Below, one piece after another: positions 1 to 64,000 of a stretch of DNA of 64,000 bases; positions within the stretch are counted from its first letter, which is position 1, and the number at the start of each line of letters is the position of its first letter. Both the position numbers and the translations under genes were made by a program. The stretch is taken from assembly GCA_964017185.1 (NCBI GenBank), contig OZ024879.1:43407883-43471882 (forward strand), read 5' to 3'. The stretch is from Rugalucina vietnamica. Its lineage: Eukaryota; Mollusca; Bivalvia; Lucinida; Lucinidae. The notes beneath the pieces were generated by a model. The model ran no database searches. It was not told where the DNA came from and saw nothing but the letters and a program-made list of their open reading frames with translations.

Positions 1-1062
1 AGATTTCAGGCTTCAATAACCTCGACTGTACATAGGACAGACCAAATATTATGTACCAGTAACCAGTAAAATGTAGTCTCCTGGTCGCTCTGTCATTTTA
101 TTGGAATAATAGATTTTAGTTCAAACTGTCCTGTAATGTGAGAAATCAATGTTAACATTGATATTTGTGTCACAGAAGTTATATTATTTCGTTTATCATA
201 TTTTATGTGATATAATCTATTTATAAATCGATCCAAATCTAAATTGTTACAATCAGTGAACACTTCTATGGATTAGAATTGACTAAGCGAATCCGTTCAA
301 ATCTGCAAACACCCAATAAAATTTGGCAATGCTTCAAGTACGGGTACTGCTATGGAATTTCTTATGAACCAAATCGGTATGTACTAAACTTATGAAACGA
401 AGCTGTATATATAGATTGAAGAACTATATGTCTCACTATAGTAATAGAAATTCAGCAGTGTTTAATCATTTAAAACTCAAATTAAATGTATGAACTGCAC
501 TTTTCTGGCATACAACTAGCATTTATTCGTGTTGATAATCACACTTGGGTGGCAAACGTTCAAACAGTCAAAATAGCTCTTGGATTTTATTCAAACTTCC
601 TGGGGATGCCTGGCACAAAGAAACCTTCTAGCCTGGAAAATAAATAGTCAACAAGACTATTGGAATAACAGATGAGTAAAGACCAAAGTACACAGAACTA
701 TTCTTTTAAGCGTCAAAATCCCATTGCACCCGAGATTAGTGGTGCTATTAGTTTAGTGATACCTTGAATTCACCAGGGTACCATACAATGCTGTGCTCTT
801 GATATATATTTATCAATTAATCTTTTGCACAACAGAATACCACATAGTGCAACGTCAATTTGGTATTCTTTTCAGAGGTTATTCTCAAAAGCTTGATGAA
901 CAAATTCAAATTGCTACATATCTCTGTAAAGCAAAGATTTTACTGTGACCACCTTACCTTCAATAGCTGCTCACCCTGCTCTCCGTTATACATGTTATAC
1001 GTTGGTACCTATATTTTATATCTCTTAACATGATTTCCTTATTGCTTGTTTATATGTGTATA
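1..1062. other. No gene recognised
   Basis: AT-rich sequence with stops in all frames and no convincing protein, RNA gene or repeat structure that I could recognise. Confidence 0.5.
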
Positions 1063-1430
1063 TCAGAGCCATTGCAGAAGATGAGGGTAAGGTTATGGCC
1101 ATGTAAAATCGATTTAAACCCGCCAGTAACTTTGTGTTACTGATCGTTCCAAGTCGATACTTCTGTGGTGGTTCTTTTTGTTTTGTGTCTTGGTGTTTAA
1201 AATATTTTTGTGCTGTTGGCGCCTTATGTATGTTTTCATATGTTTAGTTAAGTTAAGGTAACTGAGTGGCCACCTATTGGGAAAATAGCTGCTCATTCGG
1301 CTTACGAAATGTTATCATGGTGTGGGTGCCTGATTGTTAGTTTGGTTTTTTCCCATCCTGGTTTGTTGAGTGAGAATCTTTTACTGATTGCGCCTTTTCC
1401 TGATCTTTGCCTACTTGTACCTTTTCAAAC
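1063..1430 (+). repeat. Family A repeat, 5'-truncated copy
   Basis: This matches the 3' half of the long copies at 20490-21165 and 29665-30341, starting around GCAGAAG.TGAGGGT and running to the shared end CCTACTTGTACCTTTT. The open minus-strand frame here is only the reverse of the repeat and recurs in other copies. No flanking direct repeat was seen. Confidence 0.85.
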
Positions 1431-2083
1431 GGTGCAATGTAGACGTCAATATGACATAAATGAAACTTTTCATGTTTTACAGCTGCAACTGTACCATGAA
1501 TATTGTTAGACATGTATGACTTGCAACTTTATGTCCGCGTGGCAACTTTTAAAGAATTAAAGCCATGACATTTCTTTCCTAAGTGTAACTGAACAGCTAT
1601 TTTCTGGTTTCAACTTACTCAAAATCACAGCCTTATCATGATACAATAAATTCCAGAACAATAAATAAACTAAAGATAAACATACTTACTGATGTCAGCT
1701 GGTTCAGATAGAAAACACCACCGCAGATTAAGGATTTCCCTGTACCATATGTAATTAGGCTCCTATCAAAGATAAAATGACATATCACACATCTGTTGAA
1801 TATATAAAAAGGTCTTTTTCTGTCTTTGCTTCATTATGAGAGCAACCTTAGAGAGTTTCATACATTGTTTTATAATTTTCATCATGCATATTTAAAAAAA
1901 AAGGAGTGGAAAAATGTACGCGGTCGGAAAAAGTGTCATTTTAAGGAAGGTTTTTGATCTATGGAGGGCCAAAGTGAAGAGAAATAGGTGGATAAATGAG
2001 AAAGCAGAGAATAAAATTACTAAAATGACAGCTGGGGACTACTGAAGCATAATATCACAGATTAAAAAATCACCTGTGCTTAT
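1431..2083. other. No gene recognised
   Basis: Non-coding in appearance. It lies between a family A copy and the Mutator-like relic. Nothing else is supported. Confidence 0.4.
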
Positions 2084-2970
2084 GTGTGGTGCCAAAGAGA
2101 AAACAAAGTGTCTCAAACAATGATATTACCAACTTCACTCGAAAAGCCGTCTTTAACGGATAACATGTTACTCTCCACAAATAATGAAAATACCCTGGAG
2201 ACTTACCGTTTTGTGCATCTAGGAAAGACAGCCACCATGTTCTATGAAAGTTATGCTGGACATAGACTTTTGAAGACAACCTGCAATGGAATGTTAGAAT
2301 TTGACATGACATATGACATGTAATGCGGTTTTGCATGGCGCGAAAGACTTACTTGTAAAAAGTGTGGGTTTGTCGGAGAGAAGTTTAATTTATATGAGGA
2401 GATTAAAACAAGGACAGCAGGAGCTAAGGCTGCAGATATCAATCTTTCAGTTGCTAGTGGCTTGATGGATACATTATCTGGACCATCTGACTTGAGATAT
2501 TTGACTATGTGCCTACAGATACCACCACCTTCCTATCCTGCAATGCAGAAACACTGTAACATTGCTGCTGAAAAAGTGGAATCTGTGGCTGCAGCATCCT
2601 TTACCAGGGCTAGGCAGCAGGTGCAAAGAACCATTGTGGCTTGTGTCTTTGATGCTAGAGAGCTAATTGTTGCTGGCATTTACTCTCAGTACAACAACAG
2701 ATTACAATCTGCTGGTAAAAAAAACACCAATGCAACCAGCCACTCAAGTGACAACATCCATAATTGAGATGCAGACACAAACATGAAAGTAATTGGCATG
2801 CTTGTTAGCAACAAACTATGTGTCAAAGGAGACCATACCGGCTGCGACTTAAACGGTGGATGCGCTAAAAAATTTAGAAGACACAGTATTAAAAAATCAT
2901 GTGGTATCAATAAATGTGACTTTCAAATTATAAATGCAACTGCATTGAATATAAAATTACAAATGCAACT
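2084..2970 (+). pseudogene. Mutator-like transposase relic, N-terminal part
   Basis: One reading frame carries transposase-like text broken by TAA at 2321-2323 and TGA at 2765-2767. It includes TYRFVHLGK, then after the first stop a CxxC zinc-ribbon-like stretch (LTCKKCGFVGEKFNLY), then SGLMDTLSGPSDLRYL, the basic/helical QIPPPSYPAMQKHCN region, and after the second stop KVIGMLVSNKLCVKG. As I recall, these are hallmarks of the Mutator-like transposase domain proteins common in molluscs. After about 2870 the similarity appears to continue only with a one-base frame change in an A run. The next catalytic block (TTDGDS) is at 4346-4630, beyond a TIR element. The stops and frameshift make this a dead copy. 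The family identity is from memory of conserved motifs, not a search. Confidence 0.65.
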
Positions 2971-2978
2971 GCAGTTAT

Positions 2979-3016
2979 TAGTCTTTCCTGATCACTGCCT
3001 ACTTTAACCTTTTCAA
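2979..3016 (+). repeat. Family A repeat, extreme 3' end
   Basis: About 38 bp resemble the fixed family A 3' end (CCTGATC..TGCCTACTT...CCTTTTC). It could be a very short truncated insertion or chance similarity. Confidence 0.35.
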
Positions 3017-3082
3017 TTATTAAATGAAGAAGGGCCTCTAATCAAACAGATACATTGAGATGATTAAATAGATTTGTGAATA

Positions 3083-4115
3083 CACTGAAAAAAAGTTATA
3101 AGAGGCCGCCTTATGTTTTTTTCCTTCTAGTTCAGAAAGTAAAATACGATCAATTACAATTCACGGTCATATGAATAAACCAATGTCTAATAGTGGCTCT
3201 GTGAGTTTCTGCATTCGAATCTGTGTGATACTTTTTACACAGACGAAGCATGAGTAAAGGTACCCTCAGTTACCCTAAAGTCACACTTTATTAACATCAA
3301 ACTAAATGTCATATTACGACGTTTTTGTTTTATATTTAAATTTATTTGAAAGTGTTATTGACTGCTACGATGTATGATAAAATAATGTTATATGTGTTGC
3401 TGCAATAAGAATTTTCGTTTCAGTTTTGTAAATGCAAGAAGATAGCAACATGAATAACAGGAATTCAGCTTTTTGTATGCAATTTGCATACAAACTTTGT
3501 TCTTCTCTGGTTATTATCAGCAGCACGGCATTGAAATTTTCAGCGATTATTTATGTTTAATACTTGACTCTGATAGATTATGAAAATTTTAAAAATCGTC
3601 CACAGATTTTGTTATTTTGGTCGTTAAAATTTGGAATTGAAACCGGAAGTGTGCGGCAGTCGTGACCTGTTTGTCCTCGAAAATCATATAATACAGCTCT
3701 TGTGAGGTATATTTCTCATTTCCAGGCCTCAAAAAAAGGAATTTATAGGGATTAACATGTTTAAGAGGTACATTGTTTTTTTAAAAAATCTCGAAAATAG
3801 CGATCTTTTAAAAATGCGTAAAAAATTTATAAGTTAAGAAAATTGTAATGTTTTTCCAACCTGGAATGGCCTCTTTGATGACACCCGTTCCTTATTTCAA
3901 TAAAGTTTGCGCTTTAACCAATTTTTATTCAAAAACATTGATTTTTGCACTTTTACACGAAAAACGCGTTTAGTGAAAGAAAATTAGTTCTGAACACTTT
4001 GTAACTTTACTTACTTGAAAGACACGTCTTTAGGCAAAAAATCATTCAATTTTGCACATGGCTTATAAATTAAAACTGAGTTTCAAAAGTGACCTCTTAT
4101 AACTTTTTTTCAGTG
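3083..4115. mobile_element. Non-autonomous TIR element (1,033 bp, TA target site)
   Basis: The ends are inverted repeats: CACTGAAAAAAAGTTATAAG followed by AGG at the left, and the exact reverse complement at the right (23 bp perfect, then about three more of four bases). Each end is flanked by TA (3081-3082 and 4116-4117), so a TA duplication as in the Tc1/mariner superfamily is the simplest reading. There is no ORF of useful length inside, so it would depend on a transposase supplied elsewhere. It sits between the two parts of the Mutator-like relic. Confidence 0.8.
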
Positions 4116-4345
4116 TAAATCAAATATACAGGTCTGCACAGTAGACATTTTGCATTTTTGATTCCGTCACCAGGTTTGTCCAGTCAGTTACTAAAACTAT
4201 TTCTTCCGGGGCGTCCCTTACCTGGTCTACCATGCATAGTTCTGTCACAAATGATAGACGAAAACAGGAAGAAAACGAATAAGGAATAGAAAAAAAACAC
4301 AAACGACACAGAATTTACTTGAAATCAGGCCTATTTTATTTGCAG

Positions 4346-4630
4346 GTGATGAGTATAGAGAAGCCAAAGCATGAGTCGTTCATTCTTTCAAATGACAGCC
4401 CTGTCACCATTGGAAACATGACAACTGATGGTGACAGTAATTCATTCAAGGGGGCAAATGGTTTCCTTTCAGAACCGTGAATGTGATGTTATGTCGGTTA
4501 CAGCGGAATTTAACTGTGCGGATTTTCGACAGGTTTTGGTTGTCAGCAGGAAAAGAGGCAGTCGTCGGATCAAATCAATAAGTGTTTTAAGGAAATTAAT
4601 GTCTCTGTGTTACATATTTGTTTTAAATTA
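4346..4630 (+). pseudogene. Mutator-like transposase relic, catalytic block
   Basis: A pyrimidine-rich tract ending TTTGCAG at 4345 looks like a splice acceptor and is followed by an open frame with FILSNDSPVTIGN and the MTTDGDSNSFKGA motif. T-T-D-G-D is a strongly conserved catalytic-region motif of Mutator-like transposases, the D being a likely metal ligand. The frame ends in TGA at 4468-4470. The adjacent frame then reads FRQVLVVSRKRGSRRIKS, resembling the basic segment that normally follows, so a frameshift is likely. It belongs with 2084-2970, the pieces being separated by a TIR element and intron-like sequence. Not functional. Confidence 0.55.
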
Positions 4631-4639
4631 ATTTAAATA

Positions 4640-6283
4640 AATTAATTATGTTAAGTGTCCGCCCTTGTTAGGGACTTCGATCTCAGTCCATAGTCTAGCC
4701 CCGGAAGGTGTAATTGAGCATGCTTCAGCTAAAAGCTGAGTAAACGGTGTTTAGTTAATCCACAGTGACTATGGTGGCGTCAATGGACAGCAGTCTTCTA
4801 CTTTGCTGTCTTCTATTTTTTTTAGTTTCAAGACAAAGACGAAAGAGTTTTGTCTGTATCTTGGAGATCATGGGACAATAAATTCAAGCATCTAAAAAAC
4901 AATGAAAAAGTAACAAATGTAGCGCAAAAAAAAACCACATATCGATTAATTAGCGGATCAGGAAATGTTCTCAACACTGTCAGCCGTATCTGTTCCGGCG
5001 AAACCATCCTAGAAGGCTTTGTTGGTTTAAACAATATTTATTCATATAATTCTACACATACAATATACATGTTTTATGGTACAGGATTTGATAAAAAGCT
5101 ATAAGCTTATAAACATCATCTCCTGGAAGGCTTTGTTGAACTATGATCTGGGTCGCAGGACTATAGAGTCGAAGTCACTGGTGTTCATGACCTTTCGAAA
5201 TGACACGATCTGGAAAGAGGGTAAATTATTGGCTTACTATTTATGGTAGTTTCTATATATAGAAAAGGAAATTGTGACGGATCTGGGCAATAGTAAACAA
5301 AGATTTTGACTACAGTTTCGTTTTTGTTCCATTGTTTATTTTTCTGCTTCATATAGCTGTAAAAACGTTGGAATTGGGAAACATTTCTGGCATCCATATG
5401 TTCATATGCTTGTATCCTCTTGAATAGCATTACCTGCAATGAAAAATAAATAAATAAATATTAAAAAGGAATTAAATAATTCAATCAAAAAAAAAAAAAA
5501 GTGAATTAGATTAAAATCTTATAGAATTTAGTTCTGTGATATGAAATCAGAAAATAGCTTGCTGGTTTTAATAAACACAACACAAATTAGCCTATCAAGC
5601 AGAATTTGCATTTTGGACATTTAATAGATTATTATTTTTAAAGGGCGGATGATATGTTTTCAAGCCTTATCTGTATGGTATAAAATACTACCAAATATAT
5701 CAATTATAATGTAAAGCAAACAGAAACAATAACAGACACCACAGATATTACTATTTAAATTCGTTTTGGCAGGACGCAAATTCATATTTTGCTTGTGGGC
5801 TCTGATTTGTGTTGTGGTGTGTATTACAACAAATGACAGGTAAACTTGCTCAAAGAACACAAAATATGATTGGATTCTTATCTTTGATGTATAAATTAAT
5901 TAAGAATTTAAATGCAAATCTACTTTTCTATTATCAAAACCTACAGGTTACTAATATTATATTTAGTTTGAGAGTAAAATATAACAACAACTAGATAATA
6001 TGTCTGGGAATTGTGAACCCCCTTAAACCACACTTTTATATAGTGTGGAACTTTAGTACTACAGAGGTATACTTCTATTCTTCATATTGTTGTCTTGTGC
6101 ATGAACTGTGTGCGCTCACTGGAGTGGTGGTTCTAATGTGTACCCTGTGTGTTTTGGCAAGGAACGATGAAAAAAAAAAAAAAAAAAAAAAAAGGCTTAT
6201 CAATATTAAAAATGGCTATAAGAGGGTAAATGTATGTGTTCATATGCTTGTTTAAAGTCTATATGTATATATTTTTGTTCACC
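4640..6283. other. No gene recognised; A-rich runs
   Basis: Low-complexity A runs occur near 5488-5501 and 6170-6193. The several short open frames have no recognisable content. Nothing else is supported. Confidence 0.4.
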
Positions 6284-6476
6284 TTACACATTTAACACTG
6301 TTTAGGAAGTATATATGTTCTAAATACATGGCTGTAAAAGTGATAGATGGCTTAACACTATTTAGGAAGTGTATGTGTCCTAAGTATGAAAACTGTAAAG
6401 AATGATTAATATCTTAACACTGTTTAGGAAGTGTATGTGTTCTAAATACATGAAAACTGTAAAATGTTAAATGCTG
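6284..6476 (+). repeat. Three tandem ~61-bp repeats in the LINE 5' region
   Basis: Three imperfect units contain TTAACACTGTTTAGGAAGTG then TATGTGTTCTAAATACATG and ACTGTAAA, beginning near 6290, 6351 and 6412. They lie directly upstream of the ATG at 6514. Tandem 5' subrepeats are common in LINEs and often act as an internal promoter. That role is inferred here. Confidence 0.75.
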
Positions 6477-6513
6477 ATCTCTTGTTGGTTAATGCCTTGA
6501 CTCGCATTTTATC

Positions 6514-9500
6514 ATGAAAATGTTTGAAAACCTAATGATTTCTTGCTGGAATATAAATGGCTACTCTCACAAAGGTTACAATAAGTATACTGATCAACAG
6601 TTCTTAAAAAATTTGTCTCAACATGATATTGTTTGTTTACTCGAAACTCATTGCAATTCACAAGAATCTCTTACATTACCGGATTACAAAGCGGTACACT
6701 TGAATAGACCTAAACTTAAAAGTACAAGGAAACCCTCTGGTGGCCTTTCAGTATTTGTTAGAACAGGAATAGCTAAAGGCATAAAATTTCTTAATCATGA
6801 AAATAATGATTACATCTGGCTACAATTACAAAAAGACTTCTTTGGACTTTCTGAGGATATTTACATCTGTTTTTTATATTTTTCTCCAGAATATTCAACT
6901 TACACACAATCTTTAGATTATGATTTATTTGACATTTTGGAAAGGGAAATTGTGAAATATCAAAAACATGGCAAGATTTTGATAGGGGGTGATTTTAAAG
7001 CCAGAGTTGGAACTGAAAATGATTTTATAAGTCAAGATAGTGACAATCATTTGCCTTTATTTGATTCATACATAATTGATAGCATACCACTTCAGAGGCG
7101 CAGCTATGATCACGTTTTAAACACTAGAGGCAAACAGTTATTGAACCTTTGTGTGCAGTGTGGTTTAAGATTTTTAAATGGCCGAATGTTGGGAGACTCT
7201 CTGGGGCAATACACCTCACATCAACCATCTGGTAGTAGTGTAATTGATTATTTTATTGCATCTGAGTCCATTTTAAGTATTATACCATGCTTCTCGGTAC
7301 AGAATCTTCAAGCTGATTTATCAGACCATTGTCAAATTTCATTGCAAATCCAAACAAATATTGGTACAAATACTGTTGAAGAAAATCTTAATCCTTTACC
7401 TGACAAATATATATGGACAGAAGACTCTAATTTTCTGTTTCAACAAGCCTTGAACTCCAATGTTATTCAAAATGAAATAAAAATATTTATGGAGAAGAAT
7501 TTCGACGAAACTGACACCCATAATGCAGCTGCTGATCTCAGTAATATTATAAAGAATGCAGCAGCCATGTCACTTAAAAGTACAAGTAAAAGAAAAACAG
7601 TATCTGTAAGTAATGTAAAAAATAAGAAAAAGAATAAAAATCTTAAATGGTATGATTTCTCTCTTCAAAAGGCAAGATTGGTTTTAATGAATAAGGAAAA
7701 ACTCTTTAGAAAATATAGTAATGATCCATACGTTAGATCTTCATTTTACAAGACCTTGAAGGAATTCAGAAAACTCAGAAAACATAAACTCCGACAATAT
7801 CGCCAGGGAATTTTAGATAAATTAGACAGTATGCGTGAAAATAACCCATCTTCATATTGGAAACTCCTAGATGAATTAAAAAACTCTGATAAAATTGATA
7901 AAAGTGAAAATATATCGAGCTCAGAATGGATAAAACATTTTTCAGCCTTAAATGAACAAGATAGCATACCAAACTCTGATATTTTAGATAAATTAAGGGA
8001 TTTAGAGAAAGAAAAAGTGTTTAATGAACTGGACTATTTGATATCTGAAAAAGAAATTTCATCCTGCATCAAAGACCTTAAAAACAAAAAATCAAGTGGT
8101 TGTGATTCTATTTTAAATGAAATGTTAAAATATGGACATTATTACTTACTTCAACCTTTGAAAAAATTATTTAATTTAGTACTCTGCTCCTCAAAATACC
8201 CAAGTCTTTGGTCTGCTGGAATTATAACCCCTTTACACAAAAAAGGATCTCTATCTGACCCCTCAAATTACAGGGGAATAACAATAAGCAGTTGTATTGG
8301 CAAATTGTTTAATAAAATTCTTAACAGATTGATGTCATTCTTAGAAAAACGTGATATTCTTTGTAAAGAACAAATTGGATTTATTAAAGGTAATCGAACC
8401 ACAGATCATATGTTTATATTAAAAAACTTAATAGACAGACATACCCATAAAGGTGCTACACCCTTATACACATGCTTTGTCGATTTTAGGCGTGCATTTG
8501 ATACAGTTTGGCATGATGGCCTTTTTTATAAATTGAGAAAAATCGGTATCAGTGATAAGTATTACCAGACGATCAAAAGTATGTATAACTCTACAAATTT
8601 ATCGGTGAAAGTCGGGAATTATAGTACTGATACATTTTCATCATTTGCAGGTGTTAGGCAGGGTGACAATCTGAGTTCTACTCTTTTTAACATTTTTATC
8701 AATGACATTCCTTCTTATTTTGACTCTTCCTGTGATCCAGTCTGTTTAACTCATAATCATATTAGTTGTTTATTATATGCAGATGATTTAGTCTTATTAT
8801 CTAACAGTGAAAAAGGACTTCAAAACTGTATTACAAAACTTTCATCTTTCTGCAAGGATTGGGGAATGAATGTTAATTTAGATAAAACAAAATCTTTAGT
8901 TTTTAGTTCTAGTAGAAGATTGAAAGATGTGCATATTACCTTTCAAGGAAAGGATATTGAAAATGTTAAATCTTATACTTATCTCGGGGTCACTTACAAT
9001 CATTTGGGTTGCTTTAATGAAGCAAAACATATTCTTTATCTTAAGGGATTAAAGGGTCAATTTAAATTATCGAAGTCTTTTTATCCACAACCTCCTAATA
9101 TAAAAACAAGCTTCCACATTTTTGATCATACAATTAAACCAATTCTTACATATGGTTCTGAAATATGGGGAACTTTTTCATCAAGTAAACTTCTATCCAA
9201 ACAAGATAATTATTTACTTAACATGTATGATAAGTTACCTCAAGAAAAGTTACACTTAAAGTTTTGTAAATATATACTTGGGGTAAGTTCAAAGGCAACT
9301 AATCTTGCTGTTCGAGGAGAAACAGGTCGATACCCCCTCCTTATTCAAATTATAGCTAATATGTTTAAATATTTAACTCACATACAAAAATCAAAAAATA
9401 ATCTCTTAACTGAAGCATACAGATTATCTGTTGATTTAAGTAATAAAGGAATTGATTCATGGGTTAATTTCATAAAAAGCATCTTATCTTACTTGAACAT

Positions 9501-10038
9501 TAAGGCTGATTTAAATAGCAATTCTAAATATTTATACAGAAAAGTTTTAAATGCTTTAATAACTAAATTTATTCTTAATTGGAAAGAAAAAACACAGTCT
9601 ACTCATGGTGAAAATAAACACACAGGTAACAAGTTAAGAACGTATAGTCTTTTTAAACAAAATTTTACAATGGAAAAATATTTGCAATTTGGTAGCAGAA
9701 ATCAAAGAAGAAATCTTTGTAAATTCAGAATCAGTAATCACAAACTTGAAATAGAACAAGGTCGTTATAAAAATATCAGTGCAGACAAAAGATTATGCAA
9801 ATTATGTAAAAATAATGTAGAAGATGAAATACATTTTCTCTTAAAATGTCCAGTTTTAAATGATGTCAGGAATACTAATCTATCAAAGATCCATGAACTG
9901 TATCCAAATACTGAAAGATTGAATGACAAAGATAAATTAATTTGGCTTATGTCCACTGAAGATTCCAATTTGATTCACTTGGTATACCAGTTACTTTCAT
10001 CTCTCTCTGAAGAGAGAATTTTGAAGTTAAGGGCTTAA
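6514..10038 (+). CDS. Non-LTR retrotransposon ORF: AP-endonuclease + reverse transcriptase
   Basis: An uninterrupted 1,174-residue protein. Residues 1-280 are an exonuclease/endonuclease/phosphatase fold: ISCWNINGY, LLETH, GGDFKARVG (158-166) and LSDH ending at His272. Reverse transcriptase follows (about 520-860): ITPLHKKG, NYRGITISS, GFIKGNRTTDH, FVDFRRAFDTVWH, GVRQGDNLS and YADD with Asp757 and Asp758. A C-terminal zinc knuckle has C1095-x2-C1098-x8-H1107-x4-C1112. No RNase H and no upstream ORF1 were found. One odd residue: the Asn normally following GDF (a catalytic residue in APE-type endonucleases) is Lys162 (AAA at 6997-6999), so endonuclease activity is doubtful. The clade (L1/Tx1-like or another) is not resolved. 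The ATG at 6514 was chosen because the EEP fold begins within ten residues of it. The lack of stops indicates a young copy. Confidence 0.93.
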   Translation: MKMFENLMISCWNINGYSHKGYNKYTDQQFLKNLSQHDIVCLLETHCNSQESLTLPDYKAVHLNRPKLKSTRKPSGGLSVFVRTGIAKGIKFLNHENNDYIWLQLQKDFFGLSEDIYICFLYFSPEYSTYTQSLDYDLFDILEREIVKYQKHGKILIGGDFKARVGTENDFISQDSDNHLPLFDSYIIDSIPLQRRSYDHVLNTRGKQLLNLCVQCGLRFLNGRMLGDSLGQYTSHQPSGSSVIDYFIASESILSIIPCFSVQNLQADLSDHCQISLQIQTNIGTNTVEENLNPLPDKYIWTEDSNFLFQQALNSNVIQNEIKIFMEKNFDETDTHNAAADLSNIIKNAAAMSLKSTSKRKTVSVSNVKNKKKNKNLKWYDFSLQKARLVLMNKEKLFRKYSNDPYVRSSFYKTLKEFRKLRKHKLRQYRQGILDKLDSMRENNPSSYWKLLDELKNSDKIDKSENISSSEWIKHFSALNEQDSIPNSDILDKLRDLEKEKVFNELDYLISEKEISSCIKDLKNKKSSGCDSILNEMLKYGHYYLLQPLKKLFNLVLCSSKYPSLWSAGIITPLHKKGSLSDPSNYRGITISSCIGKLFNKILNRLMSFLEKRDILCKEQIGFIKGNRTTDHMFILKNLIDRHTHKGATPLYTCFVDFRRAFDTVWHDGLFYKLRKIGISDKYYQTIKSMYNSTNLSVKVGNYSTDTFSSFAGVRQGDNLSSTLFNIFINDIPSYFDSSCDPVCLTHNHISCLLYADDLVLLSNSEKGLQNCITKLSSFCKDWGMNVNLDKTKSLVFSSSRRLKDVHITFQGKDIENVKSYTYLGVTYNHLGCFNEAKHILYLKGLKGQFKLSKSFYPQPPNIKTSFHIFDHTIKPILTYGSEIWGTFSSSKLLSKQDNYLLNMYDKLPQEKLHLKFCKYILGVSSKATNLAVRGETGRYPLLIQIIANMFKYLTHIQKSKNNLLTEAYRLSVDLSNKGIDSWVNFIKSILSYLNIKADLNSNSKYLYRKVLNALITKFILNWKEKTQSTHGENKHTGNKLRTYSLFKQNFTMEKYLQFGSRNQRRNLCKFRISNHKLEIEQGRYKNISADKRLCKLCKNNVEDEIHFLLKCPVLNDVRNTNLSKIHELYPNTERLNDKDKLIWLMSTEDSNLIHLVYQLLSSLSEERILKLRA

Positions 10039-10143
10039 TTTTATAAGTTGGTGACTTTTGATGGTTGATGTGTGGTGCTCTGATTCAGTGTGTCTTCACA
10101 CATTTTCTACTCCCATATTGCTGTTTATTTGTTGTGCATGTAG

Positions 10144-10161
10144 TATCTATCTATCTATCTT
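10144..10161. repeat. (TATC)n microsatellite at LINE-LINE junction
   Basis: TATC repeated four times plus TTC. It lies at the 3' end of the plus-strand LINE and, read on the other strand as (GATA)n, at the 3' end of the minus-strand LINE. A short tandem-repeat tail instead of poly(A) is typical of several LINE clades, so it may be the tail of either element. Confidence 0.7.
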
Positions 10162-10326
10162 CTGATACTGAGTCGATCAATTTCTGATCATCACCTCAGG
10201 TGTGGGGTGGGTGGCTAAATTTAGAATTTAGTCAAGGGAAAATAAAACATTTGGGGTGGACCATTAAAACTATTTACAAGATATAGATGAGAGGCATACT
10301 AAAACGCATGCCTCTGGGCTAATGAT

Positions 10327-13300
10327 TTAAATAGAAGCCTTAAATTCCTCAATGGTCTTAGATAGGACCACTGAAGAAGGGAGACTATTCCAAACCGGAA
10401 TAGTTCTGGGGAAAAAGGAATTTTTCAGGGCATCACTATAGGCAAATGGTCTTGTGTATTGTGATTCATGTGATGCCCGAGTATGCCTTAGATTGGGTGC
10501 CGGGGTCAGGTATTTGTCTTTATCAAGAGACACTGTACCGGAGTGTATCTTGTAGAAGAAGGTTAAGGAGGACCGCTCCCTGCGAGACTCCAGGGATGGC
10601 CACTCAAGTTCGTCTAGCATTTCACCGACGCTACTGGTGTTCCTCCATCGCCTGCAGGTCCACCGGGCAGCAGTCCTCTGCACCTTCTCCACCATCTCAA
10701 TCTGAGTTTCATGATAGGGATGCCAAATAGGAGCTGCATACTCAAGTTGAGGCCGAACCAATGTTTTGTATGCAACTTCCTTAGTATGCCTAGGTGCCAG
10801 TGCCAAATTGCGCCGAAGAAAACCCAAAGTCTTAGTTGCCTTGCATGTAATTTCAGAAATGTGTTGACCCCAATCAAGATCATCTGTGATAGTTAAACCG
10901 AGGTATTTAGCGGACTGAACCTGTTCTAATGTTTGCTGATGCAGTGTGTAATTGAAATCTATATGCCTGCTTGGATGTAGCCGCGTCACCCTCATTGAAT
11001 GACATTTGCTAACATTGAATTTCATTTGCCAATCCATTTCCCATTTGGCCAAGCTATTCAGGTCATCTTGTAAAATTTGACAATCCAATGGTGACTTGAC
11101 ATTTCTGTATAAAACACAATCATCAGCAAATAGCCGAACAGATGACCTGATGTTGTCAGGAAGATCATTAATGAAAATAAGAAATAGGACCGGTCCTAAG
11201 ACCGATCCTTGTGGGACACCAGAAAGAACCGGGACTGGATCTGAGGCACGGCCATCTAATACCACTTTTTGAGAGCGCTCAGAGAGCCACGAGTCGATCC
11301 ACTTATGTGTAGATCCTCTAATCCCGTAGAAGTCAAGTTTGTATAATAACCTTTTATGTGGGACCTTGTCAAAGGCCTTAGCGAAATCCATGACAATCAC
11401 ATCCGTCTGCCTGTGGCCACGACCCACTGCTCGGTCCAGATTACTAACCAAATCATGATAAAACTGAACTAACTGGGTTTCGCAAGACCTTTGACTTCGG
11501 AACCCATGCTGACAGTCAGCAAGAATGTTTTCAAGAGCCAAGTGTTTGTTTATGTTGCTGACTATTATATGCTCTAGAGTTTTGCAACAGATACAAGTAA
11601 GCGACACCGGTCGATAATTAGCTGCATCGTATTTCTCACCTTTCTTAAATACCGGGGCTACATTTGCCTGTCGCCAATCGTCTGGTACAGCACCCTGAGC
11701 AAGCGACTCATTGAAGATATAGGTCAGTACAGGGGCAATTTCAGAACTACATTCCTTCAACACCCTAGCACTCAGGCCATCTGGCCCAGGCGCCTTATGT
11801 ATATTCAAATTATTCAACAGTTTAATGACCCCATTGGGGTCAACTGTAATTTCACCCATAGCGGTGAAAGGACTTGTGCCTTTGGAGGGGATTTCATCAT
11901 CTGATTCGCGAGTGAAGGCTGACTGAAACTGCCTATTACAAATATTAGCCTTATCCAAAGTGTCAGTCTTCAAGATACCATTTTCTCTAAGAGTATTGAT
12001 CCCAGACGCGTCTTTCTTAAGGGACTTGACAAATGACCAAAACTTTTTTGCCTTTTCATTTTTTCGGGGACAATCGGGATCAGGGTTATCATTTTCAAAG
12101 GAGAAGATATTGGTAATATGCTTCCAATATGCATCTCTAATGCTCTTTTGAACATGTGCTCTGAACCGTTTGTAATGGTTCTTAATGTCAGGGCTGCTTG
12201 ACTTGCGAGCACGAAAGTAAAGTTTATCACGTTTCCTTATCAAGCGTTTGATCGAGCTATCGATCCATGGTAAGCTATATTTTGTCTTGGTCATTTTTGA
12301 TGGAATAAACCTTTCAATAGCCGAGAGAACCTCCGACTTAAAACTGACCCACATGTCATTGACTGACACCTGACTATGGTCAGTTGAAAGGAACGAATCC
12401 CTATAGCGCGCTAGATGGTCATGGAGACCGTCCATATCCGCTCGTTTATATAGGAAAATCTTACGCGGGGCCTGCTGAATCCGTTTAGCCTTTATGTCAT
12501 ATTCAATATAGACAATGTCATGATCTGCTTTGCCGATCGGGGGCATCCCTTTAACACGGTTAATTGGGGATGGCGAGTTAGTGAAGAGTAAATCAAGGGT
12601 CTTGTCTTCTCGGGTGTGTATATTTACCGTTTGGGAGAGGCAGTGATCCTGTATTATGTCCACGAGTTTAGTCTGAACTGGCCTCTTTTTGACCCCCTCG
12701 GGTACCTGCATTGTGCTCCACTCAATATCACCACAATTGAAGTCACCGCCTACAAGAACATGGGCATTTTTATTTGACATAATCCGAGAAAGTGAAGTAT
12801 TAAAATCCTCAAGATATTTCAGTTCAAGCTCCTGAGTTGGGAACCTAGGGGGACGATAGAATGATCCAAGGTACAAAGTCCTACATCCAATAATGTTCAA
12901 CTTACACCAAATTATTTCGCACTTGGTGTCCAATTCCGGAGCTTCAGTACAGAGAAGATCACGCCTAAAAGCAATGAAGACACCACCATGCGCATCACTA
13001 GCTCTGTCTTTCCGGATAGCATCAAAGGAATCTGGGAAAATCTCTGAGTTTTTAATGTCTGGGGTTAACCATGACTCATTCCCCAATATGATGTCAGGTT
13101 TAGCCGATTCTATGACAGTGTGAATTTCAGCCTTTTTATTTTTAATTGACTGACAATTCATGATCAAAATTCTCAAGGGATGGTTCAGGACCGCCCTTTT
13201 GGTCCTGGGTTTTGCTTCTTTTGTTTGCACAATAGGCGAAGAAGCTGCATTGGGGGGGCCAATATTGTCTGGTATCGGACTGTCAGGCTCGGACAGGGAC

Positions 13301-13881
13301 GAAAGGGACTCAAATCTGTTGGATATCTCAAGAGAAGCTGTAGTGTCAAACAACGAAGTGGAAAAGTTTGGCATTCCACAACGTATGCATTCCCATGCTA
13401 TACTTTTGCTAAGTGATTTATTGTAAATCCCATACATAGTTGAAGTCATGCCTTGACAGTCTATATGGTACCAGATGTTGCATGAGTCGCAACAAATCCC
13501 GCGGTCATCCCATCCAACACTGACATCACACAGTCCACACGGAAAGTGAGAGTTGTCAATAAGGGATTCTGGACCAGGATTTGTTTCGGTGTCCCAGGAG
13601 TTACTTATCAGAAGAGTAAAAATGTATAAATGAATGAGCTTACCAGAGCGGTGATCTTTAAACCTGAGACTAGCCCTTAGAATAGAAACACTGCAAAAGT
13701 GTGGTACGTGAGCCATAAGTTGTTGGTCAATTGCTGTTCCGTGTATGCTGGAGTAAACTGGAAACAAGTTATCTGGAAGTCTCCCAATGTCATTGTCCTG
13801 TGTATTCCAAAAATGTGTCAATCTGATGGCCAACAGCAAGCCAGCAACAGAAAATAGCATGTCAAATAAGAAGTGCTTCAT
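10327..13881 (-). CDS. CR1/L2-like retrotransposon protein: 2A-like motif, PHD finger, endonuclease, RT
   Basis: 1,184 residues from the only in-frame N-terminal ATG (13881). The open frame extends 13 codons further but without ATG. In order: a hydrophobic N-terminus (MLFSVAGLLLAIRL), a DTETNPGP motif at residues 97-104, a C4HC3 PHD finger (CGLC...CCDSC...WYHIDC...WECIRC, about 115-168), an AP-type endonuclease (about 236-480: LRILIMNCQSI, NESWLTPD, GGDFNCGD, ADHDIV), and reverse transcriptase (VFKKGEKYDAANYRPVSL, QHGFRSQRSCETQL, VMDFAKAFDKVPH, GVPQGSVLGPVLF, FADD with Asp920 and Asp921). The C-terminus (IPVWNSLPSSVV) is the usual ending of this group. All catalytic motifs are present and there are no stops, so it may be recently mobile. 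PHD fingers are known in CR1-group proteins. Confidence 0.93.
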   Translation of the reverse strand: MKHFLFDMLFSVAGLLLAIRLTHFWNTQDNDIGRLPDNLFPVYSSIHGTAIDQQLMAHVPHFCSVSILRASLRFKDHRSGKLIHLYIFTLLISNSWDTETNPGPESLIDNSHFPCGLCDVSVGWDDRGICCDSCNIWYHIDCQGMTSTMYGIYNKSLSKSIAWECIRCGMPNFSTSLFDTTASLEISNRFESLSSLSEPDSPIPDNIGPPNAASSPIVQTKEAKPRTKRAVLNHPLRILIMNCQSIKNKKAEIHTVIESAKPDIILGNESWLTPDIKNSEIFPDSFDAIRKDRASDAHGGVFIAFRRDLLCTEAPELDTKCEIIWCKLNIIGCRTLYLGSFYRPPRFPTQELELKYLEDFNTSLSRIMSNKNAHVLVGGDFNCGDIEWSTMQVPEGVKKRPVQTKLVDIIQDHCLSQTVNIHTREDKTLDLLFTNSPSPINRVKGMPPIGKADHDIVYIEYDIKAKRIQQAPRKIFLYKRADMDGLHDHLARYRDSFLSTDHSQVSVNDMWVSFKSEVLSAIERFIPSKMTKTKYSLPWIDSSIKRLIRKRDKLYFRARKSSSPDIKNHYKRFRAHVQKSIRDAYWKHITNIFSFENDNPDPDCPRKNEKAKKFWSFVKSLKKDASGINTLRENGILKTDTLDKANICNRQFQSAFTRESDDEIPSKGTSPFTAMGEITVDPNGVIKLLNNLNIHKAPGPDGLSARVLKECSSEIAPVLTYIFNESLAQGAVPDDWRQANVAPVFKKGEKYDAANYRPVSLTCICCKTLEHIIVSNINKHLALENILADCQHGFRSQRSCETQLVQFYHDLVSNLDRAVGRGHRQTDVIVMDFAKAFDKVPHKRLLYKLDFYGIRGSTHKWIDSWLSERSQKVVLDGRASDPVPVLSGVPQGSVLGPVLFLIFINDLPDNIRSSVRLFADDCVLYRNVKSPLDCQILQDDLNSLAKWEMDWQMKFNVSKCHSMRVTRLHPSRHIDFNYTLHQQTLEQVQSAKYLGLTITDDLDWGQHISEITCKATKTLGFLRRNLALAPRHTKEVAYKTLVRPQLEYAAPIWHPYHETQIEMVEKVQRTAARWTCRRWRNTSSVGEMLDELEWPSLESRRERSSLTFFYKIHSGTVSLDKDKYLTPAPNLRHTRASHESQYTRPFAYSDALKNSFFPRTIPVWNSLPSSVVLSKTIEEFKASI
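13570..13593 (-). other. 2A-like (D-x-E-x-N-P-G-P) ribosome-skipping motif
   Basis: The codons encode DTETNPGP, just after a hydrophobic stretch (LYIFTLLISNSW) and before the PHD finger. The 2A consensus is D(V/I)ExNPG|P, with separation between G and P during translation. Here Thr replaces V/I and Trp precedes the Asp, so activity is uncertain. If active, it would release a leader of about 103 residues from the polyprotein. 2A-like sequences are known in several metazoan APE-type LINEs. Confidence 0.6.
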
Positions 13882-14109
13882 CTTCTTGCTATTTGTGACC
13901 TCTTGCGATATGAGGGGCAATTGACTGGTGTAGATTACTGGGAAATTCTCCTATCTTACTAAATCAACAATGAGTACAATCCTAATTTGGGAGGTTACCT
14001 ACATTTATTTGGTTTTTTCAATGTTTGTGTGTATGTGATAGTATATGTGATAAACTAGTAAGTTTTGTTATTTGCTCAGTTGTGGAGTATCCACTAGGTG
14101 AGGTATATG

Positions 14110-14412
14110 TAGTTCATGGTCTGTTAAAGGCAGCATCTCGTTGTTTGTGCTGGCTTTTCTGGACCATGGACTGCATGTGATGGGAGTGCTCGATTGGTCC
14201 CGGTCTTTAGTAGGCGCATTCGACAAGTTCGGCGATTCCTTATGGAATCGACCGGATATTTCCGGGCACAGTCCGGCACTCCGAAGTGATTTTTGTGGGG
14301 TGGGTGGAATAGTTTGTCTTTTTGTTATTCACTGCCTTTTATGGGCGCATTTCATGTATCCATTGTCAAATGTTATATGATTTGCAAATAAAGTTGAGTT
14401 GAGTTGAGTTGT
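14110..14412 (+). mobile_element. LINE 3'-end fragment with (TTGAG)n tail
   Basis: The sequence ends TTTGCAAATAAAGTTGAG with three further TTGAG units, that is, an AATAAA signal followed by a short tandem-repeat tail, as in CR1-like LINE 3' ends. No coding sequence remains. The left border is not defined. Confidence 0.45.
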
Positions 14413-14455
14413 TTTGTAGCGTTGTGTTTATTGTGTCAAATATAATACTTTGATA

Positions 14456-14624
14456 ATACTGAGTGGCCACCTATTGGGAAAATAGCTGCTCATTCGGCTT
14501 ACGATATGTTTCATGGTATAAGTACCTGATTGTTAGTTTGGTTTTTTCCCACCTCGGTTTTTGGAGTGGGAATCTTTTTCTGATTGCGCCTTTTCCTGAT
14601 CTTTGCCTACTTGTACCTTTTTAA
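14456..14624 (+). repeat. Family A repeat, 5'-truncated copy
   Basis: It starts at ACTGAGTGGCCACCTATTGG and runs to CTTGTACCTTTTT. It is truncated at a different 5' point from the other copies but ends at the same 3' position. The hairpin CCCACCTC...GAGTGGG is kept. Confidence 0.85.
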
Positions 14625-14639
14625 TGAGATTATAGAGGT

Positions 14640-16424
14640 AGAGGTGTGCTAATGTGCGGCTACCCCGGCGGCTACTGCTTGAATAAAGTAAAATAAAATT
14701 AATCACAGGTATTGGCATAACATGTAGGTATTATGGGTATCTATTTGACAAGAGAGCATATAGACAAGTTTCTGCTGAACAGGTAAACAAATCTGTTTCT
14801 CATGAATAGTTTAGTGGGGGTAAAAAGAGTTAAACAGAGGTCAACCACCAGTTAAACTTTCAGAGAAATAGCATCAGTTAAACACAAAGCAATAATGGTG
14901 AATAGCTGCTGCATGGTAGGATGTACAAATAAACAAAACAAGGAAAAAGGGATTTCTCTGTGTCATCGGCCCAGCCATATCGTAATCAAGAAAGGACAAA
15001 CTCAGTCGGATGACAGAATTTCTAAATTTATTGCAGACTTCTAATGATAAGTCTGAGGGTGCCTATAAATAACCATATTCACAATTTAATTTCAGGCACA
15101 CACAGAATAACAAAGATGTGATTAAAACACAATTGCTTTAAATATACAAAAGCAATTACAATTATTCTTCCCATTCCGGATCAAGTTCATGAAAATTGCT
15201 GCGCATGCGCATATGAATGACTTGAGTATAATAAACTTAGTATTATCTTGAAGCCAATTTTGTTCCTCATCATCTGTAATACTTTTCATTTTTGATCAAG
15301 CACTCGACTGTGACCACTGGAGCGTGAAAGTATATGCATAATTTAAGTCAATGCGGATCAGTTGGAGGTAATCCGAATCATGGACTATATATCACCACCG
15401 ATGGGTTTATTCTTCAAATTCTTTGCATGTAGTCATACAGTGAACCTTATGAAATATTCCGAGGACCAAAACATGTGCCTTTTTCGGCGTCATTTTCCCA
15501 TAGCCATGTTTGCTCAACCCCACCCCCACCGAACACAAGATTTTCCATGAGTGATCTGTATAACGTCGGAATAGTATATGATGTTTGTAAAAAAACGCAG
15601 ATTTTTTTCATAGTTTACACTTAATGTTATAATATAAATACCTAGAATGTAAAAATATACCTTTAGTTACAAACATCAAACAATACAAGTCCTTTGAGAG
15701 CATAAAATGACAGTATGCGGTTAAACGTGATTCGGAGTAACTACAATGATACCATTTCAACGTTTCTAATTGAATATGTCGTAATATTCGATTTAAGGAC
15801 GGAAACTTCGTCAAAATGATAGAAAATAATTGGGGAAAATATTAGCAACCAATATCGAAAGATAACTTACATGGTACCTTTCATTTTCGAGAAATTCGGC
15901 GAACCACCGTGTGTAAAAGAAAGCTTTTTCCATTGTGTTTCTGTATATGAGCCGGGAACCATTGACGTGAACAAGATGTTGACGTCATTATCCACGATCA
16001 TTGACCGATGGAATGAAACATAGTTGAATCAAGAGTCAAGTGGCCAAGTTCGTTTTAAAAAAATCTTGTTTTATGTTTTTGTTAAATTCTTTTGAAAATT
16101 ATTTTGTTCCGGATCATCTTCAGATCCGCTATGGCTACAACAAGTGTACCTACTTACTTACTTACTTTAGGGGTAATACCAGGTGTATACCGGACAAATA
16201 TTAAAATAACTGCGGCAATTATTATTCGGCTAAGATTATAAATATTAGCCGAAACATATATCATATAGGCCGTGCCACCAGAACGTTTAGTTCTAGGTTT
16301 TACTGAATAACTGAGACAGTTCCGTGAAGGACTGTTATAAATAAATCATAAAAGCCATACATATCCTCATTGGAGATCATTGGATATATGGGTTCAAATG
16401 ACACAGCACACATGCCAAATATGT
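14640..16424. other. No gene recognised
   Basis: Only short open frames. A (TTAC)n run occurs near 16149-16165. No exon or repeat was recognised. Confidence 0.4.
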
Positions 16425-17517
16425 GAAAATACTATGTTATCTCAACCCGGGTTGGGGAGTCTCAAAGTTACAGATAATGTTATCTCAGCTTGGGTTGGGG
16501 TGTCTCAAAGTGACAGATAATGTAACCTCAGCTTGGGTTGGGGAGTCTAAAAGCGACAGATAATGTTTTCTCAACATGGGTTGGAGAGTCTCAAAGTGAC
16601 AGATAATGTTATCTTAACCTGGGTTGGGGAGCCTCAAAGTGACAGATAATGTTATCTTAACTTGGGTTGGGGAGTCTCAAAGTGACAGATAATGTTATTT
16701 TAACCTGGGTGTGGGAGTCTCAAAGTGACAGATAAAAAGAATCCATGATGGGTGGTCAGTGGAGAAAGGAAAATGTCAACCAGAGGGTCCATCCGTTCCA
16801 GTGGAAAACGAGGCCCTCCTTTCTCCACTGAACACCACTGATGGATTCTTTTTCTTACATACCCCGATTAGGCCTAAATTCATTTTACCGGTAAAGAAAC
16901 CTGGTACCGTGCTTTAACTCTGATGACGTAGTGTTTATTATGGATATGACGTCAAATGTAAATAAATCGTTTTTAAGGTCAAAAGAGATGCAGTTTTGAT
17001 TTGTTTTTCCTTGAAAACGAGCGTGAATCAAGATTATACCCAATGAATTCACACCAATTTAGTCTAGTTTTGTTAAACATAATTGCTGCAAGCAGCTGCA
17101 TTGGGCTAGAAACGATCGAATTCAGTCGCGTGCTTTTCTTATTTGTATGAGCAACCAAGCCAGCAGTGTAAGATCGATTTATCTACCACCACCAAAATAC
17201 CGGATTTCTTCTATCTTTATGATAGAGATATGTAAGAAAATGTTATCTCAACTTGGGTTGGGGAGTCTCAAAGTGACAGATAATGTTATCTTAACTTGGG
17301 TTGGGGAGTCTCAAAGTGACAGATAATGTTATCTTAACTTGGGTTGGGGAGTCTCAAAGTGACAGATAATGTTATCTTTAATTGGGTTGGGGAGTCTCAA
17401 AGTGACAGATAATGTTATATCAACCTGGGTTGGGGAGTCTCAAAATGATAAATGATGTTTTCTCAACCTGGGTTGGGGAGTCTCAAAGTTACAGATAATG
17501 TAATCTCAACAATTAGG
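16425..17517 (+). repeat. 43-bp minisatellite in two blocks
   Basis: The unit reads roughly TCTCAACCTGGGTTGGGGAG, then TCTCAAAGTGACAGATAATG, then TTA. About seven units lie at 16425-16734 and six to seven at 17240-17517, with the sequence between being an insertion. Units differ by point changes (AACTTGG/AACCTGG). Confidence 0.9.
16735..17239. mobile_element. ~505-bp insertion splitting the minisatellite, with internal hairpin
   Basis: The left block stops at GACAGATA and the right block resumes at ATGTTATC. Joining them recreates the regular unit GACAGATAATGTTATC, so this is a precise insertion. Inside, 16734-16770 and 16818-16855 form an imperfect inverted repeat (AAGAATCCATGATGGGTGGT against its complement). 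TTTCTTACATA also occurs inverted near 16850 and 17235. No ORF. The class of element is unknown. Confidence 0.6.
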
Positions 17518-17766
17518 TCACAGAAATCAGCTAGTATTTCCATCATTTTAAAACATCTCAGACAAGGTCAGTAAAGTTTTTATTTAATTGAACTGCAGGC
17601 TTGCGTCTACTCACTGGACACTGAAATAATAATAATAATAGTAATCATGTTATCATTATTCTTAGACAAAAAATGCAAATGCTTATGTCACATTTATCAA
17701 CCTTTATAACCAGAGAGTTAATTGCAGTCAAATCGTTTTTTTTTTTTTTTCGTTGTGTATACCTAA

Positions 17767-17796
17767 GTCTGTCTGTCTGTCTGTCTGTCTGTCTGC
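17767..17796. repeat. (CTGT)n microsatellite
   Basis: About seven CTGT units. A poly-T run lies just upstream (17737-17750) and (AAT)n at about 17625-17641. Confidence 0.9.
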
Positions 17797-17837
17797 ATTA
17801 TTCATTATGTCCGTTTTGTTTGGGTGTTTGTATGATT

Positions 17838-18171
17838 TGAAAATGCCATGTAAATCCGGTTTAAACCCGCCAGTGACTTTGTGTTACTGATCGTTCCAAG
17901 GCGATACTTCTGTGGTGGTTCTTTTTGTTTTATGTCTTGGTGTTTAAAATTTTTGTGCTGTTGGCGCCTTATGTATGTTTTCATATTGTTTGTTAAGCTT
18001 AGATAACTGAGTGGCCATCTATTGGGAAAATAGCTGCTCATTCGGCTTACGATATGTTTTCATGGTATGAGTACCTGATTGTTAGTTTGTTTGTTTTTTT
18101 CCACCTCGGTTTTTGGAGTGGGAATCTTTTTCTGATTGCGCCTTTTTCTGATATTTGCCTACTTGTACCTT
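17838..18171 (+). repeat. Family A repeat, 5'-truncated copy
   Basis: It begins near GCCATGTAAATCCGGTTTAA and ends at CTTGTACCTTTTT, with the 3' hairpin present. The reverse strand again gives the recurrent spurious peptide beginning SSYFPNRWPLSYL. Confidence 0.85.
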
Positions 18172-18454
18172 TTTATCTATGTTATACTGATTAAAATTGG
18201 GTTTATACATCACACAGACACTAATTTTTTCTCTAGTTACATTGTAGTTTGCTCTCCATTCATTCTGTTATTTTGTATATTGTATTGCTTGTTCTTGCGT
18301 TCTGTCCCGATGTCTTGTTTGGGATTTTAAATTTGATTGTACCAATGCCTGGATCTTCTTTTCTTAAAATAAAAGAATTAACAAGAGGGTATGAACTTAT
18401 TTTACGGGGCCCTTATATCCACACTAATCATGTGCTAATTTTCATTAAGCATTT

Positions 18455-18500
18455 ATGATTGCGCCATCTCCTGATCATTGCCTGCTTGTATCTTTTCAGT
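18455..18500 (+). repeat. Family A repeat, extreme 3' end
   Basis: TGATTGCGCC.TCTCCTGATC then TTGCCTGCTTGTATCTTTTC matches the last ~45 bp of family A. It ends about 40 bp from the lectin-exon donor on the opposite strand. Confidence 0.6.
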
Positions 18501-18541
18501 ATAGTGGTTTTGCTCGTTGCCTATCAGATGTGTATAAATAC

Positions 18542-18751
18542 CTGTGTAGCCAGTTGCTATCAAATCGCATATACGAAGTCTTCTTTCTTTGCCGGGCTTC
18601 GTGTGCCTCTGAACCAAGATCCAGTCACCCTGCGTACCGTATGGACAATTGAATGTGGTATATACTGGGGGATCTTGTGCACCTCCGACGAAATTTTCAC
18701 ACACCTGGTCTTCGACGTAAACGGTTACGTTCACGCCAGTCGGTTGTTTCC
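18542..18751 (-). CDS. Exon of an F-type-lectin / F5/8-C-like domain protein
   Basis: A minus-strand exon of exactly 210 nt (70 codons) between a strong acceptor (TTGTCTTCCTCTTTAACAG at its 5' edge) and a donor (ACACAG|GTATTT). Both introns are phase 1, so the exon is symmetrical and could be shuffled or skipped without changing frame. The peptide includes VNVTVYVEDQVCENF, TTFNCPYGTQGDWILVQ and LRICDLIATGY. The spacing of Cys (VC, NCP-GT-G, ICDL) and the C-terminal strand match the end of fucolectin/FTP and discoidin-type (F5/8 C) domains, which are secreted sugar-binding folds expanded in molluscs. No neighbouring exon of the same gene was found within the window, and this exon alone has no defect. 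An orphan duplicated exon cannot be excluded. Confidence 0.6.
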
Positions 18752-18759
18752 CTGTTAAA

Positions 18760-19278
18760 GAGGAAGACAATGTCATAAACACTTAGAGGATATGTAAATG
18801 TTTCTGTCGAATATGACCTTTATTTCATGAGTGAAGTGATCTTTGCTTACGTGTACCTTTTCATGAGTGGCGAAGCCAAAAATGAAATATACATATTTTT
18901 TTGTTAATTTACGAATGAAATTAAGATCATATTCAACAGAAGCATTTGAATTTTCTTTTTATTATATACAAAGTTTTGTACAACCATTTCAGGGAAAAAA
19001 CATATGGTTATTTTACGATCTAGCGTGTTGTTACATGATCTGACATTTGAAATTAGCATACAAAAGTGTCAAATGATTGTAAAATTTAATAGACCTATAA
19101 TTCTACTGACAACCATGCAAGGCAGTTGACGTCCGATAAACGTTTGACGACGTCACATAAAGTAGACTACTAACTAAAACGAACCCGCTGAATTAAGGTG
19201 TAAAATATGAAAATAAAAAAAATGCAAACCTTTTTAATTTTGGTATTGATCTAATTAAGTGTTTATTTATTTATTCAT

Positions 19279-19317
<39 letters not shown>

Positions 19318-20489
19318 TTCAATTTTACGTCCCTTTCAAGATTATTTCAGCTCATATGAGATGGGCCAATCAGTAGGTGGGCGAAAACGGGAGAACCCCT
19401 ACAAAAACCACCTGGCACACCCGCAAACAGAACTTGGCTTGTCTCACGATCTAATTAAGAAAATACATACACACACTTATGTTTTCGTTCACAAATAAAA
19501 AGGTGTTGAAATTCTGAAGTGGCATGCAGTAAGCAAGTTAAAAAAAGGAAGCGGCAATCCAAAAAAGCTATATTTTCACATGCCACCTGCAAAAATATAA
19601 CATTTCAAATATAAATTATATCTTAAATAAATAGTTCTCTATATTTTATGACTTAATATATAATGAAACAACAATATTGCATAGTGAAATAATATAAACA
19701 CTTGGTTACATGTATTTATGCTGAAAGACAGATATTATTAGTAGCCGCCTTTTAGTTTTTATTTTTAATTCTAAGTTTCAAAGTGAACGGCGATCAAACA
19801 AGTTTTGTGATCTGACTGTTTTTGGAAATTTCAATGTTAAATAACGGTTCTTACACAAGTGCTCAGTCATATGAAATAAAATTAACGACTCTTCGGTATG
19901 TTTAATAGATTCAATATGAAATTTCAGCCAGTGTAAGATTATTTTCATGAAATGACGAAGCTAAGCTTATTCGCCTTTAACGGGGTCATATTATCAATGA
20001 AATTTGCATTTGCATCGTCGACTTAATTATGAATTACCGAAAAATTGTTTATACGAGTGCATGTGTGTTAATAGCATGCTTTTACACGGATAACAGTGAC
20101 GAATTATAATTAACGTATTTACGATTTACTATATAAGATAGTGTAGCTGGCGGTCAATCAGGTGAAATAAAGAAGTTCTCAAAACACTATATTCGGAGTA
20201 GGTGAAAAGGTAGCAGTTGAAAAACCTTTTCTAAATTTTATCGTAGATAGTATGAATTGATTTCCAAATATAATGTTGGGTTAAAGACGCTTTGAAGTGA
20301 GGGCCTTTCGGAACCTGAATTTTATAGTGACCTGGTTTAAAAATTTAAGAAACTTATAGGAATTAATGATTTTTCTTTTCAGTTCAGAAAATCATAACAC
20401 GTTACAGACGTACAGGTTATAACTTGAATGTTATGCGAGTCTGCATGCTTAGTTTTTAACCCAATTATGGTCGATAACTATGCTGCCTT
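18760..20489. other. No gene recognised; (TTTA)n microsatellite
   Basis: A (TTTA)n tract runs at about 19261-19319. Sequence after it (AGATGGGCCAATCAGTAGGT, 19360-19379) may belong to an unrecognised repeat. Nothing else is supported. Confidence 0.45.
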
Positions 20490-21165
20490 CTTTAATTGCA
20501 CGCCGGTGGGTCGGGCGTCAGACTCTATGATGGCCCCGACTTAAAGCTATTCATTTTAGTTGCTTGGGGCCGCAACTTCTTGTCTGTTGCTTGGCCCACC
20601 GGGGTCCAACTGGTTTTTCTTTTGCTCCGGAGTTAGTAGGTTATTCGGCGCCCAGGGATCTCCAGAGATTTCCATCGTCGGGCACCTTACTCAATCTGTG
20701 AGTCCTGGTTTTTGATTCATCAGGATGTTTATCATGATTTATTTGTTTGTTCTTGATGATTCATTGACTAGTTAGAGATTCACCAGGAGAACCGACGAAC
20801 TAAATGTTATGAACTACTGCAGAAGCTGAGTGTGAGGTTATGGCCATGTTAAACCGGTTTAAGCCCGCCAGTAACTTTGTGTTACTGATCGTTCCAATGC
20901 GATACTTCTGTGGTGGTTCTTTTTTGTTTTATGTCTTGGTGTTTAAATTTTTTGTGCTGTTGGTGCCTTATGTATGTTTTCATATTTTTAGTTAAGGTAA
21001 CTGAGTGGCCACCCATTGGGAAAATAGCTGCTCATTCGGCTTACGATATGTTTCATGGTATAAGTACCTGATTGTTATTTTGGTTTTTTCCCACCTCGGT
21101 TTTTGGAGTGGGAATCTTATTCTGATTGCACCTTTTCCTGATCTTTGCCTACTTGTACCTTTTTA
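20490..21165 (+). repeat. Family A repeat, long copy
   Basis: One of three long copies (others 29665-30341 and 54051-54699). The 5' end TTTAATTGCACGCCGGTGGG contains CCGGTGGG, complementary to CCCACCGG about 90 bp on (20589-20596), so the 5' end can fold. The 3' end has CCCACCTC-loop-GAGTGGG and terminates CCTACTTGTACCTTTTT. There is no ORF and no A tail. All other copies are 5'-truncated versions of this unit. Confidence 0.85.
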
Positions 21166-21857
21166 GTAAGCACAAGATCATTGTCTTACATAAATTGCAT
21201 ATTGATTTCATTTTATTTTCTCCATTATCGCAGGCAGTACATGCATGCCATATTCGTGAGTAAGCTTTGTTTTCAAACGTGAAATAGTCATCACTCTTTG
21301 AGCGACTCCAAACAAACACATCACAGTAATCAACATTGCAAATTAGCATATGCCCTTGTACTTGTGTGTAAAACTTATGCGTCTTCTTCAGTTCAAAGTC
21401 ACTGTTTACGGGGAAAGATTTGTCATGTTGTAAATCTGGATCTATTATTCCATCCTCATATGTTTTAAGCACTTGATTTCCAGACACCCTTTTCCACAGC
21501 AGTCACATTCTACTATTCCGTCAGGAGAACTACCAAGGTGTGGTAGATTTGGATCCAATACCAACCCTTATTCTGCACAAATGAATCCGTCATGCATTAT
21601 TCTGCTATACTTTACATAGGCGTTGCGTGCTACAGGCTCATTTTGGATGCCATATGTCATTGCTGGCGTACTGAAGCTCTGTGGTTCCAGGAGCTCCTTT
21701 ATCACACAGTTCCTGTCTATAGAGTCTATGAGAGTTAAAACCCGATGCATTTTACTTGTTGTAATGCGCCCTAATCTGTGCTCCATCCATTCTTTAGATT
21801 TCGACTGTCGAACTGTTGACTGTTCAAGATTATAAATAGTTTCAACAGTAAAAAGCT
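21166..21857 (-). pseudogene. YqaJ-like recombinase/exonuclease domain, broken
   Basis: Minus strand. A likely acceptor (ACTTTTTTCAG) at 21858 opens a frame with YNLEQSTVRQSKSKEWMEHR, LGRITTSKMHRVLT and YGIQNEPVARNAYVKY, then an in-frame TAA (21568-21570), then [20 protein letters not shown] and CLEIK in the same frame, then a frameshift, then KKTHKFYTQVQGHMLICNVD and YCDVFVW. These are the N-terminal W-x-x-x-R / I-T-x-S motif, the GSSPDG...(D)...EIK nuclease core and the QVQ helix of YqaJ (lambda-exonuclease-like PD-(D/E)xK) domains. The 3' side is cut by a family A copy at 21165. One stop plus one frameshift make it inactive. Exons at about 26.6 and 27.7 kb on the same strand fit the N-terminal part of the same gene. 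Confidence 0.8.
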
Positions 21858-21899
21858 CTGAAAAAAGTTCCACAATTTGTATTACTTATTTTGTCCTCC

Positions 21900-23065
21900 A
21901 ATATTTGAACACATTGAATTATTTTGGGTGGCAGGGGTGGCATAGACTTGATTTTTAAGCACGAGAATACAACAGCTTCGGAATTGTCTCTTTTGCAAGA
22001 TTCAAAATATTTCGCAATGTTTAAGTTTAGAGGATTTGACAGCCTTGTGGGTTCTTTTTGTGTCTAATTCACACATATATTTCATTTCCTCTCCAAATTT
22101 TGCTATTTTAAATTGTATTTTGGATAGCTCTCATTGCTCTGCTTTTCGTTTCGACAAGCACACAGTTCACTAGTACTGGCGGTCTTCGTTAGGCCGGTCC
22201 TTACATAGGGAACAATAGTCTTCACTAGCACCATCTGCTATTATCGGATTTACGGAAATACCCGAGCGCTTACCTGTGAAATTACTGTTGAGCGATGTAC
22301 ACAATTGAATAGGAAATCCATATAAAATGTTAAAAATGACACTTTTTAAGTTTTACGACAAAATTTTATAAGTTATGGTCATAATGTTTATAATATGCCA
22401 TAAAATGTGGTATAAAAATATACAAAATAAGTATTTGCCTTGTTTCTTCCTTTTGCGATTGAAAATCCTTCCATATTCAAAAGTTCGTCCATATTAATCT
22501 CATAGACTCAGTAGGAATTTTGCGAAAAGGTGTAAGAAGTGATTTTTAGCCTTAAATTTCATAAATTTGGGATTTTTTGCGAACTTTTTATAAGTTATCA
22601 CCATTTAGAAAATTTTATAAGCTTTAATCTGATGTGTTTTATAATAAAATAAGTATTTTCAAAATTTCTTCCATTTGACTCAGAAGATGCAAAATTACGC
22701 GTTTCGCAACTACCATCCTGACTTTCTCTATGAAATGCCTAAGTCCAAACCAAGAGGAGCAGCGTCGCTACCACTGTAACCAGTTGAGTCGGTTATTCAA
22801 TACAGAAATAAAAAAAAGAATGAAAGATCATGTTTAATTAAAGAAATTATTTTAATGAAAGGAGCCGAATTCAATGCAGAAATTAAAGGTTTGTACTCGC
22901 TATAGTGATTTGTTTTACTCAACAGCAGTTTAGCTGGAAGTGAGAACTTTAAATCATTTAATATACCGCGACATACATGTTGACACCATGATAGACAACT
23001 TTTAACAGGTAGAAATCAACTGCATGGAAATTGTACATATATTTAATCAGTGCGTGCTAGAATGC
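21900..23065. other. No gene recognised (possible intron of the YqaJ/SWIM relic)
   Basis: AT-rich, no coding signal. By position it would be intronic to the minus-strand YqaJ/SWIM relic. Confidence 0.35.
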
Positions 23066-23072
23066 ATAGTAT

Positions 23073-23111
23073 AAGAAAGAAAGAAAGAAAGAAAAGAAAG
23101 AAAGAAAGAAA
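23073..23111. repeat. (GAAA)n microsatellite
   Basis: About nine GAAA units with one interruption. Confidence 0.9.
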
Positions 23112-23208
23112 CGATAATAAAATATGAAGTTCAAATCATGTTTAATTAAAGAACTTATTTTATGAATTGTGGAATTTAAAGATTTTGACTTACTAAATGC
23201 ATCTTTTT

Positions 23209-24728
23209 AGCTCACCTGAGCCGTCAGGCTCACAAGGTGAGCTTATAGGATGGCCATGATCCGTCGTCCGTCCGTCCGTCCGTCGTCCGTCCGTCGTCCA
23301 CCATTTTCAAAGATCTTCTTCTCTGAAACAGCTTGGCCAATCAAAGCCAAATTTTACATGAAGCATCTATGGGAAGGGGGAACCAATGTATATATAAATA
23401 ATCCAGGTCACATGACCAAGATGGCCGCCATGCCCATATATGGTAAAAACCCTTCAAAAATCTTCTCCGGAACCACTGGACCGATTTCAACCAAACTTGG
23501 CATGAAGCATCGATGACTCAAGTACTACAATGTGTATATAAATCATGACCTTGCGGTGACCTTGACCTATTTTACGGCAAGGTCAACATAGGTCGCCTTT
23601 GCATTTGAATGGGAAAAATTGTTAAATTGTCATTTTAAGGAAAAATCTTGCAGAAAATGAGCAGTAGGACTGAATATTAATGATTCTGAAAAAATTTGGG
23701 CACCAGGGGCTCATCCGCCCCCACCCCGGGGCAATATACATGTATATTATCATAATATTCAAACATCTTCTTCTCTGAAACCGCTTGGCCAATCAAAGCC
23801 AAATTTTACATGAAGCATCTATGGGAAGGGGGAACCAATGTGTATATAAATAATCCAGGTCACATGACCAAGATGGCCGCCATGCCCATATATGGTAAAA
23901 ACCCTTCAAAAATCTTCTCCAGAACCGGTGGACCGATTTCAACAAAACTTGGCATGAAGCATCGATGACTCAAGCACTACAATGTGTATATAATTTATGA
24001 CCTTTTGATGACCTTGACCTATTTTACGGCAAGGTCAATATAGGTAGCCAATGCATTTGAATGGGGAAAACTTTTAAAATGTAATTTAAAGTGAAAGTCT
24101 TGCAGGAAATGGGAAGTAGGACTGAAAATTAATGATTCTGAAAAAAATTGGACCCCAGAGGCTCATGTGCCCCCACACCGGGGCAATATACATGTATATT
24201 TCCATAATATTCAAACCTCTTCTCCTCTGAAATCGCTTGGCCAATCAAAGCCAAATTTTATGTGAAGCATCTATAGAATTGAGGAATCAATGTGTATATA
24301 AATAATCTAGGTCACTTGACAAAGATGGCCGCCATGCCCATATATGGTAAAAACCCATCAAAAATCTTCTTCTCTGAAACCAATAGACTGATTTCAAGGA
24401 AACTTGGCGTGAAGCATCGATGGCTAAAGTACTCCAATGTGTATATAAATCATGACCCTGTGATGACCTTGACCAGGTTTATGGCAAGGTCAACATGGGT
24501 TGCCTATGCATTTGAATTGGGAAAACTGTTAAAATGTCATTTGAAGGGAAATGCCAGCAGGAAATTGGCAAATGGACAGAATATTGAAGATTCTGAAAAA
24601 AGAAAATGGCCCAAGGGCTTCATCTGCCCCTGCACTGGAGTTAAATACCATAATATTCAAACATGTTTATTGGTATATGCAGCAGATCTCAGGTGAGCGT
24701 TTACAGGACCATTGGTCCTCTGGTTTAA
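23209..24728 (+). repeat. Family B repeat: three ~450-bp internal units between short TIRs
   Basis: The left end AGCTCACCTGAG and right end CTCAGGTGAGCG are inverted repeats. Just inside the left end is a self-complementary stretch (GCTCACCTGAGCC...AAGGTGAGC) followed by (CCGT)n-like runs. The body is three tandem units beginning TCTCTGAAACAGCTTGGCCA at about 23319, 23770 and 24222. Each contains AAGATGGCCGCCATGCCCAT and paired TGACCTTGACC boxes. Open frames here (reading KMAAMPIYGKNPSKI) are by-products of the repeat. Similar repeats are, to my knowledge, abundant in molluscs. Reverse copies lie at 32283-32712 and 56928-57135. Confidence 0.8.
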
Positions 24729-24729
24729 T

Positions 24730-25749
24730 AAAACTATTACCTCACAATGAGAACTTTTAACGGGAAATACATGAAAATAAGCTGCATGAGAATTGAACAT
24801 GTATTTAATCAGCGTGAATGATTTTGCTATGTAGATAGTATACCTGTCCCAAACTCCGAGTTTTGTAAGAGCGTTATCATCTGTAGTCACAAACCGGCCT
24901 GGTTTGATGACAGGCTGGTGAAAACATTATGCGAGATTTTTTTTGATGTCGCGGCCAAACTGATTGTTCACACATTGAATCAGGTTGTCATTCTCAAATC
25001 AACTTGTGGCGCGTGTCTTAAATAAACATTCCCTGCAATAAAAGCTGGGGCCTGCGGCCGTATTACCTTGACGATAGGTGATTTTGACAAATTCAGCGTT
25101 TGGAATAGAGATTGCATCTTGCGTATGTTTTTCTTCGTAAAATAAATGATCTATTTAGAGCTACATGTAGAAAAAAAAATCGCTGTGAAAGAGGACTAGG
25201 CCCAACATTATATATTCTACGCAAGTACAGAAACTAGATGCACCCAAGACTTTGGATATAGATCTGAGTATATGGATAAGAAAACATGTTTCGATCAGCC
25301 TGCACACCATATCTGCTCCATAAACACGTACATACATATTGGCGAGTCTCCGAGATTGGCAATATAACAAAGCATTATTTCGCGCAAAACGAAGGAAGCT
25401 AATTTTCACCTACAAAAATAGATTTTTTTTTTTTATTACAAACAGTTTTTAGTCTGAAAAATAATGCGTCTAAATTCCAATTAATTTTAAGACATGAGAC
25501 TGTGTTTGTGCAAATCAACATATGTGTCAATAACTGCATCGAGGCGATAGACGCTTCAGTTTTGTCAAGTGACAATTCACAACTAAAATTAACGACAATA
25601 GGCCATCGGACCGGTCCCTATTCACTCTCTGAACTCTTAAGATTAGCCTGCACACTGAATCCCCGCAGGCAATTTGTACATCTATTGTGCGATTCGTGCC
25701 TGATCATAAAAAAATAAATTGCATAATTGCATCATGTTTTGTTTTCTTT
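24730..25749. other. No gene recognised
   Basis: No coding or repeat signal was recognised. By position it may be intronic to the YqaJ/SWIM relic. Confidence 0.35.
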
Positions 25750-25764
25750 CTTTCTTCCCATGCA

Positions 25765-25880
25765 TACAACGTTACTCTAGGGAATTAATGCGTCGTGCTC
25801 AAGGACAAAACACAGTGCCCCATGAGGGTTTCGAACCCAGGACCGCTCGATATGGAGCTCCCTTCTACTGTATTTTAATT
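25765..25880 (-). mobile_element. tRNA-related SINE fragment
   Basis: Read on the minus strand it contains GGTCCTGGGTTCGAAACCC, close to a pol III B box (GGTTCGANNCC), followed by CACTGTGTTTTGTCCTTGAG, which resembles the conserved body of many metazoan SINEs. No clear A box and no tail were seen, so it is probably truncated. Confidence 0.45.
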
Positions 25881-25929
25881 ACCAAAAAGCACCCAGACCG
25901 ACAGCAAAGTCCGCTCCTGCAATTCTAAG

Positions 25930-26440
25930 GAGCAATGCGTGGTAAATTTAATGAAAAATAATTGTTATCTTTTCTAATTTCAAGAATTCAAATATAGTTT
26001 ACCCATTGCGAAAACTTCCTCGTGCAATATATAGAGATTTTTTCAGCGGTAATGATAGAAACATTTCACTGGAAATATTTGATATTTTTTCATATTTTTG
26101 CTCGAAACATGGAATAAGGATACACATTAGAACCGCTTTCGAGCAAAAATATGAAAAAAAAATAGGTTACCCTGTATACCCCAGTTTAACTAAATAATTT
26201 TGGGATTTAAGGGAGTTTTCATTGCATCGATATGTTTTCATGATGCATTTTTGACTGCACAGACGGACTACGTCTAATCGGGTCAGAACCCTTGAAACAT
26301 CCATTTCTTATTACTGTTACTATGATGGGCTCTTTGTCTTTCAATTTCATATAACTCAAATTGCATAAATCTATCCCAGGCCTTAGCCACAAGTTACCTG
26401 TAAAACACACTGGCAGGTCTATATTGGTAATTGTCCCTCA
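25930..26440. other. No gene recognised; short inverted repeat
   Basis: CATATTTTTGCTCGAAA near 26091 and its complement near 26137 form a small inverted repeat. Otherwise nothing is supported. Confidence 0.4.
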
Positions 26441-26444
26441 GGTG

Positions 26445-26625
26445 TCAAAATAGGATATCGCTCACATCGCAATCTATGGGAAACAATCGAAATTTGATCT
26501 GCACAGGTAATTTTCCAGGTAACGCCTTGGTAACGTCCCTTAGCTGACTGAGGTAAATTGTCCCAGTTGTAGCCACTTCCACTTTAATTGCAACAACGGC
26601 GGCGTGACTGCAGGCTTTGCCATTA
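26445..26625 (-). pseudogene. SWIM-type zinc-finger exon of the YqaJ/SWIM relic
   Basis: Minus strand. GKACSHAAVVAIKVEVATTG carries the second half of a SWIM zinc finger (C-x-H) and the helix after it, as found upstream of YqaJ in a large animal gene family. The first Cys pair (C-x-C) must lie in another exon and was not found. The probable acceptor is AATGGCAAAG at about 26615. The frame stays open to 26445, but only the first ~30 residues look conserved. It lies between the N-terminal exon (27525-27810) and the YqaJ exon (21166-21857), in the order expected for one gene. Confidence 0.5.
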
Positions 26626-26999
26626 ATAAAATAATAATCAAATAACATACATTATTTTAGTTTTAGCTTTACTTTTTAGTTTTAGTATTGTTCAAACGAT
26701 CTATTCCATGATAATCATTTAAGTCTAAATGCAAATGCAAACGTTGCAGACTTCAACAAAAACATGTTATCTTCTGTAGCCTAAATATCATTTTTCTTCA
26801 AATGCACTGATCTAATTAATTATTAACGGTATGGTTCTACAAGGATTAGCGTCTCGATGACACCATCATGTATTCAGTGTATTATTATTCTAAACATACT
26901 TAAACAGTGCAGAATTTAACTTACCAGCCATACATGTACAATGTGCCGTGTGAATCTCCAGTTTTGTGGACAAATGAGTTAGGTTTGGTACAGGTCATT

Positions 27000-27520
27000 T
27001 TTCTTTCTAGACAGAATATTGCAATCGGTATTCCGTTAGACCTCTCCATACCGACGGAAATGACATGTATTTAGCCCTTGGTCGAAAATAAAAAATCATC
27101 GAAGACGCCAAATGAATTAAAAATTATGTTATGTTATATCTTTTCTGACTGATAGGACTTAGTTTTTACATATTCTAGATGTAAAGATACGCAGATTCAA
27201 ATGGAAAATATCACATTCGTCTATAAATTGATAAGGGGAGACTACTGAAGAATATGGGACACAAGTAGAAAATCGATTGCTTTTCGCAAATTTATTGAAA
27301 TTCTGCAGGCTAACCAGATGTTTACAAAAAGATTTTTGCATTTTCTAACAAAACATAAGAAAAATTCTAAACATTCGCACCAAATAAAGCAACTATAAGC
27401 TTCTTACGAAATCCATAATCTGTTCGACCATAGTTTAAAGGCAACTAATGCTAAGCTGTCACGAGAGAGGAGCGAGGTCACGAAGTGTATCGGAGTGTAG
27501 GTTAGCCAGCTGATCTATTT
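27000..27520. repeat. Family C repeat, copy 1
   Basis: It aligns with 51415-51935 over its whole length. Shared blocks include CCTCTCCATACCGACGGAAA, AGCCCTTGGTCGAAAAT, GGGGAGACTACTG and TTAGCCAGCTGATCTAT. The copies are clearly diverged. No ORF. A shorter match (TTTCCATCGGTGTTCC) occurs near 59646. Its nature is unknown. Confidence 0.7.
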
Positions 27521-27524
27521 TCTT

Positions 27525-27810
27525 TCCACTTTGTCTTTGACTTGGCAAAACGTTAGCCATTAAATAAACATAGTCATCCACTTCGGGATTATGAAACATG
27601 ACTGGCTGGACATGTCCGTCGATACAATACTCATAGCCTTCTAAAGACATATTATTTAAATTCATTTTTGGTGTAAAAGCTAGTACTGTCAACAATATAG
27701 TTGTATATATCAGGGTAGCATACATCTGGCCATAGTTTGGCATTGTTCTTCCATTGACATCTTTGTAACACAAAAGGATCTGGTAAGGTTTTAGCATTTT
27801 CTTCACTTAA
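27525..27810 (-). pseudogene. N-terminal exon of the YqaJ/SWIM relic
   Basis: Minus strand, in two frames. The first reads ENAKTLPDPFVLQRC, LWPDVCYPDIYNYIVDSTSF and YTKNEFK. After a one-base shift near 27655 the next reads MSLEGYEYCIDGHVQPVMFH and VYLMANVLPSQRQ. The LPDP...LWP.V.YPDIYNYL...YT and GY.Y...G.VQ.V blocks are, as I recall, the N-terminal signature of the animal proteins that carry a SWIM finger followed by a YqaJ domain. The frameshift makes the exon non-functional. Repeat C starts right after the PSQR block, so the exon end may have been lost. Confidence 0.6.
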
Positions 27811-27814
27811 GAAA

Positions 27815-28360
27815 AATCGAGATACATGTGCAGAGCTAAGTCTTCATTATTCAGAAAGATTTAGCCATTTTTATCAATGAAAACACATCTTTATGAACTT
27901 ATTTTGCCTTATTATTCCAGAGCACTGAATTAAATATTTTATTCAAATTACAACTTTCAATAGGTCTTGAACGTTCATTTCATCGTTAAAATCAGATTTC
28001 AATTATTTTGTTTCTATCTAATTATGCACTAAACTCTTAATGATGTGCGTTGAAAGCATGGGAATTATACGAGTTATCGGTGGTTTGTTTACATTTTCTT
28101 ACCCCCAGTGAGTCAGCTGATTCTCAAGGTAATGCTGCTGTACTAATTTTAGAAACTCAGAAACTTGTCTGTATTAGGTATTCCACAGGTAGCAGCCGCG
28201 GCCAGTCAAATAAGGTGCAGCTGGAGATGTTAACGCTTTGGTGTCTAGACACATACTGAGATAAGCTATCTGTTTTTGCCTTGTATAGTAACGCACTACA
28301 TGCAGTTTGGGTATCAAATAATAAACTCAGATGTCCCAGGTTCAAAATGTTTTTATTTAT
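27815..28360. other. No gene recognised
   Basis: No coding or repeat signal was seen between the YqaJ/SWIM exon and the mariner-like element. Confidence 0.35.
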
Positions 28361-28367
28361 GATCGTA

Positions 28368-29369
28368 CGTGGGGCGTTCGGAAAGTTCGAACAATTGCCT
28401 TGTCAATCATATAATATTCATAGTAAAACAAAAAGAAACACACTTATTTTAACTTCAACTTATCCTCTATAAATGCTGTGAAAACCAAGATGATGCACAA
28501 AGGCATACTAAGAATATTTCCATTACAAAAAGGCATGGTAAGGGTACCCGGAGCACGCCAAAGTCATAACGACGTTGCGATAACGTCAAACTTGTTCTAA
28601 TCAAGTTGGTTATCATCACATATTCTCAGCATAATCACCAACACTGTGCATTTCATCTGTTTGTCCATCCTTTTGTAATAAGTTTCCATACGCCAGTTTC
28701 CGTATGTGGTGAAAAAGCTATCTGCGTCTATTTTGATTTTTTTTTTCGATGAATCACCAAAATCGCGCAATTCTTAATGGAACACGATTCCCCTGCCGAT
28801 TGGTCACCATTAATTGATTTTATTCCACTCTTAAAACATGAGTGTCACTTAAACACAAATACTGGGCTACATTTTTCATATTTTCCCAGTTTATTTAACC
28901 AGGCTAAATGTTATTGTTAAAGTTTTATGAAGAAAAAAAACTGAATTGCATAACCCTTTGCAACGCAACGACACAGTTTCACGCCATAGATTTTCCCTAC
29001 AACACGCGAAATAAAGGACCATATCTTTTTTGTGAAACTTCAAATTGATTTGAAATTTTCAGGAAATAATGCAATAGGGCCGAAATATTACATGGCGGTT
29101 CCAGGCTTTGCTGACGTTCAATAGATAGCCAGAAATTGTGTTTATTTCTTCAAGAACTGGTTTATAAAAATGATATTTTTCAGACTGCTCTGGGTACCGA
29201 TGATGACGTTGCCACGACAACCTGTATTTTGGGCTTTCCTTGTCACCTTTCTTTCATTTTTCCAGAATTTAAGTATGAATGGAAGTTTACGCACACCAAC
29301 ATTCTAGTACATTGATTGAAAATTATGGGAGATATAACAAAATTACACGAACTTTCCGAACAACCTACG
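28368..29369. mobile_element. Mariner-like non-autonomous element (1,002 bp, TA target)
   Basis: The left end is CGTGGGGCGTTCGGAAAGTT. The right end, reverse-complemented, is CGTAGGTTGTTCGGAAAGTT. Both are flanked by TA (28366-28367 and 29370-29371). The GTTGTTCGGAAAGTT core is typical of mariner terminal repeats. No transposase frame or D,D34D motif could be read inside, so it is either a deleted derivative or very old. Confidence 0.75.
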
Positions 29370-29379
29370 TATCGTTTTC

Positions 29380-29653
29380 TCGCGCTCATGAACCATGTGT
29401 TCACTTTAACAGTTCGAAGGAGACTCTCCGTGATACTGCCAAACCACCAGTATATCAATTAGCTACCCGGAGCCTAAAAAGACACCTCCATTTACTTAAT
29501 GATCGAGTCCATTTATTTCCTAATGGAACATTACCATTTCAACAAGTAATATTAAAGCCTGAAGATATACATTCAATTAAGTTACCCGGTCAATTTGACC
29601 AGGTACATGTATGCATTAAGTGCTATGTCAGCACAACATTATTTAGGTCATAG
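29380..29653 (+). CDS. Unidentified open frame, possible exon or relic
   Basis: About 90 codons reading HEPCVHFNSSKETLRDTAKP ... YQLATRSLKRHLHLLNDRVH ... VILKPEDIHSIKLPGQFD, ending in TAG just before a family A copy. Composition looks protein-like, but I recognise no domain. The 5' side is cut by the right end of the mariner-like element, so any upstream part is separated by it. It may be a gene fragment or chance. Confidence 0.25.
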
Positions 29654-29664
29654 GGACCCAGGCC

Positions 29665-30341
29665 CTTTAATTGCACGCCGGTGGGTCGGGCGTCAGACTC
29701 TATGATGGCCCCGACATAAAGCTATTCATTTTAGTTGGTTGGGGCCGGAGCTTCTTGTCTGTTGCTTGGCCCACCGGGGTCCAACTGGTGTTTTTCTTTT
29801 GCTCCGGAGTTAGTGGGTTATTCGGCGCCCAGGGATCTCCATCGTCGGGCAGCTTACTCAGTCTGTGAGTCCTGGTTTTTGATTCATCAGCATGTTTATC
29901 ATGATTTATTTGTTTGTTCTTGATGATTCATTGACTAGTTAGAGATTCACCACGAGGGCCGACTAACTAACTAAATGTTATGAACCACTGCAGAAGCTGA
30001 GGGTGAGGTTATGGCCATGTAAAACCGGTTTAAGCCCGCCAGTAACTTTGTGTTACTGATCGTTCCAAGTCGATACTTCTGTAGTGGTTCTTTTTGTTTT
30101 ATGGCTTGGTGCTTGGAAAATTTTTTGTGCTGTTGGCGCCTTATGTATGTTTTCATATTTTTAGTTAAGTTAAGGTAACTGAGTAGCCACCTATTGGGAA
30201 AATAGCTGCTCTTTCGGCTTACGATATGTTTCATGGTATAAGTACCTGACTGTTAGTTTTTTTTTTTTTTCCCACCTCGGTTTTTGGAGTGGGAATCTTT
30301 TTCTGATTGCGCCTTTTCCTGATCTTTGCCTACTTGTACCT
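29665..30341 (+). repeat. Family A repeat, long copy
   Basis: Full-length version, matching 20490-21165 with scattered changes. Same 5' start (CTTTAATTGCACGCCGGTGG), same 3' hairpin and end. Confidence 0.85.
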
Positions 30342-30344
30342 TGT

Positions 30345-31310
30345 ATTGCTACATTCGTCCCTATTATACAAAAACAATAATAATAATTATTATTATTATT
30401 TTTAATAATTAATTATGTACCTATCAAACTTTAAAAAATATATAATATAGGTGTACATGAGTCGTGAATATAATCCACCTTCTTTCTCCCAAAATTCAAC
30501 ATTATTAAACAATATTATACAAACAAGACTCAAATCAAATATAGATGTACTACAGAAACATGATTATAAGAAAATAAAGTTTTATAGGATGTTTCACATC
30601 GTAGTTGTGTTTTTCGTAAGTCCAGTACAAAGTTTATATCACAAAAGTTCGAATGTCATTAGGTTAAACTATTGTTCGTCGTAGATTGTTCGTTGTAGAT
30701 TGGTTGTCGTTTTCACAAGTGTACATGAATTATGCACAAATACGAAATAGATCCAGCGGCGTTTTCAAAGGTGTGGGTATGCAAAAGATCCAGCGGTGAT
30801 AATTTCCATATACAGAGTTAATTGAGATGAAATAACTTCATTTCATCTATACAATAAGTTGGAAATATAATGATTCCCTCAGATGATAAATACAATATGT
30901 CCCCCTGGACATATAAATAACGTTAAACACACTATAGTCCAATTTATGGAAAATTGGTGGTGAAGCGTAACGGTACAGCAAATACTTGCTATAGCAAAAG
31001 TTATACAATCGAATTACCGAGTTTTTCGATGTCCCCTTGCAAATTCGGGTATAACAGTCGTCGGCAGTGTCGGCAGAAGTCGTTGGCGCTGAAGGCATCA
31101 TCTTCAGTGGGATATCAGTGGCTCCCAAACCATCCGGAGACGCCACTACTTGTCGCTTTTTCGACATGCCCCGTCCCCATCTCTTTATACTACCTGCACC
31201 TGAACTTGTGTGTAATATGGAGAAGACTTATTTCATGTTGTGATACCATCTTCTTCAATCAATTTTGGAACTTGCTGATGTACTGTCTGTATGGTAGACA
31301 TCCTGGACAA
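30345..31310. other. No gene recognised
   Basis: An (AAT)n/(ATT)n near-palindrome lies at about 30373-30403. A minus-strand frame at 30847-31167 (MSKKRQVVASPDGLGATDIP) follows on from the possible relic at 31320-31802 but shows no recognisable domain. Confidence 0.3.
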
Positions 31311-31319
31311 AACCTGTGC

Positions 31320-31802
31320 TAATTGCACGCAGTTATCCTCCCGATTCTCGGATTAGGCCATTCTTGACTGCCATGCTGTTCTGTATCTAAGCTCTTTCAA
31401 CATCTGTTAGTTCCATAACTTCTACTAATTTAGCTGCCGTTACAGCGTTACAGGATGATCCAAAGAGGCAACCACAGACGTAGTACATGGTGGGCATACT
31501 AGGGTCTCCGGCACCGGGAAGGGGCGTTTGTCAAACAACTGTATTAAACAGGACTGAGGAGCTAGGTCACTGACATTGCATAGTCAGCAACTGGTCTTAA
31601 ACAGTTCTTTGGCAACATAACCATATTGTCTTTCCAACAAAGGACTGAAGACTGTTGCAAGTTCTTCTACCGATCTGGAATGGCATATTTTATTAATTAA
31701 ATTGTAAAAACAATCAAGATAAAACACCATGGAGAAACCGAAAGTAGAATCTACGATCAATCGATTTGCTTCAGACACTCGGTACACGCTAGTGATCTGC
31801 AT
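31320..31802 (-). pseudogene. Possible decayed coding sequence, family unknown
   Basis: Minus-strand frames give VDSTFGFSMVFYLDCFYNLI, then (other frame) GDPSMPTMYYVCGCLFGSSC, and NAVTAAKLVEVMELTDVERA, with stops between them. The amino-acid texture looks protein-like over about 450 bp, but no domain was recognised. It could be an old transposon or gene remnant. Confidence 0.2.
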
Positions 31803-31914
31803 GTAGTGGTTGAAACTCCGATGACATTTTACTGTTTGAAATAGTGCAAAGTATTTACCCGTTTATGTATTCTTAATAATTTCACTGTTCGACACATGCT
31901 AATCCGTATTGAAA

Positions 31915-32040
31915 AGAAAGTACCCCTTATTGGGGCCTAAAGAAATAGATTGGCTGCTTGTGCCTAAAGACAAAGCTTATATGCTACTGACTGATCATCT
32001 GGTAACTGGTTTGAGTCTGCCCAGACCACAATTTAAATTT
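31915..32040 (+). mobile_element. Family G SINE-like repeat, fragment
   Basis: It shares TTGGGGCCTAAAGAAATAGA, GCTACTGACTGATCATCTGG and a GAG-TCTGCCCAG stretch with the copies at 50765-51030 and 54930-55285. No 3' tail remains. Confidence 0.55.
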
Positions 32041-32282
32041 CTCAATTTAAAGATACCAATGAAAAGAAATTCTATATACAAGTATATACAATTTGTATCA
32101 CAAAGAAAAAACAACATAAAACATATGTCTATGGAACACAGACATATGGAGGGTATCAGTATATGAATATGTAGTATGTGGACTGTCCTAAAATATCAAG
32201 ACATCTTATAATATCTTAAATCTATGTATCCTGAATTATTGTATTCAATATATTTAATTTTTCAGAATTATTAATATTCAGT

Positions 32283-32712
32283 ACTTTTGCCCATTTTCTG
32301 CAAGATTTTCACTTTAAATGACATTTTAAATGTTTTTCCCATTCAAATGCATTGGTAACCTCTGTTGACCTTGCTGTAAAATAGGTCAAGGTCATCACAG
32401 GGTCATGATTTATATAAACATTGTAGTACTTGAGTCATCGCGATGCTTCAAGACACGTTTCGTTGAAATTGGTGATCCGGTTCTGGAGTAGAAGATTTTT
32501 AAAGGGTTTTTACCATATATGGGCATTGCGGCAATCTTGGGCACGTGACCTGGATTATTTATATACACATTCGTTCCCCCTTCCTATAGATGCTTCATAT
32601 AAAATTTGGCTTTGATTGGCCGAGCTGTTTCAGTGGAAAAGATCTTTGAAATTGTGGATGGACGGACGACGGACGGACGCCGGATCATGGCCATCCAATA
32701 AGCTCCCCTCCT
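32283..32712 (-). repeat. Family B repeat, reverse copy, one unit
   Basis: Reverse complement of one body unit and the left end of the copy at 23209-24728, including the (GACG)n/(CCGT)n stretch and the TTGATTGGCC block. It ends near CTCCTGAAATGA, where a degraded CTCACCTGA end would be expected. Confidence 0.75.
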
Positions 32713-32839
32713 GAAATGATCTAAACTGTCACTGGAATCACATGAAACAGTTCTCTATTTACAGAAGCTTGGAATGCAACTATATGAATCCATATGATCT
32801 GCATCCAAAGATAGAAAGTCACTTGTATGAAGTGAATCA

Positions 32840-33031
32840 AGTCACCAGCTAGCAGTGATACATATAGTTCTCCACAGATCATTCTGCATAGCCACAACCA
32901 AAGTATCAAATCCGTTAGATTTTGAAGTAGCGTCCATATAATTAAAGTCCATATGTGTTTTTTTAACTCTTCCTCTGTCAAGCAGTAGATAAGAATAGCC
33001 CGCTGCTTCTCTTTCTGTATATGTCTTCGCC
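32840..33031 (-). CDS. Possible exon, family unknown
   Basis: Minus strand. An acceptor-like ATATTTAACATTACAG precedes an open frame reading TYTEREAAGYSYLLLDRGRV, KKTHMDFNYMDATSKS and FDTLVVAMQNDLWRTI, ended by TGA. It lies downstream (on the minus strand) of the DUF7869-like exons and could be a later exon of that gene or unrelated. No domain recognised. Confidence 0.25.
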
Positions 33032-33039
33032 CTGTAATG

Positions 33040-33740
33040 TTAAATATTCTTTTAAGACATGCACTTAATACAAATTAATACAGACATCAATGTAAGATCA
33101 TGAACAGGCCATTGTGACATGCTCAATGCTTATTATCAAAGGCTACATCTTGAAAATATTGCACCATATGGGACATTTGCCTTTCATACATTAGGGTGAA
33201 CATTAGTCACCAACAAGACAGGTATGTACCAGCCAGGTATCAAACATGTAACCTGACTGCTTCGAGATTATGCTATCCATTCAACTACTGCTATACGCAA
33301 ATTTAAATGAATAATGGATAAAAAAAAGAGGACAATTTTGAATACCAATCCACACACCTTGGAGGAAACAATTGTAACAAGTTATCATCATGCATGAACA
33401 GTAAGGGAAGTACAAGTATGCCATTTACAGATTTTTCAATCAAATAAAACAACACATTAAAATATCTTTGATTAGTGTTCAACAAATATACAAATATATC
33501 AGGGAATTAAACTTTCATAACTCTTAAGTACTCATTCATAGACATGTAGCATACAAATGCACATAAAACTCTATTAATGTTGTTATGCAAATTTGTTGAG
33601 CATTTGTATCTATATGTAGTTTGGAAGTGAAGTGTTTTAGAATAACAGTTGACTATTGTGTCATTGATAGCAATGATCTTTCGGCTCACATGCTTACTGA
33701 AGCTTAAATGAGCTTGAAATGCTGACATTTATAATCTTAC
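33040..33740. other. No gene recognised
   Basis: AT-rich. No coding or repeat signal was seen. By position it may be intronic. Confidence 0.35.
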
Positions 33741-33749
33741 AGAACTAAC

Positions 33750-33858
33750 CTTTAGTATTTGGTCTTTGCTGTTGTTTCCGTTTTCTGTTGTTAGTGTTAG
33801 TGTTGCTGTTCTTTGTTGATGATCTGGCTGTCTGTAGCTGTGTTGGTCTAATAATAAC
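33750..33858 (-). CDS. Possible exon after the DUF7869-like exon (basic, low complexity)
   Basis: Minus strand, bounded by TTATAG|GTTATT and TAAAG|GTTAGT. In phase 0 it reads VIIRPTQLQTARSSTKNSNT then NTNNRKRKQQQRPNTK, an Asn/Gln-rich segment with a basic cluster like a nuclear-localisation signal. Its phase agrees with the last codons of one frame of the upstream exon (AETQEPE). Only a suggested link. Confidence 0.35.
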
Positions 33859-34061
33859 CTATAAATGTAATTAAATGCATTGGTTGATGGGACAGAAACA
33901 ACTTAAGACAAGTTTTATGAAAGACAGTGTACTGCTACTGATAGGAAAATAACTAAAAGGGCCTAACTAAAATATGATTATGTTTGTGTATGGGTACTAT
34001 TTATTTGATAATACATGAGCTACAGGCACAAGGCTACTCTGACTAACCATCTGTTTTATCG

Positions 34062-34322
34062 CTTAGGTCTGAGCCTTCGAAGCTTATATGCTTCTGACTG
34101 GCTATCAGATAACTGGTTAACCACTCAGGTCTGCGTCTTCTAAGGAAAGTGGTCAAAGTCAAATCATCCATATACATAAGCCTTCATGGCTTAGCTGAAT
34201 GGTAACATATATATTTGAATCAATTTTAGATGTCATGACATCTGATTATGTTTAAAGTCCTATTAAATGGAGGCAATTTCCTGACATAACCATAGCTGTT
34301 GGCATCAGCTCAAACAAACAAA
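34062..34322 (+). mobile_element. Family G SINE-like repeat with (CAAA)n tail
   Basis: It contains CAGATAACTGGTTAACCACT, CAGGTCTG, AAGCCTTCATGGCTTAGCTG, ATGTCATGACATC and AAATGGAGGCAATTTCCTGA, and ends CTCAAACAAACAAACTG. These blocks recur in the same order at 50765-51030 and 54930-55285. Confidence 0.65.
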
Positions 34323-34509
34323 CTGTATTGTTACCACATAGCCCCCATCTCCCTAGATAAACAATGACATGTATTTCAAGCACTGAACTCACTCTATCAC
34401 TGAGCTACCACACATCCTTGCTGAGAAATGATAAATTTACCAGGTTGAGGTTTCCAATAATGGTTTCACTAAAACTCCTCTATACTTTTTATTTTGATGA
34501 AAAACATAC

Positions 34510-35107
34510 CTCTGGTTCTTGAGTTTCTGCACTGATGTATGTCGTTGTCTGCTTGCGTGTCACTTGTTGTTGTCTGTCTGGGCAGTTTATCTAGAATCCA
34601 CTCCGCTCTATGTCTTCTATTATGTCCTTTTTTAAGAGTGTCTATATATCTGAACTACCATTCCACCGAACCATCCTTCTTGAAAAGTGCTGCAACATTC
34701 TTTATCAAATTTCCCAGTCGTTCAAAGTCTAATTTCGAATAGTCTTCTTTCACAAAGCCTGGCTGTCCTTTTGGAATTATCACAGTGTCTCTCTGTTTCT
34801 TAAAAAAACTTTCTTTCAACACTTTCCACCTCTGATTAACTTTTCCTTTATAACTAATCTTTACACCTTCGTCAATTTTTGCAACTTTAAAATGTAATGG
34901 CTGTGTGTGTTTCTTTAATGGGTTTATATAATTCTCCATCCAAGATTTAACATTGAACATATGTGTCACTTCCTGGCTATTGGGCAGCAGCTTCAGAAGA
35001 TCCTCCTTCGTCTCCACATCCGTTTTTCTCAGCGCAGCAGCAATGTGAGAGAAATGTGCATCAACATCCTCGTGGGTGTTGCCCACCATTAAGAAGGACA
35101 GGTGCAC
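34510..35107 (-). pseudogene. DUF7869-like exon, probably interrupted
   Basis: Minus strand. The acceptor GTATTTTCTAG opens a phase-0 frame: VHLSFLMVGNTHEDVDAHFS then HIAAALRKTDVETKEDLLKL, a long charged segment with YKGKVNQRWKVLKESFF, and FVKEDYSKLDFERLGNLIKN. The VGxTHEDxD block is the signature I associate with DUF7869 proteins, which are expanded in invertebrates and thought to be transposon-derived. The frame meets TAG at 34655-34657 right after GSVEW, but coding-like sequence continues in the same frame (FRYIDTLKKGHNRRHRAEWI), then apparently in another frame, to a donor AGAG|GTATGT. Both a stop and a frameshift are therefore likely. If TAG is instead the true stop, the exon is intact. 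Confidence 0.6.
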
Positions 35108-35119
35108 CTAGAAAATACA

Positions 35120-35870
35120 GTTTAAGATTGACTAGAATAGTTTTGCTTTTCTGTTATGATCTCTGTTTTTAAAAGGACATTACCATAGCATTCAAATTTG
35201 AAATTCCAAAAGACTTCTGAGATGATAAGAGGAATTACAATTACAAATGTAACAAAATAACTTTAACCACTGCACTATCATAACAAAATAGCTATCTAAG
35301 TTTACATACAAACATATTTTCACATTCCCATATTCATCAATAGTACACATAGGCTTAGAATAGAAGTTATAAAAGACAAAAAATAGAAAATGTTCAGTAT
35401 CCAGATAGGCAGGCTGGGCCCCAGCAGCTGCTCTGTTCCCTCTGAAAATATGCCAATACCATCCCCACCCCACACCCACAAACATCATATTTTTTGAAAC
35501 AATGAATTTCTGAAATTCAAACTGTTAGTTGTTTGAGCGCCAGCCTTCTCCTTCCCCTAAAAAAATGGCATAAGAAATTTTAGACGTCTCACTGATATTT
35601 TAGTCCCCTTTTCTTATCAAATCCCCAAGTATAGCTCATTTTACTCACCTCATTAAAAATATTTTCTCTGACCAACAGCTCACAGAATGACAGGAATGTT
35701 TAGCTTATAAAATATTGCAAGGTCACAGGGGTCAAGGTCACTGGACTAGGTCACCAGACCTTCACCGCTATAAACCAGGCAGACAATAGGGGTTACGGGA
35801 GTGAGTAATAGACGGGTGCTTGCTATCATGTAATTGACCAGTACTTCCGACTTTTCTGTTCATTGCTTTT
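35120..35870. other. No gene recognised; TGACCTTG-type boxes
   Basis: Several AAGGTCA/TGACCTT half-sites cluster at 35728-35772. These also occur in family B. No exon was recognised. Confidence 0.35.
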
Positions 35871-37821
35871 TCCTGATCATCGCTTTCCTGATCATCGCTT
35901 ACTTTTACCATATACATCACGATGGTCCGAGCATGGGCTGAACGATACAGTTTTACTTGTGATATATGATTGACATGATATTTAATTCGATCGACATGAC
36001 CATTAATTGGGCTGACATGACTTTTGATTAATTGAATGGAGAGACGTTTGAGGAGGAAGGATAGTGAAGGCAGTTTCTACTTAAAAAAATGTATTCTTTT
36101 ATTTATAAACACTTAATGCTCAAATTTCACCCATAAAGGGTTATTTATATATATATATGATTCTTTCCCCTCTTAAGCTGCGCCATAGTCCATAGAATAG
36201 CTCCCCTCGCGTCGCGCCTTGATTCGCATAACCATAGATAGCTCTGTCTGCTTCTGGGTCAAGGTCAATTCAGGTCGTGGCAAGGTCAAGGTCGTAAGAG
36301 ACAATCCAGCTCTTCTATGAAGCATAACTTCATAATACGAAGAGATGAACAGCCTCATTCTCGTGCGTTATGTATTGAATGTGATTCTTAAGTATTATCA
36401 ATATTACTTAAACATTATTGAAAGTATGTAATTATTACTTTAAATAGCATTTATAATTCTACGTGTTCTGAGCACAGCATTACTTATGCATAAACCTTAC
36501 AGAATTTGATTTGCTTGGTTGCAAGAACATTGAATGGCTGTATTTAATATTTCAAAACTGAGACCATAAATATTCAGGGGCATCGTATTAGCATAACTAA
36601 CACGTTGATAAGGGAGCACTAGCATAACTAGCACATTATAAGAGAGCACTAGCATAAACTAGCACATATCTAGGAAGTTCTAGCATAACCTGAACTTAAA
36701 CATTACAACAGAAATGTAACCAAGCCTATATATTAAATGCTTAATTGCCAATTAACTATTAAACTTTAGCTTCAAATGTATAAACAGTCTCTTTAAAATT
36801 CATTTAAGGAAAGCCTTAATTAAAAAATCATGGTAATTATCCATATTTAAACAGCAATAAACTTTAAAACTCGAAACAAAACAAGAAAGGATAGCATTAT
36901 CTTTAGTCCTCTCAGGCTCTTTTGGGTTGTCACTGTATACACATAGAGGTCACGATTCAGGTCGATGTCTATAAATAGCTCCAGGTGATCTCCAAATTCG
37001 TAGGGGAAGCCCTCACGTGGTAACTGTCATCTATTCAAAGTACTGTATTCATACGCGGTGTCGCCCAAGGTCAGCTAAGGGTCATTGCACCATCACAGTA
37101 TTGGAAGAGCCTGAAAGTCTAAGATCAAAAATAAGAAAACATTTCAAATTAACAAGAACAAGATAATTCAAACCCTGAACTCCTCAGAATAACAACTGTA
37201 ACCACACATCAACAGCCATCCTTACTTCTTAGCTCTGCAGTAGCCTAGAATAAAAATATAGTCATAAACCACGAAATCTAGTTACACTATTTCAATTCGA
37301 AAGCTGACTTTTTGCGAGAGTGTGTCTGCTCCAGGGGATGCGGTCGTTTATATATGGGGGGCCGGGCCGCGCTGTACGAACTTGTTGGATTTCTGTGGAC
37401 CATGTGACCAGTGTTTTGCTCGCTCTTGTACGATTCTGTAGGATATATGCAAATTCAGCGTGGCTAATTTAAATATAACAGCATTGTGACAAAATGGGAA
37501 AGGTGAGATTCTCCTCTCGCCTACTTCACCTGTAACAATATATGAATGGAATCGCGATTCGAATCACCTGCAAATGAGAATAACTATTTATTAGTAAGAT
37601 TTTTAGAATTTATATGTCCGTTCAGAGACATAAAGCTATCGTTCTTCTCGTCTTATCGGCAACTACGCCACCATAGTGGAACAGCCAAATTTCGGATAAC
37701 CTCGGTTCTGGCCATTTCAGTCGTTGTAAAACACGAAAATGGAGAACTCCCGCCACTTGTCAAAAGTTTGTCATCTTTCTGCAGCCTGCAAGCATAGTTA
37801 GCTAACAAATTGGATACAATT

Positions 37822-38096
37822 CAGCAAGTAAATAAAAAAAACTGATATCCTTTAAGAGCAGTGAACATATTAATGAGAAAGGGAATTTGCCATACCATGG
37901 TTTCGGCTACTTAAGCCTCTTCAGTGACCCTACAGATTTGACAACATGGAGCCAAAGAGAATGACTGTAATTTTGCATCTTTCAGCACGATAGTCGATAC
38001 AAAGACTATTAAATTCGAAATGGGGCCAAATATATATTAAATGTTGGTTAGAAAATGAATCTGAACCAATAATGATTTTCTGATTTCTCAGAATGG
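37822..38096 (-). mobile_element. Retrozyme-like element (subfamily 2), partial monomer
   Basis: Minus strand. It matches other family D copies at 43229-44213, 53835-54003 and, for the other half of the unit, 60205-60452. It covers about 70% of a ~380-bp monomer and includes the hammerhead at 37887-37930. The left limit is AAGTAAATAAAA, the right limit TCTCAGAAT. Confidence 0.75.
37887..37930 (-). ncRNA. Hammerhead ribozyme, type I (weakened stem I)
   Basis: Minus strand: CUGAAGA core, stem II GGCU/AGCC with loop UAAGU, GAAA, stem III ACC/GGU with a 2-nt loop, then U-A cleavage site. Stem I pairs GUCA with UGGC (4 bp). The two outer pairs present in the duplicate at 43301-43344 are lost here (AA for CC), so this copy may cleave poorly. 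Confidence 0.75.
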
Positions 38097-38431
38097 TAAG
38101 GATGCTATTCAACTTTCGCTAGAGGTAATTCCACATTAACTTGTCGCTATGTCTAGTTATACAACTCGTCTGTCAAACGTCATAAGTTTTCGTGGGCCCA
38201 CATGTGAACTGTCAACAAACTGACAGTTTTATCGTCACTCAAGCAATCTTACTGTCTCTGTAATGATTACCATCATACGCATCAATCACCATTGTTGCTA
38301 CCAGTCCATCATCATCAGCATTATTGGGGCTTACAGCACATGCGGGTGGGTGGGGAATTAATGGTATTGAATATCTCATTGACCAAGACAATAAAAGCTT
38401 GATTCATGACCATATCTTCATATCGGAATAA

Positions 38432-38887
38432 TCAGGCAACTGTACCAGAGACTACGGCTGTGTAGAAACGTAACGGGTATTGTTCGGGCTTGTTCAGTTC
38501 CACTCTCTTCGGGGTTAGAATCATCTCCTCACCCTGCCCAAGCAGCTGAGGTCTCAAATCCTCCAGCACGTCTCCATCCTGTAACCCCTCTGTCCAACTC
38601 ACACCTATCCAATGGCGGGCCGAATCATCCCTCGACATTCGCACTATGTCCCGCCCCACCTCAATGCAACGTGGCGTCTGTGAATTTATAACTTCCAAGC
38701 CATCCAGACCCGTACCCGATTTCTCCAAGTGTCCCGGAGACTCCAAATGCGTGTCGAGCTTTTTCTTACTCCCAGTCTTGAAATCACATGGGACGCAGGT
38801 AAATGGTATCTCACTGTCCACCACATGCTGGGTATAGAAATGGGAGTTCCGCCCTGCTCTTGCCCTCGACATATCCACACGACACAC
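38432..38887 (-). pseudogene. Ty3/gypsy element 3' ORF with C2H2-like finger
   Basis: Minus-strand open frame of about 150 codons: PFTCVPCDFKTGSKKKLDTH LESPGH-type text fits one C2H2 finger (C-x2-C-x12-H-x5-H). The C-terminal QYPLRFYTAVVSGTVA lies inside the duplicated segment. It follows the integrase C-terminal piece (39020-39208) on the same strand, as expected for an extra ORF or the tail of pol in a gypsy-like element. Function unknown. Confidence 0.45.
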
Positions 38888-39019
38888 AGCGGTAAGCTCT
38901 CCCTCTGGATAAGATGTATTGAAGCTGACCTGTAGCCATACTGAAATGATACATTGTCACCTGCTAAGTTTCTGTCGGTCTTTTTTTTTGACCTTGACCT
39001 TTGACCCTTGACCTTGACT

Positions 39020-40321
39020 CTAATTACCCCTTTTAAATTCTCGCGTTGCTCTGTCCATCCATTTTGGCCTCTTCTGTCCAACATATCTCTTCAATTTGTC
39101 GTGATGCACCACACGATTATCTCCCTTTTCCAAGCCAATTAAGTATGTCACATCACTGAGTCTCTTGAGCACGACGCATAGTACAGCAAAGTGTAGCAAG
39201 CACAGCACCTACCCCTAGGCTACCTAACGGTGCCTTCGGCTTCTGGGGAATCTTGTCAGCAGCACAGATATCACACGCCAGCACCCAGTTATTTACCTCA
39301 TCTCTCATCTCATACCAGTAGTATTTCTGTTTTACTCTTTCATAGGTCTTCCGACAGCCAAAATGACCACCCATTCTAGCATCATGGACTTCCTTCAAGA
39401 CCTCCTTCCAGAGATTTCTGGGAATAAGTAGCTGAAAATACTTACTAAGGCCATTTTTCTGAACACATTATTTCACAATCAAACCATTGTCTAGGCTAAG
39501 TGAATTCCAGATAACCCAATAATGCCGTGTGTCTGGGCTTTTTGTCACAACATCAGTACTTGAGGGTCGCTTACGTCCCTTCAACAGATTTTCATACACA
39601 AATGAAATGTCGGGATCCTCTTTCTGCATGTTAGCCAAGTTTTCATCTGTATAATTACTCAAAATTACCTTTACTGGTAGAACAGCTGGGGTCTCAGGAT
39701 CTCGCCTTGCTCCATCCCCTGTAGCCTGACCTTCATGTGTCTTTTCTTGCGTACCATAAGATCGTGTTTCTACAGCTCTAACATCTTCTCTGACATCAGT
39801 GTTTCCCTGGACTTCTGTGTGAGTTGTCTCCTTTTCACAATACTCACCATTCTGTAAATCACAGCTCAACTCTACTTTACTATTGCCCGTCTTCTCCACA
39901 TACACGGGTTGCAACCTCTTCACACATTGGACCATATTCTACTTCATACAACTAAGACTATCAACAAGCGGATTACTAGCCGTGACTTTGAGTTCACCCC
40001 TTGACTCATTACTTTGTCCATTTTTAATTGGGCCCATGGACTTCGTAATACATCTCACCTGCTTAACACTGTGTTGATTCTCACCCTCTTCCAATGCTTG
40101 GTAACTCACTTCCTTGCTCATTCCTGAACTTCCCAACAGTAGAGTACTCCTCATATCTATAGCTTTCTTTTCACACTTCTTACAAGGCCAGCATTTCAGC
40201 GGCTCTAAAGTGTCTACTTCACTACACTGACAGTCCCAAGGACTAACACAACGAGACATTCCATCTGCATTACAATGCCCACCGGATTTTCGATAACTCA
40301 CCGTAAAGTCATATGCGGACC
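39020..40321 (-). pseudogene. Ty3/gypsy pol remnant (RNase H end to integrase), internally deleted
   Basis: Minus strand, in order: QWSAYDFTVSYRKSGGHCNA then DGMSR (end of RNase H), a linker with PDISFVYENLLKGRKRPSST and RHYWVIWNSLSLDNGLIVK, the integrase H2C2 finger (VHDARMGGHFGCRKTYERVK, then QKYYWY and CDIC), and the integrase C-terminus (LKRLSDVTYLIGLEKGDNRV, VHHDKLKRYVG). The catalytic core with its D,D-35-E residues is missing between PLGSLGVGA and the C-terminal piece. Stops break the frame near 39936 and 39399-39467. RT, protease and gag are absent. Coding sequence runs directly into the right copy of the 2.6-kb duplication, so that junction is not a normal LTR border. Confidence 0.85.
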
Positions 40322-40391
40322 ATTGCTTTCCTGATCATCGCTTACTTTTACCATATACATCACGATGGACCGAGCATGGGCTGAACGATAC

Positions 40392-40640
40392 TTCTTTTTG
40401 TTTTATGTCTTGGTGTTTAAAATATTTTTGTGCTGTTGGCGCCTTATGTATGTTTGCATATTTTTAGTTAAGTTAAGGTAACTGAGTGGCCACCTATTGG
40501 GAAAATAGCTGCTCATTCGGCTTACGAAATGTTTTCATGGTATAAGTATTGTTAGTATGTTTTTTTCCCACCTTGGTTTTTGGAGTGGGAGTCTTTTTCT
40601 GATTGCGCCTTTTCCTGATCTTTGCCTGCTTGTACTTTTT
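40392..40640 (+). repeat. Family A repeat, truncated, with paralogous empty site
   Basis: The left duplicate reads GAACGATACAGTTTTACTTG. Here family A sequence (TTCTTTTTGTTTTATGTC ... CTTGTACTTTTTC) sits between GATAC and ACTTGTG, with about six target bases missing. This fixes the copy's ends and shows that 5'-truncated copies are real insertions. Confidence 0.85.
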
Positions 40641-40824
40641 CACTTGTGATATATGATTGACATGATATTTAATTCGATCGGCATGACCATTAAATGGGCT
40701 GACATGACTTTCGATTAATTGAATGGAGAGACTTGAGGAGGAAGGATATTGAAGGCAGTTTCTACTTTAAAAATGTATTTTTTTATTTATAAACACTTAA
40801 TGCTCAGATTTCACCCATAAAGGG

Positions 40825-40825
<1 letters not shown>

Positions 40826-40884
<59 letters not shown>
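40826..40884. repeat. (AT)n microsatellite, expanded
   Basis: About 29 AT units, against about 6 at the matching place in the left duplicate (36147-36158). Confidence 0.9.
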
Positions 40885-40887
<3 letters not shown>

Positions 40888-42336
40888 TCTTTCCCCTCTT
40901 AAGCTGCACCATAGTCCATAGAATAGCCCCCCTCGCGTCGCGCCTGGATTCGCATAACCATAGATAGCTCTGTCTGCTTCTGGGTCAAGGTCAATTCAGG
41001 TCGTGGCAAGGTCAAGGTCGTATGAGACAATCCAGCTCTTCTATGAAGCATAACTTCATAATACGAAGAGATGAACAGCCTCATTCTCGTACGTTATGTA
41101 TTTAATGTGATTCTTAAGTATGACCAATATTACTTAAACATTCGTGAAAGTATGTAATTATTACTTTAAATAGCATTTATAATTCTACGTGTTCTGAGCA
41201 CAGCATTACTTATGCATAAACCTTACAGAATTTGATTTGCTTGGTTGCAAGAGCATGGAATGGCTGTATTTAATATTTCAAAACTGAGACCATAAATATT
41301 CAGGGGCATCGTATTAGCATAACTAACACGTTGATAAAGGAGCACTAGCATAACTAGCACATTATAAGGGAGTACTAGCATAAACTAGCACATATCTAGG
41401 AAGTTCTAGCATAACCAGAACTTAAACATTACAACAGAAATGTAACCAAGCCTATATATTAAATGCTTAATTGCCAATTAACTATTAAACTTTAGCTTCA
41501 AATGTATAAACAGTCTCTTTAAAATTCATTTAAGGAAAGCCTTAATTAAAAATCATGGTAATTATCCATATTTAAACAGCAATAAACTTTAAAACTCGAA
41601 ACAAAACAAGAAAGGATAGCATTATCTTTAGTCCTCTCAGGCTCTTTTGGGTTGTCACTGTATACACATAGAGGTCACGATTCAGGTCGATGTCTATAAA
41701 TAGCTCCAGGTGATCTCCAAATACGTAGGGGAAGCCCTCACGTGGTAACTGTCATCTATTCATAGTACTGTATTCATACGCGGTGTCGCCCAAGGTCAGC
41801 TAAGGGTCATTGCACCATCACAGTATTGGAAGAGCCTGAAAGTCTTAAGATCAAAAACAAGAAAACATTTCAAATTAACAAGAACAAGATAATTCAAACC
41901 CTGAACTCCTCAGAATAACAACTGTAACCACACATCAACAGCCATCCTTACTTAGCTCTGCAGTAGCCTAGAATAAAAATATAGTCCTAAACCACGAAAT
42001 CTAGTTACACTATTTCAATTCGAAAGCTGACTTTTGTGAGAGTGTGTCTGCTCCAGGGGATGCTGTCGTTTATATATGGGGGGCCGGGCCGCGCTGTACG
42101 AACCTGTTGGATTTCTGTGGGCCATGTGACCAGTGTTTTCCTCGCTCTTGTACGATTCTGTAGGATTTATGCAAATTCAGCGTGGCTAATTTAAATATAA
42201 CAGCATTGTGACAAAATGGGAAAGGTGAGATTTTCCTCTCGCCTACTTCACCTGTAACAATATATGAATGGAATCGCGATTCGAATCACCTGCAAATGAG
42301 AATAACTGTTTATTAGTAAGATTTTTAGAATTTATA

Positions 42337-43024
42337 TACTGAACAAAAAAAGAAACGCAACAATTATATTCCACTAAATTTTGAGAAAACTATGATAGAA
42401 TCAGAAATCATTGAATTTTCTACTTCTGCATTAGATATCAGGCTTCCGAATGCACGAAACCGATTTTCGTTTTGATGAGTATTTACGGAGTTATCCGATG
42501 CCGACCATGGACATGCTGAAAGTAGTAATCCACAGAATGCGCATGCGCAAGCATTAAAATAATGGTATGATTTAAATCCGCTTTAAATCCCCATTCAAAT
42601 TCACAATGTACCACTCAGCAGATAACTCACACGTTCAAGAAATAAAACGAATTAAATTGAAATTATCCCCCTTTTAATTAAACATATAGGGATTTTGATG
42701 GTTTTAATTACGAGCTTGTGTGCCGCGGAACTTTATTTCTTTTTCATGAATTTTAATAAGGGAGCAGCTGATATTGTTTCTTGATGATTTAGAGGTTCAA
42801 AAGTGTGCGCATGCGCATAGCAATTTTTTCCCGATTTGCATTATTTAAGACGACAAAAAATTCTCATTCAGTTTTTATCGAAATGAAAATCAGTTTTTGC
42901 ATGATATACCCTAATATCCCATGAATGGGAATCATACAGCAACAGACCTGAAATTATTAACACTTTACCCTTAAACTAGAAAATCCTCGGTGGCCTATTG
43001 TTGCGTTTCTTTTTTTGTTCAGTA
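42337..43024. mobile_element. MITE E, copy 1 (688 bp, TA target)
   Basis: The terminal inverted repeats TACTGAACAAAAAAAGAAAC (and about seven more bases) match exactly at both ends. TA is duplicated at 42335-42336 and 43025-43026. The left duplicate (GAATTTATATGTCCG) is the empty site and confirms a TA duplication. No ORF. Tc1/mariner-type by TIR and target. Confidence 0.92.
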
Positions 43025-43300
43025 TATGTCCGTTCAGAGACATAAAGCTGTCGTTCTTCTCGTCTTATCGGCAACTACGCCACCATAGTGGAACAGCCAA
43101 ATTTCGGATAACCTCGGTTCTGGCCATTTCAGTCGTTGTAAAACACGAAAATGGAGAACTCCCGCCACTTGTCAAAAGTTTGTCATCTTTCTGCAGCCTG
43201 CAAGCATAGTTTGCTAACAAATTGGATACAATTTAGCAAGTAAATAAAAATAGAACTGATATCCTTTAAGAGCAGTGAACATATTAATGAGAAAGGGAAT

Positions 43301-43344
43301 GGGCCATACCATGGTTTCGGCTACTTAAGCCTCTTCAGTGACCC
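43301..43344 (-). ncRNA. Hammerhead ribozyme, type I (complete fold)
   Basis: Minus strand, 44 nt. Stem I GGGUCA/UGGCCC (6 pairs, one G-U), core CUGAAGA, stem II GGCU/AGCC with loop UAAGU, GAAA, stem III ACC/GGU closed by a 2-nt loop, U16.1-A17 cleavage position. All invariant core residues (C3, U4, G5, A6, G8, A9, G12, A13, A14) are present. Its sequence differs from the 46.9-48.1 kb hammerheads in every stem, yet pairing is kept. Confidence 0.85.
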
Positions 43345-43448
43345 TACAGATTTGACAACATGGAGCCAAAGAGAATGACTGTAATTTCGCATCTTTCAGC
43401 ACGATAGTCGATACAAAGACTATTAAATTCGAAATGGGGCCAAATATA

Positions 43449-44132
43449 TACTGAACAAAAAAAGAAACGCAACAATAGGCCACCGAGGATTTTCGAGTTT
43501 TAGGGTAAAACGTTAATAATTTCAGGTCTGTTGCTGTATGATTCTCATTCATGGGATATTAGGGTATATTATGCAAAAACTGATTTTCATTTCGATAAAA
43601 ATTGAATGAGAATTTTTGTCTTAAATAATGCAAATCGGGAAAAATTTGTTCTGCGCATGCGCACACTTTTGAACCTCCAAATCATCAAGAAACAATGTCA
43701 GCTGCTCCCTAATTAAAATTCATGAAAAAGAAATAAAGTTCCGCGACACACAAGCTCGTAATTAAAACCATCAAAATCCCTATATGTTTAATTGAAAGGG
43801 GGATAATTTCAATTTAATTCGTTTTATTTCTTTAACGTGTGAGTTATCTGCTTAGTGGTACATTGTGATTTTGAATGGGGGTTTATAGCGGATTTAAATC
43901 ATACCATTATTTTAATGCTTGCGCATGCACACTGTGTGGATTACTACTTTCAGCATGCCCATGGTCGGCATCGGATAACTCCGTAAATACTCATCAAAAT
44001 GAAAATCGGTTTCTTGCATTCGGAAGCCTGATATCTAATGCAGAAACAGAAAATGCAACTATTTCTGATTCTATAATAGGTTTCTCAAAATTTAGTGGAA
44101 TATAATTGTTGCGTTTCTTTTTTTGTTCAGTA
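43449..44132. mobile_element. MITE E, copy 2 (684 bp, opposite orientation)
   Basis: Same TIRs as copy 1 but inverted relative to it, inserted into the hammerhead-bearing element. TA is duplicated at 43447-43448 and 44133-44134. The left duplicate (CCAAATATATATTAAATG) is the exact empty site. Confidence 0.92.
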
Positions 44133-44599
44133 TATATTAAATGTTGGTTAGAAAATGAATCTAAACCAATAATGATTTTCTGATTTCTCAGAATGTTAAG
44201 GATGCTTTTCAACTTTCGCTAGAGGTAATTCCACATTAACTTGTCGCTATGTCTAGTTATACAACTCGTCTGTCAAACGTCATAAGTTTTTGTGGGCCCA
44301 CATGTGAACTGTCAACAAACTGTAAGTTTTATCGTCACTCGAGCAATCTTACTGTCTCTGTAATGATTACCATCATACGCATCAATCACCATTGTTGCTA
44401 CCAGTCTATCATCATCATCATCATCATTATTGGGGCTTACAGCACATGCGGGTGGGTGGGGAATTAATGGTATTGAATATCTCATTGACCAAGACAATAA
44501 AAGCATGATTCATGACCATATCTTCATATCGGAATAATCAGGCAACTGTACCAGAGACTACGGCTGTGTGGGTACATAACGGGTATTGTTCGGGCTTCA

Positions 44600-44948
44600 G
44601 ATTTATACGAAATATAGGTGCTATCCCTACAATATTAACTGCATGTCAGCCTTTGCTGCACTCTCCTTGCTTGCCTTAAACAAGTCATCCTGCTGGAGTG
44701 GATCGTAACATCTAAATCATAGAAGTGGCTCCTGTGGAAGAGTGGCTAAGGTTGTTTTATTGCCGCTCTCTACCGTTGATCATTTCGCCGCTGTGTTCTG
44801 ATTGTGGGGTTGAGCTCTGCATCGGACACATGGGAGACAAACGATGCTTTTTCTCGGTGTGCGCCCGTTTTCGACCCGCCTACTGACGGGCCTGCCTTGT
44901 TTGAGATACAATAATCTTAAAAGGGATGCCAAGACTGAAGACTGAATT
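44600..44948. other. No gene recognised
   Basis: GTGGAAGAGTGGCTAAGGT (44737-44755) looks like a tRNA/SINE A box and GGGGTTGAGCTCTGC (44807-44821) weakly like a B box, but the spacing and matches are poor. Nothing firm. Confidence 0.3.
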
Positions 44949-45026
44949 AAAATTAAATTCTGGAGTCCAACGTATGCAAGGTACGAGAATCGACATGAAA
45001 TATAAAATTCCACCCAGACACCAGGC
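44949..45026 (+). repeat. 78-bp target-site duplication, left
   Basis: Identical to 48840-48917 (AAAATTAAATTCTGGAGTCC ... CACCCAGACACCAGGC). The two copies flank the I-like LINE exactly. Confidence 0.9.
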
Positions 45027-46903
45027 TGGGAACTAGCCACTGTAATACCAATTCCTAAACCTGGAAAGGACCATGCAGAACCTAACAGTTATAGACCGAT
45101 AGCACTTACAAGTTGTCTTTGCAAAACCTTGGAGAGAATGATAAATGTAAGACTTGTTCGGTACTTAGAAAGTAATAACCTTATATCTCCTGTTCAGTCG
45201 GGCTTCCGTTCTGAACGAAGTACCAATGACAATTTAGTAAGACTGGAAACTTTTATTCGTGATGCCTTTGTTGCAAAGGAGCATGTTGTTGCTGTGTTTT
45301 TTGACTTGGAGAAAGCTTATGATACCACATGGAGACATGGTATTATGCAAGATCTACATGATCTCGGAATACGAGGCAGATTAGCTACATTTATTGAAAA
45401 TTTCCTTGCGGATCGCTGGATGCAGGTTCGTGTTGGATCGACTTTATCCGAAAAGTTTGATCAAGCACAGGGTGTCCCACAAGGGAGCATCTTGTCTACA
45501 ACTTTGTTCAATATTAAGATAAACAGCATAATGGATTGTCTGGATCCTAAAACAGATGGATCCTTATAAGTAGATGATTTCTGTATGTGTTACAGGTCAA
45601 AAAGCATGAGAACTATCGAAAGGCACTTACAGCAGTGCATTAACAGAATAGAAAACTGGGCCTCACATAATGGTTTCAAATTTTCCAAGTCGAAAACACA
45701 GTGTGTGCATTTCTGTCAATTACGGAAAGTACACAATGATCCTGAACTGTATTTATATGGGTCTCTTATTCCAGTAGTTGAAGATTTTAAATTTCTTGGA
45801 GTTCTTTTTGATCGTAAACTTTCTTTTATACCACATATCAAGTACTTAAAAGCCAAATGTCTAAAAGCATTAAATTTGTTAAAAGTATTATCACACACAG
45901 ACTGGGGTGCTGATCGCACTGTCCTTCTCCAGCTTTACCGTTCCCTCATTCGTTCAAAATTAGATTATGGATCCATCGTGTATGGATCGGCAAGACCATC
46001 GTATATCAGTTCTCTTGACACAGTACACCACCAAGGTATAAGATTAGCTCTAGGTGCTTTTCGAACATCACCTGTACAAAGCCTCTATGTTGAGGCTGAA
46101 GAGCCATCTCTATATTTACGACGAGAGAAACTTGCCCTACAGTACGCCATTAGAATTGCGGCTAATCCATCAAATCCAGTTCATAAGGTGTCTTTTCCGC
46201 CATATATTTCTGAAGAAGTCGTACAGCTTTATGAAAGTAAACCAAAGGTTATCCGGTCCTTTGGTTTACGAGTTGCACCACTTTTAGAATCAGCAAACAT
46301 CCAAAAAGATAAAATAGAAGAATATTTTGTTTCCGAAATACCATCTTGGTGCATTAGAAAACCAGAAGTTAATTTGACTCTACATTCAGGGAAAAATCCG
46401 AATCAAATCCACACCTTCTTAAAGAAAGTTTTCATCAACTACAATCTCAAATTATCGACTATCAATGTATTTATACGGATGGTTCAAAAGAAGAAAACAA
46501 AGTTGGTTGTGCTACTTTTACAAACGGCAATTGCAAAACGTTACGTTTACCTGATGGCTCTTCGATTTTCACAGCGGAAGCTAAAGCTATAGACTTAGCT
46601 TTAGACTTCATAAATGAATGTAACTCAAAGGACAAATTTATTATATTTTCTGACTCTATGTCAGTTCTTCAAGCCTTAAACCATACATCATCCAAAAACC
46701 CTCAAATACAAAAACTATTAATAAAACATCATACCATCTCAGAATTGAAAACAATTATTTATTGCTGGGTTCCCAGTCATATAGGCATATATGGAAATGA
46801 AAAAGTTGATAAGAACGCTAAAGAATCGTTAAATCTAGAAGAAAATAAAATATAAAGGTTTGATCCTTTGGAAGCAGTAAAAACATTCAAAGGGAGATAG
46901 TAT

Positions 46904-46949
46904 GGACTATATTGCACAATTTCGGGTAATGAACCCTCGTCAGTAGCCC
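46904..46949 (-). ncRNA. Hammerhead ribozyme, type I, unit 1
   Basis: 46 nt on the minus strand: stem I GGGCUA/UAGUCC (6 pairs, one G-U), core CUGACGA, stem II GGGU/ACCC with loop UCAUU, GAAA, stem III AUUG/CAAU with a 2-nt loop, cleavage triplet AUA. Predicted cleavage falls between 46910 and 46909. All invariant core residues are present. The very short stem III is characteristic of hammerheads in Penelope-like elements and retrozymes. Confidence 0.9.
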
Positions 46950-47283
46950 TTTTTAAACCGGCAACGAACGCCAGACTATAATTGTGCTGCAATTTCGAGA
47001 ATTTACACGAGGAGTCTAAATCAAAGACATATTCCTTAATTGGGTCAAATAATTAAAAAAAAAAATGCTTAGAAGTATGTTTCTAAACGTGAGTGTTTTG
47101 AACACTCTGAATATCTTTACTGATCTCAAAGGACCGAAATAAAAATATAATCTGCACTATGGATGATGTACGGGGAGACTTTTTACGGCCGCCACACGGC
47201 ACAACACCAGCTGCAGTAATAGCAAATAGAATATAAAGGTTTGATCCTTTGGAAGCAGTAAAACATTCAAAGGGAGATAGTAT

Positions 47284-47329
47284 GGACTATATTGCACAAT
47301 TTCGGGTAATGAACCCTCGTCAGTAGCCC
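47284..47329 (-). ncRNA. Hammerhead ribozyme, type I, unit 2
   Basis: Sequence identical to the unit 1 ribozyme, 380 bp downstream in window coordinates. Confidence 0.9.
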
Positions 47330-47661
47330 TTTTTAAACCGGCAACGAACGCCAGACTATAATTGTGCTGCAATTTCGAGAATTTACACGAGGAGTCTAAA
47401 TCAAAGACATATTCCTAAATTGGGTCAAATAATTAAAAAAAATGCTTAGAAGTATGTTTCTAAACGTGAGTGTTTTGAACACTCTGAATATCTTTACTGA
47501 TCTCAAAGGACCGAAATAAAAATATTATCTGCACTATGGATGATGTACGGGGAGACTTTTTACGGCCGCCACACGGCACAACACCAGCTGCAGTAATAGC
47601 AAATAAAATATAAAGGTTTGATCCTTTGGAAGCAGTAAAAACATTCAAAGGGAGATAGTAT

Positions 47662-47707
47662 GGACTATATTGCACAATTTCGGGTAATGAACCCTCGTCA
47701 GTAGCCC
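47662..47707 (-). ncRNA. Hammerhead ribozyme, type I, unit 3
   Basis: Sequence identical to units 1 and 2, 378 bp from unit 2. Confidence 0.9.
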
Positions 47708-48040
47708 TTTTTAAACCGGCAACGAACGCCAGACTATAATTGTGCTGCAATTTCGAGAATTTACACGAGGAGTCTAAATCAAAGACATATTCCTAAATTG
47801 GGTCAAATAATTAAAAAAAAATGCTTAGAAGTATGTTTCTAAACGTGAGTGTTTTGAACACTCTGAATATCTTTACTGATCTCAAAGGACCGAAATAAAA
47901 ATATAATCTGCACTATGGATGATGTACGGGGAGACTTTTTACGGCCGCCACACGGCACAACACCAGCTGCAGTAATAGCAAATAAAATATAAAGGTTTGA
48001 TCCTTTGGAAGCAGTAAAAACATTCAAAGGGAGATAGTAT

Positions 48041-48086
48041 GGACTATATTGCACAATTTCGGGTAATGAACCCTCGTCAGTAGCCC
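48041..48086 (-). ncRNA. Hammerhead ribozyme, type I, unit 4 (partial unit)
   Basis: Identical ribozyme. The enclosing unit is cut at 48232, the array border. On the minus strand this is the first ribozyme of the array. Confidence 0.9.
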
Positions 48087-48839
48087 TTTTTAAACCGGCA
48101 ACGAACGCCAGACTATAATTGTGCTGCAATTTCGAGAATTTACACGAGGAGTCTAAATCAAAGACATATTCCTAAATTGGGTCAAATAATTAAAAAAAAA
48201 TGCTTAGAAGTATGTTTCTAAACGTGAGTGTTTAAACGTGAAACCGTTTTTAAAATTCCTTATGTCAATTTTAAACCTTTTATTAACGAGTACATCTCTG
48301 ACAAATGGCAAACAATCTGGAATGGAGCGAATTTTGATAAATTGAGGGAAGTTGAACCGATCGTTAAACGTCCGAAAGTAATTCATAAACTTTTGAGACG
48401 AGAAGAAATCGTTCTTGCTCGTCTTCGAATTGGCCATACAAGAATAACACATTCCCACTTATTAAAGCGAGAAGATCAACCTATATGCATTGGCTGTGAC
48501 ACACCATTTACAGTGAAACACTTTCTTTTAGAATGCACTGACTTTGCAGCAAAGCGAGTTTCCTGTTTTCAAGCTAATAACTTGAGAGAATTGTTTAAAG
48601 ATGTACCCGTTGGAAACATTTTATCATTTCTTAGACAAGTAAATCTGTTTTATAAAATATAACTTTTTAACCATCAATGTTATTATTTCATATATCGTTT
48701 CTTTACAACGACATTTATATCTTACTAAGTGTTACATTTTAATACGATTTCAATGTATTTTATCTTTTTACCTTGTTAGACGCTAATGACCCATCAGGGT
48801 TGATGCGTCGTTAAACAACAAACAAACAAACAAACAAAC

Positions 48840-48917
48840 AAAATTAAATTCTGGAGTCCAACGTATGCAAGGTACGAGAATCGACATGAAATATAAAATT
48901 CCACCCAGACACCAGGC
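48840..48917 (+). repeat. 78-bp target-site duplication, right
   Basis: Identical to 44949-45026. It directly follows the (CAAA)n tail of the LINE. Confidence 0.9.
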
Positions 48918-49270
48918 GTCTGAGACATTTCATTTGGAGATGGCACACAAACTATTTTATGCCTGAGGACTGAGACATTTCAATTGGAGATGGCACACAA
49001 ACTGTTTTTATGTCTCAGGACTGAGACATTTCAATTGGAGATGGCACACAAACTGTTTTTACATGTGCGTCTGAGGACTGAGACATTTCAATTGGAGATG
49101 GCACACAAACTATTTTTATGCCTGAGGACTGAGACATTTCAATTGGAGATGGCACATAAACTGTTTTTATGTCTGAGGACTGAGACATTTCAATTGGAGA
49201 TGGCACAAAAACTGTTTTTGTTTCTGAGGACAGACATTTCAATTGGAGATGGCATACAAACTGTTTTACA
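48918..49270 (+). repeat. ~50-bp minisatellite, about seven units
   Basis: Unit: GAGGACTGAGACATTTCAAT then TGGAGATGGCACACAAACTG then TTTTTATGTCT. The repeat-encoded frame (LEMAHKLFLCLRTETFQ) is open but is a by-product. It runs directly into a family A 3' fragment. Confidence 0.9.
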
Positions 49271-49275
49271 TTGTT

Positions 49276-49347
49276 TACCACCTCGAATTTTGGAGTGGAA
49301 ATCTCTTTCTGATTGCGCCTCTTCCTGATCGTTGCCTACTTGTACCG
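49276..49347 (+). repeat. Family A repeat, 3' end only
   Basis: CACCTCGAATTTTGGAGTGG to CCTACTTGTACC: the last ~70 bp of family A including the 3' hairpin. Confidence 0.75.
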
Positions 49348-49464
49348 GTACCTTTACTGACACAAAATATTCTTCTGAACAATTTAACGCGTCTGGTCAA
49401 TGAAGGATTTAATGTTCAAAGCCTTTGCAATAGCGTTTTATTGAATCTCTAACACACGCCGTTG

Positions 49465-49479
49465 CCCCCCCCCCCCCCC
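49465..49479. repeat. Poly-C run (15 C)
   Basis: Fifteen consecutive C in AT-rich surroundings. Nothing further is known. Confidence 0.9.
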
Positions 49480-49538
49480 GTCGAATGGTACGCAGTGGTT
49501 CACATCTAAACTGTTCGAATGGTTCAGAGTTGTTAGCA

Positions 49539-49935
49539 TCAAAATTGTTCTTGCATGCTTGCAAAGCTTCTTGACGACTTTAGATTCAAGATTTGCACCT
49601 TGTCACTATGAAGATTACCAGGGAAGACGTACTGAATAAGGAGATTATCAAATAAAGCTCGAGTGGTATTGGTTGCCGTCTGATTGCCCAGCGATATGGA
49701 TCGGGCCATACGGGTAATTCTGTCTGTGATCACTAATATACTTTCATGTCCATCCTTAGATGGCGGCCTGGACATAACGTCTGAACAGACCAGTGGTGGT
49801 GATGATCACAAGTTCTGCTTTCTTTTTCACCGCCGTCTTTCATCAGATGCCGTATCCACAATGGCGTATCACCGTTTGGACATCTTTATCTATACCTGGT
49901 CAATAGAGAGTTTTTTGTCACTGGTGTCCTAAATC
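49539..49935 (-). pseudogene. Ty3/gypsy integrase fragment
   Basis: Minus strand. YWPGIDKDVQTVIRHCGYG-like text (49845-49905) is the end of the integrase zinc finger. After stops, HESILVITDRITRMARSISL, ALFDNLLIQYVFP and LHSDKV form the start of the catalytic core, with the first two Asp of D,D-35-E (VITD and HSD). The frame ends at 49539 before the Glu. It differs from the remnant at 39-40 kb, so it is a separate element. Not functional. Confidence 0.7.
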
Positions 49936-50049
49936 ATTCTGAAGAAGAAGATATGCCGCTATAAGGTTGGAGACATAGCCTGTTCACAGAGTACACATCA
50001 CTTGTCCCACTTTTACCAATCCTGAATCTGATCCTGTATGCTCTAAATA

Positions 50050-50478
50050 CAAGGTGGACAAGCACGAGAGTTAAAAATATATCTGTGTACTAGTATTCGG
50101 ACATAACCATGTAGCGAATTGGCCATTATTTTCTTAAAACTGAATGAAATTTCATGGGGTAAAGTGCACATACACTGGAATGATACACTCTAAACTGTTG
50201 CAAGAACAGTCAGTATAATAAGCGCTTTTGTTTGCTAGATAACCCCGAGGTACCTCGATGTTAGAATATAAATCCAGTTGTTCGGGGGAATCTATTAAAT
50301 TACATGTACACTAGACTGACTGCGGTAAAGCAGTTTAGAGCGTACCATTCCGGGGGATATGCACTTTACCCCTTGAAATTGCATTAGGTTTTAAGAAACA
50401 TATGGCCGATTTGTTTACTGGTTCTGTCCGAATTCTAGTACACAATAATTCATTTTTGTCACGTGATTGTCCACCTTG
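50050..50478. mobile_element. Foldback element F with ~148-bp arms
   Basis: 50050-50197 and 50331-50478 are imperfect inverted copies (CAAGGTGGACAA, GTGTACTAG.ATTCGGACA, GGGGTAAAGTGCA, CTCTAAACTG). The spacer is about 130 bp. No ORF. A related piece (CTAGTATTCGGACAAAACCA, GCGAATCGGCCATAATTTTC) lies at about 58780-58830. Confidence 0.75.
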
Positions 50479-50764
50479 AAATATAACCCGAACTGCCGTT
50501 ACCATGCTTCCATCTGTTCTTGACAGATGCATGTTTATTAAGTCCGAACTAGTCGGTTTACTGACTGCTCTTGTCAGATGCTTATACATCGTGTTAAGAT
50601 TTGTCATCCTACTATCTAGTCTTGGCTAGTCATTGTCTGTCATGCAAGGATTTGTCACCCGACTATCTTCTCTCGGCATGTCCTTGTTTGTGAGTTAGTA
50701 TTACCTGCTGGGCACTGTGAAAAGATCAAAATCATGTTACCATCCCCCACTAGGTCCCCTGGAG

Positions 50765-51030
50765 AAGATATGGTTACAAAGGGTGCTCGGGTTGGAATAC
50801 GACCCTCCCCCCTTGGGACATAAAGAGAAAGATGGGCTGCCTGTGCCTCCAGGTAAAGCTTCTACCCTACTGACTGACCATTTGATTACTGGTTAAACGC
50901 TCAGGTCTGAGCAGCCCAGGAAAAGTGGTTTTGTAAAATCTTCCATGCAAATAAGCGTTATTACCCTAGTTTAGTGGTTATATTTATGAAGCTAATTTTG
51001 AGTGTCGTGACATCCTAATGCCGAGTGAAG
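50765..51030 (+). mobile_element. Family G SINE-like repeat
   Basis: It has GGGTTGGAATACGACCCTCC, CTACTGACTGACCATTTGAT, TACTGGTTAAACGCTCAGGT, CAGCCCAGGAAAAGTGGT and GTCGTGACATCCTAAT, in the same order as the 34.1 and 54.9 kb copies. It lacks the CAAA tail. Confidence 0.6.
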
Positions 51031-51414
51031 GTCAGACGTGAGTGGTTACGTTATATGTGGTGGTGTGTGAAAGTTGGTTGTCAATGTTTATGAAAGTATT
51101 TCTCTTGCATTATTGTTCCAGTTCCCGAAATCATACGCCATTAATGCTTTATTTAATGCTACAGTAGAATTGAATTCAAAAGGCTAGCGGAAAATATGTC
51201 AGAACGTCGATTTCGTTTTATAAACTTAAGTTCAATCACTTGTTTTTGACCGATGTTTAATGAAATTATTTAAAGAATGGCATAAACTATAAAGAGTACA
51301 GAAAATGTCAAGAATCAAAAATGAAATATTGTCGAAACAATTAACAGCTATGTCTTTTTGGCAGTGTCCGCATTTGCAAGACTGTAGAGAAAATCCAGTC
51401 GATAAAAACTTTGT

Positions 51415-51935
51415 AACTTTACTAGACGGAATATTTCCATCGGTTTTCCGTTAAACCTCTCCATACCGACGGAAATGGGATATATTCAGCCCTTGGTCGA
51501 AAATGAAAATTCAGCAAAACTGTGTTATTCTAACTTATTTGAGAACTTTTCTTGCATATATGACATAAATTAAAAATATTCTAGTTGTGTAAGTATGCAA
51601 AATCATAAACTACTTCATTTTATTTATGGAAACTTTCAAAGATGTCTATAAATAAATCAGGGGAGACTACTGTAGAATTAGCGACTCAGTCGAAAATCGG
51701 TTGTTTTTCTTAATGAATTTAAATGTTTTAGGCAAGTTTATGTATTGACCTACTGAATATCTTCGGCACTGGTACAAATACATACCAAAAATACTACGAT
51801 TAATAGCAAAATAACATAGCAACAAGTCGCTTACGAAATCTGCAATCAGTTCGACATTGGTTTAAATGCAACCTATGCTAAGCTGTAAGGTAAGTGGATC
51901 TAAGTACCGAAGTGGAGCGGAGTGACAGTTAGCCA
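51415..51935. repeat. Family C repeat, copy 2
   Basis: Diverged duplicate of 27000-27520 in the same orientation. Confidence 0.7.
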
Positions 51936-51959
51936 GCTGATCTATAACTTTACATGCAT

Positions 51960-52575
51960 GGGCCGGTTCCATTGTATTAAGTAAGTATCAAATAAAATGT
52001 GGGCTAACAGAATGAAAACGGGTACAACAACACTTGGAACTAATATGTATTTTGAAATAAGAATTAAGCTTTGTCGTAATCTTGCGCCGCATAACGTAAC
52101 GTGGTGTTTTCATAACGATAGCAGAAACGCACGTGTGAATGTTATGCATGCGATATTACAATGGAATTTTGGATTGTGTGTTGAAATTTCATCACGAAAT
52201 ATCAAGAGCTAAAGAAATGACTACATTTTATACGTACTTTCCGATCTACCAATGTACATTACTTTCTAAAAACGTTTGTCAGACTGAATGTCTCTTACAG
52301 TTAAGTCACTATTCTGAAACATCCACATATTCAACAACTGTCTGTGGTCTTTGTTAAGTTTCCTCTCATTGTGACCACTGTAAGTTCTTCAGATAAATAT
52401 TTATAAACACAAAATCGGATGACAATATATCTGTATACTTCACTAAAAGTCTTACTGATTTGTCCACTTGTTTTTCCAAGACGCTTCAAATCTGAAATAA
52501 TGTTTCTCACTTCAGTGTTCATGTTGTTTCTTTCGCCCCCTTGAGTGCAATGAAATTCGAATAAGTTTGTTTTGA
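51960..52575. other. No gene recognised
   Basis: Short open frames only. No domain or repeat was recognised. Confidence 0.4.
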
Positions 52576-52577
52576 AT

Positions 52578-52690
52578 GCAAAAAGTACAAGTAGGCAATG
52601 ATCAGGAAAAGGCACAATCAGAAAGAAATTTCTGCTCCACAAATTGAGGTGGGAACAAACTAAATTGACAGTTAGGTACTTATACAGGTG
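52578..52690 (-). repeat. Family A repeat, reverse, truncated
   Basis: The reverse complement of the family A 3' end (AAAAGTACAAGTAGGCAATG at its border). It is the only clear minus-strand copy in the window. Confidence 0.8.
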
Positions 52691-52699
52691 CGTGCAGTC

Positions 52700-53830
52700 A
52701 TTAATATACCCCTGCGATATTCAGAAATAAATTGACAACTTTTCTTATATTTGAACAATCGTCACTGGCAAAAATGAACAACTGGATGAATTTGATTATA
52801 TAATGTTTTAAGTATGTGTATAAATATTTACTCTGTACATAAAACTTCCTGATCTTGTGATGCTGTATGCCTTAATTGATAACATAACATATGGAGCCAA
52901 ATTTAACCAAACAATTGCTGATATTCGAGTTTAATAGATTCCACAATGAATCATGGTAAACGGATTGTAATTATATCTGTAATTTATGAAAGAATAACCA
53001 TATTTGTACTTCAGCTGAAAAATGATCACCGTTTACAAAGTAACACCCTGATTTTCATTCATTGTACATTTTAGAATTTTGTAGTAAATAAAAATTAAAG
53101 CAGATCCTAAAGCGGTTGTTACAGTATAAAAGTAAGCATGTCATTGTTACTTTGCATAAAACTAATATCCTACCAGGAGGGTTTTAGGACCAAAGCTTGC
53201 TAGTGAGTTTCTTCATGAAGTGAGCATGTCTTAAAGCACTGTGGTGTCACCCGTGGCTTTGTATTCTGCCAAAACGTGGGTTGGCATTTCATCATACAAA
53301 TTCATGGTTTGGTTTCTCGGCACAGAATACCATGGAGAGGTGTAACAGAAAACCTGTCTAGGTTTCATAGAAAGGTCGTTGGCAACGTAGTAAGGTATCT
53401 CGGAGTCGAATTCTGACAGTCTGAGGGATAATCATTTTCTGTTTCTGTTGCTGCACGAAATATGTGCTTAAGGCCTATTGATCCATCCATACGTGTGGAT
53501 GCCAAGCGCCGTTGCCAAGTACGTGGTTGATCTTCCTTTGATCACGCCTGAACAAACCGTTGACAAATGCCCGTATTGATTGACCTGCTGACGTCCATGG
53601 CCGCCAGCAATAGCTTTGAGTTGTCGATTTAGCAAAAGCAACCCATGTTAGACTCTCTAGAAAATAACTGTAGCAATGAGGTCATTGAAGTGATTGAAGT
53701 GAATGTCATGTTGTACAGTAAAATAAGTTCCCATATGGCTAATTATTCTGCATGAGAAACTTTCATTGTTCAGAAAAAAAACATATATGTGCAGCTAATG
53801 TTTCCTATAATAAAGACGTTTAAGGGAATA
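52700..53830. other. No gene recognised
   Basis: 53150-53680 is less AT-rich, and a minus-strand frame there reads AGGHGRQQVNQYGHLSTVCS, but no family could be assigned. Nothing else is supported. Confidence 0.3.
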
Positions 53831-53834
53831 AAAC

Positions 53835-54003
53835 AAAAAAACAAAACCGAGATTCCTCAAGTGCAGCGAACATATCAATGAGAAGGGGAATGGGCAACAC
53901 CGCGGCCTCGGCCACCCAAGCCTCCTCAGTGACCCCGTAGATTCGGCAACATGGAGCCCAAAAAAATGAGAACCACTGCAAACCTGCATCTTTCAACAGG
54001 CAA
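53835..54003 (-). mobile_element. Retrozyme-like element, decayed copy
   Basis: It aligns with 37855-37990 (CATATCAATGAGAAGGGGAA, AAGCCTCCTCAGTGACCCC, GCATCTTTCAACA). The hammerhead (53892-53935) keeps CUGAGGA, but GAAA has become GAGG, so A14 is lost and it should be inactive. Confidence 0.7.
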
Positions 54004-54050
54004 ATTCCTCCCCACATGCGTCCCATACGCATTTCCACTTGCGTCCCATA

Positions 54051-54699
54051 CGCCCGTGGGTCGGGCATCAGATTCTATGATGGCCCCGACTTAAAGCTAT
54101 TCATTTTAGATCGTTGGGGCCGGAGCTTCTTGTCTGTCTTGGCCCACCGGGGTCTAACTGATGTTTTTCTTTTGCTCCGGAGTTAGTAAGTTATTCGGCG
54201 TCCAGGGACCTCCATCGTCGGGCAGCTTACTGAATCTGTGAGTCCTGGTTTTTGATTCATGAGGATGTTTATCATGATTTATTTGTTTGTTCTTGATGAT
54301 TCATTGACAAGTTCGAATTTCACCATGAGGACCGAAGAACTAACTAAATGTTATGAACCACTGCAGAAGCTGAGGGTGAGGTTACATATCGATTTAAGCC
54401 CGCCTGTAACTGTGTGTTACTGATCGTTCCAAGTCGATACTTCTGTGGTAGTTCTTTTTGTTTTATGTCTTGGTGTTTAAAACTTTTGTGCTGTTGTCGC
54501 CTTATGTGTGTTTTCATATTTTTAGTTAAGGTAACTGAGTGACCACCTATTGGGAAAATAGCTGCTCATTCGGGTTACGAAATGTTTTCATGGTTTAAGT
54601 ACCGGATTGTTGGTTTCGTTTTTTCCCACCTCGGTGTTTGGAGTGGGAATCTTTTTCTGATTGCGCCTTTTCCTGATCTTTGCCTACTTGTACCTTTTC
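54051..54699 (+). repeat. Family A repeat, long copy
   Basis: The third long copy, beginning CCCGTGGGTCGGGCATCAG and ending CTTGTACCTTTTC. It has a small internal deletion (GGTTACATATCGATTTAAGC). Confidence 0.85.
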
Positions 54700-54929
54700 C
54701 TAGCCTGTGTGTGCACAGATATGATATGATTCATGAGGTATCTGTCGATGGAAAAGATTTTTCCAAAGTGTTGGCAGTCAAATTGTTCATCACCGAATAT
54801 ATGCACTGATGCTATTTTATATTATTTGGATGGCTGACGGATTTCTTGCTCATGGAACATTTTTTTTCTGTACATTCGGGCAATGTTCGATAGGCGTTTA
54901 GTTGGTAGTTTGAAGCTACTTCGAACCAA

Positions 54930-55285
54930 ATCCGTCACAAGGGCGGTCGGGTGTGAATATGAGCCCCCGCCAATGGGGGGCCTTGAGAAATAGATGTGCT
55001 ACTTCGTCTGGGGAAAGCTATTACGCTACAGCCTGACCATCTGATTACTGGTTAACCGCTCAGATCTGAGCCTGCCCAGGAAACGTGGTTCATGTCATCC
55101 CATCCATACATATAACCCTTATTGGCTAATTTTGGGAGGTTATATTTGATGCAGTTGTGTGATGTCAATACGTCCTAATTTTGGGTAAAAGTCCCATAAA
55201 TTGGAGGCAAAGTCCCGACAGGACCGTAGCTGTTGACTGAGACGGTAAACCACAAATCAAGCAAACAAACAAACCAAACCCGTCA
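54930..55285 (+). mobile_element. Family G SINE-like repeat, longest copy with (CAAA)n tail
   Basis: It runs from ACAAGGGCGGTCGGGTGTGA through TGGTTAACCGCTCAGATCTG, AAAGTCCCATAAATTGGAGG and CCGTAGCTGTTGACTGAGAC to GGTAAACCACAAATCAAGCA followed by AACAAACAAACC. The 3' end resembles that of the I-like LINE at 48.8 kb (GTCGTTAAACAACAAACAAA). Confidence 0.65.
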
Positions 55286-55629
55286 CCACATTCCTCGCAA
55301 GCAAGCCTCCTGATTTACATCATCCCCATGCCCTTTGCAATTTGCGACATTCTTCGCCTCGCCGGAAAAATCATATCAAATTTTACTTATTTAATGAATA
55401 GTTTCAATGTGGATAATCACGTGACTAAAATTGATTTTTGTGTAGTAGTAATAGACATTTCCAACTTAGTATGAGATACGATATAGGATATACGAGAAAC
55501 TTTAATCGATTTCTGGGGGGTATATCAAGGCTGTCCAACGCTGATAACCCTATACTTCTAGTACCTGTACACGATCAAATGTGTTTGATAACTTTCGTAT
55601 ACCATGTTTTATAAGTTCTTCTGAAGGTA

Positions 55630-55788
55630 TTCACCATTTTTGCATTATCGGCTGGTTACCTGCTGACAAAAATCAATATTGGAAAAACAGGTAACCAGAA
55701 ACCCTCCTCAGGGGGTTCTGGTTACCTGTATTTCCAATATTGATTTTTTTAAAGCTGGGAACCAGCGGATAATGCAAAAAAGGTGAAT
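55630..55788. repeat. Long near-perfect hairpin (159 bp)
   Basis: TTCACC.TTTTTGCATTATC and its complement begin and end an inverted repeat with ~75-bp arms and almost no loop (centre near 55709). The inner arm AACAGGTAACCAGAA is strongly paired. It could be a small MITE or a dsRNA-forming locus. Confidence 0.85.
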
Positions 55789-55799
55789 CTGAGGCTTTT

Positions 55800-56860
55800 C
55801 AATTTAAAATATTGTACACATATCTTATTTTGGTCTTGCACATCGATCACATGCATGCTAAGGCCGTGGTATATTTTTAATTGTGTCCTGTCACGAATCA
55901 CGCAAATCTTTGACTTGCAAGAAACAGACGTCAGGCTAAGCATTTCTGCTTGGCTTCTTAGACACCGACTGCCTAGTGGTGGTGGTGCGGGGGGGGCACA
56001 GCAGTTCTCGATGTTCGGTCGAGAAAATCGTGCCCGAAAGGTGATAATCGAACCATTGAAATATGCCGATGCAGGAACAATTTGATAGGTTTATCAATTA
56101 TCAACATTTTACTCACTGGCGTCGCCAATGGTATTCGATCCCTATATAATAGTGACAACTTTTTTCGCTCAAACATTCATGGTTATCCAGATCGCATAAC
56201 AGTCAACGGTGGAGCTTTACGAAACAACAACAACAAAACAACAATGGCACTAGCAGGGATTTACCGAAAAAGACAGAAAATTGGAGTCGACTTATTATTT
56301 TTTCTTCTTGAAATAAGTAAAACACGATGCATTCATATACATGTACTTGTAACGATCTATGTAGAGAAAACATAAAGGAAAACTGTATGCGGAAGTTTTG
56401 TTAGTTCTGTTTGCTTGGTTTGTTTTTACGCACAAGCCAACAGCTATGGTCGTGTCAGGACGTTGCCTCAATTGCTTTCAATTGGTCTTCTATCATACAT
56501 TATGAGGTTATGGCATGCGAAACGTGCTTCAAAATATACAAGCAAAAAGTTCTAGCCACTTACATTTTATTAATTTTATTCATAATTAAAATGATTTTAA
56601 AAATTGACTAAGTGCAGTGAAGCCTGTACGAAATATTTTACCATAGCGTACAATACAAGGTGTCCCACTTTTTTTCTTTTTTTAATTCGCAAATTTCAGT
56701 ATTTTGTGAGACGCTGTCTTTTGAATCACCCGCCTTTGTCCAACAAACGTTTTCATTTCAAAATATAAAGAAGTACTGAACATATTTAAGCAAGCATTTG
56801 GATTTCCAGAGCATTACTTCTGTTGCTTATGGACAAAATGTGACTTTTTTAAAGTTTCTT
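55800..56860. other. No gene recognised
   Basis: Short frames only. Confidence 0.35.
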
Positions 56861-56867
56861 TTTTCTT

Positions 56868-56868
<1 letters not shown>

Positions 56869-56930
<62 letters not shown>

Positions 56931-57135
56931 TTCTATAGCCATAGATCATGTGACCTAGACCATTTATATAAACTTTCGTTCCCCCTTTCTAAGAATGTTC
57001 AACATGAAGTTTAGCTTTGATTGGCCGTGCGGTTTCAGAGAAGGAGATCTTTGAAATTGTGGACTACGACGGACGGACAACGGACAGACGGACGCCGGAG
57101 CATGACCTTCCTATAAGCGCTCCTTGTGAGCCTTT
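56869..57135 (-). repeat. Family B fragment followed by a 59-nt poly(T)
   Basis: 56869-56927 is an uninterrupted T run. Read on the minus strand, a 5' part of family B (GCGCTTATAGGAAGGTCATG ... TTGATTGGCC equivalents) runs straight into A59. An A tail on a repeat normally lacking one suggests a retrotransposed transcript, or simple insertion beside an existing A run. Confidence 0.7.
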
Positions 57136-57139
57136 TAGC

Positions 57140-58780
57140 GGGATGATGGTTTTACGTAATGAATCTTCGACAGAATAGTGGATTGCAGGAAGAGAAATGC
57201 ATATTGTTTCGTATATCATATTGCAATTTATATAGAGCACCCATTTTATTTTTGGGTAAAATTTACAATTACACTTTCCCTTGGTTTACAATAATTCTTT
57301 GTCAACAGCGGTTTAACGCAGAATGATATGCGCACGTCAGCAACATGAATTCATAGTTTATAGTGTTGCAATTTAAGTTTATTTTGAAATAAATGTTTCC
57401 AGAGTGCATTAAATTTTCACTGTTTTTGTATATTTCTACGTATGTCCTACACCCTTCACCCGTCAATCCTTATTTGTCAGACAGTGTGGTTTTCACATTC
57501 ATAAAATATACCGAAGTGGCATTCAGTGTCGATGAGGTTGGGGCACGTTATGAGAAAACCCTTCATTAAAATTCTTAAAAATCTCTGATAATTTGTACTG
57601 CTATGGTGCGATATTAATGTTGGCATACATAATTCCAGTTGTTTCGAATAACTGAGCCGCGACGCGAGAAACCCGGTCTTCGGGGCTTCCGACCAGGTCT
57701 GATACAACCCGAGCTGTACGAGCACAGAAGATGACTAGAAACGGGAAATCTTTGGACTAAGAAAGTGGAGGAATTGTATTATCCGCGTAGCGAACACAAA
57801 GGCGCTGATTAGCTTTGCAGCTGCTGCGAAGCTAATCTGCGTCTTTGTTTTCGCCTAGGCAAAATCCGGTTTTCTCAAGACGGGGCCAATTATTAAAACA
57901 GGTAGGCACAATCTAGCTTGAAAAGGTTCCTCCTACTTACATGGTACTCACATATATAACTTTATCTTTTGATACAAGAATTGAAAATACATTTCATGGA
58001 AAAAATATATATCTACAACATCATTTATGGTAAAGCCATCTGAACACTAGTCAGTTTCTTGCGCCTGGTCTTGTGACAAAACACTACAATGTAACACGCA
58101 TGCGTAAGCAAAGCATAATAATTCACTTTGTGGTCTTCGCCGTGCGTTAAATGTATAACAAAATCAACTGTCTTGTTTGTTTGTTTGTAAGATGATAATA
58201 CGACTGTCTTGTTTGTTTGTAAGATGATAATAATAATAAAGATATGCATGTTCATATGCTTATACGAATCTTCGCTTGTTGTACATACTCTACGTTGAAA
58301 TTGTGTATGTTATAAAGTTTCAAGCAATATTGAGACCTTGAACAGTCCTACCATTGCAGGTCTCCAAGGACCGGCGTTTATGCGTTTGCCGACCAAACAC
58401 GAAAAAGCAATTGTTAGCAAGTAAGAATAGAAATGTCTAGTAACGCATGCGGTGGTGTGCATCTGTACAAGTTCTCAAACCTGATATATTGCGTCCACCC
58501 CGGGCGTCCACTATCCAAGGGCCGCTGAAAAGATGTGGGCTAACACATTTGTTATAATCTCGCCACCGCATACAAATGCCGTAATCTTATTCCTTAACAC
58601 AGCATGGCGCATCAATAAGCGAATAACCGATAGATCCCGAGTATATACATGAACATGTTTGTATACAATGGCTAACATCTATTAGTTTACATGTTGTTCC
58701 TGAGAATATCCCTCGAAAGAAATATCCGAACTCCAATGTCAAACTCCAATATCAATATCGGATTAAGTTGGAAATGTCTA
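57140..58780. other. No gene recognised; small tandem duplication
   Basis: A ~35-bp direct repeat (GACTGTCTTGTTTGTTTGTA then AGATGATAAT) lies at about 58167-58235. No coding signal. Confidence 0.4.
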
Positions 58781-58828
58781 ATACTAGTATTCGGACAAAA
58801 CCAGTAAGCGAATCGGCCATAATTTTCT

Positions 58829-59235
58829 TTAAACTAGTATTTTGCCCGAAGACTCCTTTAACAAGTGGTTGAAGCGAGTGACTCCGGTAATGGGAGGGCC
58901 GGTATTACGGTGTTTCAGTAAGACACCATCAAACCAAGTACATCCAAGCACATCCTCCATGTATGCGTTAGACTGATACGCCCAAACCGCGTCATCGGGC
59001 ACTTCATCAGTACCATACGCCAAAAGTGACTTGTGCGTTTTGCCTTTCTCTATGCAGACTGGAGGCATCTTCTCACCTGCAGTGTTCACTCATGCTACAA
59101 CAGTAATGATTTATTTGAGGCGTCCTGTCACAAATTTCGCTTCAAAACGTGCTACAACTTTCTGTGGCGTATGTCCAAACTCATTCCGGTTTCATCCATA
59201 TTTCAGATGCGGTTAGATTCTGCCACAGAATTGAA
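58829..59235 (-). pseudogene. Pogo/Tigger-like DDE transposase relic
   Basis: Minus strand: NMDETGMSLD (first catalytic Asp in the D-E-T-G motif), then in another frame PQKVVARFEAKFVTGRLK, stops (TAA, TGA), then VNTAGEKMPPVCIEKGKTHK and AVWAYQSNAYMEDVLGCTWF and LLKHRNTGPPITG. The G-x-x-x-P-P...KGK and W-x-F blocks follow the DETG motif in DDE-1 proteins of pogo/Tigger/jerky type. The second Asp region is missing or scrambled. One frameshift and two stops, so dead. Confidence 0.75.
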
Positions 59236-59239
59236 CTCA

Positions 59240-60200
59240 GACCACTGAAATAGTATTTTGTAACCTGCTCGTCTAACTTTATCCCGCCCAATATTTTAGA
59301 TGGAAAACCACGGAACACACCAAACCACTTCAAAACCACTCAAATTATATCTTAAACACGTACAAATTACCTGAAACACACTAACCAGTATCACCAACAT
59401 GATATTTTGAGGATGCAGAACCCGAAATAGGTGCACGATATAGTCCGTGATTTATCTACATATTATGTGGGACATACCAATGACCTTTGTGCGTAAGTCC
59501 ATAAATTGGTATGCCAACATCGTCAGCATAACTATGAGACCAACGTCAGCAAAAAAGGAAACAGGCAAGATTGACATGACTGTAGCACGTAACGATCGTG
59601 TCATTCATTTATAGGCACAGCAGCAGTTACGCACCGTCGCGTTATTTCCATCGGTGTTCCTTTATAGATGTAGTGAAGCGAGATTATGATATATTGGGTT
59701 AGCCAGCCGATGCCCAGCACGTGAGTTGTGTAAAAGGCCATTACGCATTAAACATAATACGTGAATGTGGCATCTGCAAAAACATTAACTAAACATGGTC
59801 TCCCAGAGTGAGAATTGAGTTTTCCCACAGGAAAAGATGCAAATGTCAAAGTGAAAACAGTACAATTGGTTTGAAGTTAAAAAGTGGAATGAACAACTTT
59901 TAGTGTCATCCCGTTTACGAAAAGCAAAAAAAAACAAATATTGACTTAAATATTGTAACTTCTGTTTTGATTGAATACATCATTCGTACCAAGACTTGTG
60001 GTATTCACCAGGCACGAAAACAGTATTGAATAGCTTAAACATATATAGAGGCAACAGATTGCAAGCTGCTTTGAATACTTGTGCAGCCAAATTATCCAGG
60101 CCGTGACTTTTTGCGTTTTAATAAGCGTATTATCGTCTTCACCTCTTCTTTCATGATTTCTTAATCGTAGATCTACTTAGGCATATTGTCATTTTAACTA
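59240..60200. other. No gene recognised
   Basis: A short family C-like match occurs near 59646. No coding signal. Confidence 0.35.
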
Positions 60201-60204
60201 CTGT

Positions 60205-60452
60205 ATTTTTGCATCTTTCAACAGGGTAGTCAATAAAAAGACTGGTATAATCCAAATGGGACCAGATATATTAAACTTTGGTAAGAATATGAATCTAAAC
60301 CGATAATACAAATTTTCTGATTTCTCAGAATACCCTCACTTGTCTCAAAGGACCAACAGGAAAACATAATCTGCACTATGGATGATGTACGGGGAGACTT
60401 TATAGGACCGCCACACGGCACAACACCAGGTGCAGTAATAGCAAATAAAAAT
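60205..60452 (-). mobile_element. Retrozyme-like element, fragment lacking the hammerhead
   Basis: Minus strand. The part at 60335-60440 matches array units (CTGCACTATGGATGATGTAC, CCGCCACACGGCACAACACC), and the part at 60205-60330 matches the 37.8/43.3 kb copies (TTTGCATCTTTCAACA, TGATTTCTCAGAAT). It therefore links the two hammerhead subfamilies into one family and supports a common monomer of about 380 bp. Confidence 0.8.
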
Positions 60453-60640
60453 AAAACTGATAATCTAAGAGTTTTGTTTTAACATAACAGACAAAAGAGA
60501 AAGCTTCATCAGAAACCCTATGGAAGGTTAAGACAAATCTAATCGAGACAGCTAATATCATCGCCGGCACCTTGAGCGGCATAGGAAGCTCGGCGCTGAA
60601 ACAGAATTTTCAGTATGTGTTAACGTGCATTTAGGCAAGT

Positions 60641-61015
60641 ATGGACGAGTTTGACCTTTGCACAGAAAAGTTATATGCATTTATGGCAAGCGGGTTAGGT
60701 GTATGCGGCGCACGTCATAATTTCTGTTTTGAAATTTATCAAATGCAAATACGACACCCCCTGAAATTGCGATTCGAAGTTCTATTTCACAAAAACTATG
60801 ACCATCTTAACAAGAGAGCAACACCAGAAAGAAAATCCTCAGTGTTACCGCTCTTACAAAAGATGTATCGTAACATAGGAGAGGATGCTGTTCAGTATGT
60901 CCCAATCACACAGCAGGGAAGTGTACAACAGTTATATCTGAGTGAAGAAGCAAGCACAATCGACCATGAATATTTAGAGGATGACAAGCCTTCTATTAAC
61001 TTCCTTCCCTTCTAA
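60641..61015 (+). CDS. Unidentified 124-codon open frame
   Basis: ATG start. It reads MDEFDLCTEKLYAFMASGLG ... RFEVLFHKNYDHLNKRATPE ... VQQLYLSEEASTIDHEYLED. Highly charged, no membrane segment, no domain that I recognise. Could be an exon, a relic or chance. Confidence 0.25.
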   Translation: MDEFDLCTEKLYAFMASGLGVCGARHNFCFEIYQMQIRHPLKLRFEVLFHKNYDHLNKRATPERKSSVLPLLQKMYRNIGEDAVQYVPITQQGSVQQLYLSEEASTIDHEYLEDDKPSINFLPF

Positions 61016-61247
61016 TAGACCATCATTGGCTTACAGTCATGTTTCAGCCTAATAGTAAACCGCTGATAACCATCTATGACTCTTTAGGAGACTATTTAAT
61101 GTATAAACTTGAGATTTTGAAACAGTTCCCGGTCTTTGCTTTGATGACTCAATGATTTTAAAACTTTCCTGGTAGGTTCAATAATGAAATGATCTGTCCG
61201 TACTTGTAAATTTTAACATGGCCCATGTATTTAGACGATGCCAGGTG

Positions 61248-61395
61248 GGAAAATAGCTGCTCATTCGGCTTACGATATGTTTCATGGTATAAGTACCTGA
61301 TTGTTAGTTTGTTTTTTCCCACCTCAAGTTTTTGGAGTGGGAATCTTTTTCTGAATGCGCCTTTTCCTCATCTTTGCCTACTTGTACCTTTTTAC
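61248..61395 (+). repeat. Family A repeat, 5'-truncated copy
   Basis: GGGAAAATAGCTGCTCATTC to CTTGTACCTTTTT, about 148 bp, with the 3' hairpin. Confidence 0.85.
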
Positions 61396-61399
61396 ACTC

Positions 61400-62060
61400 A
61401 GATTAGCACGATTAAAAGTTGAACCTCTGCGTCTTTGGTTAGTTTATTCTTACTTTTTTCTTTATCGTCATGGACCTACACCCCCTTCAGACTGAGCTTC
61501 AGACAGACCAGACATTCTAGGGCAAAGTCGATGAGTCAAAACCTGAAGATAATTGGAAGAGGTGTCGTGAGGATGAGAACATAGGCGAGAAAAAACAATC
61601 GGATCAGAAACGAATCAAATTTGTAAATGAACCACATATTATAGAAAAGTCGAACTCAGTCAGCCTAGATCATTGTCACATATTTACCGTTAAAAATCAG
61701 TTACCTGTATTTTGTCTAATCCAATGAATCAGACAAACTAGTATTTCATTCTTATTTTCTAACGGAAAACATGTGAGGTGAATACTTTAACTGTATACAT
61801 TTAGCTTTTACCTAGTTCAAACGTAGACCATACCCAATAACGCATTCATGAGGTAACGCCCATACAGTAACCCATTTGCCGAACTATACTATTATAAGTT
61901 ATAACATACAATATTTTCCTTCGTTGGATACTGAAATTACATATATCCATTTTCAGAATTTGACTATAAGACCCCCCGAAAAACAGGAGGTGTGATCAGG
62001 TGTTCGCGAAGGGTGAGCTTCACCTGCCCATTATAATGCACCCGCCATGTCTCACAAGCA
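61400..62060. other. No gene recognised
   Basis: No coding or repeat signal. Confidence 0.35.
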
Positions 62061-62304
62061 GGGGCCAGTTGTTCAAAATTAACGATGTCGTTAGTTAACG
62101 ATTTGTTAAAATTTCAAATGGCAATATTACAAATACACTGTTATTTTTGTTGAAAAAAATGTGAGAATCCTTTGCACTGCAAAGGATTCTCAATTTTTTT
62201 CAACACAAAATAACAGTGTATTTGTTACTTTAGCTGATATTTGCTTAACAAATTTATGTCTTAACGATATCGTTAAGCTAACGATGCTTTGAACAACTGG
62301 GTCC
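62061..62304. mobile_element. Palindromic MITE (244 bp)
   Basis: The ends GGGGCCAGTTGTTCAAA and its near-complement (TTTGAACAACTGGGTCC) start long arms meeting at GAGAATCCTTTGCA near 62175. ACAAATACACTGTTATTTT is repeated inverted. No ORF and no clear target duplication. Confidence 0.8.
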
Positions 62305-62454
62305 AGTTGTTTACAGAAAAAATCACAGACATACATGTACTTCAAGACTTAAATAAGGTGAGTTGAATCTGTTTAAGTTTCACAAGAACATAATGGTTGT
62401 TGTTGTTGGTGCGTTCGATATAGTGGCCAGAGGGTCTGCTTGTTTTGCATATAG

Positions 62455-62633
62455 CTGTTTTACAAAAGAAATGGTTCACACTACCCAGCCCTCAATGCAC
62501 AGGTTTTGACATTGCTGTCTGTTGCCATGGCAATGCTACCAACAGATGGACTGTAAGTAATACTTCTCTAACTGAAGATAGGAATCGTTCTGTTGCAGTT
62601 GCGATGACTGATGAAATATATATCATTGGTGGA
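62455..62633 (+). CDS. Possible kelch-repeat exon
   Basis: After an acceptor-like TTTTGCATATAG the frame reads LQKKWFTLPSPQCTGFDIAV, NRWTVSNTSLTEDRNRSVAV and TDEIYIIGG, then a possible donor GGA|GTATTA. W...LP...A and R...AVA...IYIIGG are the usual strands of kelch repeats, which form beta-propellers in BTB-kelch proteins. Only about one and a half repeats are visible, and no flanking kelch exon was found. Confidence 0.4.
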
Positions 62634-62680
62634 GTATTATTTCGTTTGAAAAATGTATTGTTATCTATACGCTTGTAAAG

Positions 62681-62960
62681 GGGCTCATTCCATTTGACGA
62701 ACAACCATTTCCAAAATCAATATTCGGAATACCCGTTGATGTCCGAGAAGGCTATGCCACTTTGGGTGGAAAACGACCGGCACCGTATGAAATCAGGCAG
62801 ATGTGCAATGTTCAAAAGGATGCAGGAAGCATGGATCCTTCCAGAGTGTTTCATAGTGGGCGTGCCATGTCACAAAATATCGCAGCATCCAACAACAACG
62901 TAGAAAAATACGAGGGGGATTCAATAAGTCCGAGGAAAAGTGCTGCCAAATTGTTAGTTT
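62681..62960 (+). CDS. Possible exon, family unknown
   Basis: Acceptor-like TACGCTTGTAAAG, then an open frame: GLIPFDEQPFPKSIFGIPVD, VREGYATLGGKRPAPYEIRQ, MCNVQKDAGSMDPSRVFHSG, RAMSQNIAASNNNVEKYEGD. The texture is protein-like with no stops for over 90 codons. It follows the kelch-like exon by 47 bp, too short for a normal intron, so they may be unrelated or the copy may be a relic. Confidence 0.35.
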
Positions 62961-62969
62961 TCATGGGAA

Positions 62970-64000
62970 ATTCACGATCTCTATGCATGTTGTACGTAAA
63001 CATATTGTTAACATATGCACAAAATTTGAATAAAATCGGATAAAAATTAGGCTTTAAATCACGTGCGTTTCTAAGGTAACAACAGTAAAACCGGCCCAAC
63101 GTCAAAACAACGTGATGCTATACGCATTCATGCCGTTGTTGGCTAGCTCTTAAGCATTTTTGGAATCTACCTGGCATACGGGCGTCTGATTGTTAGTTCT
63201 GTGTGTATAATGCGGTGAATTGTGCCGAAACTACAATTCGATATGTTGTGTATTTCACGAATTCTACTCATTTCTATCACGACGATCGTTTTCGACAGTA
63301 TGACGTTATTTGACGTTACGCTGCGCGATTCAACATGGACACTTTTCTGGTCGTGTAGAAAGCATGCATACTACTTGTTGATTGCCGTTTTCTTAATTTC
63401 CTTGTTGCCATATGCGCTTTCTGCTATTAGCAGTGTTTCTTTCTTTTATAGTCCGTTCCAAACACACAATTTATCGAATACCGTTGTTCCCTTCGCATTT
63501 TAGGCATACCCACAAAACAATATGGCCGCTTTACGCTCAAATGACGTCACAGACTTTATATGACGTCATGTGCTCACCGCAAACATATTGAACATTGCTC
63601 ATACAAAGTTTGGTGAAAAAAGCACGGTAAACTGTCAAATGCAACGTAATTTAACATCGACTTTTTGCAAAAATGAACAAAAGTGGGCCGGTAATCGTGA
63701 TGCACGGTTTCCATAGCAACCACTGTTAACCAGAGCAGCAAAATTTGCTGTATAAGTACAAATCATGTTTGTCTATATAACTGTACTAGTTTAATTCATC
63801 TGATTTACAAAATAAGAATATGATGGCACTTTTTCGCGAACTTTTTGAACGCCCTTCGTATGAGTGCAAAACATATCTAGCTAAGGCAAATGGGCAGAAA
63901 ACGTCGCAATTACTAAGCGTGCTTAGCAGAAAGCCCTCTGATAGAGTTGTTAAACGACTGTCGCAAATCCTTGTCCTGTCGTTTAAAGAGCTCAAATATT
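62970..64000. other. No gene recognised; paired CRE-like palindromes
   Basis: TGACGTCA occurs at 63542-63549 and 63561-63568. This is the CREB/ATF consensus, and two sites 19 bp apart could mark a promoter or enhancer. No adjacent gene start was identified. Confidence 0.35.

Follow-up and report, generated by a model that had tools for sequence, protein, structure and literature searches.

The question raised by this locus was whether a short tandem repeat in the genome of Rugalucina vietnamica is a mobile element multiplied through a self-cleaved, circular RNA, or whether a repeat or gene of another kind carries a hammerhead-like sequence. The analysis covered a stretch of 64,000 nt (hereafter the window). 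The array was placed at 46843-48233 on the minus strand (the hammerhead strand, called the sense strand below) and is composed of 3.67 head-to-tail units of 378-380 bp, namely 380, 378 and 379 bp plus a partial one of 254 bp, with nothing between them. The units differ pairwise at 0-3 positions, plus run-length indels, and are 98-99% alike. The near-identity claimed in the earlier note was thus retained, whereas its unit length of 377-381 bp and its limits of 46850-48232 were corrected to the values above. Within 46700-48400, no repeats were found besides the units themselves, and no inverted pairs of at least 12. The unit is AT-rich (GC = 0.37) and lies within the 150-450 bp and the low-GC range expected of metazoan non-LTR retrozymes. 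The longest frame of the unit, 110 stop-free codons on the minus strand, is matched in length by only 4% of 2000 shuffled circular units and has no family match in Pfam. In viral contigs, no copies were found with two exact patterns, and one protein-guided scan matched 23 stretches, 0 of which were confirmed.

Four motifs of 46 nt with the full type I hammerhead core are located on the minus strand at 46904-46949, 47284-47329, 47662-47707 and 48041-48086 (A17 at 46910, 47290, 47668 and 48047, respectively; predicted cut of the first between 46910 and 46909), exactly where they had been reported. They are identical, one per unit, and the catalytic core (CUGACGA, GAAA and U16.1-A17) was found complete in 4/4 copies by descriptor and by inspection. 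Stem I (GGGCUA/UAGUCC, 6 bp) and stem II (GGGU/ACCC, 4 bp) agree with the earlier description, whereas stem III was read as a hairpin of 3 bp, including A15.1-U16.1, with the tetraloop GUGC, because the 4 bp given before would leave a loop of 2 nt. A loose type I hammerhead descriptor was run on the whole window and on 60 first-order Markov shuffles of it. The shuffles gave a mean of 0.03 matches of any quality, and 0 with stem I of at least 6 bp and stem II of at least 4 bp; the match of the four motifs is beyond chance. Elsewhere in the window the descriptor found one poor place, at 10957-11131 on the minus strand within a non-LTR frame. Its two overlapping alternatives have a stem I of 4-5 bp and an arm III of great length, a quality to be expected by chance. 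At unit positions ~292-320 (e.g. 47727-47755), a GAAA, a possible stem of 4-5 bp and a UA resemble the 3' half of a hammerhead. The idea of a further half-hammerhead here, 73 nt upstream of the true motif, was tried (P 0.027, but with the pair picked by eye), and the claim was dropped after an ungapped whole-unit test gave P 0.91, which is not exceptional.

The covariance check by Rfam that had been proposed before did not bear the motif out, as no hammerhead family scored above threshold, an outcome that the earlier note had listed among those speaking against its reading. No hammerhead reached its gathering score anywhere in the window, and at E<=10 over 46800-48300 there were four matches, all to other families and far under their cut-offs. 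When 76 bases around the motif were compared with 4227 Rfam families, a single match was obtained, to RAGATH-1-hammerhead (RF03152), on the correct strand and in the correct register, at a score of 13.3 bits where the cut-off is 56.3 (E 3.4). The sub-threshold score is read as the low information of a short motif with small stems and not as absence, since nothing is missing from the conserved core; a hammerhead motif whose core is complete can escape curated RNA models when these are applied at threshold.

Circular folding of the three full units gave z values of -4.1, -4.2 and -3.3 for the sense strand and of -0.4, -1.2 and -0.1 for the antisense strand (60 shuffles each), and a highly self-paired circular RNA is accordingly predicted for the sense strand only. 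For the isolated 46-mer, the minimum free energy (MFE) is -12.5 kcal/mol versus -6.8 kcal/mol for the hammerhead fold, with stems I and II common to both. The arm of stem III is predicted to pair over 8 bp with the upstream GCACAAUU in the MFE circle; the hammerhead is not the MFE fold, and forcing it in the circle costs 6.8 kcal/mol.

The array splits the reading frame of a non-LTR element with RVT_1 and broken ORFs. The left part of this element is at 45006-46843 (plus strand, RVT_1 and RNase H in broken ORFs; RNase H domain, PF00075, at 46373-46855), and the right part, with no Pfam family, is at 48243-48662 (plus strand; C-terminal region at 48228-48662). In the relatives P0001 and P0002, NLEETVFKIPYV is read unbroken across the insertion point with no insert, and the array was therefore inserted later than the host element. 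A candidate target duplication of 4 bp, GAAA, was seen by eye at 46841-46844 and 48240-48243 (plus strand). It is ambiguous, because the right-hand GA may belong to AAACGTGA at 48234-48241 (plus strand, also by eye), a second copy of the array's 48220-48227. As a criterion of membership, a metazoan non-LTR retrozyme was taken to have no LTR, PBS or PPT and a target duplication, if present, of more than 4 bp; the candidate here is of at most 4 bp and ambiguous. Shortly downstream of the interrupted element, a 51-bp minisatellite of 6.8 copies occupies 48920-49267.

Several other features of the window were recorded. Long open non-LTR frames of 1181 and 1207 aa, stop to stop, are at 6493-10038 (plus) and 10327-13950 (minus); both have endonuclease and RT domains, and the second also has a PHD finger under the Pfam cut-off. 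Fragments at 2324-2767 (plus) and 34655-35107 (minus) match a Mutator-like transposase (PF20700) and DUF7869 (PF25273). At 16434-17510 and 23306-24601, a 43-bp minisatellite (two blocks) and a 452-bp unit in 2.9 copies, which overlaps a 137-aa open frame, were found. A SECIS_1 element at 29694-29761 (plus) scores 37.4 bits, over a gathering cut-off of 35, and it is therefore probable that a selenoprotein gene ends there; the ORF upstream of it (29279-29653) has no Pfam match. Direct repeats at ~36001-37277 and 40688-42000, 97.7% identical over 1137 bp (6 kb compared), may be LTRs belonging to a young element; the second copy contains a (TA)n run, and the two ORFs between the copies, at 39471-40334, have no Pfam match.

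For the relatives of the array, the unit's open minus frame was used as the query and gave 815 ORF translations at E<=10, of which 120 were listed, all from the source 'ena'. What is said on the family derives from ORF translations that were selected by similarity, in a search that finds open frames only. Among the 120 listed, P0136, P0152 and P0163 cover at least 54 nt of the unit twice (a span of more than one unit), from which it follows that tandem copies exist elsewhere; twelve more flagged translations overlap by 1-16 nt only, as frameshifts would. The absence of multimeric copies elsewhere, named by the earlier note among the refuting outcomes, is thus contradicted by 3/120 translations, and a dispersed multicopy family with tandem copies beyond the window is suggested. 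The hammerhead-coding stretch is covered by 86/120 listed translations, and all seven core-coding residues are kept in 59 of the 86. At the stem III loop, the residue in the 86 is A in 65, V in 16 and another one in 5, and the second frame at the loop, in six relatives, has R (2), Y (2), C (1) and S (1). The simplest nucleotide reading would be loops of GCGC, GUAC and GUGC, all of which can pair with themselves once G-U pairs are counted; neither the S case nor the five other residues agree with this reading.

The ends of the copies were compared by counting unit positions from the first base after the cut. The sense-strand 3' end of the array, and the proposed start of reverse transcription, is at 46843-46846 (minus strand), 64-67 nt past the cut; A residues common to host and insert make the exact base uncertain. 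Among the 120 listed relatives, 28 have a tail of at least 5 residues past the end of homology. The first 25 residues of each tail were aligned to the three unit frames and the tail was taken as foreign at p>=0.1, by which 11/28 tails are foreign; by whole tails the number is 9, with P0198 (p 0.01) and P0208 (p 0.08) removed. Seven of the 11 foreign ends (7/9 by whole tails) are at positions 62, 67, 70, 73, 73, 76 and 79, and the remaining ones are at 148, 151, 163 and 196. The seven clustered ends carry seven different tails, five of which begin immediately behind ...NLYILF or one residue further on. For ends spread evenly over 62-205, the binomial P of 7/11 in the cluster is ~1e-4, with an interval whose centre was preset by the end of the present array (66/67) and whose 18-nt width was not preset. 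P0237 may be a frameshift, in which case the count is 6/10; P0136, P0221 and P0240 are similar by eye and were left out of the count for their short tails. The 5' starts in the same list scatter, 40/52 heads being not unit-like and starting at 14-35 and 237-375.

A second list was obtained by searching with residues 62-110 only (583 matches, 120 listed, 61 of these new). It gave 19 tails, of which 11 were foreign: eight at 181-196, one at 67 and two at 223. The cluster at 181-196, in which several of the eight ends share tails among themselves by eye, looks like other subfamilies that keep the core and diverge beyond it. A fixed 5' end at the same place was considered on 14/31 foreign starts at 47-62 in the second list and is not claimed, because this list was selected by the query region 62-110. 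A recurrent 3' end together with scattered 5' ends suggests one fixed start of reverse transcription, and the origin of the array by reverse transcription of such an RNA, as proposed earlier, gains support from the 3' end common to other copies. In the parts of the retrozyme literature covered by a limited search, a fixed start site for retrozymes was not found stated; what appears new here is the recurrent 3' end, ~66 nt past the putative cleavage site, in relatives with different tails.

In the sense direction, a conserved core of the unit has its beginning at the proposed start site or slightly ahead of it and continues beyond that site. The core of unit 3 (47879-47987, minus strand) has 99/109 columns identical to 60342-60450 (minus strand), the core of a diverged partial relative without hammerhead that spans 60324-60455; by analogy with unit 3, the cores of units 1 and 2 were placed past the proposed start at 47123-47231 and 47500-47608 (minus strand), respectively. 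The adjoining stretch of the relative has 80/131 columns identical. On the low-coordinate side of its core, weaker similarity continues and is reached by 0/500 shuffles, and the other flank has no significant similarity (P 0.086). The stretch 60324-60455, with its ATG frame and acceptor-like AG, was at first taken for a host exon that the unit had captured. Exon capture was rejected because the weaker similarity continues upstream and because the minus frame of the stretch (by eye) has P as do 67/110 relatives there. No Pfam family is matched by the ORF at 60635 downstream, which says little.

Because of the motif, the tandem AT-rich units of ~380 bp, the lack of a recognised domain, and a large family with tandem copies, the array matches published metazoan non-LTR retrozymes. 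Its motifs are intact, its near-identical units are inserted in a foreign gene, and its large family has a recurrent 3' end. Read jointly with a mechanism of cutting, circles and a fixed start, it is very probably a non-autonomous metazoan non-LTR retrozyme, and the retrozyme interpretation of the earlier note is supported. The term metazoan is backed within the sequence by the SECIS element, by the retrotransposons and by the agreement with animal elements already published. By this mechanism, the minus-strand transcript would cut itself at each site of the 46910|46909 type, and the monomers of ~379 nt would be closed into circles by a host ligase (RtcB-type, from the literature). The reverse transcriptase would come from a different element, in all likelihood a Penelope-like one; it would start at a fixed place ~66 nt past the cleavage site and go round the circle several times, leaving a tandem array with a fixed 3' end and a variable 5' end. 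Self-cleavage, RtcB-type ligation and reverse transcription by another element are drawn here from the literature, and circles and expression are presumed with them. As the element fits a described family, the novelty is modest, and the fixed start is the part worth following. More tentatively, and with less than even likelihood, the core of ~110 nt, conserved between subfamilies, might be the binding site of a Penelope-like enzyme that copies the circle from the fixed start, the retrozyme being a stripped-down Penelope template. If true, ribozyme, circle and tandem array would be joined in one mechanism; the recurrent 3' end with different flanks points to a defined start site and to a possible recognition element, both of them testable in the in vitro Penelope system.

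Counted against this best explanation were tandem growth by DNA recombination, the missing Rfam match at threshold, a hammerhead that is not the MFE fold of the circle, and the different clustering of foreign ends in the second list. As a rival reading, the array would be an ordinary satellite with a relic hammerhead, grown by unequal exchange or replication slippage and with no active RNA stage, to which the tandem and nearly identical units, the lack of an Rfam match at threshold and the eight bases repeated at one junction would all be agreeable. Against it stand the identical and fully intact motifs in all four units, the core-coding residues kept in 59/86 relatives and the strand-specific RNA fold, and exchange leaves the similar 3' ends despite different flanks unexplained; a satellite of this kind is considered improbable.

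The 3' end past the ribozyme also recalls a Penelope-like tail, and type I hammerheads together with tandem pLTRs are features of Penelope-like elements (excerpts of PMC7761336 and PMC11167929), by which the array could be a piece of such an element (a tandem pseudo-LTR) and not a separate non-autonomous one. Units of 378-380 bp placed head to tail leave no room for an RT and GIY-YIG frame, however, and the longest frame is without a Pfam match; stem III is present here, whereas the Penelope variants are described in PMC7761336 as being without stem III or without the loop contacts, a weak distinction. This origin is judged very unlikely. Least credible of all is that the 110-codon minus frame encodes a real small protein and that the resemblance to a hammerhead is incidental. 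Its stop-free length, rare among shuffled units, and its openness in many relatives would speak for a protein, but the search could find open frames only, 15/28 of the tails examined continue in another unit frame (p<=0.01), as frameshifts would, and Pfam holds no match. The preferred reading thus remains that of a retrozyme.

Elements of this kind are already known from mussels, corals and salamanders, and the comparisons below rest on portions of the cited papers. The retrozymes of Mytilus galloprovincialis (PMC7229834) are alike in the type I hammerhead, the tandem units of ~350-390 bp, the low GC and the many copies; the likeness to the mussel retrozymes MN642551-MN642576 is by description and not by sequence. 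Some mussel circles are an exception among animal retrozymes in that the hammerhead is not left free (PMC7229834), which the predicted blocked hammerhead of the array fits. The hammerhead repeats of newt and axolotl (330-350 bp; PMC7229834) are alike in the tandem units, a short stem III with a small and maybe self-complementary loop, and possible action as dimers, and one axolotl hammerhead has a palindromic loop like those suggested for the relatives here; unlike in these repeats, stem III of the array has 3 bp with GUGC. Plant LTR retrozymes (PMC7761336) are also ribozyme-bounded, non-coding units thought to move via circles, with type III hammerheads 600-1000 bp apart, LTRs, PBS and PPT, whereas the array has type I hammerheads at ~380 bp.

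Which enzyme moves animal retrozymes is not demonstrated in the portions of PMC7229834 and PMC11722881 used; the candidates put forward there are enzymes of LINEs or of Penelope-like elements, the latter on the grounds of co-occurrence, a tandem layout and hammerheads in common. The unit of the array differs from Penelope-like elements in being without reverse transcriptase or endonuclease and in having stem III. According to the part of PMC11167929 drawn on, the PAc enzyme starts internally, 111-118 nt into the ORF, with the hammerhead cut at +26, and needs RNA up to +172. PAc is thus alike in a fixed internal 3' end, at a derived 85-92 nt past the cut versus ~66 nt here, and in its need for RNA past the start, where the conserved core of the array lies relative to the proposed start. 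In the same source, insertion in vitro was unaffected in PAc hammerhead mutants, the substrate was mainly RNA that had not been processed, and reads ending at the cut were absent; PAc differs, therefore, in that cutting is not needed for insertion and circles are not involved. Since insertion was unaffected in those mutants, the analogy itself requires neither cutting nor circles, and the parallel in start site between PAc and the array is to be taken as an analogy of two comparable layouts.
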